Shown: piece after piece, positions 1 through 64,000 of the stretch
Layout: each line of letters starts with the position of its first letter
How positions within the stretch are numbered: position 1 is the first letter of the stretch
Assembly: GCA_027574665.1 (NCBI GenBank)
Contig: CM050658.1
Coordinates: 23,510,317 to 23,574,316, forward strand
Length of the DNA stretch: 64,000 bases
Direction: 5' to 3'
DNA from: Rhynochetos jubatus
Taxonomy: Eukaryota; Chordata; Aves; Eurypygiformes; Rhynochetidae
Notes under the pieces: model-generated
Told to the model about the DNA's origin: nothing
What the model saw: only the letters and a program-made list of their open reading frames with translations
The model's database searches: none
Translations under genes and position numbers: made by a program

Positions 1-702
1 GCTGCTTCAGCCGGGTTAATGGGGGCAGAGTGGGTGGATGCGGCAGGGGGTTCCTATCGTCGTGGGCCTCGAGGCTGCTGGCCTGCCGCTGCCCTGGCGG
101 CTCTAATGGTGCCACTGTTGGGGGGGATGCAGCGGGCGGTTCCTATCGTCCTGGGCCTACAGGCCACTGAGCGGCTTCTGCTGTGACGGCTGCAATGGCG
201 GCTTTGCTAGGGGGTCCGGTACATGGTTCCTGCTGTCCTGGGCCTGGAGGCCACTGAACGGCTTCTGCTGTGGTGGCGGCAATGGCGCCGGGGTTCTTGG
301 TTCAGGTTCCTCCTCTGGCCTCAGGTTGACTGTTTGCTTCAGCCAGGCAGCAGGGAATGGGCTGGGGGGATGCAGTGGGCGGTTCATATTGTCCTGGGCC
401 TCGAGGCCGCCGGCCTGGTTCCGGCGCAGCAGAGAGGCCAGGGACGGGCTGCGGGGGTGCGGGGGCTGTGTGGAGCCCGGGCGTGCTGGTTTTCCTGGCT
501 GCTGTGACCGCTCCTGGCTTTGGGTCCAGCTCTCGGGCGTGATAGGACGGCCTATCCAGTCGTCTGGGCGCGAGGCGTAGCCGCTGGTGTCCGGCCGGGC
601 AGCTGAAGCTGCCGAGTGGTGCCTGTGGAGAGAGGAGGCTGGTGAGGCCCTCAGCCGCAGACGGGACACAGGGACTGTCCTGCACAGCCCGGCCCAGAGC
701 TT
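1..702 (-). pseudogene. Orphan cytoplasmic-tail exon, 3' fragment of the array gene
   Basis: The segment matches 14805-15506, which is also an orphan. On the minus strand the tail acceptor (CTCTCTCCACAG) lies just above 622, and the frame entered in phase 2 stays open from 622 to a stop at 157. It contains HHSAASAARPDTSGY, PITPESWTQSQERSQ and then proline-rich blocks. No transmembrane exon precedes it: at about 702 the homology breaks into unrelated spacer. This copy lacks the extra T seen in the 15.3-kb and 49.15-kb orphans, so its frame is longer than theirs. It is probably a recombination leftover, though it could serve as an alternative last exon for a phase-2 donor. Confidence 0.55.
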
Positions 703-1815
703 ATGCAACCCACTGGCCCTGGCTGAGCTGTTGGCACACTTGTTTTGGTGCAGTTTTTCCCCTCTTAACTATTGGACAGCTCTATAGGCTTAGTTATTCT
801 TGTCAAGCCTTAGCTATTGTTCAGGGAGTCTGGTGGTGAAGCGCCCAGTATCATACCAAAACACTCTTGCACTGCCAAGGTGGGGAATGGCTGTGCTAGG
901 GGTCAGTTGCCTGGTTACAGCGGGGATGTGTCTCCTCAACACCCTTTTGATGTTGCATTTGCGGAGCAGGATCCCACAGCGGAGCTCTGCTCTGCCCCGA
1001 GGATGCCACGTGCCCCGTGGGACCCAGGTGACTCCAGGTCCTCTCCCAGGTCTCCTTCCTGGGCTGTACCCCGTGGCTCAGCCCATGGGGGGTGAGGGGG
1101 ACATCAGCTTATTGCAGGAATTTCTCAGCCTGTCTCTAGTGACACATAGACAGAAGGCACAGGAAAAGCACAGGCGCCTTTCAAAATGCCAGATGCTCTG
1201 TTGTTTCCTTCCCACCGTGGGTTTTCCATTACCCCAGCCTTGGCCCACCAGCAGTGTGCCCAGACGCTCTCCCCACTGCTCTTTGGCAGCCCCGCTGGTC
1301 CAGATCCTCCCGTTTCTATGGAAAGCCCTTCAGGTCAATGAGTTCCTGTTCCTCCTTATTTGGAAGCATGTGTCCTGGCAGGAAAAGCCATCCAGTGACC
1401 ACACAGCTGATTCCTAAACGCACCCAGGGTCCAGAGGCTTCACACCACTGGACAGCCCGAGTCGCAAGTGTGTCCTTGAGGGGAGGTGTGGAGGGGAAAG
1501 CTGGGCAGGAGAGCAGACCCTGTGCACACGCTGCCCCTGCCCCTGAGAGTGCCCAGAGAAAGGACTCTCTGGAGCTCACACCTGCTCTTCACCACACAGA
1601 GGAAGCCCTTGCTAAAGCCCTGGGGGGAAGACCATCACCCATACTTCTTGGGAAGAGGCGTTAAATCCCTCTCCCTCTCAGCCCTTTACAACTTGTTGGC
1701 ACCAGGAATTGCAACCTAAGCCAAGGCCTCAGAAATAACAACAGTCCCAGCCTCCCTTTAGTCTGAGGAGCCATGTGTTTCTGTGGCACCCCCCAAATTG
1801 ACCTTATCTGTACTA
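702..1815. other. 1.1-kb spacer, copy 1, no recognised gene
   Basis: This non-repetitive-looking block recurs at 15506-16619 and 49360-50473 and nowhere else in the window. It lies between an orphan tail fragment and the common 3' flank. A plus-strand open frame of 205 codons (800-1417) has no family features that I recognise and no obvious signal or domain. I see no exon of the array gene and no transposon that I can name. Confidence 0.5.
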
Positions 1816-2929
1816 GTGCACAGCCTTGGTTGTAAAGGCGTGTGCGGCTGCGGTGCCCTGTGAGGAGTGGCCACAGCCGCAGGACCACGGCAGAACTCTT
1901 AGGAATGCTTCAGCCAGCCTTTCAGCACGCTGCTCAAGCCCTGGGGTGGTCAGCCCTTTGCTCCTCCCAAGGCAGTAAACGGCTCGCTCAGGGAGCGTCT
2001 TAACAGGAGGCTCAGCACCCAGAGGCGGGGATACTTTGCAGCAGCCCTGGTTGGTGATGGCCCCTCAATTAGGGCCCAACAGGGGCCCATGAACTAGCGA
2101 GGACCTATGTTTTGCCTGCAGTACGTTTGCTTCTCAGCCTTGGGTCCCTGGAGATGCTCCTGATGGCTTCCCTCTTTTCCTGGGTACCCGGTTGGAGAGG
2201 TCGAGGGGCAGCTGATCCCGCTGCCGTAAACGTTCCCTCACCCCACGGACCCTCAGAAGCGTGAGAGATTGGTCAGGTTGGGCTCCCGTGACGGCCACCC
2301 GCACCGTGCGTCGGTCAGGTTGGTGTCGCTGTCTGTGGCTGGTCACGGCCACGGGCTCCCCCAGCCCCGGCGGGCCCCGATGTTGGTCGGAGGAGCCCTG
2401 AGCCTGGCTCCTCTCTGCCGACAGTGTGGGTATCCACGGCTGTGCCGGGCACGGAGCTCAGCCAGCGCTGGTGCCTCGCAGGCTTGGCTGTTGGAAGCCC
2501 CCAGACACTTGTGTGACAGCTCTGTCCCTCTTTATTTGGGAGAAAGGATGGAAACGCGTAGCTGTCGGTGGGGCTTCCATCAGCGCATCCCAAGTGCTAC
2601 CCTGTCGGGGATGCCTTCAGGCCTTGCTGGAGTGCTGGAGCAGTGGGCTGGGAGGGCAGGAAGGCCAGTTGGGTTGGGAGTGTGGCTGGAGGCCGCAGGC
2701 CTGGTTCCGCTGCTGCAGGGTGGCGGTTGACGAGCTGGAGGGACGTGGGGACCAGCTCAGCTTCATTGCGGCGGGGTAATGCGGGCGGCCTGGGCATACC
2801 TGGTGGGTGATTTACTTTATCTTGAGGCTGGATGCTACTGAACTGCTTCTGCTCTAGTCAGGGTAATGGAGGCGAGGTGGGGGGACACGGCAGATGGTTC
2901 TTCTCCTTCTCTGACTTGAGGCTGATTTT
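1816..2929. other. 3' flank of gene 1
   Basis: This block is common to all units. It starts near the TGCACAGCCTTGG sequence at 1817 and runs to the last exon of gene 1. It probably holds the 3' UTR of gene 1, with the polyadenylation signal at 2531-2536. Towards 2700-2929 it contains decayed copies of the proline-rich tail repeat. No other gene is visible. Confidence 0.5.
2531..2536 (-). terminator. Polyadenylation signal AATAAA, gene 1
   Basis: TTTATT on the plus strand reads AATAAA on the gene strand, about 400 nt past the proposed stop codon. The hexamer and its surroundings are conserved in all seven units. Confidence 0.5.
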
Positions 2930-5900
2930 TTACTTCGGCTTCAACAGGATAGCCAGGGTCAGGCTGGGGAGGGGCAGGAGGCCCCTATTTCTCCTGGATC
3001 TGGAAGCCGCTGGTCTGGTTTTGCCACAGCAGCGCAGCCAGAAACGCGGGGGCTGAGAACGGGGGGCTCTGGGGAGGCCGGGCGCGCCGGTTAAAGCATC
3101 TGACTGCAGCAGAAGCCTCAGCAGAGATTTCTGGCCAACGACAACACACCACTGCACAGCAGCCTGACTAGAAACCCCTCACGGATAAGAGCAGCAATCG
3201 AAGGAGGCGTTGGCGAACATCACCGTCCTGGCCTTGCATCTTCCTCCACCGCCGAATCACGACACAGCATAAGATTATCCCAAGTGGCACACAAATCACA
3301 ATTGCTACTGTGGCTATCATGCAGTGCCATCTCACGTCTTTAGGACAGAAGAGACCTCCGGTGCTCTGCGGATTGTCAGCGCTTCTGGGCCCCTCGTTGT
3401 CCGCATCTGGAGGAGCAGTTGGGGACGTTGCAGCACGTTTGATATGGCCAGGAAGTTCTCCCTTTCCCCCCAGGGCTAGTGCCTGGAGGCACGCTCCCAC
3501 CCTCTGGGACAGGTTCTCTCACTGAACAAACCTCAGAAGGCCAGAAGGAGAGAGCCCGGGGGGGGAGCTCAGGTGCTTGAGCACTCGCTCGCTCGAGGGA
3601 CGCAGACCAATCCCATCCCCGCAGCAGGCAGTGCAACCCCCCAACTCTCCCTGCCCCTGGGCCAGCTCCCACACCCTGAGGGGATGGAGTCCGGCTTTGT
3701 CCAGAGACGCTTGAGCCTTGCTCTCCCCTTCTGCCTTTTCTCCAGCACAGGCACCGCTTGCCAGTGCTCCCAGGCTCTGGGATGTGTTCCCCACTTAGGC
3801 ACCCGCGCAAGACTGCTCAATACCTGAGGCGACTCGAAAGAATTCATATACTTTGCCGTGGTGGTCTTTTCTGGGCTTCAGCAGCACTGCCAAAAAGCAG
3901 AGACAACAGATAAAGCCTCAGCAGGGCCCAGGCACAGAGGACGCAAGATCCCAAAGGGTGACACCGGCTGGACACGGGACAGCGATTACCTGACGTGCCG
4001 GTGGCTGCCATCGCCACTGTTTCTTCAGCAGAGGCTGGCAGTGAGCCGGCGCTGCCTTCCACAAACAGCTCCTTCTGCACACCCTCTCGGTCCGTCTCTT
4101 GAGAAAGCAAGCGGGACATTTGGGTCAGAGGGATGCGTTCCCCATCAGGGAGACGGCATCGACTGGAGGCAGTACTCCTCAAAGGCACTGACAAGGTTTA
4201 GACAAAACGCCTGGGCTGTTGGGGCTGCACCGAGTCACTCGTGCAAGTAGCAGCCACGCCTGGCCTGCTGGGAGTGCAGGAGATTGCACACCACCCTCTG
4301 GCCTGCACTGCACCTGCTGTGTTTTGGCCAGCTGCAAGGTGGCCTGCCTCCAGAGAGGATGGGAAGAAGCTGCAGCCAGGCCAGCTGGGGAAACAGCCCT
4401 GCTGGGAAGGGCTCCTCCACAAGGCCCTCTCGCCCTTCCCTGTAAGCACCAGCAATGGCCGCATTCGGCCCATCCCAGCTACCGGTCTGCAGATGGGAAA
4501 TGGAGCACAACCCAGAAAGCCTGCCCAATCACCATCTCCACCCGACTTCCAGCTCTAGGGAAGGGCAGCCGGTGTTGCTTGGGACCTCACTCCCACCTGG
4601 AACCAGCCCAGCGGGCAAGCAGTGCTGCCCGTGAGCTGAACTCGGCACACACCAGGCCCTCAAATCTGCCTGCCGACGTCTGCACACACCAGCTCTGAGC
4701 CGGACTGGTCAGACTGGGGCAGCAGCTGCCCCCGGCACTCGGCTCGACCCACAGCTTGCAGCAGAGGCCCTGCACCACCTCTGTGGCTCCCCAGCACCAG
4801 CGGGGCGTGAAACCCAGCATGGCTGCAGCCAGGCCCTGACCCATCCCTTCCAGCAGTGCAGGCAACAGCCTGCTCAGACATGGATGTAAAACCTCTGGTT
4901 GCCGAGTCTCGCGGCTAAGGCAGAGTGAAATCTACTCACCGAGTCTTTTCTGCAGTTCCTTCAGCACTTCCCTTAGGACCTCAGATGGCTTCGGGGATGT
5001 TTTTCCTCCTTCAGCTTGGTACTTTGCTCTGGGAGGTCCTTAAGAGACATTACTCTGTTCAGTTTCACATGAGCAAATGACAGAAAACCCGTGCTTAGCC
5101 TGCTGGTCAGCAGAGACAGACTACTCACCCCCGCGACGCCAGCCGGGCTCTAGTGCCGCATCGGCCCGAGGAGCTGGAACAGTCCTGCCCACGGACGCAT
5201 CTGGAACTAAACACGCAGAGAAGTTTCCGTCATCTCCTGCGACCTCCATCGGCAGAACTGGATCGCAGAAGCGGAAAGGGGAGGGCACACATGCACAGGT
5301 CTCCATGCTCACAGCTGCAGAGGCGCCCTGCTGGCTGAGCCTGGGGCTTTGAGCTGGCAGCTCTCAGAGGGAGGAAAGAGCCGTGACGTACCCAGGTGCT
5401 CTCCCGGAGGCTCAGCCCTGGAACCCAGCTGGGAAGCTGCATCACCTTCATCTCCAGGCATGGCTGCAAAGAAGCACAGGACACAACAGCTCCTGTCACA
5501 CAGTTGAAGGCACTCCTCCCGATGGGAGTGGCAGGGAGTGCAATTCAAAGATCCACTCGGCGGCACTGGCCTCTCCCTTCCCCTCAGAGCACCGTGCAGT
5601 GACCGCGTGGTGCCTGCAGTGAGTGGCGCTGTGTTGGGACAAAAGGAACCCAGCCTGCCCAATCACCATCTCCACCTGACTTCCAGCCCTAGGGAAGGGC
5701 AGCCGGTGTTGCTTGGGACCTCACTCCCACCTGGAACCAGCCCAGTGGGCAAGCAGTGCTGCCCGTGAGCTGAACTCGGCACACACCAGGCCCTCAAATC
5801 TGCCTGCCGACATCTGCACACACCAACTCTGAGCCGGACTGGTCAGACTGGGGCAGCAGCTGCCCCTGGCACTCGGCTCGACCCACAGCTGACCTATCCC

Positions 5901-8900
5901 TTCCAGCAGTGCAGGCAACAGCCTGCTCAGACATGGATGTAAAACCTCTGGTTGCCGAGTCTCGCGGCTAAGGCAGAGTGAAATCTACTCACCGAGTCTT
6001 TTCTGCAGTTCCTTCAGCATTTCCCGTAGGACCTCAGATGGCTTCGGGGATGTTTTTCCTCCTTCAGCTTGGTACTTTGCTCTGGGAGGTCCTTAAGAGA
6101 CATTACTCGGTTCAGTTTCACATGAGCAAATGACAGAAAACCCGTGCTTAGCCTGCTGGTCAGCAGAGACAGACTACTCACCCCCGCGACGCCAGCCGGG
6201 CTCTAGTGCCGCATCGGCCCGAGGAGCTGGAACAGTCCTGCCCACGGACACATCTGGAACTAAACACGCAGAGAAGTTTCCGTCATCTCCTGCGACCTCC
6301 ATCGGCAGAACTGGATCGCAGAAGCGGAAAGGGGAGGGCACACATGCACAGGTCTCCATGCTCACAGCTGCAGAGGCGCCCGGCTGGCTGAGCCTGGGGC
6401 TTTGAGCTGGCAGCTCTCAGAGGGAGGAAAGAGCCGTGACGTACCCAGGTGCTCTCGCGGAGGCTCAGCCCTGGAACCCAGCTGGGAAGCTGCATCACCT
6501 TCATCTCCAGGCATGGCTGCAAAGAAGCACAGGACACAACAGCTCCCGTCACACAGTTGAAGGCACTCCTCCCGATGGGAGTGGCAGGGAGTGCAATTCA
6601 AAGATCCACTCGGCGGCACTGGCCTCTCCCTTCCCCTCAGAGCACCGTACAGTGACCGCGTGGTGCCTGCAGTGAGTGGCACTGTGCTGAGCCAAAAGGA
6701 ACCCAGCCTGCCCAATCACCATCTCCACCTGACTTCCAGCCCTAGGGAAGGGCAGCCGGTGTTGCCTGGGACCTCACTCCCGCCTGGAACCAGCCCAGTG
6801 GGCAAGCAGTGCTGCCCGTGAGCTGAACTCGGCACACGCCAGGCCCTCAAATCTGCCTGCCGACGTCTGCACACACCAGCTCTGAGCCGGACTGGTCAGA
6901 CTGGGGCAGTAGCTGCCCCTGGCACTCGGCTCGACCCACAGCTGACCCATCCCTTCCAGCAGTGCAGGCAACAGCCTACTCAGACATGGATGTAAAACCT
7001 CTGGTTGCCGAGTCTCGCGGCTAAGGCAGAGTGAAATCTACTCACCGAGTCTTTTCTGCAGTTCCTTCAGCATTTCCCGTAGGACCTCAGATGGCTTCGG
7101 GGATGTTTTTCCTCCTTCAGCTTGGTACTTTGCTCTGGGAGGTCCTTAAGAGACATTACTCGGTTCAGTTTCACATGAGCAAATGACAGAAAACCCGTGC
7201 TTAGCCTGCTGGTCAGCAGAGACAGACTACTCACCCCCGCGACGCCAGCCGGGCTCTAGTGCCGCATCGGCCCGAGGAGCTGGAACAGTCCTGCCCACGG
7301 ACACATCTGGAACTAAACACGCAGAGAAGTTTCCGTCATCTCCTGCGACCTCCATCGGCAGAACTGGATCGCAGAAGCGGAAAGGGGAGGGCACACATGC
7401 ACAGGTCTCCATGCTCACAGCTGCAGAGGCGCCCGGCTGGCTGAGCCTGGGGCTTTGAGCTGGCAGCTCTCAGAGGGAGGAAAGAGCCGTGACGTACCCA
7501 GGTGCTCTCGCGGAGGCTCAGCCCTGGAACCCAGCTGGGAAGCTGCATCACCTTCATCTCCAGGCATGGCTGCAAAGAAGCACAGGACACAACAGCTCCC
7601 GTCACACAGTTGAAGGCACTCCTCCCGATGGGAGTGGCAGGGAGTGCAATTCAAAGATCCACTCGGCGGCACTGGCCTCTCCCTTCCCCTCAGAGCACCG
7701 TACAGTGACCGCGTGGTGCCTGCAGTGAGTGGCACTGTGCTGAGCCAAAAGGAACCCAGCCTGCCCAATCACCATCTCCACCTGACTTCCAGCCCTAGGG
7801 AAGGGCAGCCGGTGTTGCCTGGGACCTCACTCCCGCCTGGAACCAGCCCAGTGGGCAAGCAGTGCTGCCCGTGAGCTGAACTCGGCACACGCCAGGCCCT
7901 CAAATCTGCCTGCCGACGTCTGCACACACCAGCTCTGAGCCGGACTGGTCAGACTGGGGCAGTAGCTGCCCCTGGCACTCGGCTCGACCCACAGCTGACC
8001 CATCCCTTCCAGCAGTGCAGGCAACAGCCTACTCAGACATGGATGTAAAACCTCTGGTTGCCGAGTCTCGCGGCTAAGGCAGAGTGAAATCTACTCACCG
8101 AGTCTTTTCTGCAGTTCCTTCAGCACTTCCCTTAGGACCTCAGAAGGATTCAGGGATGTTTTTCCTCCTTCAGCTTGGTACTTTGCTCTGGGAGGTCCTT
8201 AAGAGACATTACTCGGTTCAGTTTCACATGAGCAAATGACAGAAAACCCGTGCTTAGCCTGCTGGTCAGCAGAGACAGACTACTCACCCCCGCGACGCCA
8301 GCCGGGCTCTAGTGCCGCATCGGCCCGAGGAGCTGGAACAGTCCTGCCCACGGACGCATCTGGAACTAAACACGCAGAGAAGTTTCCGTCATCTCCTGCG
8401 ACCTCCATCGGCAGAACTGGATCGCAGAAGCGGAAAGGGGAGGGCACACATGCACAGGTCTCCATGCTCACAGCTGCAGAGGCGCCCTGCTGGCTGAGCC
8501 TGGGGCTTTGAGCTGGCAGCTCTCAGAGGGAGGAAAGAGCCGTGACGTACCCAGGTGCTCTCGCGGAGGCTCAGCCCTGGAACCCAGCTGGGAAGCTGCA
8601 TCACCTTCATCTCCAGGCATGGCTGCAAAGAAGCACAGGACACAACAGCTCCCGTCACACAGTTGAAGGCACTCCTCCCGATGGGAGTGGCAGGGAGTGC
8701 AATTCAAAGATCCACTCGGCGGCACTGGCCTCTCCCTTCCCCTCAGAGCACCGTACAGTGACCGCGTGGTGCCTGCAGTGAGTGGCGCTGTGTTGGGACA
8801 AAAGGAACCCAGCCTGCCCAATCACCATCTCCACCTGACTTCCAGCCCTAGGGAAGGGCAGCCGGTGTTGCTTGGGACCTCACTCCCACCTGGAACCAGC

Positions 8901-10431
8901 CCAGTGGGCAAGCAGTGCTGCCCGTGAGCTGAACTCGGCACACACCAGGCCCTCAAATCTGCCTGCCGACATCTGCACACACCAACTCTGAGCCGGACTG
9001 GTCAGACTGGGGCAGCAGCTGCCCCTGGCACTCGGCTCGACCCACAGCTGACCTATCCCTTCCAGCAGTGCAGGCAACAGCCTGCTCAGACATGGATGTA
9101 AAACCTCTGGTTGCCGAGTCTCGCGGCTAAGGCAGAGTGAAATCTACTCACCGAGTCTTTTCTGCAGTTCCTTCAGCATTTCCCGTAGGACCTCAGATGG
9201 CTTCGGGGATGTTTTTCCTCCTTCAGCTTGGTACTTTGCTCTGGGAGGTCCTTAAGAGACATTACTCGGTTCAGTTTCACATGAGCAAATGACAGAAAAC
9301 CCGTGCTTAGCCTGCTGGTCAGCAGAGACAGACTACTCACCCCCGCGACGCCAGCCGGGCTCTAGTGCCGCATCGGCCCGAGGAGCTGGAACAGTCCTGC
9401 CCACGGACACATCTGGAACTAAACACGCAGAGAAGTTTCCGTCATCTCCTGCGACCTCCATCGGCAGAACTGGATCGCAGAAGCGGAAAGGGGAGGGCAC
9501 ACATGCACAGGTCTCCATGCTCACAGCTGCAGAGGCGCCCGGCTGGCTGAGCCTGGGGCTTTGAGCTGGCAGCTCTCAGAGGGAGGAAAGAGCCGTGACG
9601 TACCCAGGTGCTCTCGCGGAGGCTCAGCCCTGGAACCCAGCTGGGAAGCTGCATCACCTTCATCTCCAGGCATGGCTGCAAAGAAGCACAGGACACAACA
9701 GCTCCCGTCACACAGTTGAAGGCACTCCTCCCGATGGGAGTGGCAGGGAGTGCAATTCAAAGATCCACTCGGCGGCACTGGCCTCTCCCTTCCCCTCAGA
9801 GCACCGTACAGTGACCGCGTGGTGCCTGCAGTGAGTGGCGCTGTGCTGAGCCAAAAGGAATCCAGAGAAAGGACTCCCTGGAGCTCACACCAACTCTAAC
9901 CTCACCCCCAGCACCCCTGATGTCTCAGCAGCCGGCACCCGCCGGGAGCAGCTCAGGCTCTCGGGGACCAGCACAGACAGCTTTGCAAGGCAAAGCGCCC
10001 CGGGGCACATCACTACACCCAGCCTCTTGTCTCTCTGCTCTTCTCCATCTCTGTGGCTCCAAACCAAGATCCAGCTGAGAAGCTGCATAAGCACTGCCAC
10101 CACCCTCATCTAGAAGCAAGCACAGATGCAAACCGTTTCCATCCCATGTTGGGATGCACTTAGTGACCTGTGGGCACTGGAAGGGGGTCACGTAACAAGC
10201 TGGGAGCCAGGCATAGGTGGAGATTGCCAAAGCTGCAGAGGGGCCTGGTGACCTCGTGCCTGGCAAAACCCACCATCCTCGCTTCTCTGGGAGAAGAACC
10301 CTCTGGCCTGTGAAAGGCTGCATCAGCGCAGCCCACGTACCTGCGGCCTGTGCTTGCCACGGGGCAGCCCAGGCAGCCTGGACATGCAGGGCCACAAGAA
10401 GGAGGAAGAGGAGGTAGCAGGCAGAGGCCAT
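2930..10431 (-). CDS. Array gene 1: membrane protein with a five-fold exon 2-3-4 cassette
   Basis: Proposed exons: 10341-10431; cassette 1: 9604-9675, 9341-9418, 9152-9250; cassette 2: 8551-8622, 8288-8365, 8099-8197; cassette 3: 7498-7569, 7235-7312, 7046-7144; cassette 4: 6445-6516, 6182-6259, 5993-6091; cassette 5: 5392-5463, 5129-5206, 4940-5038; then 3990-4187, 3824-3886, 3224-3406, 2930-3099. The total is 1950 nt, or 649 residues. Residues 1-23 look like a signal peptide (MASACYLLFLLLVALHVQ). Residues 31-445 are five 83-residue repeats, each ending in a helix like PSEVLREMLKELQKRL. The transmembrane helix is about 561-583. Exon 7 has a weak donor (G|GTGATG) and the last exon is read out of frame with the proline-rich tails of other copies, so the C-terminus is uncertain; read-through would stop at 3168. 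The start has a good Kozak context (GGAGCCATGG). Family unknown. Confidence 0.62.
4520..9858 (-). repeat. 1053-bp tandem exon-cassette array inside gene 1
   Basis: Five consecutive copies of the exon 4 / exon 3 / exon 2 block with their introns. Exon 4 recurs at 4940, 5993, 7046, 8099 and 9152, an exact 1053-bp step. The leftmost copy has 81 bp more in the intron below exon 4 (about 4760-4840), so its unit is 1134 bp. Each later unit begins with intron-4 sequence (CCTGCCCAATCACC) joined directly to intron-1 sequence (CAAAAGGAACCCAG). This is the junction expected from unequal exchange between intron 1 and intron 4. The 6.1-kb and 7.2-kb units look identical. Confidence 0.9.
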
Positions 10432-10453
10432 GGCTCCCTGTGCTCGCACCACA

Positions 10454-10477
10454 CTGCTGCTGCTGCTGCTGCTGCTG
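10454..10477. repeat. (CTG)8 tract, gene 1
   Basis: Eight perfect CTG units on the plus strand, CAG on the gene strand. They begin 23 nt above the start codon, so they are probably in the 5' UTR. Confidence 0.95.
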
Positions 10478-10536
10478 CAGTCGGGGCCAGGGGCTGAGCG
10501 GTCAGTGCTTATGGCCAGCGTGGTGCCTCAGGGCTC

Positions 10537-10548
10537 TGTGACATCACA
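10537..10548. promoter_or_regulatory. CRE-like palindrome upstream of gene 1
   Basis: TGTGACATCACA is a near-perfect inverted repeat containing TGACATCA, one base from the consensus cAMP-response element. Equivalent sites are at 21040, 28803, 36542, 44305, 55622 and 63400. Factor binding is inferred from the motif only. Confidence 0.35.
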
Positions 10549-11206
10549 GCCCCGCTGTGACCTCACAAGTGGGCACGGCTGCATGGGGATGGCTCTCAGG
10601 CTGCCAGTGGAGCACCTCTGGAGCACAGCCAGGGAGGCAGCACGTCCTGTCAGGCAGCTCCATCCAAGGGCTGGGACACAGTCCCTCCCGGGGCAGAGCC
10701 CACAGCTCTGCCCTGTTTTCCGGTCACTGTCGCCGGCGCAGCGAGGAGCTGAGTCCCCCAGAACAACAGGAAACCACAGCCAAGGCATTGCTGACCTCCT
10801 CGGGTGCTGTTAGCAAACCCTCCTGAGGCTGCAGTGAGGGATTTCAGGCTCGAGACAAGTGCAGCTTCCCTCCCGTAGGCAGCCTTCGGGGTCCCGCAGG
10901 CTAACGAGTCACTTTTGTTTCAGGGGAAAGATGAAGCCTTTCCTTTTCCATTTCTTCTTCACGTGATGTTGAAGGGAACACTTGCTGTCAGGGTCCTCAA
11001 ACAGCAAAGACAGTCAATAAAACAGAAATCCTATTCTCTTACATTATTTGACATGCCAAAGGAAACCTCCAGAGAGCACGCAGGGGGGGTATATGCTTCC
11101 TGACCAGCCTAGTGGCCTTCTAGGATGCCGCGAGTCCATCAGTGGACAAGGCAAGAGCTACGGATGCCGTCGATCTATGGCGTCCCGGCGCCTGGTAACG
11201 CAAGCA

Positions 11207-12620
11207 CAGAATCATAGACCTTTAAGATCATCGAGTCCAGCCACGAACCAAACACTGCCAAATCCACCATTAAACCATATCCCTAAGCACCTTGTCCACA
11301 CGTCTGTCAAATCCCTCCAGGGATGGTGACTCCACGAGCTGGCCTGGGCAGCCTGTTCCAATGCCCGAAAGCCCCTTCCGTGGAGAAATTTTCCACAATA
11401 TCCAATCTAACCCTCCCCTGGCACAACATGAGGCCGTTTCCTCTTGTCCCGCCATTTGTCACTTGGAAGAAGAGACCAACACCCACCTCTCTGCACTCTC
11501 CTTTCAGGGAGCTGTAGGGAGCAACAAGGTCTCCCCTCAGCCTCCTCTTCTCCAGGCTGAACACCCCCAGCTGCCTCAGCCGCTCCTCACAGTCCTTGTG
11601 CTCCAGACCCTTCCCCAGCTCCGTTGCCCTTCTCTGGACATGCTCCAGCACATCAGTCTCTTTCTTGTAGTGAGGGGCTGTGCTGGTTTTAGGCAGGAAA
11701 GTGTTAACTTCCTTTACAGTTGCTGGCATGAAGACAGGTTCCTGAATCTACCCGGAGAATAGTACCGATAAGGTGTCTTTTTAGCAGGCGCTGGGGAGTG
11801 CCTGCACCAAATTCAGCTTCTGGTACTGCAGCTGTGTTCCCAGCTTTCTGCCTGTGTGGCCAGCTTTCTCACTGTGGGCAGTGAGGGAAGACACGCAGTT
11901 CAGACAGCTAACCCAAACTGACCGAAGGTGCATTTCATTCCATAGTACGTCATGCTAGGTACATAAGCAGTGAGCGGGCTCAGGGGGCCATGACACTTTC
12001 TCTCAGTTTCTCACCCTTACCAACACTCTCTAACTCCTTTGTTAGTTGCTTTGGTAACTCCTTTGCTGGCTCATTCGTGAGCGCGTTGTTGGGTCTGCTA
12101 GTGTTCCCGCTCGTGCTGTCGCTCATAGCGCGCGCTCGGACTCTGCTGCGATCGCTCTCGGGCTCCGGCTCTCGGGCTCTCTGGCTCTGACTCTCACTCA
12201 TCGGGACCTGGTTGTGCATCAGTCGGCAGGTGGTGAGCAACTGTATCCTACTGTATCCCATGTTTTATTTTCTATTGTTTTAATTACTTATTAGTAGTAT
12301 TATTTTCATATATTCATTTAGAGATATATTACTCATTTATATTCAACTGGTAAATATTCTGATCTCAATTTTATGAGCTTCCTTGTTTGTCTCCTCCGAT
12401 TCTGCCCCTCCGCTGGAGGAAGGGGGCGGGGACCTGTAGGCGGCAGCCTCGTGGTATTTGGCTAGCCGGAGTTACACGACGACAGCAGTCCCAAACTGAA
12501 CACGGTGTTCGAGGTGTGGCCTCGCCAGTGCCCATTACAGGGCAAGAATCACTGCCCTGCTCCTGCTGACCACACTGTTCCTGATGCCGGCCAGGACGCC
12601 GTTGGCCTTTCTGGCCACCC
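11207..12620 (-). mobile_element. CR1 LINE 3' fragment, copy 1 (split by LTR)
   Basis: 11207-11678 and 12489-12620 together read as the reverse complement of a CR1 3' end. Landmarks include ACAGAATCATAGACC, AAATCCCTCCAGGGATGGTG, GGCAGCCTGTTCCAATGC, CTTGTAGTGAGGGG and AACTGAACACGGTGTTCGAG. The element is truncated at its 5' end and interrupted by an LTR. The internal frames in it are shadows. Confidence 0.85.
11679..12488 (+). mobile_element. Solo-LTR-like insertion in CR1, copy 1
   Basis: An 810-bp block interrupts the CR1 consensus exactly between TAGTGAGGGG and CCCAAACTGAACAC. It starts TGTGCTGGTTTT, like many songbird endogenous-retrovirus LTRs. It has a TATA-like TACATAAG near 11960, then a GC-rich stretch, then an AT-rich part (12260-12370). 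No internal viral genes are present. I could not define a target-site duplication, so the right edge is approximate. Confidence 0.65.
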
Positions 12621-13189
12621 TGCTGTGGGCACCACATTTGGCTGTCCAGCTGCCTGCACGTCCCCAGTCCTGGAGGGCTTGTCTCATGGCAGCTCTGCTC
12701 TATGGGGAGAGGGGCTACAGCAGGACAGCAGAACAAGGCATCATCTCCAGTAAGGACTTTTCCCAAGTGTCCATGAGACCGAGGGTGGCGTTTGTTGGAC
12801 GCAACACAGGTTTCTGGTGACGAGACCTGTCAAGCCTCCCTGCAGGCGCCCGTCTCAGCTGCGGTTGTCATTGGGTTGCATGAGTTTACCCCTGAGCTGG
12901 AGGCTCTGCTGGTGGTGGGGACAATGTCCAGCTCTGCAGCAATTCACCAGGCAAAGGACCGATCTTGGGGAGGAATCCTCTGCCTTTCACACACGAGGAG
13001 GAGTGCCGCACACAACCTCCGTGAGCGTTTTTGCTGCTCAGCCTCTTGGAAGGACCGCAAAAGCTTTCAAGGGTGTTTTCCGTGGTGTTGTGGACTTTCC
13101 TGTTGAAGTTACTGGAGGCTCCTGGGGGTGGACGACCGCTCTACTGCACAGCCTTGGCTGTAAAGGCGTGTGCGGCTGCGGTGCCCTGT
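12621..13189. other. Intergenic segment after CR1, unit 1
   Basis: Non-repeat sequence shared with every other unit (23124, 30887, 38626, 46389, 57706 onwards). I see no supported exon. At about 13189 it switches abruptly into orphan tail sequence instead of continuing into the common 3' flank. Confidence 0.4.
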
Positions 13190-13887
13190 GACTGCCTCCC
13201 TGGCGGCTCTAATGGTGCCACGGTTGGGCGTATGCAGCACGCGGTTCCTATCGTCCTGGGCCTACAGGCCACTGAACGGCTTCTGCTGTGGCGGCTGCAA
13301 TGGCGGCTTTGCCAGGGGGTCCGGTACATGGTTCCTGCTGTTCTGGGCCTACAGTCCACTGAACGGCTTCTGCTGTGGTGGCTGCAATGGCGCCGGGGCT
13401 TGTGGTTGGGTTCCTTCTCTGGCCTGCGGCTGAGTGTGTGCTTCTGCCTCATCCGGGCAGCAGAGGATGGGTGAGTTGTGGCAGGCGGTTCCCACTGTCC
13501 TGGGCCTGGAGGCCTCTGAGCCGCTTCTGCTGTGGTGGCGGCAATGGCACCGGGGTTCTTGGTTCAAGTTCCTCCTTTGGCCTCAGGCTGTTTGCTTCTG
13601 CTTCAGCCAGGCAGCAGGGGATTGGCTGGGGGGACGCGGGGGGCGGTTCCTATCGTCCTGGTCCTTGAGGCCGCTGGCCTGGTTCCGGTGCGGCAGAGAG
13701 GCCAGGGACGGGCTGCGGGGGTGCGGGGGCCGTGGGGAGGCCGGGCGTGCTGGTTTTCCTGGCTGCTGTTGACCGCTCCTGGCTTTGGGTCCAGCTCTCG
13801 GGCGTGATGGGGCGGCCTATCCAGTTGTCTGGGCGCGAGGCGTAGCCGCTGGTGTCCGGCCGGGCAGCTGAAGCTGCCGAGTGGTGC
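13190..13887 (-). pseudogene. Orphan proline-rich tail exon with frameshift (block B)
   Basis: The tail acceptor lies just above 13887. In phase 2 it reads HHSAASAARPDTSGY and PITPESWTQSQERS, then shifts frame because of an extra T in the run around 13769 (CTGCTGTTGACC instead of CTGCTGTGACC). The frame then runs to a stop at 13650. Below that are two 87-bp minisatellite units (13245-13418). It is downstream of an orphan transmembrane exon and no start exon is attached. Confidence 0.6.
13245..13418. repeat. 87-bp minisatellite, two units
   Basis: Units begin TTCCTATCGTCC at 13245 and TTCCTGCTGTTC at 13332, an 87-bp step (29 codons). On the gene strand they encode the QQKPFSGLQ-type tail repeat. 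The matching orphan block at 47 kb has three units. Confidence 0.8.
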
Positions 13888-14410
13888 CTGTGGAGAGAGG
13901 AGGCTGCTGAGGCCCTCAGCCACAGACGGGACACAGGGACTGTCCTGCACAGCCCGGCCCAGAGCTGGCAAGGCTCACTGGCACGGGCTGAGCTGCTGGC
14001 ACACCCTGACCAATGTGGACACCTGCACCTCGTGGCAGCATTGGGCAGGGGAATTCCTGCGGACAGGTTCACCGCTCAGGAGCGGGCGCTGGCACGCCTC
14101 TCACTTTCTAGGGCAATCTTGTGCCCTGCTCTTCCTCTTCCTGACCTTGCTTTGCCTACGCCTGTCGCTCCTGGGGGCTGCTCTTGTCCGGACATGGTCA
14201 GGTTGAGCCAACCCTGGCTCCAGTCAGAGCGGGCCCCCAGGAAAGAGGCCCCCGAGCCAAGAGGCCAATTAGAGCATCTGACAGCAGCAGAAGCCTCAGC
14301 AGAGTTCTCTGGCCAACCACCGATGACGCGCCACCGCACAGCAGCCTGACTAGAAATGCTTCCTGGCTACGAGCAGCCATCAAAGGGGGCAGTGAGGGAG
14401 GATCAATGAC

Positions 14411-14585
14411 TCTCTTCTCTTCCTCTGCCGCCGGATCAGGACACAGCAGAAGATTATCCTAAGTGGTACACAAATCACGACTGCTGCTGTGGCTATCATA
14501 CAGCGCCCTCGCATGTCCTGGGGACAGAAGAGACCTCCGGTGCTCTGCGGATTGTCAGCGCTTCTGGGCCCCTCGTTGTCCGCAT
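14411..14585 (-). pseudogene. Orphan transmembrane exon (block B)
   Basis: A 175-nt homologue of exon 7. The acceptor (CTGCTCCTCCAG) is intact and the helix is recognisable (CMIATAAVVICVP), but an arginine replaces glycine in its middle (VPLRII). The donor has changed from GTGAGT to GTCATT. The sequence above it is tail repeat (LDQPTHPHSS), not exon 6. It is therefore cut off from exons 1-6 and is probably non-functional. Confidence 0.65.
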
Positions 14586-15505
14586 CTGGAGGAGCAGTTG
14601 GGAACGTTGGTCTGTCCTGTGCACCACTGGTGCAGGCAGTCGTAGCAGGACCGCTGGGGACGAGCTGTGGGGGTGAGTGGGCTGGTCCAGTTTCTCTGGG
14701 ATCTGGAGGCCGCTGGCCTGGTTCTGCTGTGGCAGGTGCAGTGGGGTGGGGGGACACAGCAGTCGCTTCCTCTTGTCTTGGGTCTGAAGGGCACTGAAGT
14801 GCTGCTGCTTCAGCCGGGTTAATGGGGGCAGAGTGGGTGGATGCGGCAGGGGGTTCCTATCGTCGTGGGCCTCGAGGCTGCTGGCCTGCCGCTGCCCTGG
14901 CGGCTCTAATGGTGCCACTGTTGGGGGGGATGCAGCGGGCGGTTCCTATCGTCCTGGGCCTACAGGCCACTGAGCGGCTTCTGCTGTGACGGCTGCAATG
15001 GCGGCTTTGCTAGGGGGTCCGGTACATGGTTCCTGCTGTCCTGGGCCTGGAGGCCACTGAACGGCTTCTGCTGTGGTGGCGGCAATGGCGCCGGGGTTCT
15101 TGGTTCAGGTTCCTCCTCTGGCCTCAGGCTGACTGTTTGCTTCAGCCAGGCAGCAGGGAATGGGCTGGGGGGATGCAGTGGGCGGTTCATATTGTCCTGG
15201 GCCTCGAGGCCGCCGGCCTGGTTCCGGCGCAGCAGAGAGGCCAGGGACGGGCTGCGGGGGTGCGGGGGCTGTGTGGAGCCCGGGCGTGCTGGTTTTCCTG
15301 GCTGCTGTTGACCGCTCCTGGCTTTGGGTCCAGCTCTCGGGCGTGATAGGACGGCCTATCCAGTCGTCTGGGCGCGAGGCGTAGCCGCTGGTGTCCGGCC
15401 GGGCAGCTGAAGCTGCCGAGTGGTGCCTGTGGAGAGAGGAGGCTGGTGAGGCCCTCAGCCGCAGACGGGACACAGGGACTGTCCTGCACAGCCTGGCCCA
15501 GAGCT
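14586..15505 (-). pseudogene. Second orphan tail fragment of block B
   Basis: Proline-rich tail sequence (14600-15426) with its acceptor just above 15426. The reading frame has the same extra-T frameshift (about 15308), giving TAARKTST, and ends at 15105. Other repeats such as QASGLQIPEKLDQ and FSALQTQDKRKRL are visible. The upstream side is broken at about 15505, where the normal intron is replaced by the 1.1-kb spacer. Confidence 0.55.
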
Positions 15506-16619
15506 TATGCAACCCACTGGCCCTGGCTGAGCTGTTGGCACACTTGTTTTGGTGCAGTTTTTCCCCTCTTAACTATTGGACAGCTCTATAGGCTTAGTTA
15601 TTCTTGTCAAGCCTTAGCTATTGTTCAGGGAGTCTGGTGGTGAAGCGCCCAGTATCATACCAAAACACTCTTGCACTGCCAAGGTGGGGAATGGCTGTGC
15701 TAGGGGTCAGTTGCCTGGTTACAGCGGGGATGTGTCTCCTCAACACCCTTTTGATGTTGCATTTGCGGAGCAGGATCCCACAGCGGAGCTCTGCTCTGCC
15801 CCGAGGATGCCACGTGCCCCGTGGGACCCAGGTGACTCCAGGTCCTCTCCCAGGTCTCCTTCCTGGGCTGTACCCCGTGGCTCAGCCCATGGGGGGTGAG
15901 GGGGACATCAGCTTATTGCAGGAATTTCTCAGCCTGTCTCTAGTGACACATAGACAGAAGGCACAGGAAAAGCACAGGCGCCTTTCAAAATGCCAGATGC
16001 TCTGTTGTTTCCTTCCCACCGTGGGTTTTCCATTACCCCAGCCTTGGCCCACCAGCAGTGTGCCCAGACGCTCTCCCCACTGCTCTTTGGCAGCCCCGCT
16101 GGTCCAGATCCTCCCGTTTCTATGGAAAGCCCTTCAGGTCAATGAGTTCCTGTTCCTCCTTATTTGGAAGCATGTGTCCTGGCAGGAAAAGCCATCCAGT
16201 GACCACACAGCTGATTCCTAAACGCACCCAGGGTCCAGAGGCTTCACACCACTGGACAGCCCGAGTCGCAAGTGTGTCCTTGAGGGGGGGTGTGGAGGGG
16301 AAAGCTGGGCAGGAGAGCAGACCCTGTGCACACGCTGCCCCTGCCCCTGAGAGTGCCCAGAGAAAGGACTCTCTGGAGCTCACACCTGCTCTTCACCACA
16401 CAGAGGAAGCCCTTGCTAAAGCCCTGGGGGGAAGACCATCACCCATACTTCTTGGGAAGAGGCGTTAAATCCCTCTCTCTCTCAGCCCTTTACAACTTGT
16501 TGGCACCAGGAATTGCAACCTAAGCCAAGGCCTCAGAAATAACAACAGTCCCAGCCTCCCTTTAGTCTGAGGAGCCATGTGTTTCTGTGGCACCCCCCAA
16601 ATTGACCTTATCTGTACTA
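15506..16619. other. 1.1-kb spacer, copy 2
   Basis: Same sequence as 702-1815 with very few changes. No gene recognised. Confidence 0.5.
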
Positions 16620-17733
16620 GTGCACAGCCTTGGTTGTAAAGGCGTGTGCGGCTGCGGTGCCCTGTGAGGAGTGGCCACAGCCGCAGGACCACGGCAGAAC
16701 TCTTAGGAATGCTTCAGCCAGCCTTTCAGCACGCTGCTCAAGCCCTGGGGTGGTCAGCCCTTTGCTCCTCCCAAGGCAGTAAACGGCTCGCTCAGGGAGC
16801 GTCTTAACAGGAGGCTCAGCACCCAGAGGCGGGGATACTTTGCAGCAGCCCCGGTTGGTGATGGCCCCTCAATTAGGGCCCAACAGGGGCCCATGAACTA
16901 GCGAGGACCTATGTTTTGCCTGCAGTACGTTTGCTTCTCAGCCTTGGGTCCCTGGAGATGCTCCTGATGGCTTCCCTCTTTTCCTGGGTACCCGGTTGGA
17001 GAGGTCGAGGGGCAGCTGATCCCGCTGCCGTAAACGTTCCCTCACCCCACGGACCCTCAGAAGCGTGAGAGATTGGTCAGGTTGGGCTCCCGTGACGGCC
17101 ACCCGCACCGTGCGTCGGTCAGGTTGGTGTCGCTGTCTGTGGCTGGTCACGGCCACGGGCTCCCCCAGCCCCGGCGGGCCCCGATGTTGGTCGGAGGAGC
17201 CCTGAGCCTGGCTCCTCTCTGCCGACAGTGTGGGTATCCACGGCTGTGCCGGGCACGGAGCTCAGCCAGCGCTGGTGCCTCGCAGGCTTGGCTGTTGGAA
17301 GCCCCCAGACACTTGTGTGACAGCTCTGTCCCTCTTTATTTGGGAGAAAGGATGGAAACGCGTAGCTGTCGGTGGGGCTTCCATCAGCGCATCCCAAGTG
17401 CTACCCTGTCGGGGATGCCTTCAGGCCTTGCTGGAGTGCTGGAGCAGTGGGCTGGGAGGGCAGGAAGGCCAGTTGGGTTGGGAGTGTGGCTGGAGGCCGC
17501 AGGCCTGGTTCCGCTGCTGCAGGGTGGCGGTTGACGAGCTGGAGGGACGTGGGGACCAGCTCAGCTTCATTGCGGCGGGGTAATGCGGGCGGCCTGGGCA
17601 TACCTGGTGGGTGATTTACTTTATCTTGAGGCTGGATGCTACTGAACTGCTTCTGCTCTAGTCAGGGTAATGGAGGCGAGGTGGGGGGACACGGCAGATG
17701 GTTCTTCTCCTTCTCTGACTTGAGGCTGATTTT
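16620..17733. other. 3' flank of gene 2
   Basis: Same block as 1816-2929. It holds the probable 3' UTR and the polyadenylation signal at 17335-17340. Confidence 0.5.
17335..17340 (-). terminator. Polyadenylation signal AATAAA, gene 2
   Basis: AATAAA on the gene strand about 400 nt past the proposed stop, conserved with the other units. Confidence 0.5.
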
Positions 17734-20700
17734 TTACTTCTGCTTCAACAGGATAGCCAGGGTCAGGCTGGGGAGGGGCAGGAGGCCCCTATTTCTCCTG
17801 GATCTGGAAGCCGCTGGTCTGGTTTTGCCACAGCAGCGCAGCCAGAAACGCGGGGGCTGAGAACGGGGGGCTCTGGGGAGGCCGGGCGCGCCGGTTAAAG
17901 CATCTGACTGCAGCAGAAGCCTCAGCAGAGATTTCTGGCCAACGACAACACGCCACTGCACAGCAGCCTGACTAGAAACCCCTCACGGATAAGAGCAGCG
18001 ATCGAAGGAGGCGTTGGCGAACATCACCGTCCTGGCCTTGCATCTTCCTCCACCGCCGAATCACGACACAGCATAAGATTATCCCAAGTGGCACACAAAT
18101 CACAATTGCTACTGTGGCTATCATGCAGTGCCATCTCACGTCTTTAGGACAGAAGAGACCTCCGGTGCTCTGCGGATTGTCAGCGCTTCTGGGCCCCTCG
18201 TTGTCCGCATCTGGAGGAGCAGTTGGGAACGTTGCAGCACGTTTGATACGGCCAGGCAGTTCTCCCTTTCCCCCCAGGGCTAGTGCCTGGAGGCACGCTC
18301 CCACCCTCTGGGACAGGTTCTCTCACTGAACAAACCTCAGAAGGCCAGAAGGAGAGAGCCCGGGGGGGGGAGCGCAGGTGCTTGAGCACTCGCTCGCTCG
18401 AGGGACGCAGACCAATCCCATCCCCGCAGCAGGCAGTGCAACCCCCCAACTCTCCCTGCCCCTGAGCCAGCTCCCACACCCTGAGAGGATGGAGTCCAGC
18501 CTTGTCCAGAGACGCTTGAGCCTTGCTCTCCCCTTCTGCCTTTTCTCCAGCACAGGCACCGCTTGCCAGTGCTCCCAGGCTCTGGGATGTGTCCCCCACT
18601 TAGGCACCCGCGCAAGACTGCTCAGTACCTGAGGCGACTTGAAAGAATTCATATACTTTGCCGTGGTGGTCTTTTCTGGGCTTCAGCAGCACTGCCAAAA
18701 AGCAGAGACAACAGGTAAAGCCTCAGCAGGGCCCAGGCCAGAGGATGCAAGATCCCAAAGGGTGACACCGGCTGGACACGGGACAGCGATTACCTGACGT
18801 GCCGGTGGCTGCCATCGCCGCTGTTTCTTCAGCAGAGGCTGGGAGTGAGCCGGCGCTGCCGTCCGCAAACAGCTCCTTCTGCACACCCTCTCGGTCCGTC
18901 TCTTGAGAAAGCAAGCGGGACATTTGGGTCAGAGGGATGCGTTCCCCATCAGGGAGACGGCATCGACTGGAGGCAGTACTCCTCAAAGGCACTGACAAGG
19001 TTTAGACAAAACGCCTGGGCTGTTGGGGCTGCACCGAGTCACTCGTGCAAGTAGCAGCCACGCCTGGCCTGCTGGGAGTGCAGGAGATTGCACACCACCC
19101 TCTGGCCTGCACTGCACCTGCTGTGTTTTGGCCAGCTGCAAGGTGGCCTGCCTCCAGAGAGGACGGGAAGAAGCTGCAACCAGGCCAGCTGGGGAAACAG
19201 CCCTGCTGAGAAGGGCTCCTCCACAAGGCCCTCTCGCCCTTCCCTGTAAGCACCAGCAATGGCCGCATTCGGCCCATCCCAGCTACCGGTCTGCAGATGG
19301 GAAATGGAGCATAACCCAGAAAGCCTGCCCAATCACCATCTCCACCTGACTTCCAGCCCTAGGGAAGGGCAGCCGGTGTTGCTTGGGACCTCACTCCCAC
19401 CTGGAACCAGCCCAGTGGGCAAGCAGTGCTGCCCGTGAGCTGAACTCGGCACACACCAGGCCCTCAAATCTGCCTGCCGACATCTGCACACGCCAGCTCT
19501 GAGCCGGACTGGTCAGACTGGGGCAGCAGCTGCCCCTGGCACTCGGCTCGACCCACAGCTGACCTATCCCTTCCAGCAGTGCAGGCAACAGCCTGCTCAG
19601 ACATGGATGTAAAACCTCTGGTTGCCGAGTCTCGCGGCTAAGGCAGAGTGAAATCTACTCACCGAGTCTTTTCTGCAGTTCCTTCAGCATTTCCCTTAGG
19701 ACCTCAGATGGCTTCGGGGATGTTTTTCCTCCTTCAGCTTGGTACTTTGCTCTGGGAGGTCCTTAAGAGACATTACTCGGTTCAGTTTCACATGACAGAA
19801 ACCCCGTGCTTAGCCTGCTGGTCAGCAGAGACAGACTACTCACCCCCGCGACGCCAGCCGGGCTCTAGTGCCGCATCGGCCCGAGGAGCTGGAACAGTCC
19901 TGCCCACGGACGCATCTGGAACTAAACACGCAGAGAAGTTTCCGTCATCTCCTGCGACCTCCATCGGCAGAACTGGATCGCAGAAGCGGAAAGGGGAGGG
20001 CACACATGCACAGGTCTCCATGCTCACAGCTGCAGAGGCGCCCTGCTGGCTGAGCCTGGGGCTTTGAGCTGGCAGCTCTCAGAGGGAGGAAAGAGCCGTG
20101 ACGTACCCAGGTGCTCTCCCGGAGGCTCAGCCCTGGAACCCAGCTGGGAAGCTGCATCACCTTCATCTCCAGGCATGGCTGCAAAGAAGCACAGGACACA
20201 ACAGCTCCCGTCACACAGTTGAAGGCACTCCTCCCGATGGGAGTGGCAGGGAGTGCAATTCAAAGATCCACTCGGCGGCACTGGCCTCTCCCTTCCCCTC
20301 AGAGCACCGTACAGTGACCGCGTGGTGCCTGCAGTGAGTGGCGCTGTGCTGAGCCAAAAGGAATCCAGAGAAAGGACTCCCTGGAGCTCACACCAACTCT
20401 AACCTCACCCCCAGCACCCCTGATGTCTCAGCAGCCGGCACCCGCCGGGAGCAGCTCAGGCTCTCGGGGACCAGCACAGACAGCTTTGCAAGGCAAAGCG
20501 CCCCGGGGCACATCACTACACCCAGCCTCTTGTCTCTCTGCTCTTCTCCATCTCTGTGGCTCCAAACCAAGATCCAGCTGAGAAGCTGCATAAGCACTGC
20601 CACCACCCTCATCTAGAAGCAAGCACAGATGCAAACCGTTTCCATCCCATGTTGGGATGCACTTAGTGACCTGTGGGCACTGGAAGGGGGTCACGTAACA

Positions 20701-20934
20701 AGCTGGGAGCCAGGCATAGGTGGAGATTGCCAAAGCTGCAGAGGGGCCTGGTGACCTCGTGCCTGGCAAAACCCACCATCCTCGCTTCTCTGGGAGAAGA
20801 ACCCTCTGGCCTGTGAAAGGCTGCATCGGCGCAGCCCACGTACCTGCTCCCTGTGCTTGCCACGGGGCAGCCCAGGCAGCCTGGACATGCAGGGCCACAA
20901 GAAGGAGGAAGAGGAGGTAGCAGGCAGAGGCCAT
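17734..20934 (-). CDS. Array gene 2: type I membrane protein with replaced tail
   Basis: Proposed exons: 20844-20934, 20107-20178, 19844-19921, 19663-19761, 18794-18991, 18629-18691, 18028-18210, 17734-17903. The total is 954 nt, or 317 residues. Exon 1 encodes the signal peptide, exons 2-6 a hydrophilic ectodomain, exon 7 the helix (CMIATVAIVICVP) followed by RRWRKMQGQD. The tail differs from genes 3-7: a deletion has fused the region below the transmembrane exon with the middle of the proline-rich exon (joint about 17885-17905). The exon 7 donor is the weak G|GTGATG. If it is skipped, the frame reads through to a stop at 17972. The intron below exon 4 lacks the 81 bp found in genes 3-7, as in the internal cassettes of gene 1. 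Confidence 0.6.
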
Positions 20935-21709
20935 GGCTCCCTGTGCTCGCACCACACTGCTGCTGCTGCTGCTGCTGCTGCAGTCGGGGCCAGGGGCTGA
21001 GCGGTCAGTGCTTATGGCCAGCGTGGTGCCTCAGGGCTCTGTGACATCACAGCCCCGCTGTGACCTCACAAGTGGGCACGGCTGCATGGGGATGGCTCTC
21101 AGGCTGCCAGTGGAGCACCTCTGGAGCACAGCCAGGGAGGCAGCACGTCCTGTCAGGCAGCTCCATCCAAGGGCTGGGACACAGTCCCTCCCGGGGCAGA
21201 GCCCACAGCTCTGCCCTGTTTTCCGGTCACTGTCGCCGGCACAGCGAGGAGCTGAGTCCCCCAGAACAACAGGAAACCACAGCCAAGGCATTGCTGACCT
21301 CCTCGGGTGCTGTTAGCAAACCCTCCTGAGGCTGCAGTGAGGGATTTCAGGCTCGAGACAAGTGCAGCTTCCCTCCCGTAGGCAGCCTTCGGGGTCCCGC
21401 AGGCTAACGAGTCACTTTTGTTTCAGGGGAAAGATGAAGCCTTTCCTTTTCCATTTCTTCTTCACGTGATGTTGAGGGGAACACTTGCTGTCAGGGACCT
21501 CAAACAGCAAAGACAGTCAATAAAACAGAAATCCTATTCTCTTACATTATTTGACATGCCAAAGGAAACCTCCAGAGAGCACGCAGGGGGGGTATATGCT
21601 TCCTGACCAGCCTAGTGGCCTTCTAGGATGCCGCGAGTCCATCAGTGGACAAGGCAAGAGCTACGGATGCCGTCGATCTATGGCGTCCCGGCGCCTGGTA
21701 ACGCAAGCA
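20935..21709. promoter_or_regulatory. Upstream region of gene 2
   Basis: Equivalent of 10432-11206. It has (CTG)8 at 20957-20980 and the CRE-like palindrome at 21040-21051. The distal part carries the TGAGGGGAACACTTGCTG variant shared with gene 3 but not with genes 4 and 5. Confidence 0.4.
20957..20980. repeat. (CTG)8 tract, gene 2
   Basis: Eight perfect CTG units, 23 nt above the start codon. Confidence 0.95.
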
Positions 21710-23123
21710 CAGAATCATAGACCTTTAAGATCATCGAGTCCAACCACGAACCAAACACTGCCAAATCCACCATTAAACCATATCCCTAAGCACCTTGTCC
21801 ACACGTCTGTCAAATCCCTCCAGGGATGGTGACTCCACGAGCTGGCCTGGGCAGCCTGTTCCAATGCCTGACAGCCCCTTCCGTGGAGAAATTTTCCACA
21901 ATATCCAATCTAACCCTCCCCTGGCACAACATGAGGCCGTTTCCTCTTGTCCCGCCATTTGTCACTTGGAAGAAGAGACCAACACCCACCTCTCTGCACT
22001 CTCCTTTCAGGGAGCTGTAGGGAGCAACAAGGTCTCCCCTCAGCCTCCTCTTCTCCAGGCTGAACACCCCCAGCTGCCTCAGCCGCTCCTCACAGTCCTT
22101 GTGCTCCAGACCCTTCCCCAGCTCCGTTGCCCTTCTCTGGACATGCTCCAGCACATCAGTCTCTTTCTTGTAGTGAGGGGCTGTGCTGGTTTTAGGCAGG
22201 AAAGTGTTAACTTCCTTTACAGTTGCTGGCATGAAGACAGGTTCCTGAATCTACCCGGAGAATAGTACCGATAAGGTGTCTTTTTAGCAGGCGCTGGGGA
22301 GTGCCTGCACCAAATTCAGCTTCTGGTACTGCAGCTGTGTTCCCAGCTTTCTGCCTGTGTGGCCAGCTTTCTCACTGTGGGCAGTGAGGGAAGACACACA
22401 GTTCAGACAGCTAACCCAAACTGACCGAAGGTGCATTTCATTCCATAGTACGTCATGCTAGGTACATAAGCAGTGAGCGGGCTCAGGGGGCCATGACACT
22501 TTCTCTCAGTTTCTCACCCTTACCAACACTCTCTAACTCCTTTGTTAGTTGCTTTGGTAACTCCTTTGCTGGCTCATTCGTGAGCGCGTTGTTGGGTCTG
22601 CTAGTGTTCCCGCTCGTGCTGTCGCTCATAGCGCGCGCTCGGACTCTGCTGCGATCGCTCTCGGGCTCCGGCTCTCGGGCTCTCTGGCTCTGACTCTCAC
22701 TCATCGGGACCTGGTTGTGCATCAGTTGGCAGGTGGTGAGCAACTGTATCCTACTGTATCCCATGTTTTATTTTCTATTGTTTTAATTACTTATTAGTAG
22801 TATTATTTTCATATATTCATTTAGAGATATATTACTCATTTATATTCAACTGGTAAATATTCTGATCTCAATTTTATGAGCTTCCTTGTTTGTCTCCTCC
22901 GATTCTGCCCCTCCGCTGGAGGAAGGGGGCGGGGACCTGTAGGCGGCAGCCTTGTGGTATTTGGCTAGCCGGAGTTACACGACGACAGCAGTCCCAAACT
23001 GAACACGGTGTTCGAGGTGTGGCCTCGCCAGTGCCCACTACAGGGCAGCAATCACTGCCCTGCTCCTGCTGACCACACTGTTCCTGATGCCGGCCAGGAC
23101 ACCGTTGGCCTTTCTGGCCACCC
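21710..23123 (-). mobile_element. CR1 LINE 3' fragment, copy 2 (split by LTR)
   Basis: 21710-22181 plus 22992-23123, collinear with the first copy and broken at the same base by the same LTR. Confidence 0.85.
22182..22991 (+). mobile_element. Solo-LTR-like insertion, copy 2
   Basis: Same 810-bp insertion as at 11679, inherited with the unit rather than independently inserted. It keeps CTTACCAAC near 22520, as in copy 1; later copies have CTTGCCAAC. Confidence 0.65.
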
Positions 23124-24707
23124 TGCTGTGGGCACCACATTTGGCTGTCCAGCTGCCTGCACGTCCCCAGTCCTGGAGGGCTTGTCTCATGGCAGCTCTG
23201 CTCTATGGGGAGAGGGGCTACAGCAGGACAGCAGAACAAGGCATCATCTCCGGTAAGGACTTTTCCCAAGTGTCCATGAGACCGAGGGTGGCGTTTGTTG
23301 GACGCAACACAGGTTTCTGGTGACGAGACCTGTCAAGCCTCCCTGCAGGCGCCCGTCTCAGCTGCGGTTGTCATTGGGTTGCATGAGTTTACCCCTGAGC
23401 TGGAGGCTCTGCTGGTGGTGGGGACAATGTCCAGCTCTGCAGCAATTCACCAGGCAAAGGACCGATCTCGGGGAGGAATCCTCTGCCTTTCACACACGAG
23501 GAGGAGTGCCGCACACAACCTCCGTGAGCGTTTTTGCTGCTCAGCCTCTTGGAAGGACCGCAAAAGCTTTCAAGGGTGTTTTCCGTGGTGTTGTGGACTT
23601 TCCTGTTGGAGTTACTGGAGGCTCCTGGGGGATGGACGACCGCTCTACTGCACAGCCTTGGTTGTAAAGGCGTGTGCGGCTGCGGTGCCCTGTGAGGAGT
23701 GGCCACAGCCGCAGGACCACGGCAGAACTCTTAGGAATGCTTCAGCCAGCCTTTCAGCACGCTGCTCAAGCCCTGGGGTGGTCAGCCCTTTGCTCCTCCC
23801 AAGGCAGTAAACGGCTCGCTCAGGGAGCGTCTTAACAGGAGGCTCAGCACCCAGAGGCGGGGATACTTTGCAGCAGCCCCGGTTGGTGATGGCCCCTCAA
23901 TTAGGGCCCAACAGGGGCCCATGAACTAGCGAGGACCTATGTTTTGCCTGCAGTACGTTTGCTTCTCAGCCTTGGGTCCCTGGAGATGCTCCTGATGGCT
24001 TCCCTCTTTTCCTGGGTACCCGGTTGGAGAGGTCGAGGGGCAGCTGATCCCGCTGCCATAAACGTTCCCTCACCCCACGGACCCTCAGAAGCGTGAGATT
24101 GGTCAGGTTGGGCTCCCGTGACGGCCACCCGCACCGTGCGTCGGTCAGGTTGGTGTCGCTGTCTGTGGCTGGTCACGGCCACGGGCTCCCCCAGCCCCGG
24201 CGGGCCCCGACGTTGGCCAGAGGAGCCCTGAGCCTGGCTCCTCTCTGCTGACAGTGTGGGTATCCACGGCTGTGCCGGGCACGGAGCTCAGCCAGCGCTG
24301 GTGCCTCGCAGGCTTGGCTGTTGGAAGCCCCCAGACACTTGTGTGACAGCTCTGTCCCTCTTTATTTGGGAGAAAGGATGGAAACGCGTAGCTGTCGGTG
24401 GGGCTTCCATCAGCGCATCCCAAGTGCTACCCTGTCGGGGATGCCTTCAGGCCTTGCTGGAGTGCTGGAGCAGTGGGCTGGGAGGGCAGGAAGGCCAGTT
24501 GGGTTGGGAGTGTGGCTGGAGGCCGCAGGCCTGGTTCCGCTGCTGCAGGGTGGCGGTTAACGAGCTGGAGGGACGTGGGGACCAGCTCAGTTTCTCCTGG
24601 TGCTGGAGTGCGCAGGTCTGGCTTCATTGCAGCGGGGTAATGCGGGCGGCCTGGGCATACCTGGTGGTTGGCTTGTCTTGAGGCTGTAGACCTCTAGACT
24701 GCTTCTG
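23124..24707. other. Intergenic segment and 3' flank of gene 3
   Basis: The normal arrangement: the post-CR1 segment runs straight into the common 3' flank (from about 23650) with no orphan block or spacer. The polyadenylation signal is at 24361-24366. No further gene seen. Confidence 0.45.
24361..24366 (-). terminator. Polyadenylation signal AATAAA, gene 3
   Basis: AATAAA on the gene strand, 342 nt below the distal stop at 24708. Confidence 0.5.
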
Positions 24708-27700
24708 TCAAAATGGGGGTAATGGGGGCGGGGTGGGGGGACGCGGCAGGCGGTTCCTGTTGTCTTGTGGCTGGAGGCCACTGAGCTGTTTCTGCTGCTG
24801 CGGGAGTAATGGGGGTGGGGTGGGGGGACAGGGCAGGTGGTCCAGTTCCTCCTCCAGCCTGAGGCTGATTGTTTGCTTCTCCTTCAGCAGAGCAGCAGGG
24901 GATGGGCTGGGGGGGCGAGGGGGACGGTCTGCTTTCTCTTGTGTCTGGAAGCCGCTGGCCTGGTTCCGACGGAGCAGAGCAGCCGGGGACGGGCTCGGGG
25001 GGCGCGGGGGCTGTGGGGAGGCCGGGCGTGCTGGTTTTCCTGGCTGCTGTGACCGCTCCTGGCTTTGGGTCCAGCTCTCAGGTGTTATGGGGCAGCTTAT
25101 CCAGTCATCCGGCCGCGAGGCATAGCCGCTGGTGTCCGGCCGGTTGTTGAAGCTGCCGAGTGGTGCCTGTGGAGAGAGGGAGCTGCTGAGGCCCTCAGCT
25201 GCAGACTGGACACAGGGACTGTCCTGCACAGCCTGGCCCAGAGCTGGCAAGGCTCACCGGCACGGGCTGAGCTGCTGGCACACCCTGACCGATGTGGACA
25301 CCTGCACCTCATGGCAGCATTGGGCAGGGGAATTCCTGCGGACAGGTTCACCGCTCAGGAGCGGGCGCTGGCACGCCTCTCACTTTCTAGGGCAATCTTG
25401 TGCCCTGCTCTTCCTCTTCCTGACCTTGCTTTGCCTACGCCTGTCGCTCCTGGGGGCTGCTCTTGCCCGGGCACGGTCAGGTTGAGCCAACCCTGGCTCC
25501 AGTCAGAGCGGGCCCCCAGGAAGGAGGCCCCTGAGCCAAGAGGCCAATTAGAGCATCTGACAGCAGCAGAAGCCTCAGCGGAGTTCTCTGGCCAACCACC
25601 GATGACGCGCCACCGCACAGCAGCCTGACTAGAAATGCTTCCTGGCTATGAGCAGCCATCGAAGGGGGCAGTGGGGGAAAATCAACGACTCACTCTCCTC
25701 TCTTGCTCTGCCACCGGATCACGACACAGCAGAAGATTATCCCAAGTGGTACACAAATCACGATTGCTACTGTGGCTATCATGCAGCGCCTTCGCTCGTC
25801 TTGGGGACAGAAGAGACCTCCGGTGCTCTGCGGATTGTCAGCGCTTCTGGGCCCCTCGTTGTCCGCATCTGGAGGAGCAGTTGGGAATGTTGCAGCACGT
25901 TTGATACGGCCAGGCAGTTCTCCCTTTCCCCCCAGGGCTGGTGCCTGGAGGCACGCTCCCACCCTCTGGGACAGGTTCTCTCACTGAACAAACCTCAGAA
26001 GGCCAGAAGGAGAGAGCCCGGGGGGGGAGCGCAGCTGCTTGAGCACTCGCTCGCTCGAGGGACGCAGACCAATCCCATCCCCGCAGCAGGCAGTGCAACC
26101 CCCCAACTCTCCCTCCCCCCGGGCCAGCTCCCACACCCTGAGGGGATGGAGTCCGGCCTTGTCCAGAGACGCTTGAGCCTTGCTCTCCCCTTCTGCCTTT
26201 TCTCCAGCACAGGCACCGCTTGCCAGTGCTCCCAGGCTCTGGGATGTGTCCCCCACTTAGGCACCCGCGCAAGACTGCTCAGTACCTGAGGCGACTTGAA
26301 AGAATTCATATACTTTGCCGTGGTGGTCTTTTCTGGGCTTCAGCAGCACTGCCAAAAAGCAGAGACAACAGGTAAAGCCTCAGCAGGGCCCAGGCACAGA
26401 GGATGCAAGATCCCAAAGGGTGACACCGGCTGGACACGGGACAGCGATTACCTGACATGCCGGTGGCTGCCATCGCCGCTGTTTCTTCAGCAGAGGCTGG
26501 CAGTGAGCCGGCGCTGCCTTCCGCAAACAGCTCCTTCTGCACACCCTCTCGGTCCGTCTCTTGAGAAAGTAAGCGGGACATTTGGGTCAGAGGGATGCGT
26601 TCCCCATCAGGGAGACGGCATCGACTGGAGGCAGTACTCCTCAAAGGCACTGACAAGGTTTAGACAAAACGCCTGGGCTGTTGGGGCTGCACCGAGTCAC
26701 TCGTGCAAGTAGCAGCCACGCCTGGCCTGCTGGGAGTGCAGGAGATTGCACGCCACCCTCTGGCCTGCACTGCACCTGCTGTGTTTTGGCCAGCTGCAAG
26801 GTGGCCTGCCTCCAGAGAGGACGGGAAGAAGCTGCAGCCAGGCCAGCTGGGGAAACAGCCCTGCTGGGAAGGGCTCCTCCACAAGGCCCTCTCGCCCTTC
26901 CCTGTAAGCACCAGCAATGGCCGCATTCGGCCCATCCCAGCTACCGGTCTGCAGATGGGAAATGGAGCACAACCCAGAAAGCCTGCCCAACCACCATCTC
27001 CACCTGACTTCCAGCTCTAGGGAAGGGCAGCCGGTGTTGCTTGGGACCTCACTCCCACCTGGAACCAGCCCAGTGGGCAAGCAGTGCTGCCCGTGAGCTG
27101 AACTCGGCACACGCCAGGCCCTCAAATCTGCCTGCCGACGTCTGCACACACCAGCTCTGAGCCGGACTGGTCAGACTGGGGCAGCAGCTGCCCCCGGCAC
27201 TCGGCTCGACCCACAGATTGCAGCAGAGGCCCTGCACCACCTCTGTGGCTCCCCAGCACCAGCGGGGCGTGAAACCCAGCATGGCTGCAGCCAGGCCCTG
27301 ACCCATCCCTTCCAGCAGTGCAGGCAACAGCCTGCTCAGACATGGATGTAAAACCTCTGGTTGCCGAGTCTCGCGGCTAAGGCAGAGTGAAATCTCCTCA
27401 CCGAGTCTTTTCTGCAGTTCCTTCAGCACTTCCCTTAGGACCTCAGATGGCTTCGGGGATGTTTTTCCTCCTTCAGCTTGGTACTTTGCTCTGGGAGGTC
27501 CTTAAGAGACATTACTCGGTTCAGTTTCACATGACAGAAACCCCGTGCTTAGCCTGCTGGTCAGCAGAGACAGACTACTCACCCCCGCGACGCCAGCCGG
27601 GCTCTAGTGCCGCATCGGCCCGAGGAGCTGGAACAGTCCTGCCCACGGACGCATCTGGAACTAAACACGCAGAGAAGTTTCCATCATCTCCTGCGACCTC

Positions 27701-28673
27701 CATCGGCAGAACTGGATCGCAGAAGCGGAAAGGGGAGGGCACACATGCACAGGTCTCCATGCTCACAGCTGCAGAGGCGCCCGGCTGGCTGAGCCTGGGG
27801 CTTTGAGCTGGCAGCTCTCAGAGGGAGGAAAGAGCCGTGACGTACCCAGGTGCTCTCGCGGAGGCTCAGCCCTGGAACCCAGCTGGGAAGCTGCATCACC
27901 TTCATCTCCAGGCATGGCTGCAAAGAAGCACAGGACACAACAGCTCCCGTCACACAGTTGAAGGCACTCCTCCCGATGGGAGTGGCAGGGAGTGCAATTC
28001 AAAGATCCACTCGGCGGCACTGGCCTCTCCCTTCCCCTCAGAGCACCGTACAGTGACCGCGTGGTGCCTGCAGTGAGTGGCGCTGTGCTGAGCCAAAAGG
28101 AATCCAGAGAAAGGACTCCCTGGAGCTCACACCAACTCTAACCTCACCCCCAGCACCCCTGATGTCTCAGCAGCCGGCACCCGCCGGGAGCAGCTCAGGC
28201 TCTCGGGGACCAGCACAGACAGCTTTGCAAGGCAAAGCGCCCCGGGGCACATCACTACACCCAGCCTCTTGTCTCTCTGCTCTTCTCCATCTCTGTGGCT
28301 CCAAACCAAGATCCAGCTGAGAAGCTGCATAAGCACTGCCACCACCCTCATCTAGAAGCAAGCACAGATGCAAACCGTTTCCATCCCATGTTGGGATGCA
28401 CTTAGTGACCTGTGGGCACTGGAAGGGGGTCACGTAACAAGCTGGGAGCCAGGCATAGGTGGAGATTGCCAAAGCTGCAGAGGGGCCTGGTGACCTCGTG
28501 CCTGGCAAAACCCACCATCCTCGCTTCTCTGGGAGAAGAACCCTCTGGCCTGTGAAAGGCTGCACCGGCGCAGCCCACGTACCTGCTCCCTGTGCTTGCC
28601 ACGGGGCAGCCCAGGCAGCCTGGACGTGCAGGGCCACAAGAAGGAGGAAGAGGAGGTAGCAGGCAGAGGCCAT
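24708..28673 (-). CDS. Array gene 3: type I membrane protein, frameshifted tail
   Basis: Proposed exons: 28583-28673, 27846-27917, 27583-27660, 27402-27500, 26452-26649, 26286-26348, 25694-25868, then the tail. Exon 7 ends GA|GTGAGT in phase 2. With the usual tail acceptor (just above 25166) a one-base deletion near 25143-25152 (CTTCAACAACCGG instead of CTTCAGCTGCCCGG) ends the protein at 25097, giving 281 residues. A second AG 14 nt further (exon 24708-25152) would restore the long proline-rich frame, which is otherwise fully open to 24708. The signal peptide, cassette helix and transmembrane helix are as in gene 6. The exon 4 donor is GTGAGG. Function unknown; membrane receptor or adhesion role is inference only. 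Confidence 0.65.
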
Positions 28674-28694
28674 GGCTCCCTGCCCTCGCACCAC

Positions 28695-28744
<50 letters not shown>

Positions 28745-29472
28745 AGTTGGTGCCAGGGGCTGAGCGGTCAGTGCTTATGGCCAGCGTGGTGCCTCAGGGC
28801 TCTGTGACATCACAGCCCCGCTGTGACCTCACAAGTGGACACGGCTGCATGGGGATGGCTCTCAGGCTGCCAGTGGAGCACCTCTGGAGCACAGCCAGGG
28901 AGGCAGCACGTCCTGTCAGGCAGCTCCATCCAAGGGCTGGGACACAGTCCCTCCCGGGGCAGAGCCCACAGCTCTGCCCTGTTTTCCGGTCACTGTCGCC
29001 GGCGCAGCGAGGAGCTGAGTCCCCCAGAACAACAGGAAACCACAGCCAAGGCATTGCTGACCTCCTCGGGTGCTGTTAGCAAACCCTCCTGAGGCTGCAG
29101 TGAGGGATTTCAGGCTCGAGACAAGTGCAGCTTCCCTCCCGTAGGCAGCCTTCGGGGTCCCGCAGGCTAACGAGTCACTTTTGTTTCAGGGGAAAGATGA
29201 AGCCTTTCCTTTTCCATTTCTTCTTCACGTGATGTTGAGGGGAACACTTGCTGTCAGGGACCTCAAACAGCAAAGACAGTCAATAAAACAGAAATCCTAT
29301 TCTCTTACATTATTTGACATGCCAAAGGAAACCTCCAGAGAGCACGCAGGGGGGGTATATGCTTCCTGACCAGCCTAGTGGCCTTCTAGGATGCCGCGAG
29401 TCCATCAGTGGACAAGGCAAGAGCTACGGATGCCGTCGATCTATGGCGTCCCGGCGCCTGGTAACGCAAGCA
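28674..29472. promoter_or_regulatory. Upstream region of gene 3
   Basis: As for gene 1, with (CTG)16 at 28696-28743 and the CRE-like site at 28803-28814. The sequence just past the tract (CAGTTGGTGCC) is shared only with gene 5. Confidence 0.4.
28696..28743. repeat. (CTG)16 tract, gene 3
   Basis: Sixteen perfect CTG units, twice the length in genes 1, 2 and 4. The 24-bp difference explains the 7763 versus 7739 bp unit lengths. Confidence 0.95.
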
Positions 29473-30886
29473 CAGAATCATAGACCTTTAAGATCATCGA
29501 GTCCAACCACGAACCAAACACTGCCAAATCCACCATTAAACCATATCCCTAAGCACCTTGTCCACACGTCTGTCAAATCCCTCCAGGGATGGTGACTCCA
29601 CGAGCTGGCCTGGGCAGCCTGTTCCAATGCCTGACAGCCCCTTCCGTGGAGAAATTTTCCACAATATCCAATCTAACCCTCCCCTGGCACAACATGAGGC
29701 CATTTCCTCTTGTCCCGCCATTTGTCACTTGGAAGAAGAGACCAACACCCACCTCTCTGCACTCTCCTTTCAGGGAGCTGTAGGGAGCAACAAGGTCTCC
29801 CCTCAGCCTCCTCTTCTCCAGGCTGAACACCCCCAGCTGCCTCAGCCGCTCCTCACAGTCCTTGTGCTCCAGACCCTTCCCCAGCTCCGTTGCCCTTCTC
29901 TGGACATGCTCCAGCACATCAGTCTCTTTCTTGTAGTGAGGGGCTGTGCTGGTTTTAGGCAGGAAAGTGTTAACTTCCTTTACAGTTGCTGGCATGAAGA
30001 CAGGTTCCTGAATCTACCCGGAGAATAGTACCGATAAGGTGTCTTTTTAGCAGGCGCTGGGGAGTGCCTGCACCAAATTCAGCTTCTGGTACTGCAGCTG
30101 TGTTCCCAGCTTTCTGCCTGTGTGGCCAGCTTTCTCACTGTGGGCAGTGAGGGAAGACACACAGTTCAGACAGCTAACCCAAACTGACCGAAGGTGCATT
30201 TCATTCCATAGTACGTCATGCTAGGTACATAAGCAGTGAGCGGGCTCAGGGGGCCATGACACTTTCTCTCAGTTTCTCACCCTTGCCAACACTCTCTAAC
30301 TCCTTTGTTAGTTGCTTTGGTAACTCCTTTGCTGGCTCATTCGTGAGTGCGTTGTTGGGTCTGCTAGTGTTCCCGCTCGTGCTGTCGCTCATAGCGCGCG
30401 CTCGGACTCTGCTGCGATCGCTCTCGGGCTCCGGCTCTCGGGCTCTCTGGCTCTGACTCTCACTCATCGGGACCTGGTTGTGCATCAGTTGGCAGGTGGT
30501 GAGCAACTGTATCCTACTGTATCCCATGTTTTATTTTCTATTGTTTTAATTACTTATTAGTAGTATTATTTTCATATATTCATTTAGAGATATATTACTC
30601 ATTTATATTCAACTGGTAAATATTCTTATCTCAATTTTATGAGCTTCCTTGTTTGTCTCCTCCGATTCTGCCCCTCCGCTGGAGGAAGGGGGCGGGGACC
30701 TGTAGACGGCAGCCTCGTGGTATTTGGCTAGCCGGAGTTACACGATGACAGCGGTCCCAAACTGAACACGGTGTTCGAGGTGTGGCCTCGCCAGTGCCCA
30801 CTACAGGGCAGCAATCACTGCCCTGCTCCTGCTGACCACACTGTTCCTGATGCCGGCCAGGACACCGTTGGCCTTTCTGGCCACCC
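29473..30886 (-). mobile_element. CR1 LINE 3' fragment, copy 3 (split by LTR)
   Basis: 29473-29944 plus 30755-30886, collinear with the other copies. Confidence 0.85.
29945..30754 (+). mobile_element. Solo-LTR-like insertion, copy 3
   Basis: Same insertion and same CR1 breakpoint as the other units. Confidence 0.65.
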
Positions 30887-32470
30887 TGCTGTGGGCACCA
30901 CATTTGGCTGTCCAGCTGCCTGCACGTCCCCAGTCCTGGAGGGCTTGTCTCATGGCAGCTCTGCTCTATGGGGAGAGGGGCTACAGCAGGACAGCAGAAC
31001 AAGGCATCATCTCCGGTAAGGACTTTTCCCAAGTGTCCATGAGACCGAGGGTGGCGTTTGTTGGACGCAACACAGGTTTCTGGTGACGAGACCTGTCAAG
31101 CCTCCCTGCAGGCGCCCGTCTCAGCTGCGGTTGTCATTGGGTTGCATGAGTTTACCCCTGAGCTGGAGGCTCTGCTGGTGGTGGGGACAATGTCCAGCTC
31201 TGCAGCAATTCACCAGGCAAAGGACCGATCTCGGGGAGGAATCCTCTGCCTTTCACACACGAGGAGGAGTGCCGCACACAACCTCCGTGAGCGTTTTTGC
31301 TGCTCAGCCTCTTGGAAGGACCGCAAAAGCTTTCAAGGGTGTTTTCCGTGGTGTTGTGGACTTTCCTGTTGGAGTTACTGGAGGCTCCTGGGGGATGGAC
31401 GACCGCTCTACTGCACAGCCTTGGTTGTAAAGGCGTGTGCGGCTGCGGTGCCCTGTGAGGAGTGGCCACAGCCGCAGGACCACGGCAGAACTCTTAGGAA
31501 TGCTTCAGCCAGCCTTTCAGCACGCTGCTCAAGCCCTGGGGTGGTCAGCCCTTTGCTCCTCCCAAGGCAGTAAACGGCTCGCTCAGGGAGCGTCTTAACA
31601 GGAGGCTCAGCACCCAGAGGCGGGGATACTTTGCAGCAGCCCCGGTTGGTGATGGCCCCTCAATTAGGGCCCAACAGGGGCCCATGAACTAGCGAGGACC
31701 TATGTTTTGCCTGCAGTACGTTTGCTTCTCAGCCTTGGGTCCCTGGAGATGCTCCTGATGGCTTCCCTCTTTTCCTGGGTACCCGGTTGGAGAGGTCGAG
31801 GGGCAGCTGATCCCGCTGCCATAAACGTTCCCTCACCCCACGGACCCTCAGAAGCGTGAGATTGGTCAGGTTGGGCTCCCGTGACGGCCACCCGCACCGT
31901 GCGTCGGTCAGGTTGGTGTCGCTGTCTGTGGCTGGTCACGGCCACGGGCTCCCCCAGCCCCGGCGGGCCCCGACGTTGGCCAGAGGAGCCCTGAGCCTGG
32001 CTCCTCTCTGCTGACAGTGTGGGTATCCACGGCTGTGCCGGGCACGGAGCTCAGCCAGCGCTGGTGCCTCGCAGGCTTGGCTGTTGGAAGCCCCCAGACA
32101 CTTGTGTGACAGCTCTGTCCCTCTTTATTTGGGAGAAAGGATGGAAACGCGTAGCTGTCGGTGGGGCTTCCATCAGCGCATCCCAAGTGCTACCCTGTCG
32201 GGGATGCCTTCAGGCCTTGCTGGAGTGCTGGAGCAGTGGGCTGGGAGGGCAGGAAGGCCAGTTGGGTTGGGAGTGTGGCTGGAGGCCGCAGGCCTGGTTC
32301 CGCTGCTGCAGGGTGGCGGTTAACGAGCTGGAGGGACGTGGGGACCAGCTCAGTTTCTCCTGGTGCTGGAGTGCGCAGGTCTGGCTTCATTGCAGCGGGG
32401 TAATGCGGGCGGCCTGGGCATACCTGGTGGTTGGCTTGTCTTGAGGCTGTAGACCTCTAGACTGCTTCTG
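30887..32470. other. Intergenic segment and 3' flank of gene 4
   Basis: Equivalent of 23124-24707, with the polyadenylation signal at 32124-32129. No further gene seen. Confidence 0.45.
32124..32129 (-). terminator. Polyadenylation signal AATAAA, gene 4
   Basis: Conserved AATAAA on the gene strand in the 3' flank. Confidence 0.5.
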
Positions 32471-35400
32471 TCAAAATGGGGGTAATGGGGGCGGGGTGGG
32501 GGGACGCGGCAGGCGGTTCCTGTTGTCTTGTGGCTGGAGGCCACTGAGCTGTTTCTGCTGCTGCGGGAGTAATGGGGGTGGGGTGGGGGGACAGGGCAGG
32601 TGGTCCAGTTCCTCCTCCAGCCTGAGGCTGATTGTTTGCTTCTCCTTCAGCAGAGCAGCAGGGGATGGGCTGGGGGGGCGAGGGGGACGGTCTGCTTTCT
32701 CTTGTGTCTGGAAGCCGCTGGCCTGGTTCCGACGGAGCAGAGCAGCCGGGGACGGGCTCGGGGGGCGCGGGGGCTGTGGGGAGGCCGGGCGTGCTGGTTT
32801 TCCTGGCTGCTGTGACCGCTCCTGGCTTTGGGTCCAGCTCTCAGGTGTTATGGGGCAGCTTATCCAGTCATCCGGCCGCGAGGCATAGCCGCTGGTGTCC
32901 GGCCGGTTGTTGAAGCTGCCGAGTGGTGCCTGTGGAGAGAGGGAGCTGCTGAGGCCCTCAGCTGCAGACTGGACACAGGGACTGTCCTGCACAGCCTGGC
33001 CCAGAGCTGGCAAGGCTCACCGGCACGGGCTGAGCTGCTGGCACACCCTGACCGATGTGGACACCTGCACCTCATGGCAGCATTGGGCAGGGGAATTCCT
33101 GCGGACAGGTTCACCGCTCAGGAGCGGGCGCTGGCACGCCTCTCACTTTCTAGGGCAATCTTGTGCCCTGCTCTTCCTCTTCCTGACCTTGCTTTGCCTA
33201 CGCCTGTCGCTCCTGGGGGCTGCTCTTGCCCGGGCACGGTCAGGTTGAGCCAACCCTGGCTCCAGTCAGAGCGGGCCCCCAGGAAGGAGGCCCCTGAGCC
33301 AAGAGGCCAATTAGAGCATCTGACAGCAGCAGAAGCCTCAGCGGAGTTCTCTGGCCAACCACCGATGACGCGCCACCGCACAGCAGCCTGACTAGAAATG
33401 CTTCCTGGCTATGAGCAGCCATCGAAGGGGGCAGTGGGGGAAAATCAACGACTCACTCTCCTCTCTTGCTCTGCCACCGGATCACGACACAGCAGAAGAT
33501 TATCCCAAGTGGTACACAAATCACGATTGCTACTGTGGCTATCATGCAGCGCCTTCGCTCGTCTTGGGGACAGAAGAGACCTCCGGTGCTCTGCGGATTG
33601 TCAGCGCTTCTGGGCCCCTCGTTGTCCGCATCTGGAGGAGCAGTTGGGAATGTTGCAGCACGTTTGATACGGCCAGGCAGTTCTCCCTTTCCCCCCAGGG
33701 CTGGTGCCTGGAGGCACGCTCCCACCCTCTGGGACAGGTTCTCTCACTGAACAAACCTCAGAAGGCCAGAAGGAGAGAGCCCGGGGGGGGAGCGCAGCTG
33801 CTTGAGCACTCGCTCGCTCGAGGGACGCAGACCAATCCCATCCCCGCAGCAGGCAGTGCAACCCCCCAACTCTCCCTGCCCCCGGGCCAGCTCCCACACC
33901 CTGAGGGGATGGAGTCCGGCCTTGTCCAGAGACGCTTGAGCCTTGCTCTCCCCTTCTGCCTTTTCTCCAGCACAGGCACCGCTTGCCAGTGCTCCCAGGC
34001 TCTGGGATGTGTCCCCCACTTAGGCACCCGCGCAAGACTGCTCAGTACCTGAGGCGACTTGAAAGAATTCATATACTTTGCCGTGGTGGTCTTTTCTGGG
34101 CTTCAGCAGCACTGCCAAAAAGCAGAGACAACAGGTAAAGCCTCAGCAGGGCCCAGGCACAGAGGATGCAAGATCCCAAAGGGTGACACCGGCTGGACAC
34201 GGGACAGCGATTACCTGACATGCCGGTGGCTGCCATCGCCGCTGTTTCTTCAGCAGAGGCTGGCAGTGAGCCGGCGCTGCCTTCCGCAAACAGCTCCTTC
34301 TGCACACCCTCTCGGTCCGTCTCTTGAGAAAGTAAGCGGGACATTTGGGTCAGAGGGATGCGTTCCCCATCAGGGAGACGGCATCGACTGGAGGCAGTAC
34401 TCCTCAAAGGCACTGACAAGGTTTAGACAAAACGCCTGGGCTGTTGGGGCTGCACCGAGTCACTCGTGCAAGTAGCAGCCACGCCTGGCCTGCTGGGAGT
34501 GCAGGAGATTGCACGCCACCCTCTGGCCTGCACTGCACCTGCTGTGTTTTGGCCAGCTGCAAGGTGGCCTGCCTCCAGAGAGGACGGGAAGAAGCTGCAG
34601 CCAGGCCAGCTGGGGAAACAGCCCTGCTGGGAAGGGCTCCTCCACAAGGCCCTCTCGCCCTTCCCTGTAAGCACCAGCAATGGCCGCATTCGGCCCATCC
34701 CAGCTACCGGTCTGCAGATGGGAAATGGAGCACAACCCAGAAAGCCTGCCCAACCACCATCTCCACCCGACTTCCAGCTCTAGGGAAGGGCAGCCGGTGT
34801 TGCTTGGGACCTCACTCCCGCCTGGAACCAGCCCAGCGGGCAAGCAGTGCTGCCCGTGAGCTGAACTCGGCACACGCCAGGCCCTCAAATCTGCCTGCCG
34901 ACGTCTGCACACACCAGCTCTGAGCCGGACTGGTCAGACTGGGGCAGCAGCTGCCCCCGGCACTCGGCTCGACCCACAGCTTGCAGCAGAGGCCCTGCAC
35001 CACCTCTGTGGCTCCCCAGCACCAGCGGGGCGTGAAACCCAGCATGGCTGCAGCCAGGCCCTGACCCATCCCTTCCAGCAGTGCAGGCAACAGCCTGCTC
35101 AGACATGGATGTAAAACCTCTGGTTGCCGAGTCTCGCGGCTAAGGCAGAGTGAAATCTACTCACCGAGTCTTTTCTGCAGTTCCTTCAGCATTTCCCTTA
35201 GGACCTCAGATGGCTTCGGGGATGTTTTTCCTCCTTCAGCTTGGTACTTTGCTCTGGGAGGTCCTTAAGAGACATTACTCGGTTCAGTTTCACATGACAG
35301 AAACCCCGTGCTTAGCCTGCTGGTCAGCAGAGACAGACTACTCACCCCCGCGACGCCAGCCGGGCTCTAGTGCCGCATCGGCCCGAGGAGCTGGAACAGT

Positions 35401-36436
35401 CCTGCCCACGGACACATCTGGAACTAAACACGCAGAGAAGTTTCCGTCATCTCCTGCGACCTCCATCGGCAGAACTGGATCGCAGAAGCGGAAAGGGGAG
35501 GGCACACATGCATGGGTCTCCATGCTCACAGCTGCAGAGGCGCCCGGCTGGCTGAGCCTGGGGCTTTGAGCTGGCAGCTCTCAGAGGGAGGAAAGAGCCG
35601 TGACGTACCCAGGTGCTCTCGCGGAGGCTCAGCCCTGGAACCCAGCTGGGAAGCTGCATCACCTTCATCTCCAGGCATGGCTGCAAAGAAGCACAGGACA
35701 CAACAGCTCCCGTCACACAGTTGAAGGCACTCCTCCCGATGGGAGTGGCAGGGAGTGCAATTCAAAGATCCACTCGGCGGCACTGGCCTCTCCCTTCCCC
35801 TCAGAGCACCGTACAGTGACCGCGTGGTGCCTGCAGTGAGTGGCGCTGTGCTGAGCCAAAAGGAATCCAGAGAAAGGACTCCCTGGAGCTCACACCAACT
35901 CTAACCTCACCCCCAGCACCCCTGATGTCTCAGCAGCCGGCACCCGCCGGGAGCAGCTCAGGCTCTCGGGGACCAGCACAGACAGCTTTGCAAGGCAAAG
36001 CGCCCCGGGGCACATCACTACACCCAGCCTCTTGTCTCTCTGCTCTTCTCCATCTCTGTGGCTCCAAACCAAGATCCAGCTGAGAAGCTGCATAAGCACT
36101 GCCACCACCCTCATCTAGAAGCAAGCACAGATGCAAACCGTTTCCATCCCATGTTGGGATGCACTTAGTGACCTGCGGGCACTGGAAGGGGGTCACGTAA
36201 CAAGCTGGGAGCCAGGCATAGGTGGAGATTGCCAAAGCTGCAGAGGGGCCTGGTGACCTCGTGCCTGGCAAAACCCACCATCCTCGCTTCTCTGGGAGAA
36301 GAACCCTCTGGCCTGTGAAAGGCTGCATCGGCGCAGCCCACGTACCTGCTCCCTGTGCTTGCCACGGGGCAGCCCAGGCAGCCTGGACATGCAGGGCCAC
36401 AAGAAGGAGGAAGAGGAGGTAGCAGGCAGAGGCCAT
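32471..36436 (-). CDS. Array gene 4: type I membrane protein, frameshifted tail
   Basis: Proposed exons: 36346-36436, 35609-35680, 35346-35423, 35165-35263, 34215-34412, 34049-34111, 33457-33631, and a tail of 32860-32929 (usual acceptor, frameshifted, 281 residues in all) or 32471-32915 (alternative acceptor, long tail). Sequence and frameshift match gene 3 closely. The exon 4 donor is the standard GTGAGT. The signal peptide, the phase-1 ectodomain exons and the single helix in exon 7 are intact. The start is fixed by the CCATGG context and by the signal peptide that follows. Family not recognised. Confidence 0.65.
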
Positions 36437-37211
36437 GGCTCCCTGTGCTCGCACCACACTGCTGCTGCTGCTGCTGCTGCTGCAGTCGGGGCCAGGGGCT
36501 GAGCGGTCAGTGCTTATGGCCAGCGTGGTGCCTCAGGGCTCTGTGACATCACAGCCCCGCTGTGACCTCACAAGTGGGCACGGCTGCATGGGGATGGCTC
36601 TCAGGCTGCCAGTGGAGCACCTCTGGAGCACAGCCAGGGAGGCAGCACGTCCTGTCAGGCAGCTCCATCCAAGGGCTGGGACACAGTCCCTCCCGGGGCA
36701 GAGCCCACAGCTCTGCCCTGTTTTCCGGTCACTGTCGCCGGCGCAGCGAGGAGCTGAGTCCCCCAGAACAACAGGAAACCACAGCCAAGGCATTGCTGAC
36801 CTCCTCGGGTGCTGTTAGCAAACCCTCCTGAGGCTGCAGTGAGGGATTTCAGGCTCGAGACAAGTGCAACTTCCCTCCCGTAGGCAGCCTTCGGGGTCCC
36901 GCAGGCTAACGAGTCACTTTTGTTTCAGGGGAAAGATGAAGCCTTTCCTTTTCCATTTCTTCTTCACGTGATGTTGAAGGGAACACTTGCTGCCAGGGTC
37001 CTCAAACAGCAAAGACAGTCAATAAAACAGAAATCCTATTCTCTTACATTATTTGACATGCCAAAGGAAACCTCCAGAGAGCACGCAGGGGGGGTATATG
37101 CTTCCTGACCAGCCTAGTGGCCTTCTAGGATGCCGCGAGTCCATCAGTGGACAAGGCAAGAGCTACGGATGCCGTCGATCTATGGCGTCCCGGCGCCTGG
37201 TAACGCAAGCA
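36437..37211. promoter_or_regulatory. Upstream region of gene 4
   Basis: (CTG)8 at 36459-36482 and the CRE-like site at 36542-36553. The distal part has the TGAAGGGAACACTTGCTGCC variant shared with gene 5. Confidence 0.4.
36459..36482. repeat. (CTG)8 tract, gene 4
   Basis: Eight perfect CTG units above the start codon. Confidence 0.95.
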
Positions 37212-38625
37212 CAGAATCATAGACCTTTAAGATCATCGAGTCCAACCATGAACCAAACACTGCCAAATCCACCATTAAACCATATCCCTAAGCACCTTGT
37301 CCGCACGTCTGTCAAATCCCTCCAGGGATGGTGACTTCACGAGCTGGCCTGGACAGCCTGTTCCAATGCCTGACAGCCCCTTCCGTGGAGAAATTTTCCA
37401 CAATATCCAATCTAACCCTCCCCTGGCACAACATGAGGCCGTTTCCTCTTGTCCCGCCATTTGTCACTTGGAAGAAGAGACCAACACCCACCTCTCTGCA
37501 CTCTCCTTTCAGGGAGCTGTAGGGAGCAACAAGGTCTCCCCTCAGCCTCCTCTTCTCCAGGCTGAACACCCCCAGCTGCCTCAGCCGCTCCTCACAGTCC
37601 TTGTGCTCCAGACCCTTCCCCAGCTCCGTTGCCCTTCTCTGGACATGCTCCAGCACATCAGTCTCTTTCTTGTAGTGAGGGGCTGTGCTGGTTTTAGGCA
37701 GGAAAGTGTTAACTTCCTTTACAGTTGCTGGCATGAAGACAGGTTCCTGAATCTACCCGGAGAATAGTACCGATAAGGTGTCTTTTTAGCAGGCGCTGGG
37801 GAGTGCCTGCACCAAATTCAGCTTCTGGTACTGCAGCTGTGTTCCCAGCTTTCTGCCTGTGTGGCCAGCTTTCTCACTGTGGGCAGTGAGGGAAGACACA
37901 CAGTTCAGACAGCTAACCCAAACTGACCGAAGGTGCATTTCATTCCATAGTACGTCATGCTAGGTACATAAGCAGTGAGCGGGCTCAGGGGGCCATGACA
38001 CTTTCTCTCAGTTTCTCACCCTTGCCAACACTCTCTAACTCCTTTGTTAGTTGCTTTGGTAACTCCTTTGCTGGCTCATTCGTGAGTGCGTTGTTGGGTC
38101 TGCTAGTGTTCCCGCTCGTGCTGTCGCTCATAGCGCGCGCTCGGACTCTGCTGCGATCGCTCTCGGGCTCCGGCTCTCGGGCTCTCTGGCTCTGACTCTC
38201 ACTCATCGGGACCTGGTTGTGCATCAGTTGGCAGGTGGTGAGCAACTGTATCCTACTGTATCCCATGTTTTATTTTCTATTGTTTTAATTACTTATTAGT
38301 AGTATTATTTTCATATATTCATTTAGAGATATATTACTCATTTATATTCAACTGGTAAATATTCTTATCTCAATTTTATGAGCTTCCTTGTTTGTCTCCT
38401 CCGATTCTGCCCCTCCGCTGGAGGAAGGGGGCGGGGACCTGTAGACGGCAGCCTCGTGGTATTTGGCTAGCCGGAGTTACACGATGACAGCGGTCCCAAA
38501 CTGAACACGGTGTTCGAGGTGTGGCCTCGCCAGTGCCCACTACAGGGCAGCAATCACTGCCCTGCTCCTGCTGACCACACTGTTCCTGATGCCGGCCAGG
38601 ACACCGTTGGCCTTTCTGGCCACCC
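37212..38625 (-). mobile_element. CR1 LINE 3' fragment, copy 4 (split by LTR)
   Basis: 37212-37683 plus 38494-38625, collinear with the other copies. Confidence 0.85.
37684..38493 (+). mobile_element. Solo-LTR-like insertion, copy 4
   Basis: Same insertion and breakpoint as the other units. Confidence 0.65.
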
Positions 38626-40209
38626 TGCTGTGGGCACCACATTTGGCTGTCCAGCTGCCTGCACGTCCCCAGTCCTGGAGGGCTTGTCTCATGGCAGCTC
38701 TGCTCTATGGGGAGAGGGGCTACAGCAGGACAGCAGAACAAGGCATCATCTCCGGTAAGGACTTTTCCCAAGTGTCCATGAGACCGAGGGTGGCGTTTGT
38801 TGGACGCAACACAGGTTTCTGGTGACGAGACCTGTCAAGCCTCCCTGCAGGCGCCCGTCTCAGCTGCGGTTGTCATTGGGTTGCATGAGTTTACCCCTGA
38901 GCTGGAGGCTCTGCTGGTGGTGGGGACAATGTCCAGCTCTGCAGCAATTCACCAGGCAAAGGACCGATCTCGGGGAGGAATCCTCTGCCTTTCACACACG
39001 AGGAGGAGTGCCGCACACAACCTCCGTGAGCGTTTTTGCTGCTCAGCCTCTTGGAAGGACCGCAAAAGCTTTCAAGGGTGTTTTCCGTGGTGTTGTGGAC
39101 TTTCCTGTTGGAGTTACTGGAGGCTCCTGGGGGATGGACGACCGCTCTACTGCACAGCCTTGGTTGTAAAGGCGTGTGCGGCTGCGGTGCCCTGTGAGGA
39201 GTGGCCACAGCCGCAGGACCATGGCAGAACTCTTAGGAATGCTTCAGCCAGCCTTTCAGCACGCTGCTCAAGCCCTGGGGTGGTCAGCCCTTTGCTCCTC
39301 CCAAGGCAGTAAACGGCTCGCTCAGGGAGCGTCTTAACAGGAGGCTCAGCACCCAGAGGCGGGGATACTTTGCAGCAGCCCTGGTTGGTGATGGCCCCTC
39401 AATTAGGGCCCAACAGGGGCCCATGAACTAGCGAGGACCTATGTTTTGCCTGCAGTACGTTTGCTTCTCAGCCTTGGGTCCCTGGAGATGCTCCTGATGG
39501 CTTCCCTCTTTTCCTGGGTACCCGGTTGGAGAGGTCGAGGGGCAGCTGATCCCGCTGCCATAAACGTTCCCTCACCCCACGGACCCTCAGAAGCGTGAGA
39601 TTGGTCAGGTTGGGCTCCCGTGACGGCCACCCGCACCGTGCGTCAGTCAGGTTGGTGTCGCTGTCTGTGGCTGGTCACGGCCACGGGCTCCCCCAGCCCC
39701 GGCGGGCCCCGATGTTGGTCGGAGGAGCCCTGAGCCTGGCTCCTCTCTGCTGACAGTGTGGGTATCCACGGCTGTGCCGGGCACGGAGCTCAGCCAGCGC
39801 TGGTGCCTCGCAGGCTTGGCTGTTGGAAGCCCCCAGACACTTGTGTGACAGCTCTGTCCCTCTTTATTTGGGAGAAAGGATGGAAACGCGTAGCTGTCGG
39901 TGGGGCTTCCATCAGCGCATCCCAAGTGCTACCCTGTCGGGGATGCCTTCAGGCCTTGCTGGAGTGCTGGAGCAGTGGGCTGGGAGGGCAGGAAGGCCAG
40001 TTGGGTTGGGAGTGTGGCTGGAGGCCGCAGGCCTGGTTCCGCTGCTGCAGGGTGGCGGTTAACGAGCTGGAGGGACGTGGGGACCAGCTCAGTTTCTCCT
40101 GGTGCTGGAGTGCGCAGGTCTGGCTTCATTGCAGCGGGGTAATGCGGGCGGCCTGGGCATACCTGGTGGTTGGCTTGTCTTGAGGCTGTAGACCTCTAGA
40201 CTGCTTCTG
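38626..40209. other. Intergenic segment and 3' flank of gene 5
   Basis: Equivalent of 23124-24707, with the polyadenylation signal at 39863-39868. No further gene seen. Confidence 0.45.
39863..39868 (-). terminator. Polyadenylation signal AATAAA, gene 5
   Basis: Conserved AATAAA on the gene strand. Confidence 0.5.
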
Positions 40210-43200
40210 TCAAAATGGGGGTAATGGGGGCGGGGTGGGGGGACGCGGCAGGCGGTTCCTGTTGTCTTGTGGCTGGAGGCCACTGAGCTGTTTCTGCTGC
40301 TGCGGGAGTAATGGGGGTGGGGTGGGGGGACAGGGCAGGTGGTCCAGTTCCTCCTCCAGCCTGAGGCTGATTGTTTGCTTCTCCTTCAGCAGAGCAGCAG
40401 GGGATGGGCTGGGGGGGCGAGGGGGACGGTCTGCTTTCTCTTGTGTCTGGAAGCCGCTGGCCTGGTTCCGACGGAGCAGAGCAGCCGGGGACGGGCTCGG
40501 GGGGCGCGGGGGCTGTGGGGAGGCCGGGCGTGCTGGTTTTCCTGGCTGCTGTGACCGCTCCTGGCTTTGGGTCCAGCTCTCAGGTGTTATGGGGCAGCTT
40601 ATCCAGTCATCCGGCCGCGAGGCATAGCCGCTGGTGTCCGGCCGGTTGTTGAAGCTGCCGAGTGGTGCCTGTGGAGAGAGGGAGCTGCTGAGGCCCTCAG
40701 CTGCAGACTGGACACAGGGACTGTCCTGCACAGCCTGGCCCAGAGCTGGCAAGGCTCACCGGCACGGGCTGAGCTGCTGGCACACCCTGACCGATGTGGA
40801 CACCTGCACCTCATGGCAGCATTGGGCAGGGGAATTCCTGCGGACAGGTTCACCGCTCAGGAGCGGGCGCTGGCACGCCTCTCACTTTCTAGGGCAATCT
40901 TGTGCCCTGCTCTTCCTCTTCCTGACCTTGCTTTGCCTACGCCTGTCGCTCCTGGGGGCTGCTCTTGCCCGGGCACGGTCAGGTTGAGCCAACCCTGGCT
41001 CCAGTCAGAGCGGGCCCCCAGGAAGGAGGCCCCTGAGCCAAGAGGCCAATTAGAGCATCTGACAGCAGCAGAAGCCTCAGCGGAGTTCTCTGGCCAACCA
41101 CCGATGACGCGCCACCGCACAGCAGCCTGACTAGAAATGCTTCCTGGCTATGAGCAGCCATCGAAGGGGGCAGTGGGGGAAAATCAACGACTCACTCTCC
41201 TCTCTTGCTCTGCCACCGGATCACGACACAGCAGAAGATTATCCCAAGTGGTACACAAATCACGATTGCTACTGTGGCTATCATGCAGCGCCTTCGCTCG
41301 TCTTGGGGACAGAAGAGACCTCCGGTGCTCTGCGGATTGTCAGCGCTTCTGGGCCCCTCGTTGTCCGCATCTGGAGGAGCAGTTGGGAATGTTGCAGCAC
41401 GTTTGATACGGCCAGGCAGTTCTCCCTTTCCCCCCAGGGCTGGTGCCTGGAGGCACGCTCCCACCCTCTGGGACAGGTTCTCTCACTGAACAAACCTCAG
41501 AAGGCCAGAAGGAGAGAGCCCGGGGGGGGAGCGCAGCTGCTTGAGCACTCGCTCGCTCGAGGGACGCAGACCAATCCCATCCCCGCAGCAGGCAGTGCAA
41601 CCCCCCAACTCTCCCTGCCCCCGGGCCAGCTCCCACACCCTGAGGGGATGGAGTCCGGCCTTGTCCAGAGACGCTTGAGCCTTGCTCTCCCCTTCTGCCT
41701 TTTCTCCAGCACAGGCACCGCTTGCCAGTGCTCCCAGGCTCTGGGATGTGTCCCCCACTTAGGCACCCGCGCAAGACTGCTCAGTACCTGAGGCGACTTG
41801 AAAGAATTCATATACTTTGCCGTGGTGGTCTTTTCTGGGCTTCAGCAGCACTGCCAAAAAGCAGAGACAACAGGTAAAGCCTCAGCAGGGCCCAGGCACA
41901 GAGGATGCAAGATCCCAAAGGGTGACACCGGCTGGACACGGGACAGCGATTACCTGACATGCCGGTGGCTGCCATCGCCGCTGTTTCTTCAGCAGAGGTT
42001 GGCAGTGAGCCGGCGCTGCCTTCCGCAAACAGCTCCTTCTGCACACCCTCTCGGTCCGTCTCTTGAGAAAGCAAGCGGGACATTTGGGTCAGAGGGATGC
42101 GTTCCCCATCAGGGAGACGGCATCGACTGGAGGCAGTACTCCTCAAAGGCACTGACAAGGTTTAGACAAAACGCCTGGGCTGTTGGGGCTGCACCGAGTC
42201 ACTCGTGCAAGTAGCAGCCACGCCTGGCCTGCTGGCAGTGCAGGAGATTGCACGCCACCCTCTGGCCTGCACTGCACCTGCTGTGTTTTGGCCAGCTGCA
42301 AGGTGGCCTGCCTCCAGAGAGGACGGGAAGAAGCTGCAGCCAGGCCAGCTGGGGAAACAGCCCTGCTGGGAAGGGCTCCTCCACAAGGCCCTCTCGCCCT
42401 TCCCTGTAAGCACCAGCAATGGCCGCATTCGGCCCATCCCAGCTACCGGTCTGCAGATGGGAAATGGAGCACAACCCAGAAAGCCTGCCCAACCACCATC
42501 TCCACCCGACTTCCAGCTCTAGGGAAGGGCAGCCGGTGTTGCTTGGGACCTCACTCCCGCCTGGAACCAGCCCAGCGGGCAAGCAGTGCTGCCCGTGAGC
42601 TGAACTCGGCACACGCCAGGCCCTCAAATCTGCCTGCCGACGTCTGCACACACCAGCTCTGAGCCGGACTGGTCAGACTGGGGCAGCAGCTGCCCCCGGC
42701 ACTCGGCTCGACCCACAGCTTGCAGCAGAGGCCCTGCACCACCTCTGTGGCTCCCCAGCACCAGCGGGGCGTGAAACCCAGCATGGCTGCAGCCAGGCCC
42801 TGACCCATCCCTTCCAGCAGTGCAGGCAACAGCCTGCTCAGACATGGATGTAAAACCTCTGGTTGCCGAGTCTCGCGGCTAAGGCAGAGTGAAATCTACT
42901 CACCGAGTCTTTTCTGCAGTTCCTTCAGCATTTCCCTTAGGACCTCAGATGGCTTCGGGGATGTTTTTCCTCCTTCAGCTTGGTACTTTGCTCTGGGAGG
43001 TCCTTAAGAGACATTACTCGGTTCAGTTTCACATGACAGAAACCCCGTGCTTAGCCTGCTGGTCAGCAGAGACAGACTACTCACCCCCGCGACGCCAGCC
43101 GGGCTCTAGTGCCGCATCGGCCCGAGGAGCTGGAACAGTCCTGCCCACGGACACATCTGGAACTAAACACGCAGAGAAGTTTCCGTCATCTCCTGCGACC

Positions 43201-44175
43201 TCCATCGGCAGAACTGGATCGCAGAAGCGGAAAGGGGAGGGCACACATGCACAGGTCTCCATGCTCACAGCTGCAGAGGCGCCCGGCTGGCTGAGCCTGG
43301 GGCTTTGAGCTGGCAGCTCTCAGAGGGAGGAAAGAGCCGTGACGTACCCAGGTGCTCTCGCGGAGGCTCAGCCCTGGAACCCAGCTGGGAAGCTGCATCA
43401 CCTTCATCTCCAGGCATGGCTGCAAAGAAGCACAGGACACAACAGCTCCCGTCACACAGTTGAAGGCACTCCTCCCGATGGGAGTGGCAGGGAGTGCAAT
43501 TCAAAGATCCACTCGGCGGCACTGGCCTCTCCCTTCCCCTCAGAGCACCGTACAGTGACCGCGTGGTGCCTGCAGTGAGTGGCGCTGTGCTGAGCCAAAA
43601 GGAATCCAGAGAAAGGACTCCCTGGAGCTCACACCAACTCTAACCTCACCCCCAGCACCCCTGATGTCTCAGCAGCCGGCACCCGCCGGGAGCAGCTCAG
43701 GCTCTCGGGGACCAGCACAGACAGCTTTGCAAGGCAAAGCGCCCCGGGGCACATCACTACACCCAGCCTCTTGTCTCTCTGCTCTTCTCCATCTCTGTGG
43801 CTCCAAACCAAGATCCAGCTGAGAAGCTGCATAAGCACTGCCACCACCCTCATCTAGAAGCAAGCACAGATGCAAACCGTTTCCATCCCATGTTGGGATG
43901 CACTTAGTGACCTGTGGGCACTGGAAGGGGGTCACGTAACAAGCTGGGAGCCAGGCATAGGTGGAGATTGCCAAAGCTGCAGAGGGGCCTGGTGACCTCG
44001 TGCCTGGCAAAACCCACCATCCTCGCTTCTCTGGGAGAAGAACCCTCTGGCCTGTGAAAGGCTGCACCGGCGCAGCCCACGTACCTGCTCCCTGTGCTTG
44101 CCACGGGGCAGCCCAGGCAGCCTGGACGTGCAGGGCCACAAGAAGGAGGAAGAGGAGGTAGCAGGCAGAGGCCAT
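40210..44175 (-). CDS. Array gene 5: type I membrane protein, frameshifted tail
   Basis: Proposed exons: 44085-44175, 43348-43419, 43085-43162, 42904-43002, 41954-42151, 41788-41850, 41196-41370, and a tail of 40599-40668 (281 residues in all) or 40210-40654 with the alternative acceptor. It shares the tail frameshift with genes 3 and 4. Exon 3 carries VPDVSVGR where gene 3 has VPDASVGR. Its upstream neighbour on the gene strand is not gene 6 directly: an orphan block and spacer (46966-50473) intervene. Frame and splice sites are intact through exon 7. Confidence 0.65.
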
Positions 44176-44196
44176 GGCTCCCTGCCCTCGCACCAC

Positions 44197-44246
<50 letters not shown>

Positions 44247-44974
44247 AGTTGGTGCCAGGGGCTGAGCGGTCAGTGCTTATGGCCAGCGTGGTGCCTCAGG
44301 GCTCTGTGACATCACAGCCCCGCTGTGACCTCACAAGTGGACACGGCTGCATGGGGATGGCTCTCAGGCTGCCAGTGGAGCACCTCTGGAGCACAGCCAG
44401 GGAGGCAGCACGTCCTGTCAGGCAGCTCCATCCAAGGGCTGGGACACAGTCCCTCCCGGGGCAGAGCCCACAGCTCTGCCCTGTTTTCCGGTCACTGTCG
44501 CCGGCGCAGCGAGGAGCTGAGTCCCCCAGAACAACAGGAAACCACAGCCAAGGCATTGCTGACCTCCTCGGGTGCTGTTAGCAAACCCTCCTGAGGCTGC
44601 AGTGAGGGATTTCAGGCTCGAGACAAGTGCAACTTCCCTCCCGTAGGCAGCCTTCGGGGTCCCGCAGGCTAACGAGTCACTTTTGTTTCAGGGGAAAGAT
44701 GAAGCCTTTCCTTTTCCATTTCTTCTTCACGTGATGTTGAAGGGAACACTTGCTGCCAGGGTCCTCAAACAGCAAAGACAGTCAATAAAACAGAAATCCT
44801 ATTCTCTTACATTATTTGACATGCCAAAGGAAACCTCCAGAGAGCACGCAGGGGGGGTATATGCTTCCTGACCAGCCTAGTGGCCTTCTAGGATGCCGCG
44901 AGTCCATCAGTGGACAAGGCAAGAGCTACGGATGCCGTCGATCTATGGCGTCCCGGCGCCTGGTAACGCAAGCA
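44176..44974. promoter_or_regulatory. Upstream region of gene 5
   Basis: (CTG)16 at 44198-44245 and the CRE-like site at 44305-44316. The proximal part matches gene 3; the distal part matches gene 4. Confidence 0.4.
44198..44245. repeat. (CTG)16 tract, gene 5
   Basis: Sixteen perfect CTG units, as in gene 3. Confidence 0.95.
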
Positions 44975-46388
44975 CAGAATCATAGACCTTTAAGATCATC
45001 GAGTCCAACCATGAACCAAACACTGCCAAATCCACCATTAAACCATATCCCTAAGCACCTTGTCCGCACGTCTGTCAAATCCCTCCAGGGATGGTGACTT
45101 CACGAGCTGGCCTGGACAGCCTGTTCCAATGCCTGACAGCCCCTTCCGTGGAGAAATTTTCCACAATATCCAATCTAACCCTCCCCTGGCACAACATGAG
45201 GCCGTTTCCTCTTGTCCCGCCATTTGTCACTTGGAAGAAGAGACCAACACCCACCTCTCTGCACTCTCCTTTCAGGGAGCTGTAGGGAGCAACAAGGTCT
45301 CCCCTCAGCCTCCTCTTCTCCAGGCTGAACACCCCCAGCTGCCTCAGCCGCTCCTCACAGTCCTTGTGCTCCAGACCCTTCCCCAGCTCCGTTGCCCTTC
45401 TCTGGACATGCTCCAGCACATCAGTCTCTTTCTTGTAGTGAGGGGCTGTGCTGGTTTTAGGCAGGAAAGTGTTAACTTCCTTTACAGTTGCTGGCATGAA
45501 GACAGGTTCCTGAATCTACCCGGAGAATAGTACCGATAAGGTGTCTTTTTAGCAGGCGCTGGGGAGTGCCTGCACCAAATTCAGCTTCTGGTACTGCAGC
45601 TGTGTTCCCAGCTTTCTGCCTGTGTGGCCAGCTTTCTCACTGTGGGCAGTGAGGGAAGACACGCAGTTCAGACAGCTAACCCAAACTGACCGAAGGTGCA
45701 TTTCATTCCATAGTATGTCATGCTAGGTACATAAGCAGTGAGCGGGCTCAGGGGGCCATGACACTTTCTCTCAGTTTCTCACCCTTGCCAACACTCTCTA
45801 ACTCCTTTGTTAGTTGCTTTGGTAACTCCTTTGCTGGCTCATTCGTGAGTGCGTTGTTGGGTCTGCTAGTGTTCCCGCTCGTGCTGTCGCTCATAGCGCG
45901 CGCTCGGACTCTGCTGCGATCGCTCTCGGGCTCCGGCTCTCGGGCTCTCTGGCTCTGACTCTCACTTATCGGGACCTGGTTGTGCATCAGTCGGCAGGTG
46001 GTGAGCAACTGTATCCTACTGTATCCCATGTTTTATTTTCTATTGTTTTAATTACTTATTAGTAGTATTATTTTCATATATTCATTTAGAGATATATTAC
46101 TCATTTATATTCAACTGGTAAATATTCTGATCTCAATTTTATGAGCTTCCTTGTTTGTCTCCTCCGATTCTGCCCCTCCGCTGGAGGAAGGGGGCGGGGA
46201 CCTGTAGGCGGCAGCCTTGTGGTATTTGGCTAGCCGGAGTTACACGACGACAGCAGTCCCAAACTGAACACGGTGTTCGAGGTGTGGCCTCGCCAGTGCC
46301 CATTACAGGGCAAGAATCACTGCCCTGCTCCTGCTGACCACACTGTTCCTGATGCCGGCCAGGACGCCGTTGGCCTTTCTGGCCACCC
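44975..46388 (-). mobile_element. CR1 LINE 3' fragment, copy 5 (split by LTR)
   Basis: 44975-45446 plus 46257-46388, collinear with the other copies. Confidence 0.85.
45447..46256 (+). mobile_element. Solo-LTR-like insertion, copy 5
   Basis: Same insertion and breakpoint as the other units. Confidence 0.65.
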
Positions 46389-46965
46389 TGCTGTGGGCAC
46401 CACATTTGGCTGTCCAGCTGCCTGCACGTCCCCAGTCCTGGAGGGCTTGTCTCATGGCAGCTCTGCTCTATGGGGAGAGGGGCTACAGCAGGACAGCAGA
46501 ACAAGGCATCATCTCCAGTAAGGACTTTTCCCAAGTGTCCATGAGACCGAGGGTGGCGTTTGTTGGACGCAACACAGGTTTCTGGTGACGAGACCTGTCA
46601 AGCCTCCCTGCAGGCGCCCGTCTCAGCTGCGGTTGTCATTGGGTTGCATGAGTTTACCCCTGAGCTGGAGGCTCTGCTGGTGGTGGGGACAATGTCCAGC
46701 TCTGCAGCAATTCACCAGGCAAAGGACCGATCTTGGGGAGGAATCCTCTGCCTTTCACACACGAGGAGGAGTGCCGCACACAACCTCCGTGAGCGTTTTT
46801 GCTGCTCAGCCTCTTGGAAGGACCGCAAAAGCTTTCAAGGGTGTTTTCCGTGGTGTTGTGGACTTTCCTGTTGAAGTTACTGGAGGCTCCTGGGGGTGGA
46901 CGACCGCTCTACTGCACAGCCTTGGCTGTAAAGGCGTGTGCGGCTGCGGTGCCCTGTGACTGCCT
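46389..46965. other. Intergenic segment after CR1, unit 5
   Basis: As 12621-13189. It switches into orphan tail sequence at the same point (GTGCCCTGTG then ACTGCCTCCC). Confidence 0.4.
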
Positions 46966-47741
46966 CCCTGGCGGCTCTAATGGTGCCACGGTTGGGCGTA
47001 TGCAGCACGCGGTTCCTATCGTCCTGGGCCTACAGGCCACTGAACGGCTTCTGCTGTGGCGGCTGCAATGGCGGCTTTGCTAGGGGGTCCGGTACATGGT
47101 TCCTGCTGTCCTGGGCCTACAGTCCACTGAACGGCTTCTGCTGTGGCGGCTGCAATGGCGGCTTTGCTAGGGGGTCCGGTACATGGTTCCTGCTGTTCTG
47201 GGCCTACAGTCCACTGAACGGCTTCTGCTGTGGTGGCTGCAATGGCGCCGGGGCTTGTGGTTGGGTTCCTTCTCTGGCCTGCGGCTGAGTGTGTGCTTCT
47301 GCCTCATCCGGGCAGCAGAGGATGGGTGAGTTGTGGCAGGCGGTTCCCACTGTCCTGGGCCTGGAGGCCTCTGAGCTGCTTCTGCTGTGGTGGCGGCAAT
47401 GGCGCCGGGGTTCTTGGTTCAAGTTCCTCCTTTGGCCTCAGGCTGTTTGCTTCTGCTTCAGCCAGGCAGCAGGGGATTGGCTGGGGGGACGCGGGGGGCG
47501 GTTCCTATCGTCCTGGTCCTTGAGGCCGCTGGCCTGGTTCCGGTGCGGCAGAGAGGCCAGGGACGGGCTGCGGGGGTGCGGGGGCCGTGGGGAGGCCGGG
47601 CGTGCTGGTTTTCCTGGCTGCTGTGACCGCTCCTGGCTTTGGGTCCAGCTCTCGGGCGTGATGGGGCGGCCTATCCAGTTGTCTGGGCGCGAGGCGTAGC
47701 CGCTGGTGTCCGGCTGGGCAGCTGAAGCTGCCGAGTGGTGC
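46966..47741 (-). pseudogene. Orphan proline-rich tail exon (block C)
   Basis: The tail acceptor lies just above 47741. The phase-2 frame is open to a stop at 47438, and lacks the extra T of block B, so PITPESWTQSQERSQQPGKP is preserved. The proline-rich part ends AAWLKQKQTA. Below it are three 87-bp minisatellite units. It belongs to a partial gene that begins only at a transmembrane exon. Confidence 0.6.
47013..47273. repeat. 87-bp minisatellite, three units
   Basis: Units start at 47013, 47100 and 47187. The block at 13.2 kb has two. The extra 87 bp accounts for the shift of the 13-17 kb / 47-51 kb alignment from 33768 to 33855. Confidence 0.85.
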
Positions 47742-48264
47742 CTGTGGAGAGAGGAGGCTGCTGAGGCCCTCAGCCACAGACGGGACACAGGGACTGTCCT
47801 GCACAGCCCGGCCCAGAGCTGGCAAGGCTCACTGGCACGGGCTGAGCTGCTGGCACACCCTGACCGATGTGGACACCTGCACCTCATGGCAGCATTGGGC
47901 AGGGGAATTCCTGCGGACAGGTTCACCGCTCAGGAGCGGGCGCTGGCACGCCTCTCACTTTCTAGGGCAATCTTGTGCCCTGCTCTTCCTCTTCCTGACC
48001 TTGCTTTGCCTACGCCTGTCGCTCCTGGGGGCTGCTCTTGCCCGGGCACGGTCAGGTTGAGCCAACCCTGGCTCCAGTCAGAGCGGGCCCCCAGGAAGGA
48101 GGCCCCTGAGCCAAGAGGCCAATTAGAGCATCTGACAGCAGCAGAAGCCTCAGCGGAGTTCTCTGGCCAACCACCGATGACGCGCCACCGCACAGCAGCC
48201 TGACTAGAAATGCTTCCTGGCTACGAGCAGCCATCAAAGGGGGCAGTGAGGGAGAATCAATGAC

Positions 48265-48439
48265 TCTCTTCTCTTCCTCTGCCGCCGGATCAGGACACAG
48301 CAGAAGATTATCCTAAGTGGTACACAAATCACGACTGCTACTGTGGCTATCATACAGCGCCCTCGCATGTCCTGGGGACAGAAGAGACCTCCGGTGCTCT
48401 GCGGATTGTCAGCGCTTCTGGGCCCCTCGTTGTCCGCAT
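48265..48439 (-). pseudogene. Orphan transmembrane exon (block C)
   Basis: A 175-nt exon 7 homologue, nearly identical to 14411-14585. It has the same arginine in the helix (VPLRII) and the same changed donor (GTCATT). The upstream side is tail repeat rather than exon 6. Confidence 0.65.
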
Positions 48440-49359
48440 CTGGAGGAGCAGTTGGGAACGTTGGTCTGTCCTGTGCACCACTGGTGCAGGCAGTCGTAGC
48501 AGGACCGCTGGGGACGAGCTGTGGGGGTGAGTGGGCTGGTCCAGTTTCTCTGGGATCTGGAGGCCGCTGGCCTGGTTCTGCTGTGGCGGGTGCAGTGGGG
48601 TGGGGGGACACAGCAGTCGCTTCCTCTTGTCTTGGGTCTGAAGGGCACTGAAGTGCTGCTGCTTCAGCCGGGTTAATGGGGGCAGAGTGGGTGGATGCGG
48701 CAGGGGGTTCCTATCGTCGTGGGCCTCGAGGCTGCTGGCCTGCCGCTGCCCTGGCGGCTCTAATGGTGCCACTGTTGGGGGGGATGCAGCGGGCGGTTCC
48801 TATCGTCCTGGGCCTACAGGCCACTGAGCGGCTTCTGCTGTGACGGCTGCAATGGCGGCTTTGCTAGGGGGTCCGGTACATGGTTCCTGCTGTCCTGGGC
48901 CTGGAGGCCACTGAACGGCTTCTGCTGTGGTGGCGGCAATGGCGCCGGGGTTCTTGGTTCAGGTTCCTCCTCTGGCCTCAGGCTGACTGTTTGCTTCAGC
49001 CAGGCAGCAGGGAATGGGCTGGGGGGATGCAGTGGGCGGTTCATATTGTCCTGGGCCTCGAGGCCGCCGGCCTGGTTCCGGCGCAGCAGAGAGGCCAGGG
49101 ACGGGCTGCGGGGGTGCGGGGGCTGTGTGGAGCCCGGGCGTGCTGGTTTTCCTGGCTGCTGTTGACCGCTCCTGGCTTTGGGTCCAGCTCTCGGGCGTGA
49201 TAGGACGGCCTATCCAGTCGTCTGGGCGCGAGGCGTAGCCGCTGGTGTCCGGCCGGGCAGCTGAAGCTGCCGAGTGGTGCCTGTGGAGAGAGGAGGCTGG
49301 TGAGGCCCTCAGCCGCAGACGGGACACAGGGACTGTCCTGCACAGCCTGGCCCAGAGCT
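48440..49359 (-). pseudogene. Second orphan tail fragment of block C
   Basis: Matches 14586-15505. The acceptor lies just above 49280. The extra-T frameshift is near 49162. The right edge breaks into the 1.1-kb spacer at the same base as in block B. Confidence 0.55.
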
Positions 49360-50473
49360 TATGCAACCCACTGGCCCTGGCTGAGCTGTTGGCACACTTG
49401 TTTTGGTGCAGTTTTTCCCCTCTTAACTATTGGACAGCTCTATAGGCTTAGTTATTCTTGTCAAGCCTTAGCTATTGTTCAGGGAGTCTGGTGGTGAAGC
49501 GCCCAGTATCATACCAAAACACTCTTGCACTGCCAAGGTGGGGAATGGCTGTGCTAGGGGTCAGTTGCCTGGTTACAGCGGGGATGTGTCTCCTCAACAC
49601 CCTTTTGATGTTGCATTTGCGGAGCAGGATCCCACAGCGGAGCTCTGCTCTGCCCCGAGGATGCCACGTGCCCCGTGGGACCCAGGTGACTCCAGGTCCT
49701 CTCCCAGGTCTCCTTCCTGGGCTGTACCCCGTGGCTCAGCCCATGGGGGGTGAGGGGGACATCAGCTTATTGCAGGAATTTCTCAGCCTGTCTCTAGTGA
49801 CACATAGACAGAAGGCACAGGAAAAGCACAGGCGCCTTTCAAAATGCCAGATGCTCTGTTGTTTCCTTCCTACCGTGGGTTTTCCATTACCCCAGCCTTG
49901 GCCCACCAGCAGTGTGCCCAGACGCTCTCCCCACTGCTCTTTGGCAGCCCCGCTGGTCCAGATCCTCCCGTTTCTATGGAAAGCCCTTCAGGTCAATGAG
50001 TTCCTGTTCCTCCTTATTTGGAAGCATGTGTCCTGGCAGGAAAAGCCATCCAGTGACCACACAGCTGATTCCTAAACGCACCCAGGGTCCAGAGGCTTCA
50101 CACCACTGGACAGCCCGAGTCGCAAGTGTGTCCTTGAGGGGGGGTGTGGAGGGGAAAGCTGGGCAGGAGAGCAGACCCTGTGCACACGCTGCCCCTGCCC
50201 CTGAGAGTGCCCAGAGAAAGGACTCTCTGGAGCTCACACCTGCTCTTCACCACACAGAGGAAGCCCTTGCTAAAGCCCTGGGGGGAAGACCATCACCCAT
50301 ACTTCTTGGGAAGAGGCGTTAAATCCCTCTCCCTCTCAGCCCTTTACAACTTGTTGGCACCAGGAATTGCAACCTAAGCCAAGGCCTCAGAAATAACAAC
50401 AGTCCCAGCCTCCCTTTAGTCTGAGGAGCCATGTGTTTCTGTGGCACCCCCCAAATTGACCTTATCTGTACTA
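49360..50473. other. 1.1-kb spacer, copy 3
   Basis: Same as 702-1815 and 15506-16619. No gene recognised. Confidence 0.5.
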
Positions 50474-51535
50474 GTGCACAGCCTTGGTTGTAAAGGCGTG
50501 TGCGGCTGCGGTGCCCTGTGAGGAGTGGCCACAGCCGCAGGACCACGGCAGAACTCTTAGGAATGCTTCAGCCAGCCTTTCAGCACGCTGCTCAAGCCCT
50601 GGGGTGGTCAGCCCTTTGCTCCTCCCAAGGCAGTAAACGGCTCGCTCAGGGAGCGTCTTAACAGGAGGCTCAGCACCCAGAGGCGGGGATACTTTGCAGC
50701 AGCCCCGGTTGGTGATGGCCCCTCAATTAGGGCCCAACAGGGGCCCATGAACTAGCGAGGACCTATGTTTTGCCTGCAGTACGTTTGCTTCTCAGCCTTG
50801 GGTCCCTGGAGATGCTCCTGATGGCTTCCCTCTTTTCCTGGGTACCCAGTTGGAGAGGTCGAGGGGCAGCTGATCCCGCTGCCATAAACGTTCCCTCACC
50901 CCACGGACCCTCAGAAGCGTGAGAGATTGGTCAGGTTGGGCTCCCGTGACGGCCACCCGCACCGTGCGTCGGTCAGGTTGGTGTCGCTGTCTGTGGCTGG
51001 TCACGGCCACGGGCTCCCCCAGCCCCGGCGGGCCCCGATGTTGGTCGGAGGAGCCCTGAGCCTGGCTCCTCTCTGCCGACAGTGTGGGTATCCACGGCTG
51101 TGCCGGGCACGGAGCTCAGCCAGCGCTGGTGCCTCGCAGGCTTGGCTGTTGGAAGCCCCCAGACACTTGTGTGACAGCTCTGTCCCTCTTTATTTGGGAG
51201 AAAGGATGGAAACACGTAGCTGTCGGTGGGGCTTCCATCAGCGCATCCCAAGTGCTACCCTGTCGGGGATGCCTTCAGGCCTTGCTGGAGTGCTGGAGCA
51301 GTGGGCTGGGAGGGCAGGAAGGCCAGTTGGGTTGGGAGTGTGGCTGGAGGCCGCAGGCCTGGTTCCGCTGCTGCAGGGTGGCGGTTGACGAGCTGGAGGG
51401 ACGTGGGGACCAGCTCAGTTTCTCCTGGTGCTGGAGTGCACAGGTCTGGCTCCATTGCAGCGGGGTAATGCGGGCGGCCTGGGCATACCTGGTGGTTGGC
51501 TTGTCTTGAGGCTGTAGACCTCTAGACTGCTTCTG
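50474..51535. other. 3' flank of gene 6
   Basis: Common 3' flank with the polyadenylation signal at 51189-51194. No further gene seen. Confidence 0.5.
51189..51194 (-). terminator. Polyadenylation signal AATAAA, gene 6
   Basis: AATAAA on the gene strand, 342 nt below the stop codon at 51536. Confidence 0.55.
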
Positions 51536-54500
51536 TCAAAATGGGGGTAATGGGGGCGGGGTGGGGGGACGCGGCAGGCGGTTCCTGTTGTCTTGTGGCT
51601 GGAGGCCACTGAGCTGTTTCTGCTGCTGCGGGAGTAATGGGGGTGGGGTGGGGGGACAGGGCAGGTGGTCCAGTTCCTCCTCCAGCCTGAGGCTGATTGT
51701 TTGCTTCTCCTTCAGCAGAGCAGCAGGGGATGGGCTGGGGGGGCGAGGGGGACGGTCTGCTTTCTCTTGTGTCTGGAAGCCGCTGGCCTGGTTCCGACGG
51801 AGCAGAGCAGCCGGGGACGGGCTCGGGGGGCGCGGGGGCCGTGGGGAGGCCGGGCGTGCTGGTTTTCCTGGCTGCTGTGACTGCTCCTGGCTTTGGGTCC
51901 AGCTCTCAGGTGTTATGGGGCGGCTTATCCAGTCATCCGGCCGCGAGCCATAGCCGCTGGTGTCCGGCCGGGCAGCTGAAGCTGCCGAGTGGTGCCTGTG
52001 GAGAGAGGAGGCTGGTGAGGCCCTCAGCTGCAGACGGGACACAGGGACTGTCCTGCACAGCCTGGCCCAGAGCTGGCAAGGCTCACTGGCACGGGCTGAG
52101 CTGCTGGCACACCCTGACCGATGTGGACACCTGCACCTCATGGCAGCATTGGGCAGGGGAATTCCTGCGGACAGGTTCACCGCTCAGGAGCGGGCGCTGG
52201 CGCGCCTCTCACTTTCTAGGGCAATCTTGTGCCCTGCTCTTCCTCTTCCTGACCTTGCTTTGCCTACGCCTGTCGCTCCTGGGGGCTGCTCTTGCCCGGG
52301 CACGGTCAGGTTGAGCCAACCCTGGCTCCAGTCAGAGCGGGCGCCCAGGAAGGAGGCCCCTGAGCCAAGAGGCCAATTAGAGCATCTGACAGCAGCAGAA
52401 GCCTCAGCGGAGTTCTCTGGCCAACCACCGATGACGCGCCACCGCACAGCAGCCTGACTAGAAATGCTTCCTGGCTATGAGCAGCCATCGAAGGGGGCAG
52501 TGGGGGAAAATCAACGACTCACTCTCTTCTCTTGCTCTGCCGCCGGATCACAACACAGCAGAAGATTATCCCAAGTGGTACACAAATCACGATTGCTACT
52601 GTGGCTATCATGCAGCGCCTTCGCTCGTCTTGGGGACAGAAGAGACCTCCGGTGCTCTGCGGATTGTCAGCGCTTCTGGGCCCCTCGTTGTCCGCATCTG
52701 GAGGAGCAGTTGGGAACGTTGCAGCACGTTTGATACGGCCAGGCAGTTCTCCCTTTCCCCCCAGGGCTGGTGCCTGGAGGCACGCTCCCACCCTCTGGGA
52801 CAGGTTCTCTCACTGAACAAACCTCAGAAGGCCAGAAGGAGAGAGCCCGGGGGGGAGCGCAGCTGCTTGAGCACTCGCTCGCTCGAGGGACGCAGACCAA
52901 TCCCATCCCCGCAGCAGGCAGTGCAACCCCCCAACTCTCCCTGCCCCGGGGCCAGCTCCCACACCCTGAGGGGATGGAGTCCGGCCTTGTCCAGAGACGC
53001 TTGAGCCTTGCTCTCCCCTTCTGCCTTTTCTCCAGCACAGGCACCGCTTGCCAGTGCTCCCAGGCTCTGGGACGTGTCCCCCACTTAGGCACCCGTGCAA
53101 GACTGCTCAGTACCTGAGGCGACTTGAAAGAATTCATATACTTTGCCGTGGTGGTCTTTTCTGGGCTTCAGCAGCACTGCCAAAAAGCAGAGACAACAGG
53201 TAAAGCCTCAGCAGGGCCCAGGCACAGAGGACGCAAGATCCCAAAGGGTGACACCGGCTGGACACAGGACAGCGATTACCTGACGTGCCGGTGGCTGCCA
53301 TCGCTGCTGTTTCTTCAGCAGAAGCTGGCAGTGAGCCGGCGCTGCCTTCCACAAACAGCTCCTTCTGCACACCCTCTCGGTCCGTCTCTTGAGAAAGCAA
53401 GCGGGACATTTGGGTCAGAGGGATGCGTTCCCCATCAGGGAGACGGCATCGACTGGAGGCAGTACTCCTCAAAGGCACTGACAAGGTTTAGACAAAACGC
53501 CTGGGCTGTTGGGGCTGCACCGAGTCACTCGTGCAAGTAGCAGCCACGCCTGGCCTGCTGGGAGTGCAGGAGCTTGCACGCCACCCTCTGGCCTGCACTG
53601 CACCTGCTGTGTTTTGGCCAGCTGCAAGGTGGCCTGCCTCCAGAGAGGACGGGAAGAAGCTGCAGCCAGGCCAGCTGGGGAAACAGCCCTGCTGGGAAGG
53701 GCTCCTCCACAAGGCCCTCTCGCCCTTCCCTGTAAGCACCAGCAATGGCCGCATTCGGCCCATCCCAGCTACCGGTCTGCAGATGGGAAATGGAGCACAA
53801 CCCAGAAAGCCTGCCCAATCACCATCTCCACCCGACTTCCAGCTCTAGGGAAGGGCAGCCGGTGTTGCTTGGGACCTCACTCCCGCCTGGAACCAGCCCA
53901 GCGGGCAAGCAGTGCTGCCCGTGAGCTGAACTCGGCACACGCCAGGCCCTCAAATCTGCCTGCCGACGTCTGCACACACCAGCTCTGAGCCGCACTGGTC
54001 AGACTGGGGCAGCAGCTGCCCCCGGCACTCGGCTCGACCCACAGCTTGCAGCAGAGGCCCTGCACCACCTCTGTGGCTCCCCAGCACCAGCGGGGCGTGA
54101 AACCCAGCATGGCTGCAGCCAGGCCCTGACCCATCCCTTCCAGCAGTGCAGGCAACAGCCTGCTCAGACATGGATGTAAAACCTCTGGTTGCCGAGTCTC
54201 GCGGCTAAGGCAGAGTGAAATCTACTCACCGAGTCTTTTCTGCAGTTCCTTCAGCATTTCCCTTAGGACCTCAGATGGCTTCGGGGATGTTTTTCCTCCT
54301 TCAGCTTGGTACTTTGCTCTGGGAGGTCCTTAAGAGACATTACTCGGTTCAGTTTCACATGACAGAAACCCCGTGCTTAGCCTGCTGGTCAGCAGAGACA
54401 GACTACTCACCCCCGCGACGCCAGCCGGGCTCTAGTGCCGCATCGGCCCGAGGAGCTGGAACAGTCCTGCCCACGGACACATCTGGAACTAAACACGCAG

Positions 54501-55501
54501 AGAAGTTTCCGTCATCTCCTGCGACCTCCATCGGCAGAACTGGATCGCAGAAGCGGAAAGGGGAGGGCACACATGCACAGGTCTCCATGCTCACAGCTGC
54601 AGAGGCGCCCGGCTGGCTGAGCCTGGGGCTTTGAGCTGGCAGCTCTCAGAGGGAGGAAAGAGCCGTGACGTACCCAGGTGCTCTCGCGGAGGCTCAGCCC
54701 TGGAACCCAGCTGGGAAGCTGCATCACCTTCATCTCCAGGCATGGCTGCAAAGAAGCACAGGACACAACAGCTCCTGTCACACAGTTGAAGGCACTCCTC
54801 CCGATGGGAGTGGCAGGGAGTGCAATTCAAAGATCCACTCGGCGGCACTGGCCTCTCCCTTCCCCTCAGAGCACCATGCAGTGACCGCGTGGTGCCTGCA
54901 GTGAGGGGCGCTGTGCTGGGCCAAAAGGAATCCAGAGAAAGGACTCCCTGGAGCTCACACCGACTCTAACCTCACCCCCAGCACCCCTGATGTCTCAGCA
55001 GCCGGCACCCACCGGGAGCAGCTCAGGCTCTCGGGGACCAGCACAGACAGCTTTGCAAGGCAAAGCGCCCCGGGGCACATCACTACACCCAGCCTCTTGT
55101 CTCTCTGCTCTTCTCCATCTCTGTGGCTCCAAACCAAGATCCAGCTGAGAAGCTGCATAAGCACTGCCACCACCCTCATCTAGAAGCAAGCACAGATGCA
55201 AACCGTTTCCATCCCATGTTGGGATGCACTTAGTGACCTGCGGGCACTGGAAGGGGGTCACGTAACAAGCTGGGAGCCAGGCATAGGTGGAGATTGCCAA
55301 AGCTGCAGAGGGGCCTGGTGACCTCGTGCCTGGCAAAACCCACCATCCTCGCTTCTCTGGGAGAAGAACCCTCTGGCCTGTGAAAGGCTGCACCGGCGCA
55401 GCCCACGTACCTGCTCCCTGTGCTTGCCACGGGGCAGCCCAGGCAGCCTGGACATGCAGGGCCACAAGAAGGAGGAAGAGGAGGTAGCAGGCAGAGGCCA
55501 T
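51536..55501 (-). CDS. Array gene 6: intact type I membrane protein with proline-rich tail
   Basis: Exons: 55411-55501, 54674-54745, 54411-54488, 54230-54328, 53280-53477, 53114-53176, 52523-52697, 51536-51995. The total is 1236 nt, or 411 residues. Donors run GTACGT, GTACGT, GTGAGT, GTGAGT, GTAATC, GTACTG, GTGAGT; acceptors include CTTCTTTGCAG and CTGCTCCTCCAG. Residues 1-23 are the signal peptide. Residues 31-113 are the cassette region, ending in an amphipathic helix (PSEVLREMLKELQKRL). Residues 114-201 are hydrophilic, with VYEFFQVASG at the end. Residues 229-251 are the membrane helix, followed by RRQSKRR as a stop-transfer signal. Residues 260-411 are the tail, rich in PPRPPSP, PPTPPP and Q, with possible SH3 or EVH1 ligands. 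Start and signal peptide make it membrane-bound with the N-terminus outside. Family unknown. Confidence 0.75.
52254..52385 (-). other. Possible optional cassette exon between exon 7 and tail, gene 6
   Basis: Between a good acceptor (CTTCTGCTGCTGTCAG) and a modest donor (GCAAG|GTCAGG) lies an open 132-nt segment. It starts and ends in phase 2, so it could be included or skipped without changing the tail frame. It reads CSNWPLGSGASFLGARSDW and onward. Equivalents are 60010-60141 (gene 7) and 25425-25556 (gene 3). Transcript data are needed to decide. Confidence 0.3.
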
Positions 55502-55522
55502 GGCTCCCTGTGCTCGCACCAC

Positions 55523-55563
<41 letters not shown>

Positions 55564-56291
55564 AGTCGGGGCCAGGGGCTGAGCGGTCAGTGCTTATGGC
55601 CAGCGTGGTGCCTCAGGGCTCTGTGACATCACAGCCCCGCTGTGACCTCACAAGTGGGCACGGCTGCATGGGGATGGCTCTCAGGCTGCCAGTGGAGCAC
55701 CTCTGGAGCACAGCCAGGGAGGCAGCACGTCCTGTCAGGCAGCTCCATCCAAGGGCTGGGACACAGTCCCTCCCGGGGCAGAGCCCACAGCTCTGCCCTG
55801 TTTTCCGGTCACTGTCGCCAGCGCAGCGAGGAGCTGAGTCCCCCAGAACAACAGGAAACCACAGCCAAGGCATTGCTGACCTCCTCGGGTGCTGTTAGCA
55901 AACCCTCCTGAGGCTGCAGTGAGGGATTTCAGGCTCGAGACAAGTGCAGCTTCCCTCCCGTAGGCAGCCTTCGGGGTCCCGCAGGCTAACGAGTCACTTT
56001 TGTTTCAGGGGAAAGATGAAGCCTTTCCTTTTCCATTTCTTCTTCACGTGATATTGAGGGGAACACTTGCTGTCAGGGTCCTCAAACAGCAAAGACAGTC
56101 AATAAAACAGAAATCCTATTCTCTTACATTATTTGACATGCCAAAGGAAACCTCCAGAGAGCACGCAGGGGGGGTATATGCTTCCTGACCAGCCTAGTGG
56201 CCTTCTAGGATGCTGCGAGTCCATCAGTGGACAAGGCAAGAGCTACGGATGCCGTCGATCTATGGCGTCCCGGCGCCTGGTAACGCAAGCA
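55502..56291. promoter_or_regulatory. Upstream region of gene 6
   Basis: (CTG)13 at 55524-55562 and the CRE-like site at 55622-55633. Otherwise as gene 1. Confidence 0.4.
55524..55562. repeat. (CTG)13 tract, gene 6
   Basis: Thirteen perfect CTG units above the start codon. Confidence 0.95.
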
Positions 56292-57705
56292 CAGAATCAT
56301 AGACCTTTAAGATCATCGAGTCCAACCACGAACCAAACACTGCCAAATCCACCATTAAACCATATCCCTAAGCACCTTGTCCGCACGTCTGTCAAATCCC
56401 TCCAGGGATGGTGACTTCACGAGCTGGCCTGGACAGCCTGTTCCAATGCCTGACAGCCCCTTCCATGGAGAAATTTTCCACAATATCCAATCTAACCCTC
56501 CCCTGGCACAACATGAGGCCGTTTCCTCTTGTCCTGCCATTTGTCACTTGGGAGAAGAGACCAACACCCACCTCTCTGCACTCTCCTTTCAGGGAGCTGT
56601 AGGGAGCAACAAGGTCTCCCCTCAGCCTCCTCTTCTCCAGGCTGAACACCCCCAGCTGCCTCAGCCGCTCCTCACAGTCCTTGTGCTCCAGACCCTTCCC
56701 CAGCTCCGTTGCCCTTCTCTGGACGTGCTCCAGCACATCAGTCTCTTTCTTGTAGTGAGGGGCTGTGCTGGTTTTAGGCAGGAAAGTGTTAACTTCCTTT
56801 ACAGTTGCTGGCATGAAGACAGGTTCCTGAATCTACCCGGAGAATAGTACCGATAAGGTGTCTTTTTAGCAGGCGCTGGGGAGTGCCTGCACCAAATTCA
56901 GCTTCTGGTACTGCAGCTGTGTTCCCAGCTTTCTGCCTGTGTGGCCAGCTTTCTCACTGTGGGCAGTGAGGGAAGACACACAGTTCAGACAGCTAACCCA
57001 AACTGACCGAAGGTGCATTTCATTCCATAGTACGTCATGCTAGGTACATAAGCAGTGAGCGGGCTCAGGGGGCCATGACACTTTCTCTCAGTTTCTCACC
57101 CTTGCCAACACTCTCTAACTCCTTTGTTAGTTGCTTTGGTAACTCCTTTGCTGGCTCATTTGTGAGTGCGTTGTTGGGTCTGCTAGTGTTCCCGCTCGTG
57201 CTGTCGCTCATAGCGCGCGCTCGGACTCTGCTGCGATCGCTCTCGGGCTCCGGCTCTCGGGCTCTCTGGCTCTGACTCTCACTCATCGGGACCTGGTTGT
57301 GCATCAGTCGGCAGGTGGTGAGCAACTATATCCTACTGTATCCCATGTTTTATTTTCTATTGTTTTAATTACTTATTAGTAGTATTATTTTCATATATTC
57401 ATTTAGAGATATATTACTCATTTATATTCAACTGGTAAATATTCTTATCTCAATTTTATGAGCTTCCTTGTTTGTCTCCTCCGATTCTGCCCCTCCACTG
57501 GAGGAAGGGGGCGGGGACCTGTAGGCGGCGGCCTCGTGGTATTTGGCTAGCCGGAGTTACACGACGACAGCAGTCCCAAACTGAACACGGTGTTCGAGGT
57601 GTGGCCTCGCCAGTGCCCATTACAGGGCAAGAATCACTGCCCTGCTCCTGCTGACCACACTGTTCCTGATGCCGGCCAGGACACCGTTGGCCTTTCTGGC
57701 CACCC
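56292..57705 (-). mobile_element. CR1 LINE 3' fragment, copy 6 (split by LTR)
   Basis: 56292-56763 plus 57574-57705, collinear with the other copies. Confidence 0.85.
56764..57573 (+). mobile_element. Solo-LTR-like insertion, copy 6
   Basis: Same insertion and breakpoint as the other units. Confidence 0.65.
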
Positions 57706-59291
57706 TGCTGTGGGCACCACATTTGGCTGTCCAGCTGCCTGCACGTCCCCAGTCCTGGAGGGCTTGTCTCATGGCAGCTCTGCTCTATGGGGAGAGGGGC
57801 TACAGCAGGACAGCAGAACAAGGCATCATCTCCAGTAAGGACTTTTCCCAAGTGTCCATGAGACCGAGGGTGGCGTTTGTTGGACGCAACACAGGTTTCT
57901 GGTGACGAGACCTGTCAAGCCTCCCTGCAGGCGCCCGTCTCAGCTGCGGTTGTCATTGGGTTGCATGAGTTTACCCCTGAGCTGGAGGCTCTGCTGGTGG
58001 TGGGGACAATGTCCAGCTCTGCAGCAATTCACCAGGCAAAGGACCGATCTCGGGGAGGAATCCTCTGCCTTTCACACACGAGGAGGAGTGCCGCACACAA
58101 CCTCCGTGAGCGTTTTTGCTGCTCAGCCTCTTGGACGGACCGCAAAAGCTTTCAAGGGTGTTTTCCGTGGTGTTGTGGACTTTCCTGTTGGAGTTACTGG
58201 ACGCTCCTGGGGGATGGACGACCGTTCTACTGCACAGCCTTGGTTGTAAAGGCGTGTGCGGCTGCGGTGCCCTGTGAGGAGTGGCCACAGCCGCAGGACC
58301 ACAGCAGAACTCTTAGGAATGCTTCAGCCAGCCTTTCAGCACGCTGCTCAAGCCCTGGGGTGGTCAGCCCTTTGCTCCTCCCAAGGCAGTAAACGGCTCG
58401 CTCAGGGAGCGTCTTAACAGGAGGCTCAGCACCCAGAGGCGGGGATACTTTGCAGCAGCCCCGGTTGGTGATGGCCCCTCAATTAGGGCCCAACAGGGGC
58501 CCATGAACTAGCGAGGACCTATGTTTTGCCTGCAGTACGTTTGCTTCTCAGCCTTGGGTCCCTGGAGATGCTCCTGATGGCTTCCCTCTTTTCCTGGGTA
58601 CCCGGTTGGAGAGGTCGAGGGGCAGCTGATCCCGCTGCCATAAACGTTCCCTCACCCCACGGACCCTCAGAAGCGTGAGAGATTGGTCAGGTTGGGCTCC
58701 CGTGACGGCCACCCGCACCGTGCGTCAGTCAGGTTGGTGTCGCTGTCTGTGGCTGGTCACGGCCACGGGCTCCCCCAGCCCCGGCGGGCCCCGATGTTGG
58801 TCGGAGGAGCCCTGAGCCTGGCTCCTCTCTGCCGACAGTGTGGGTATCCACGGCTGTGCCGGGCACGGAGCTCAGCCAGCGCTGGTGCCTCGCAGGCTTG
58901 GCTGTTGGAAGCCCCCAGACACTTGTGTGACAGCTCTGTCCCTCTTTATTTGGGAGAAAGGATGGAAACGCGTAGCTGTCGGTGGGGCTTCCATCAGCGC
59001 ATCCCAAGTGCTACCCTGTCGGGGATGCCTTCAGGCCTTGCTGGAGTGCTGGAGCAGTGGGCTGGGAGGGCAGGAAGGCCAGTTGGGTTGGGAGTGTGGC
59101 TGGAGGCCGCAGGCCTGGTTCCGCTGCTGCAGGGTGGCGGTTGACGAGCTGGAGGGACGTGGGGACCAGCTCAGTTTCTCCTGGTGCTGGAGTGCACAGG
59201 TCTGGCTCCATTGCAGCGGGGTAATGCGGGCGGCCTGGGCATACCTGGTGGTTGGCTTGTCTTGAGGCTGTAGACCTCTAGACTGCTTCTG
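57706..59291. other. Intergenic segment and 3' flank of gene 7
   Basis: Normal arrangement without orphan block or spacer. Polyadenylation signal at 58945-58950. No further gene seen. Confidence 0.45.
58945..58950 (-). terminator. Polyadenylation signal AATAAA, gene 7
   Basis: AATAAA on the gene strand, 342 nt below the stop codon at 59292. Confidence 0.55.
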
Positions 59292-62200
59292 TCAAAATGG
59301 GGGTAATGGGGGCGGGGTGGGGGGACGCGGCAGGCGGTTCCTGTTGTCTTGTGGCTGGAGGCCACTGAGCTGTTTCTGCTGCTGCGGGAGTAATGAGGGT
59401 GGGGTGGGGGGACAGGGCAGGTGGTCCAGTTCCTCCTCCAGCCTGAGGCTGATTGTTTGCTTCTCCTTCAGCAGAGCAGCAGGGGATGGGCTGGGGGGGC
59501 GAGGGGGACGGTCTGCTTTCTCTTGTGTCTGGAAGCCGCTGGCCTGGTTCCGACGGAGCAGAGCAGCCGGGGACGGGCTCGGGGGGCGCGGGGGCCGTGG
59601 GGAGGCCGGGCGTGCTGGTTTTCCTGGCTGCTGTGACCGCTCCTGGCTTTGGGTCCAGCTCTCAGGTGTTATGGGGCGGCTTATCCAGTCATCCGGCCGC
59701 GAGCCATAGCCGCTGGTGTCCGGCCGGGCAGCTGAAGCTGCCGAGTGGTGCCTGTGGAGAGAGGAGGCTGGTGAGGCCCTCAGCTGCAGACGGGACACAG
59801 GGACTGTCCTGCACAGCCTGGCCCAGAGCTGGCAAGGCTCACTGGCACGGGCTGAGCTGCTGGCACACCCTGACCGATGTGGACACCTGCACCTCATGGC
59901 AGCATTGGGCAGGGGAATTCCTGCGGACAGGTTCACCGCTCAGGAGCGGGCGCTGGCACGCCTCTCACTTTCTAGGGCAATCTTGTGCCCTGCTCTTCCT
60001 CTTCCTGACCTTGCTTTGCCTACGCCTGTCGCTCCTGGGGGCTGCTCTTGCCCGGGCACGGTCAGGTTGAGCCAACCCTGGCTCCAGTCAGAGCGGGCCC
60101 CCAGGAAGGAGGCCCCTGAGCCAAGAGGCCAATTAGAGCATCTGACAGCAGCAGAAGCCTCAGCGGAGTTCTCTGGCCAACCACCGATGACGCCACCGCA
60201 CAGCAGCCTGACTAGAAATGCTTCCTGGCTATGAGCAGCCATCGAAGGGGGCAGTGGGGGAAAATCAACGACTCACTCTCTTCTCTTGCTCTGCCGCCGG
60301 ATCACAACACAGCAGAAGATTATCCCAAGTGGTACACAAATCACGATTGCTACTGTGGCTATCATGCAGCGCCTTCGCTCGTCTTGGGGACAGAAGAGAC
60401 CTCCGGTGCTCTGCGGATTGTCAGCGCTTCTGGGCCCCTCGTTGTCCGCATCTGGAGGAGCAGTTGGGAATGTTGCAGCACGTTTGATACGGCCAGGCAG
60501 TTCTCCCTTTCCCCCCAGGGCTGGTGCCTGGAGGCACGCTCCCACCCTCTGGGACAGGTTCTCTCACTGAACAAACCTCAGAAGGCCAGAAGGAGAGAGC
60601 CCGGGGGGGGAGCGCAGCTGCTTGAGCACTCGCTCGCTCGAGGGACGCAGACCAATCCCATCCCCGCAGCAGGCAGTGCAACCCCCCAACTCTCCCTGCC
60701 CCGGGGCCAGCTCCCACACCCTGAGGGGATGGAGTCCGGCCTTGTCCAGAGACGCTTGAGCCTTGCTCTCCCCTTCTGCCTTTTCTCCAGCACAGGCACC
60801 GCTTGCCAGTGCTCCCAGGCTCTGGGACGTGTCCCCCACTTAGGCACCCGCGCAAGACTGCTCAATACCTGAGGCGACTCGAAAGAATTCATATACTTTG
60901 CCGTGGTGGTCTTTTCTGGGCTTCAGCAGCACTGCCAAAAAGCAGAGACAACAGGTAAAGCCTCAGCAGGGCCCAGGCACAGAGGACGCAAGATCCCAAA
61001 GGGTGACACCGGCTGGACACGGGACAGCGATTACCTGACGTGCCGGTGGCTGCCATCGCTGCTGTTTCTTCAGCAGAGGCTGGCAGTGAGCCGGCGCTGC
61101 TTTCCGCAAACAGCTCCTTCTGCACACCCTCTCGGTCCGTCTCTTGAGAAAGCAAGCGGGATATTTGGGTCAGAGGGATGCGTTCCCCATCAGGGAGACG
61201 GCATCGACTGGAGGCAGTACTCCTCAAAGGCACTGACAAGGTTTAGACAAAACGCCTGGGCTGTTGGGGCTGCACCGAGTCACTCGTGCAAGTAGCAGCC
61301 ACGCCTGGCCTGCTGGGAGTGCAGGAGCTTGCACGCCACCCTCTGGCCTGCACTGCACCTGCTGTGTTTTGGCCAGCTGCAAGGTGGCCTGCCTCCAGAG
61401 AGGACGGGAAGAAGCTGCAGCCAGGCCAGCTGGGGAAACAGCCCTGCTGGGAAGGGCTCCTCCACAAGGCCCTCTCGCCCTTCCCTGTAAGCACCAGCAA
61501 TGGCCGCATTCGGCCCATCCCAGCTACCGGTCTGCAGACGGGAAATGGAGCACAACCCAGAAAGCCTGCCCAATCACCATCTCCACCCGACTTCCAGCTC
61601 TAGGGAAGGGCAGCCGGTGTTGCTTGGGACCTCACTGCCGCCTGGAACCAGCCCAGTGGGCAAGCAGTGCTGCCCGTGAGCTGAACTCGGCACACGCCAG
61701 GCCCTCAAATCTGCCTGCCGACGTCTGCACACACCAGCTCTGAGCCGGACTGGTCAGACTGGGGCAGCAGCTGCCCCCGGCACTCGGCTCGACCCACAGA
61801 TTGCAGCAGAGGCCCTGCACCACCTCTGTGGCTCCCCAGCACCAGCGGAGCGTGAAACCCAGCATGGCTGCAGCCAGGCCCTGACCCATCCCTTCCAGCA
61901 GTGCAGGCAACAGCCTGCTCAGACATGGATGTAAAACCTCTGGTTGCCGAGTCTCGTGGCTAAGGCAGAGTGAAATCTACTCACCGAGTCTTTTCTGCAG
62001 TTCCTTCAGCATTTCCCTTAGGACCTCAGAAGGCTTCAGGGACGTTTTTCCTCCTTCAGCTTGGTACTTTGCTCTGGGAGGTCCTTAAGAGACATTACTC
62101 GGTTCAGTTTCACATGAGCAAATGACAGAAAACCCGTGCTTAGCCTGCTGGTCAGCAGAGACAGACTACTCACCCCCGCGACGCCAGCCGGGCTCTAGTG

Positions 62201-63264
62201 CCGCATCGGCCCGAGGAGCTGGAACAGTCCTGCCCACGGACACATCTGGAACTAAACACGCAGAGAAGTTTCCGTCATCTCCTGCGACCTCCATCGGCAG
62301 AACTGGATCGCAGAAGCGGAAAGGGGAGGGCACACATGCACAGGTCTCCATGCTCACAGCTGCAGAGGCGCCCGGCTGGCTGAGCCTGGGGCTTTGAGCT
62401 GGCAGCTCTCAGAGGGAGGAAAGAGCCGTGACGTACCCAGGTGCTCTCGCGGAGGCTCAGCCCTGGAACCCAGCTGGGAAGCTGCATCACCTTCATCTCC
62501 AGGCATGGCTGCAAAGAAGCACAGGACACAACAGCTCCCGTCACACAGTTGAAGGCACTCCTCCCGATGGGAGTGGCAGGGAGTGCAATTCAAAGATCCA
62601 CTCGGCGGCACTGGCCTCTCCCTTCCCCTCAGAGCACCGTACAGTGACCGCGTGGTGCCTGCAGTGAGTGGCGCTGTGCTGGGCCAAAAGGAATCCAGAG
62701 AAAGGACTCCCTGGAGCTCACACCGACTCTAACCTCACCCCCAGCACCCCTGATGTCTCAGCAGCCGGCACCTGCCGGGAGCAGCTCAGGCTCTCGGGGA
62801 CCAGCACAGACAGCTTTGCAAGGCAAAGCGCCCCGGGGCACATCACTACACCCAGCCTCTTGTCTCTCTGCTCTTCTCCATCTCTGTGGCTCCAAACCAA
62901 GATCCAGCTGAGAAGCTGCATAAGCACTGCCACCACCCTCATCTAGAAGCAAGCACAGATGCAAACCGTTTCCATCCCATGTTGGGATGCACTTAGTGAC
63001 CTGTGGGCACTGGAAGGGGGTCACGTAACAAGCTGGGAGCCAGGCATAGGTGGAGATTGCCAAAGCTGCAGAGGGGCCTGGTGACCTCGTGCCTGGCAAA
63101 ACCCACCATCCTCGCTTCTCTGGGAGAAGAACCCTCTGGCCTGTGAAAGGCTGCACCAGCGCAGCCCACGTACCTGCGGCCTGTGCTTGCCACGGGGCAG
63201 CCCAGGCAGCCTGGACATGCAGGGCCACAAGAAGGAGGAAGAGGAGGTAGCAGGCAGAGGCCAT
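59292..63264 (-). CDS. Array gene 7: intact type I membrane protein with proline-rich tail
   Basis: Exons: 63174-63264, 62437-62508, 62174-62251, 61985-62083, 61035-61232, 60869-60931, 60277-60451, 59292-59751. The total is 1236 nt, or 411 residues, the same length and domain order as gene 6. Differences seen include IPLTQISRLL (exon 5) for IPLTQMSRLL and AESSAGS for VEGSAGS. The intron between exons 3 and 4 has the longer CACATGAGCAAATGACAG form, as in gene 1. The last exon contains three imperfect proline-rich repeats of about 29 residues, each with a QxSGxQxQ-like core, before LPPF and the stop. Nothing indicates a pseudogene. Function unknown. Confidence 0.75.
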
Positions 63265-63285
63265 GGCTCCCTGTGCTCGCACCAC

Positions 63286-63341
<56 letters not shown>

Positions 63342-64000
63342 AGTCGGGGCCAGGGGCTGAGCGGTCAGTGCTTATGGCCAGCGTGGTGCCTCAGGGCTCT
63401 GTGACATCACAGCCCCGCTGTGACCTCACAAGTGGGCACGGCTGCATGGGGATGGCTCTCAGGCTGCCAGTGGAGCACCTCTGGAGCACAGCCAGGGAGG
63501 CAGCACGTCCTGTCAGGCAGCTCCATCCAAGGGCTGGGACACAGTCCCTCCCGGGGCAGAGCCCACAGCTCTGCCCTGTTTTCCGGTCACTGTCGCCGGC
63601 GCAGCGAGGAGCTGAGTCCCCCAGAACAACAGGAAACCACAGCCAAGGCATTGCTGACCTCCTCGGGTGCTGTTAGCAAACCCTCCTGAGGCTGCAGTGA
63701 GGGATTTCAGGCTCGAGACAAGTGCAGCTTCCCTCCCGTAGGCAGCCTTCGGGGTCCCGCAGGCTAACGAGTCACTTTTGTTTCAGGGGAAAGATGAAGC
63801 CTTTCCTTTTCCATTTCTTCTTCACGTGATGTTGAAGGGAACACTTGCTGTCAGGGTCCTCAAACAGCAAAGACAGTCAATAAAACAGAAATCCTATTCT
63901 CTTACATTATTTGACATGCCAAAGGAAACCTCCAGAGAGCACGCAGGGGGGGTATATGCTTCCTGACCAGCCTAGTGGCCTTCTAGGATGCCGCGAGTCC
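63265..64000. promoter_or_regulatory. Upstream region of gene 7 (cut by window end)
   Basis: (CTG)18 at 63287-63340 and the CRE-like site at 63400-63411. The expected CR1 copy would begin just beyond the window. Confidence 0.4.
63287..63340. repeat. (CTG)18 tract, gene 7
   Basis: Eighteen perfect CTG units, the longest in the window. Confidence 0.95.

Follow-up and report, generated by a model that had tools for sequence, protein, structure and literature searches.

Five tandem in-frame copies of a three-exon cassette in a predicted membrane-protein gene of Rhynochetos jubatus

Exons 2-4 of gene 1, one of seven minus-strand genes of a single family in the window (the whole 64-kb stretch of Rhynochetos jubatus DNA analysed here), are present five times in tandem and in frame, with start-to-start spacings of 1053, 1053, 1053, and 1053 bp. 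The terms "exon" and "gene" refer, within the window, to models made from sequence and homology. The first-pass annotation had described a five-fold in-frame repeat of exons 2-4 at 4520..9858; this was confirmed with a spacing of exactly 1053 bp, and the edge of the repeat was found to lie at about 9865. Self-alignment matches positions 4836-8812 with 5889-9865 at 98.7% identity. A chance repeat is ruled out by the exact 1053-bp register and by identity of 97-99%.

The cassette exons are 72, 78, and 99 nt long in all five copies, and each of the 15 is flanked by an AG acceptor and a GT donor. As exon 1 contributes 91 coding nt, every cassette exon is in phase 1 at both ends, so that the duplicated unit consists of whole exons, has equal border phases, and has a coding length divisible by three. 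Each cassette (249 nt) encodes 83 residues, and the 19 coding exons of the model, when joined, remain open to a stop codon, giving a protein of 601 aa, or 332 residues more than a one-cassette version. Genes 2-7 have one cassette each, and the encoded protein has 269 aa in gene 2 and 249 aa in genes 3-7; cassette-encoded residues number 415 in gene 1 versus 83 in each of the others. The phase, the module length, and the repeated 415-residue ectodomain set against single cassettes elsewhere had all been proposed beforehand, and the gene models bear them out. Lengthening of the ectodomain in whole modules, also proposed, agrees with the anatomy, in which the cassettes lie N-terminal of a single transmembrane (TM) segment; its effect on the protein is a prediction. 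Coordinates are listed in Table 1, in which cassettes a-e are lettered from 5' to 3' along gene 1.

Table 1. Positions within the window of the gene 1 repeat, its parts, and the cassettes of the neighbouring genes
Feature	Position	Strand	Basis
Entire gene 1 repeat, five 1053-bp units and edges	4518..9865	-	Spacing, self-alignment
Gene 1 exon 1 (91 coding nt), encoding the apparent signal peptide	10341..10431	-	Gene model
Cassette a, type A; exons 9604-9675, 9341-9418, 9152-9250	9152..9675	-	
Cassette b, type B; exons 8551-8622, 8288-8365, 8099-8197	8099..8622	-	
Cassette c, type A; exons 7498-7569, 7235-7312, 7046-7144	7046..7569	-	
Cassette d, type A; exons 6445-6516, 6182-6259, 5993-6091	5993..6516	-	
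Cassette e, type B; exons 5392-5463, 5129-5206, 4940-5038	4940..5463	-	
Junction intron a-b (529 bp), intron 4 (5' part) joined to intron 1 (3' part)	8623..9151	-	
Other junction introns, identical join and offset	7570-8098, 6517-7045, 5464-5992	-	
81-bp piece of intron 4, last gene 1 unit	4755..4835	-	Limits counted from alignment
Gene 1 exon 5	3990..4097	-	Gene model
Gene 1 exon 6	3824..3870	-	Gene model
Gene 1 exon 7, with the juxtamembrane Cys motif, the TM helix, a short tail, and the stop codon	3168..3482	-	
Open frame of putative exon 8 downstream of gene 1, with homology to the relatives' proline-rich cytoplasmic tail	157..622	-	
Gene 2 cassette (single)	19663..20178	-	
Gene 3 cassette (single)	27402..27917	-	
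Gene 4 cassette (single)	35165..35680	-	
Gene 5 cassette (single)	42904..43419	-	
Gene 6 cassette (single)	54230..54745	-	
Gene 7 cassette (single)	61985..62508	-	

All four inter-cassette introns of gene 1 are 529 bp long and chimeric, beginning as intron 4 and ending as intron 1, and all four contain the same 16-base join at offset 332, which is absent elsewhere in the window; the motif CTGG(A/G)TT is common to introns 4 and 1 near the join. Since the identical join recurs at every internal junction, a single founding duplication followed by unequal exchange would be the simplest explanation of the array. The units differ pairwise at 2-13 positions over 818 bp and fall into two types, which follow one another as A B A A B when gene 1 is read 5' to 3'. 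Cassettes a, c, and d are identical across the 434-bp core that was compared, b and e being different, and the two type B units differ from one another at 8 of 818 sites. The junction introns likewise form two types separated by 12-14 sites, b-c and c-d being identical and a-b and d-e differing at 2 of 529 sites. Perhaps unequal exchange moved an A-B pair of units. An 81-bp piece of intron 4 is kept in the last unit and is missing from the internal units; intron 4 measures 761 bp in gene 2, which lacks the piece, versus 842 bp in genes 3-7, to which the piece was assigned by intron length.

The closest paralogue changes along gene 1, which makes sequence exchange among the seven genes probable. 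Over the compared core, a single base separates cassette e from the cassette of gene 2, and likewise cassettes a, c, and d from those of genes 5 and 6. Gene 2 also has the 81-bp intron 4 deletion of the internal units. The 5' end of gene 1 is nearest to gene 7 (0.30% divergence) and then to gene 2 (0.38%). In the exon 7 region the nearest is gene 2 at 0.86%, with genes 3-7 at about 31%, and the stretch from exon 5 to intron 6 is 1.8-2.3% from all paralogues. Gene 1 is a mosaic by these affinities, and we infer that the array is about as young as the separation of genes 1 and 2.

Gene 1 belongs, on homology, to a family of single-pass membrane proteins of birds (LOC129211146-like). Three protein searches, two of which scored only the 7991 candidates sharing the most words with the query, yielded 92 distinct relatives, and all 89 that are named are bird proteins. 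A one-cassette window protein found 24 relatives at E<=10 (best 2.4e-64), and the gene 1 protein found 13 (best 1.4e-72) in a search scoring 7991 candidates. The relatives come from eagles, a buzzard, New World vultures, cranes, owls, an ibis, storks, a cormorant, penguins, a shearwater, pigeons, falcons, an auk, a cuckoo-roller, and the zebra finch, with no fowl or duck among the matches listed. Most are named as uncharacterised, and a few as verprolin-like, CD2-like, or zinc finger-like. The exon 2-4 peptide and exon 5 of the window proteins align with these relatives, the exon peptides being 45-58% identical over the alignment. The family layout comprises an apparent signal peptide, a polar ectodomain, a juxtamembrane cysteine pair, and one TM helix, with many members adding a proline-rich tail; signal peptide and TM calls were made from sequence and alignment. 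Both cysteines of the CPQDVRRRC-like juxtamembrane motif are invariant in 13 alignment rows, and the gene 1 protein matches the family TM profile.

No Pfam family reached the cut-off in two window proteins, and a scan of ten relatives gave none except TMEM40 in P0013 of Grus japonensis. That match covers residues 253-303, outside the shared part, and P0013 is probably a fused gene model; membership in TMEM40 (PF15817) was rejected, the two window proteins having no match to it. Nothing credibly similar was found among solved structures (best E 6.4). Six LOC names of relatives were absent from the literature searched, which did not cover subscription papers, and no description of the family was found there. 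The gene family thus appears to be undescribed, and the gene 1 array would be a new case of a known mechanism.

A profile of the exon 3-4 peptide, built from 13 rows including two window proteins, was used to count cassettes, a full copy being at least 40 profile positions. One full copy was found in 71 of the 92 relatives, none in 16, and two in 5; more than two were found in none of the 92, so the five copies of gene 1 are the highest number seen. With exon limits inferred from the window genes, the two-copy models prove to be of several kinds. P0003 (Grus americana LOC129211146) has two directly adjoining cassettes, each with an extra upstream exon, but the model lacks a TM segment and could be a join of two neighbouring genes. 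In P0002 the exon-5 peptide lies between the copies, and in P0025 and P0026, which may be fused gene models, long unrelated stretches separate them. P0006 (Strix aluco LOC141928460) repeats exons 3-6 and has a TM segment. Apart from these five, P0071 (Taeniopygia LOC115491619) has a second copy that is weak and partial (7.8e-5). P0003, P0006, and P0071 resemble the window genes in having a signal peptide, the exon 2-4 peptide, and exon 5, but the sets of exons repeated in P0006 and P0071 differ from that of gene 1. The route to lengthening proposed earlier is in part sustained, and it gains support as a recurrent process from the models P0003, P0006, and P0071, which repeat ectodomain exons in frame; some two-copy models of relatives could join neighbouring genes.

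Many relatives have additional small upstream exons, and at least a remnant of these survives in the window genes. In uncorrected comparisons within four proteins, exons 1b and 1c are similar (p<=0.01) in all three proteins having 1c, and exons 1b and 2 (p<=0.01) in three of four. Exon 3 is weaker (p 0.03-0.05 against 1b in three of four; p<0.02 against exon 2 in two of four), and in one of the four, that of zebra finch, the small ectodomain exons showed no mutual similarity. Earlier growth of the ectodomain by duplication of exons 1b, 1c, 2, and more weakly 3, is suggested at most. Gene models of relatives also omit symmetrical exons without breaking the frame: exon 3 distinguishes P0015 from P0011, which are named as isoforms of a single Theristicus gene, and both exon 2 and exon 3 are missing from P0015. 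Such omissions make skipping plausible.

The structure of the module was approached through an AlphaFold2 model of a Harpia relative (16 alignment rows), in which pLDDT averages 58.4 and is below 50 at 147 of 312 residues. The TM helix is confident, the ectodomain is mostly at about 38-48, and a helix at residues 102-127, running from the end of the exon-4 peptide into exon 5, is of middling confidence (block means 69, 60, and 47). In gene 1 it is exon 2, not exon 5, that follows four of the five exon-4 copies, so any helix in the individual modules is a putative one. The cassette, which contains no cysteine, is best seen from this model as a flexible spacer.

Each of the seven window genes has, downstream, a putative exon 8 recognised by splice motifs and by its homology to the proline-rich tail. 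In genes 6 and 7 a GTGAGT donor is still present where exon 7 ends, and exon 8 is open; in genes 3-5 the donor is likewise retained, with a frameshifted exon 8; genes 1 and 2 have lost the usual donor, exon 8 being open in gene 1 and frameshifted in gene 2. Given this loss, the five-cassette protein is probably tail-less, and the gene 1 model includes no proline-rich tail. Such a tail is not general in the family, since 4 of 11 aligned relatives (P0004, P0009, P0017, and P0022) end just after the TM segment.

We consider it reasonably probable that a founding duplication, unequal exchange, and trading among paralogues together lengthened the gene 1 ectodomain and brought the protein to 601 aa. 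A 1053-bp block with three phase-1 exons would have been duplicated in tandem once, through the intron 4-intron 1 join; the duplicate would then have been raised to five copies by unequal exchange, with the 1-kb unit serving as homology, and sequence would have been traded among the seven neighbouring paralogues alongside the growth of the array. If all five blocks are spliced in, each phase 1-1 block of 249 nt would lengthen by 83 residues a mostly disordered extracellular stalk, which, if displayed at the surface, might alter length or valency.

Two shorter haplotypes (e.g., A B and A A B) concatenated by the assembler could give the same picture. The order A B A A B does split into two plausible shorter arrays, and the identity of a, c, and d over the core, that of junction introns b-c and c-d, and the near identity of a-b and d-e fit such a join. 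We nevertheless regard an assembly artefact as rather improbable: the two B units are 8 sites apart over 818, the 81-bp piece follows cassette e only, and two cassettes occur also in the Grus gene model. Moreover, the window is free of Ns and separates seven paralogues with 95-99.6% identity in their long aligned stretches; this suggests accurate reads long enough to cross 5.3 kb. A repeat that is genuine in the genome but silent, lying in a decaying paralogue or having its extra cassettes skipped so that protein length is unchanged, is unlikely. Gene 1 may be a decaying copy, given the lost donor to its tail exon, a loss shared with gene 2, and the frameshifted tail exons of genes 2-5 point the same way; skipping of symmetrical exons would leave the frame unharmed. 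The intact 601-codon frame and the 15 pairs of cassette splice sites speak against silence, but the copies are very young and these features are correspondingly weak evidence.

Sequence change in the cassettes, which is similar in coding and intronic parts, is compatible with a silent repeat. Across the 11 window cassettes, 8 sites vary in 249 coding nt (5 non-synonymous and 3 synonymous, against about 182 and 67 such sites), and 4 vary in the 185 bp of intron 2; with so few differences, neither positive nor purifying selection was detectable in this set. As coding change proceeds at about the intron rate, nothing shows selection keeping the extra copies. We give very little credence to the idea that the cassettes encode a precursor of repeated peptides released by cleavage at basic pairs, namely RR in exon 3 and KR where exon 4 ends. 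All five gene 1 cassettes contain WRRG and QKRL, and among 11 aligned relatives RR is common in exon 3, with a basic pair at the exon-4 end in three (ERRH once and KRAH twice); the other eight have ERGH or ERAH there, with no basic pair, and the protein has a conserved TM helix.

Mechanistically, the gene 1 array has parallels in coding repeats of human genes. The kringle IV type 2 repeat of LPA is described as 5.6-kb units, each with two short exons, numbering from 1 to about 40 (PMC11462820). Like it, gene 1 has a multi-exon genomic unit repeated in frame within one gene, and its units are highly alike, with types A and B distinguished. One-unit alleles of LPA are on record, and in the window it is the paralogues, genes 2-7, that have a single cassette. 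The kringles of LPA fold as disulfide domains and belong to a secreted protein, whereas in gene 1 three exons within 1.05 kb encode a cysteine-free module of a membrane protein, with most of the module predicted to be disordered. The number of LPA repeats is known to vary between individuals; that of gene 1 comes from one assembly. Human DMBT1 is reported to have alleles with 7 to 21 SRCR domains, the number influencing bacterial binding (PMC9038570). There too the number of tandem in-frame modules alters an extracellular protein (a predicted one for gene 1), but DMBT1 is a secreted glycoprotein with Cys-rich SRCR domains and known ligands. Among the bird relatives, some repeat other sets of exons (exons 3-6 in Strix and a partial second copy in Taeniopygia).

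Gene 1 offers a clean, young case in which tandem duplication of symmetrical exons lengthens a predicted protein; paralogues with a single cassette adjoin it in the array, and models from other birds contain other in-frame exon repeats. As a speculation to which we assign a low probability, this would be a bird-specific, fast-turnover family in which cassette number tunes ectodomain length and a proline-rich signalling tail is gained or lost separately, gene 1 serving as a long-stalked, tail-less decoy or spacer beside tailed one-cassette paralogues, with a cassette number polymorphic as in LPA. The coding copy number at the gene 1 locus could be scored across individuals with long reads. In this apparently undescribed family of bird genes, both the number of modules and the presence of the tail appear quick to change.

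Remains of family exons lie in and between the seven minus-strand paralogues (genes 1-7; see table). Both orphan copies of exon 7, the exon for the juxtamembrane cysteine motif and transmembrane helix, have a 4-bp deletion at the donor, and one copy of the tail exon follows downstream of each. These orphans and the stray tail-exon copies are leftovers of other family members. The remnant in gene 1 matches an exon in use among relatives (the proteins found by homology searches), and by eye its copy in the window apparently lacks a usable donor.

Coordinates of additional features in the window
Feature	Position	Remarks
Exon remnant, DEGGGSAYAASQLDLGLEP	10054-10110	Minus strand; within intron 1 of gene 1
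Pure CAG run, gene 1	10454-10478	Equivalents upstream of genes 2-7
Orphan exon-7 copy	14350-14609	~83% identity to gene 1 exon 7
Orphan exon-7 copy	48204-48463	~83% identity to gene 1 exon 7
Additional tail-exon copy	start 49280	

Downstream of genes 1-7, the proline-rich tail exon retains an open frame in genes 1, 6, and 7 and is frameshifted in genes 2-5; the donor to it is lost in genes 1 and 2. Each start codon is preceded, at a distance of 22 nt, by a CAG run of 8, 8, 16, 8, 16, 13, and 18 units in genes 1-7, respectively, and run length therefore differs between paralogues.

The clusters represented by the relatives P0030 and P0035 (Morphnus and Buteo) comprise 26 and 20 sequences, which suggests high copy numbers or numerous isoforms in hawks and eagles.
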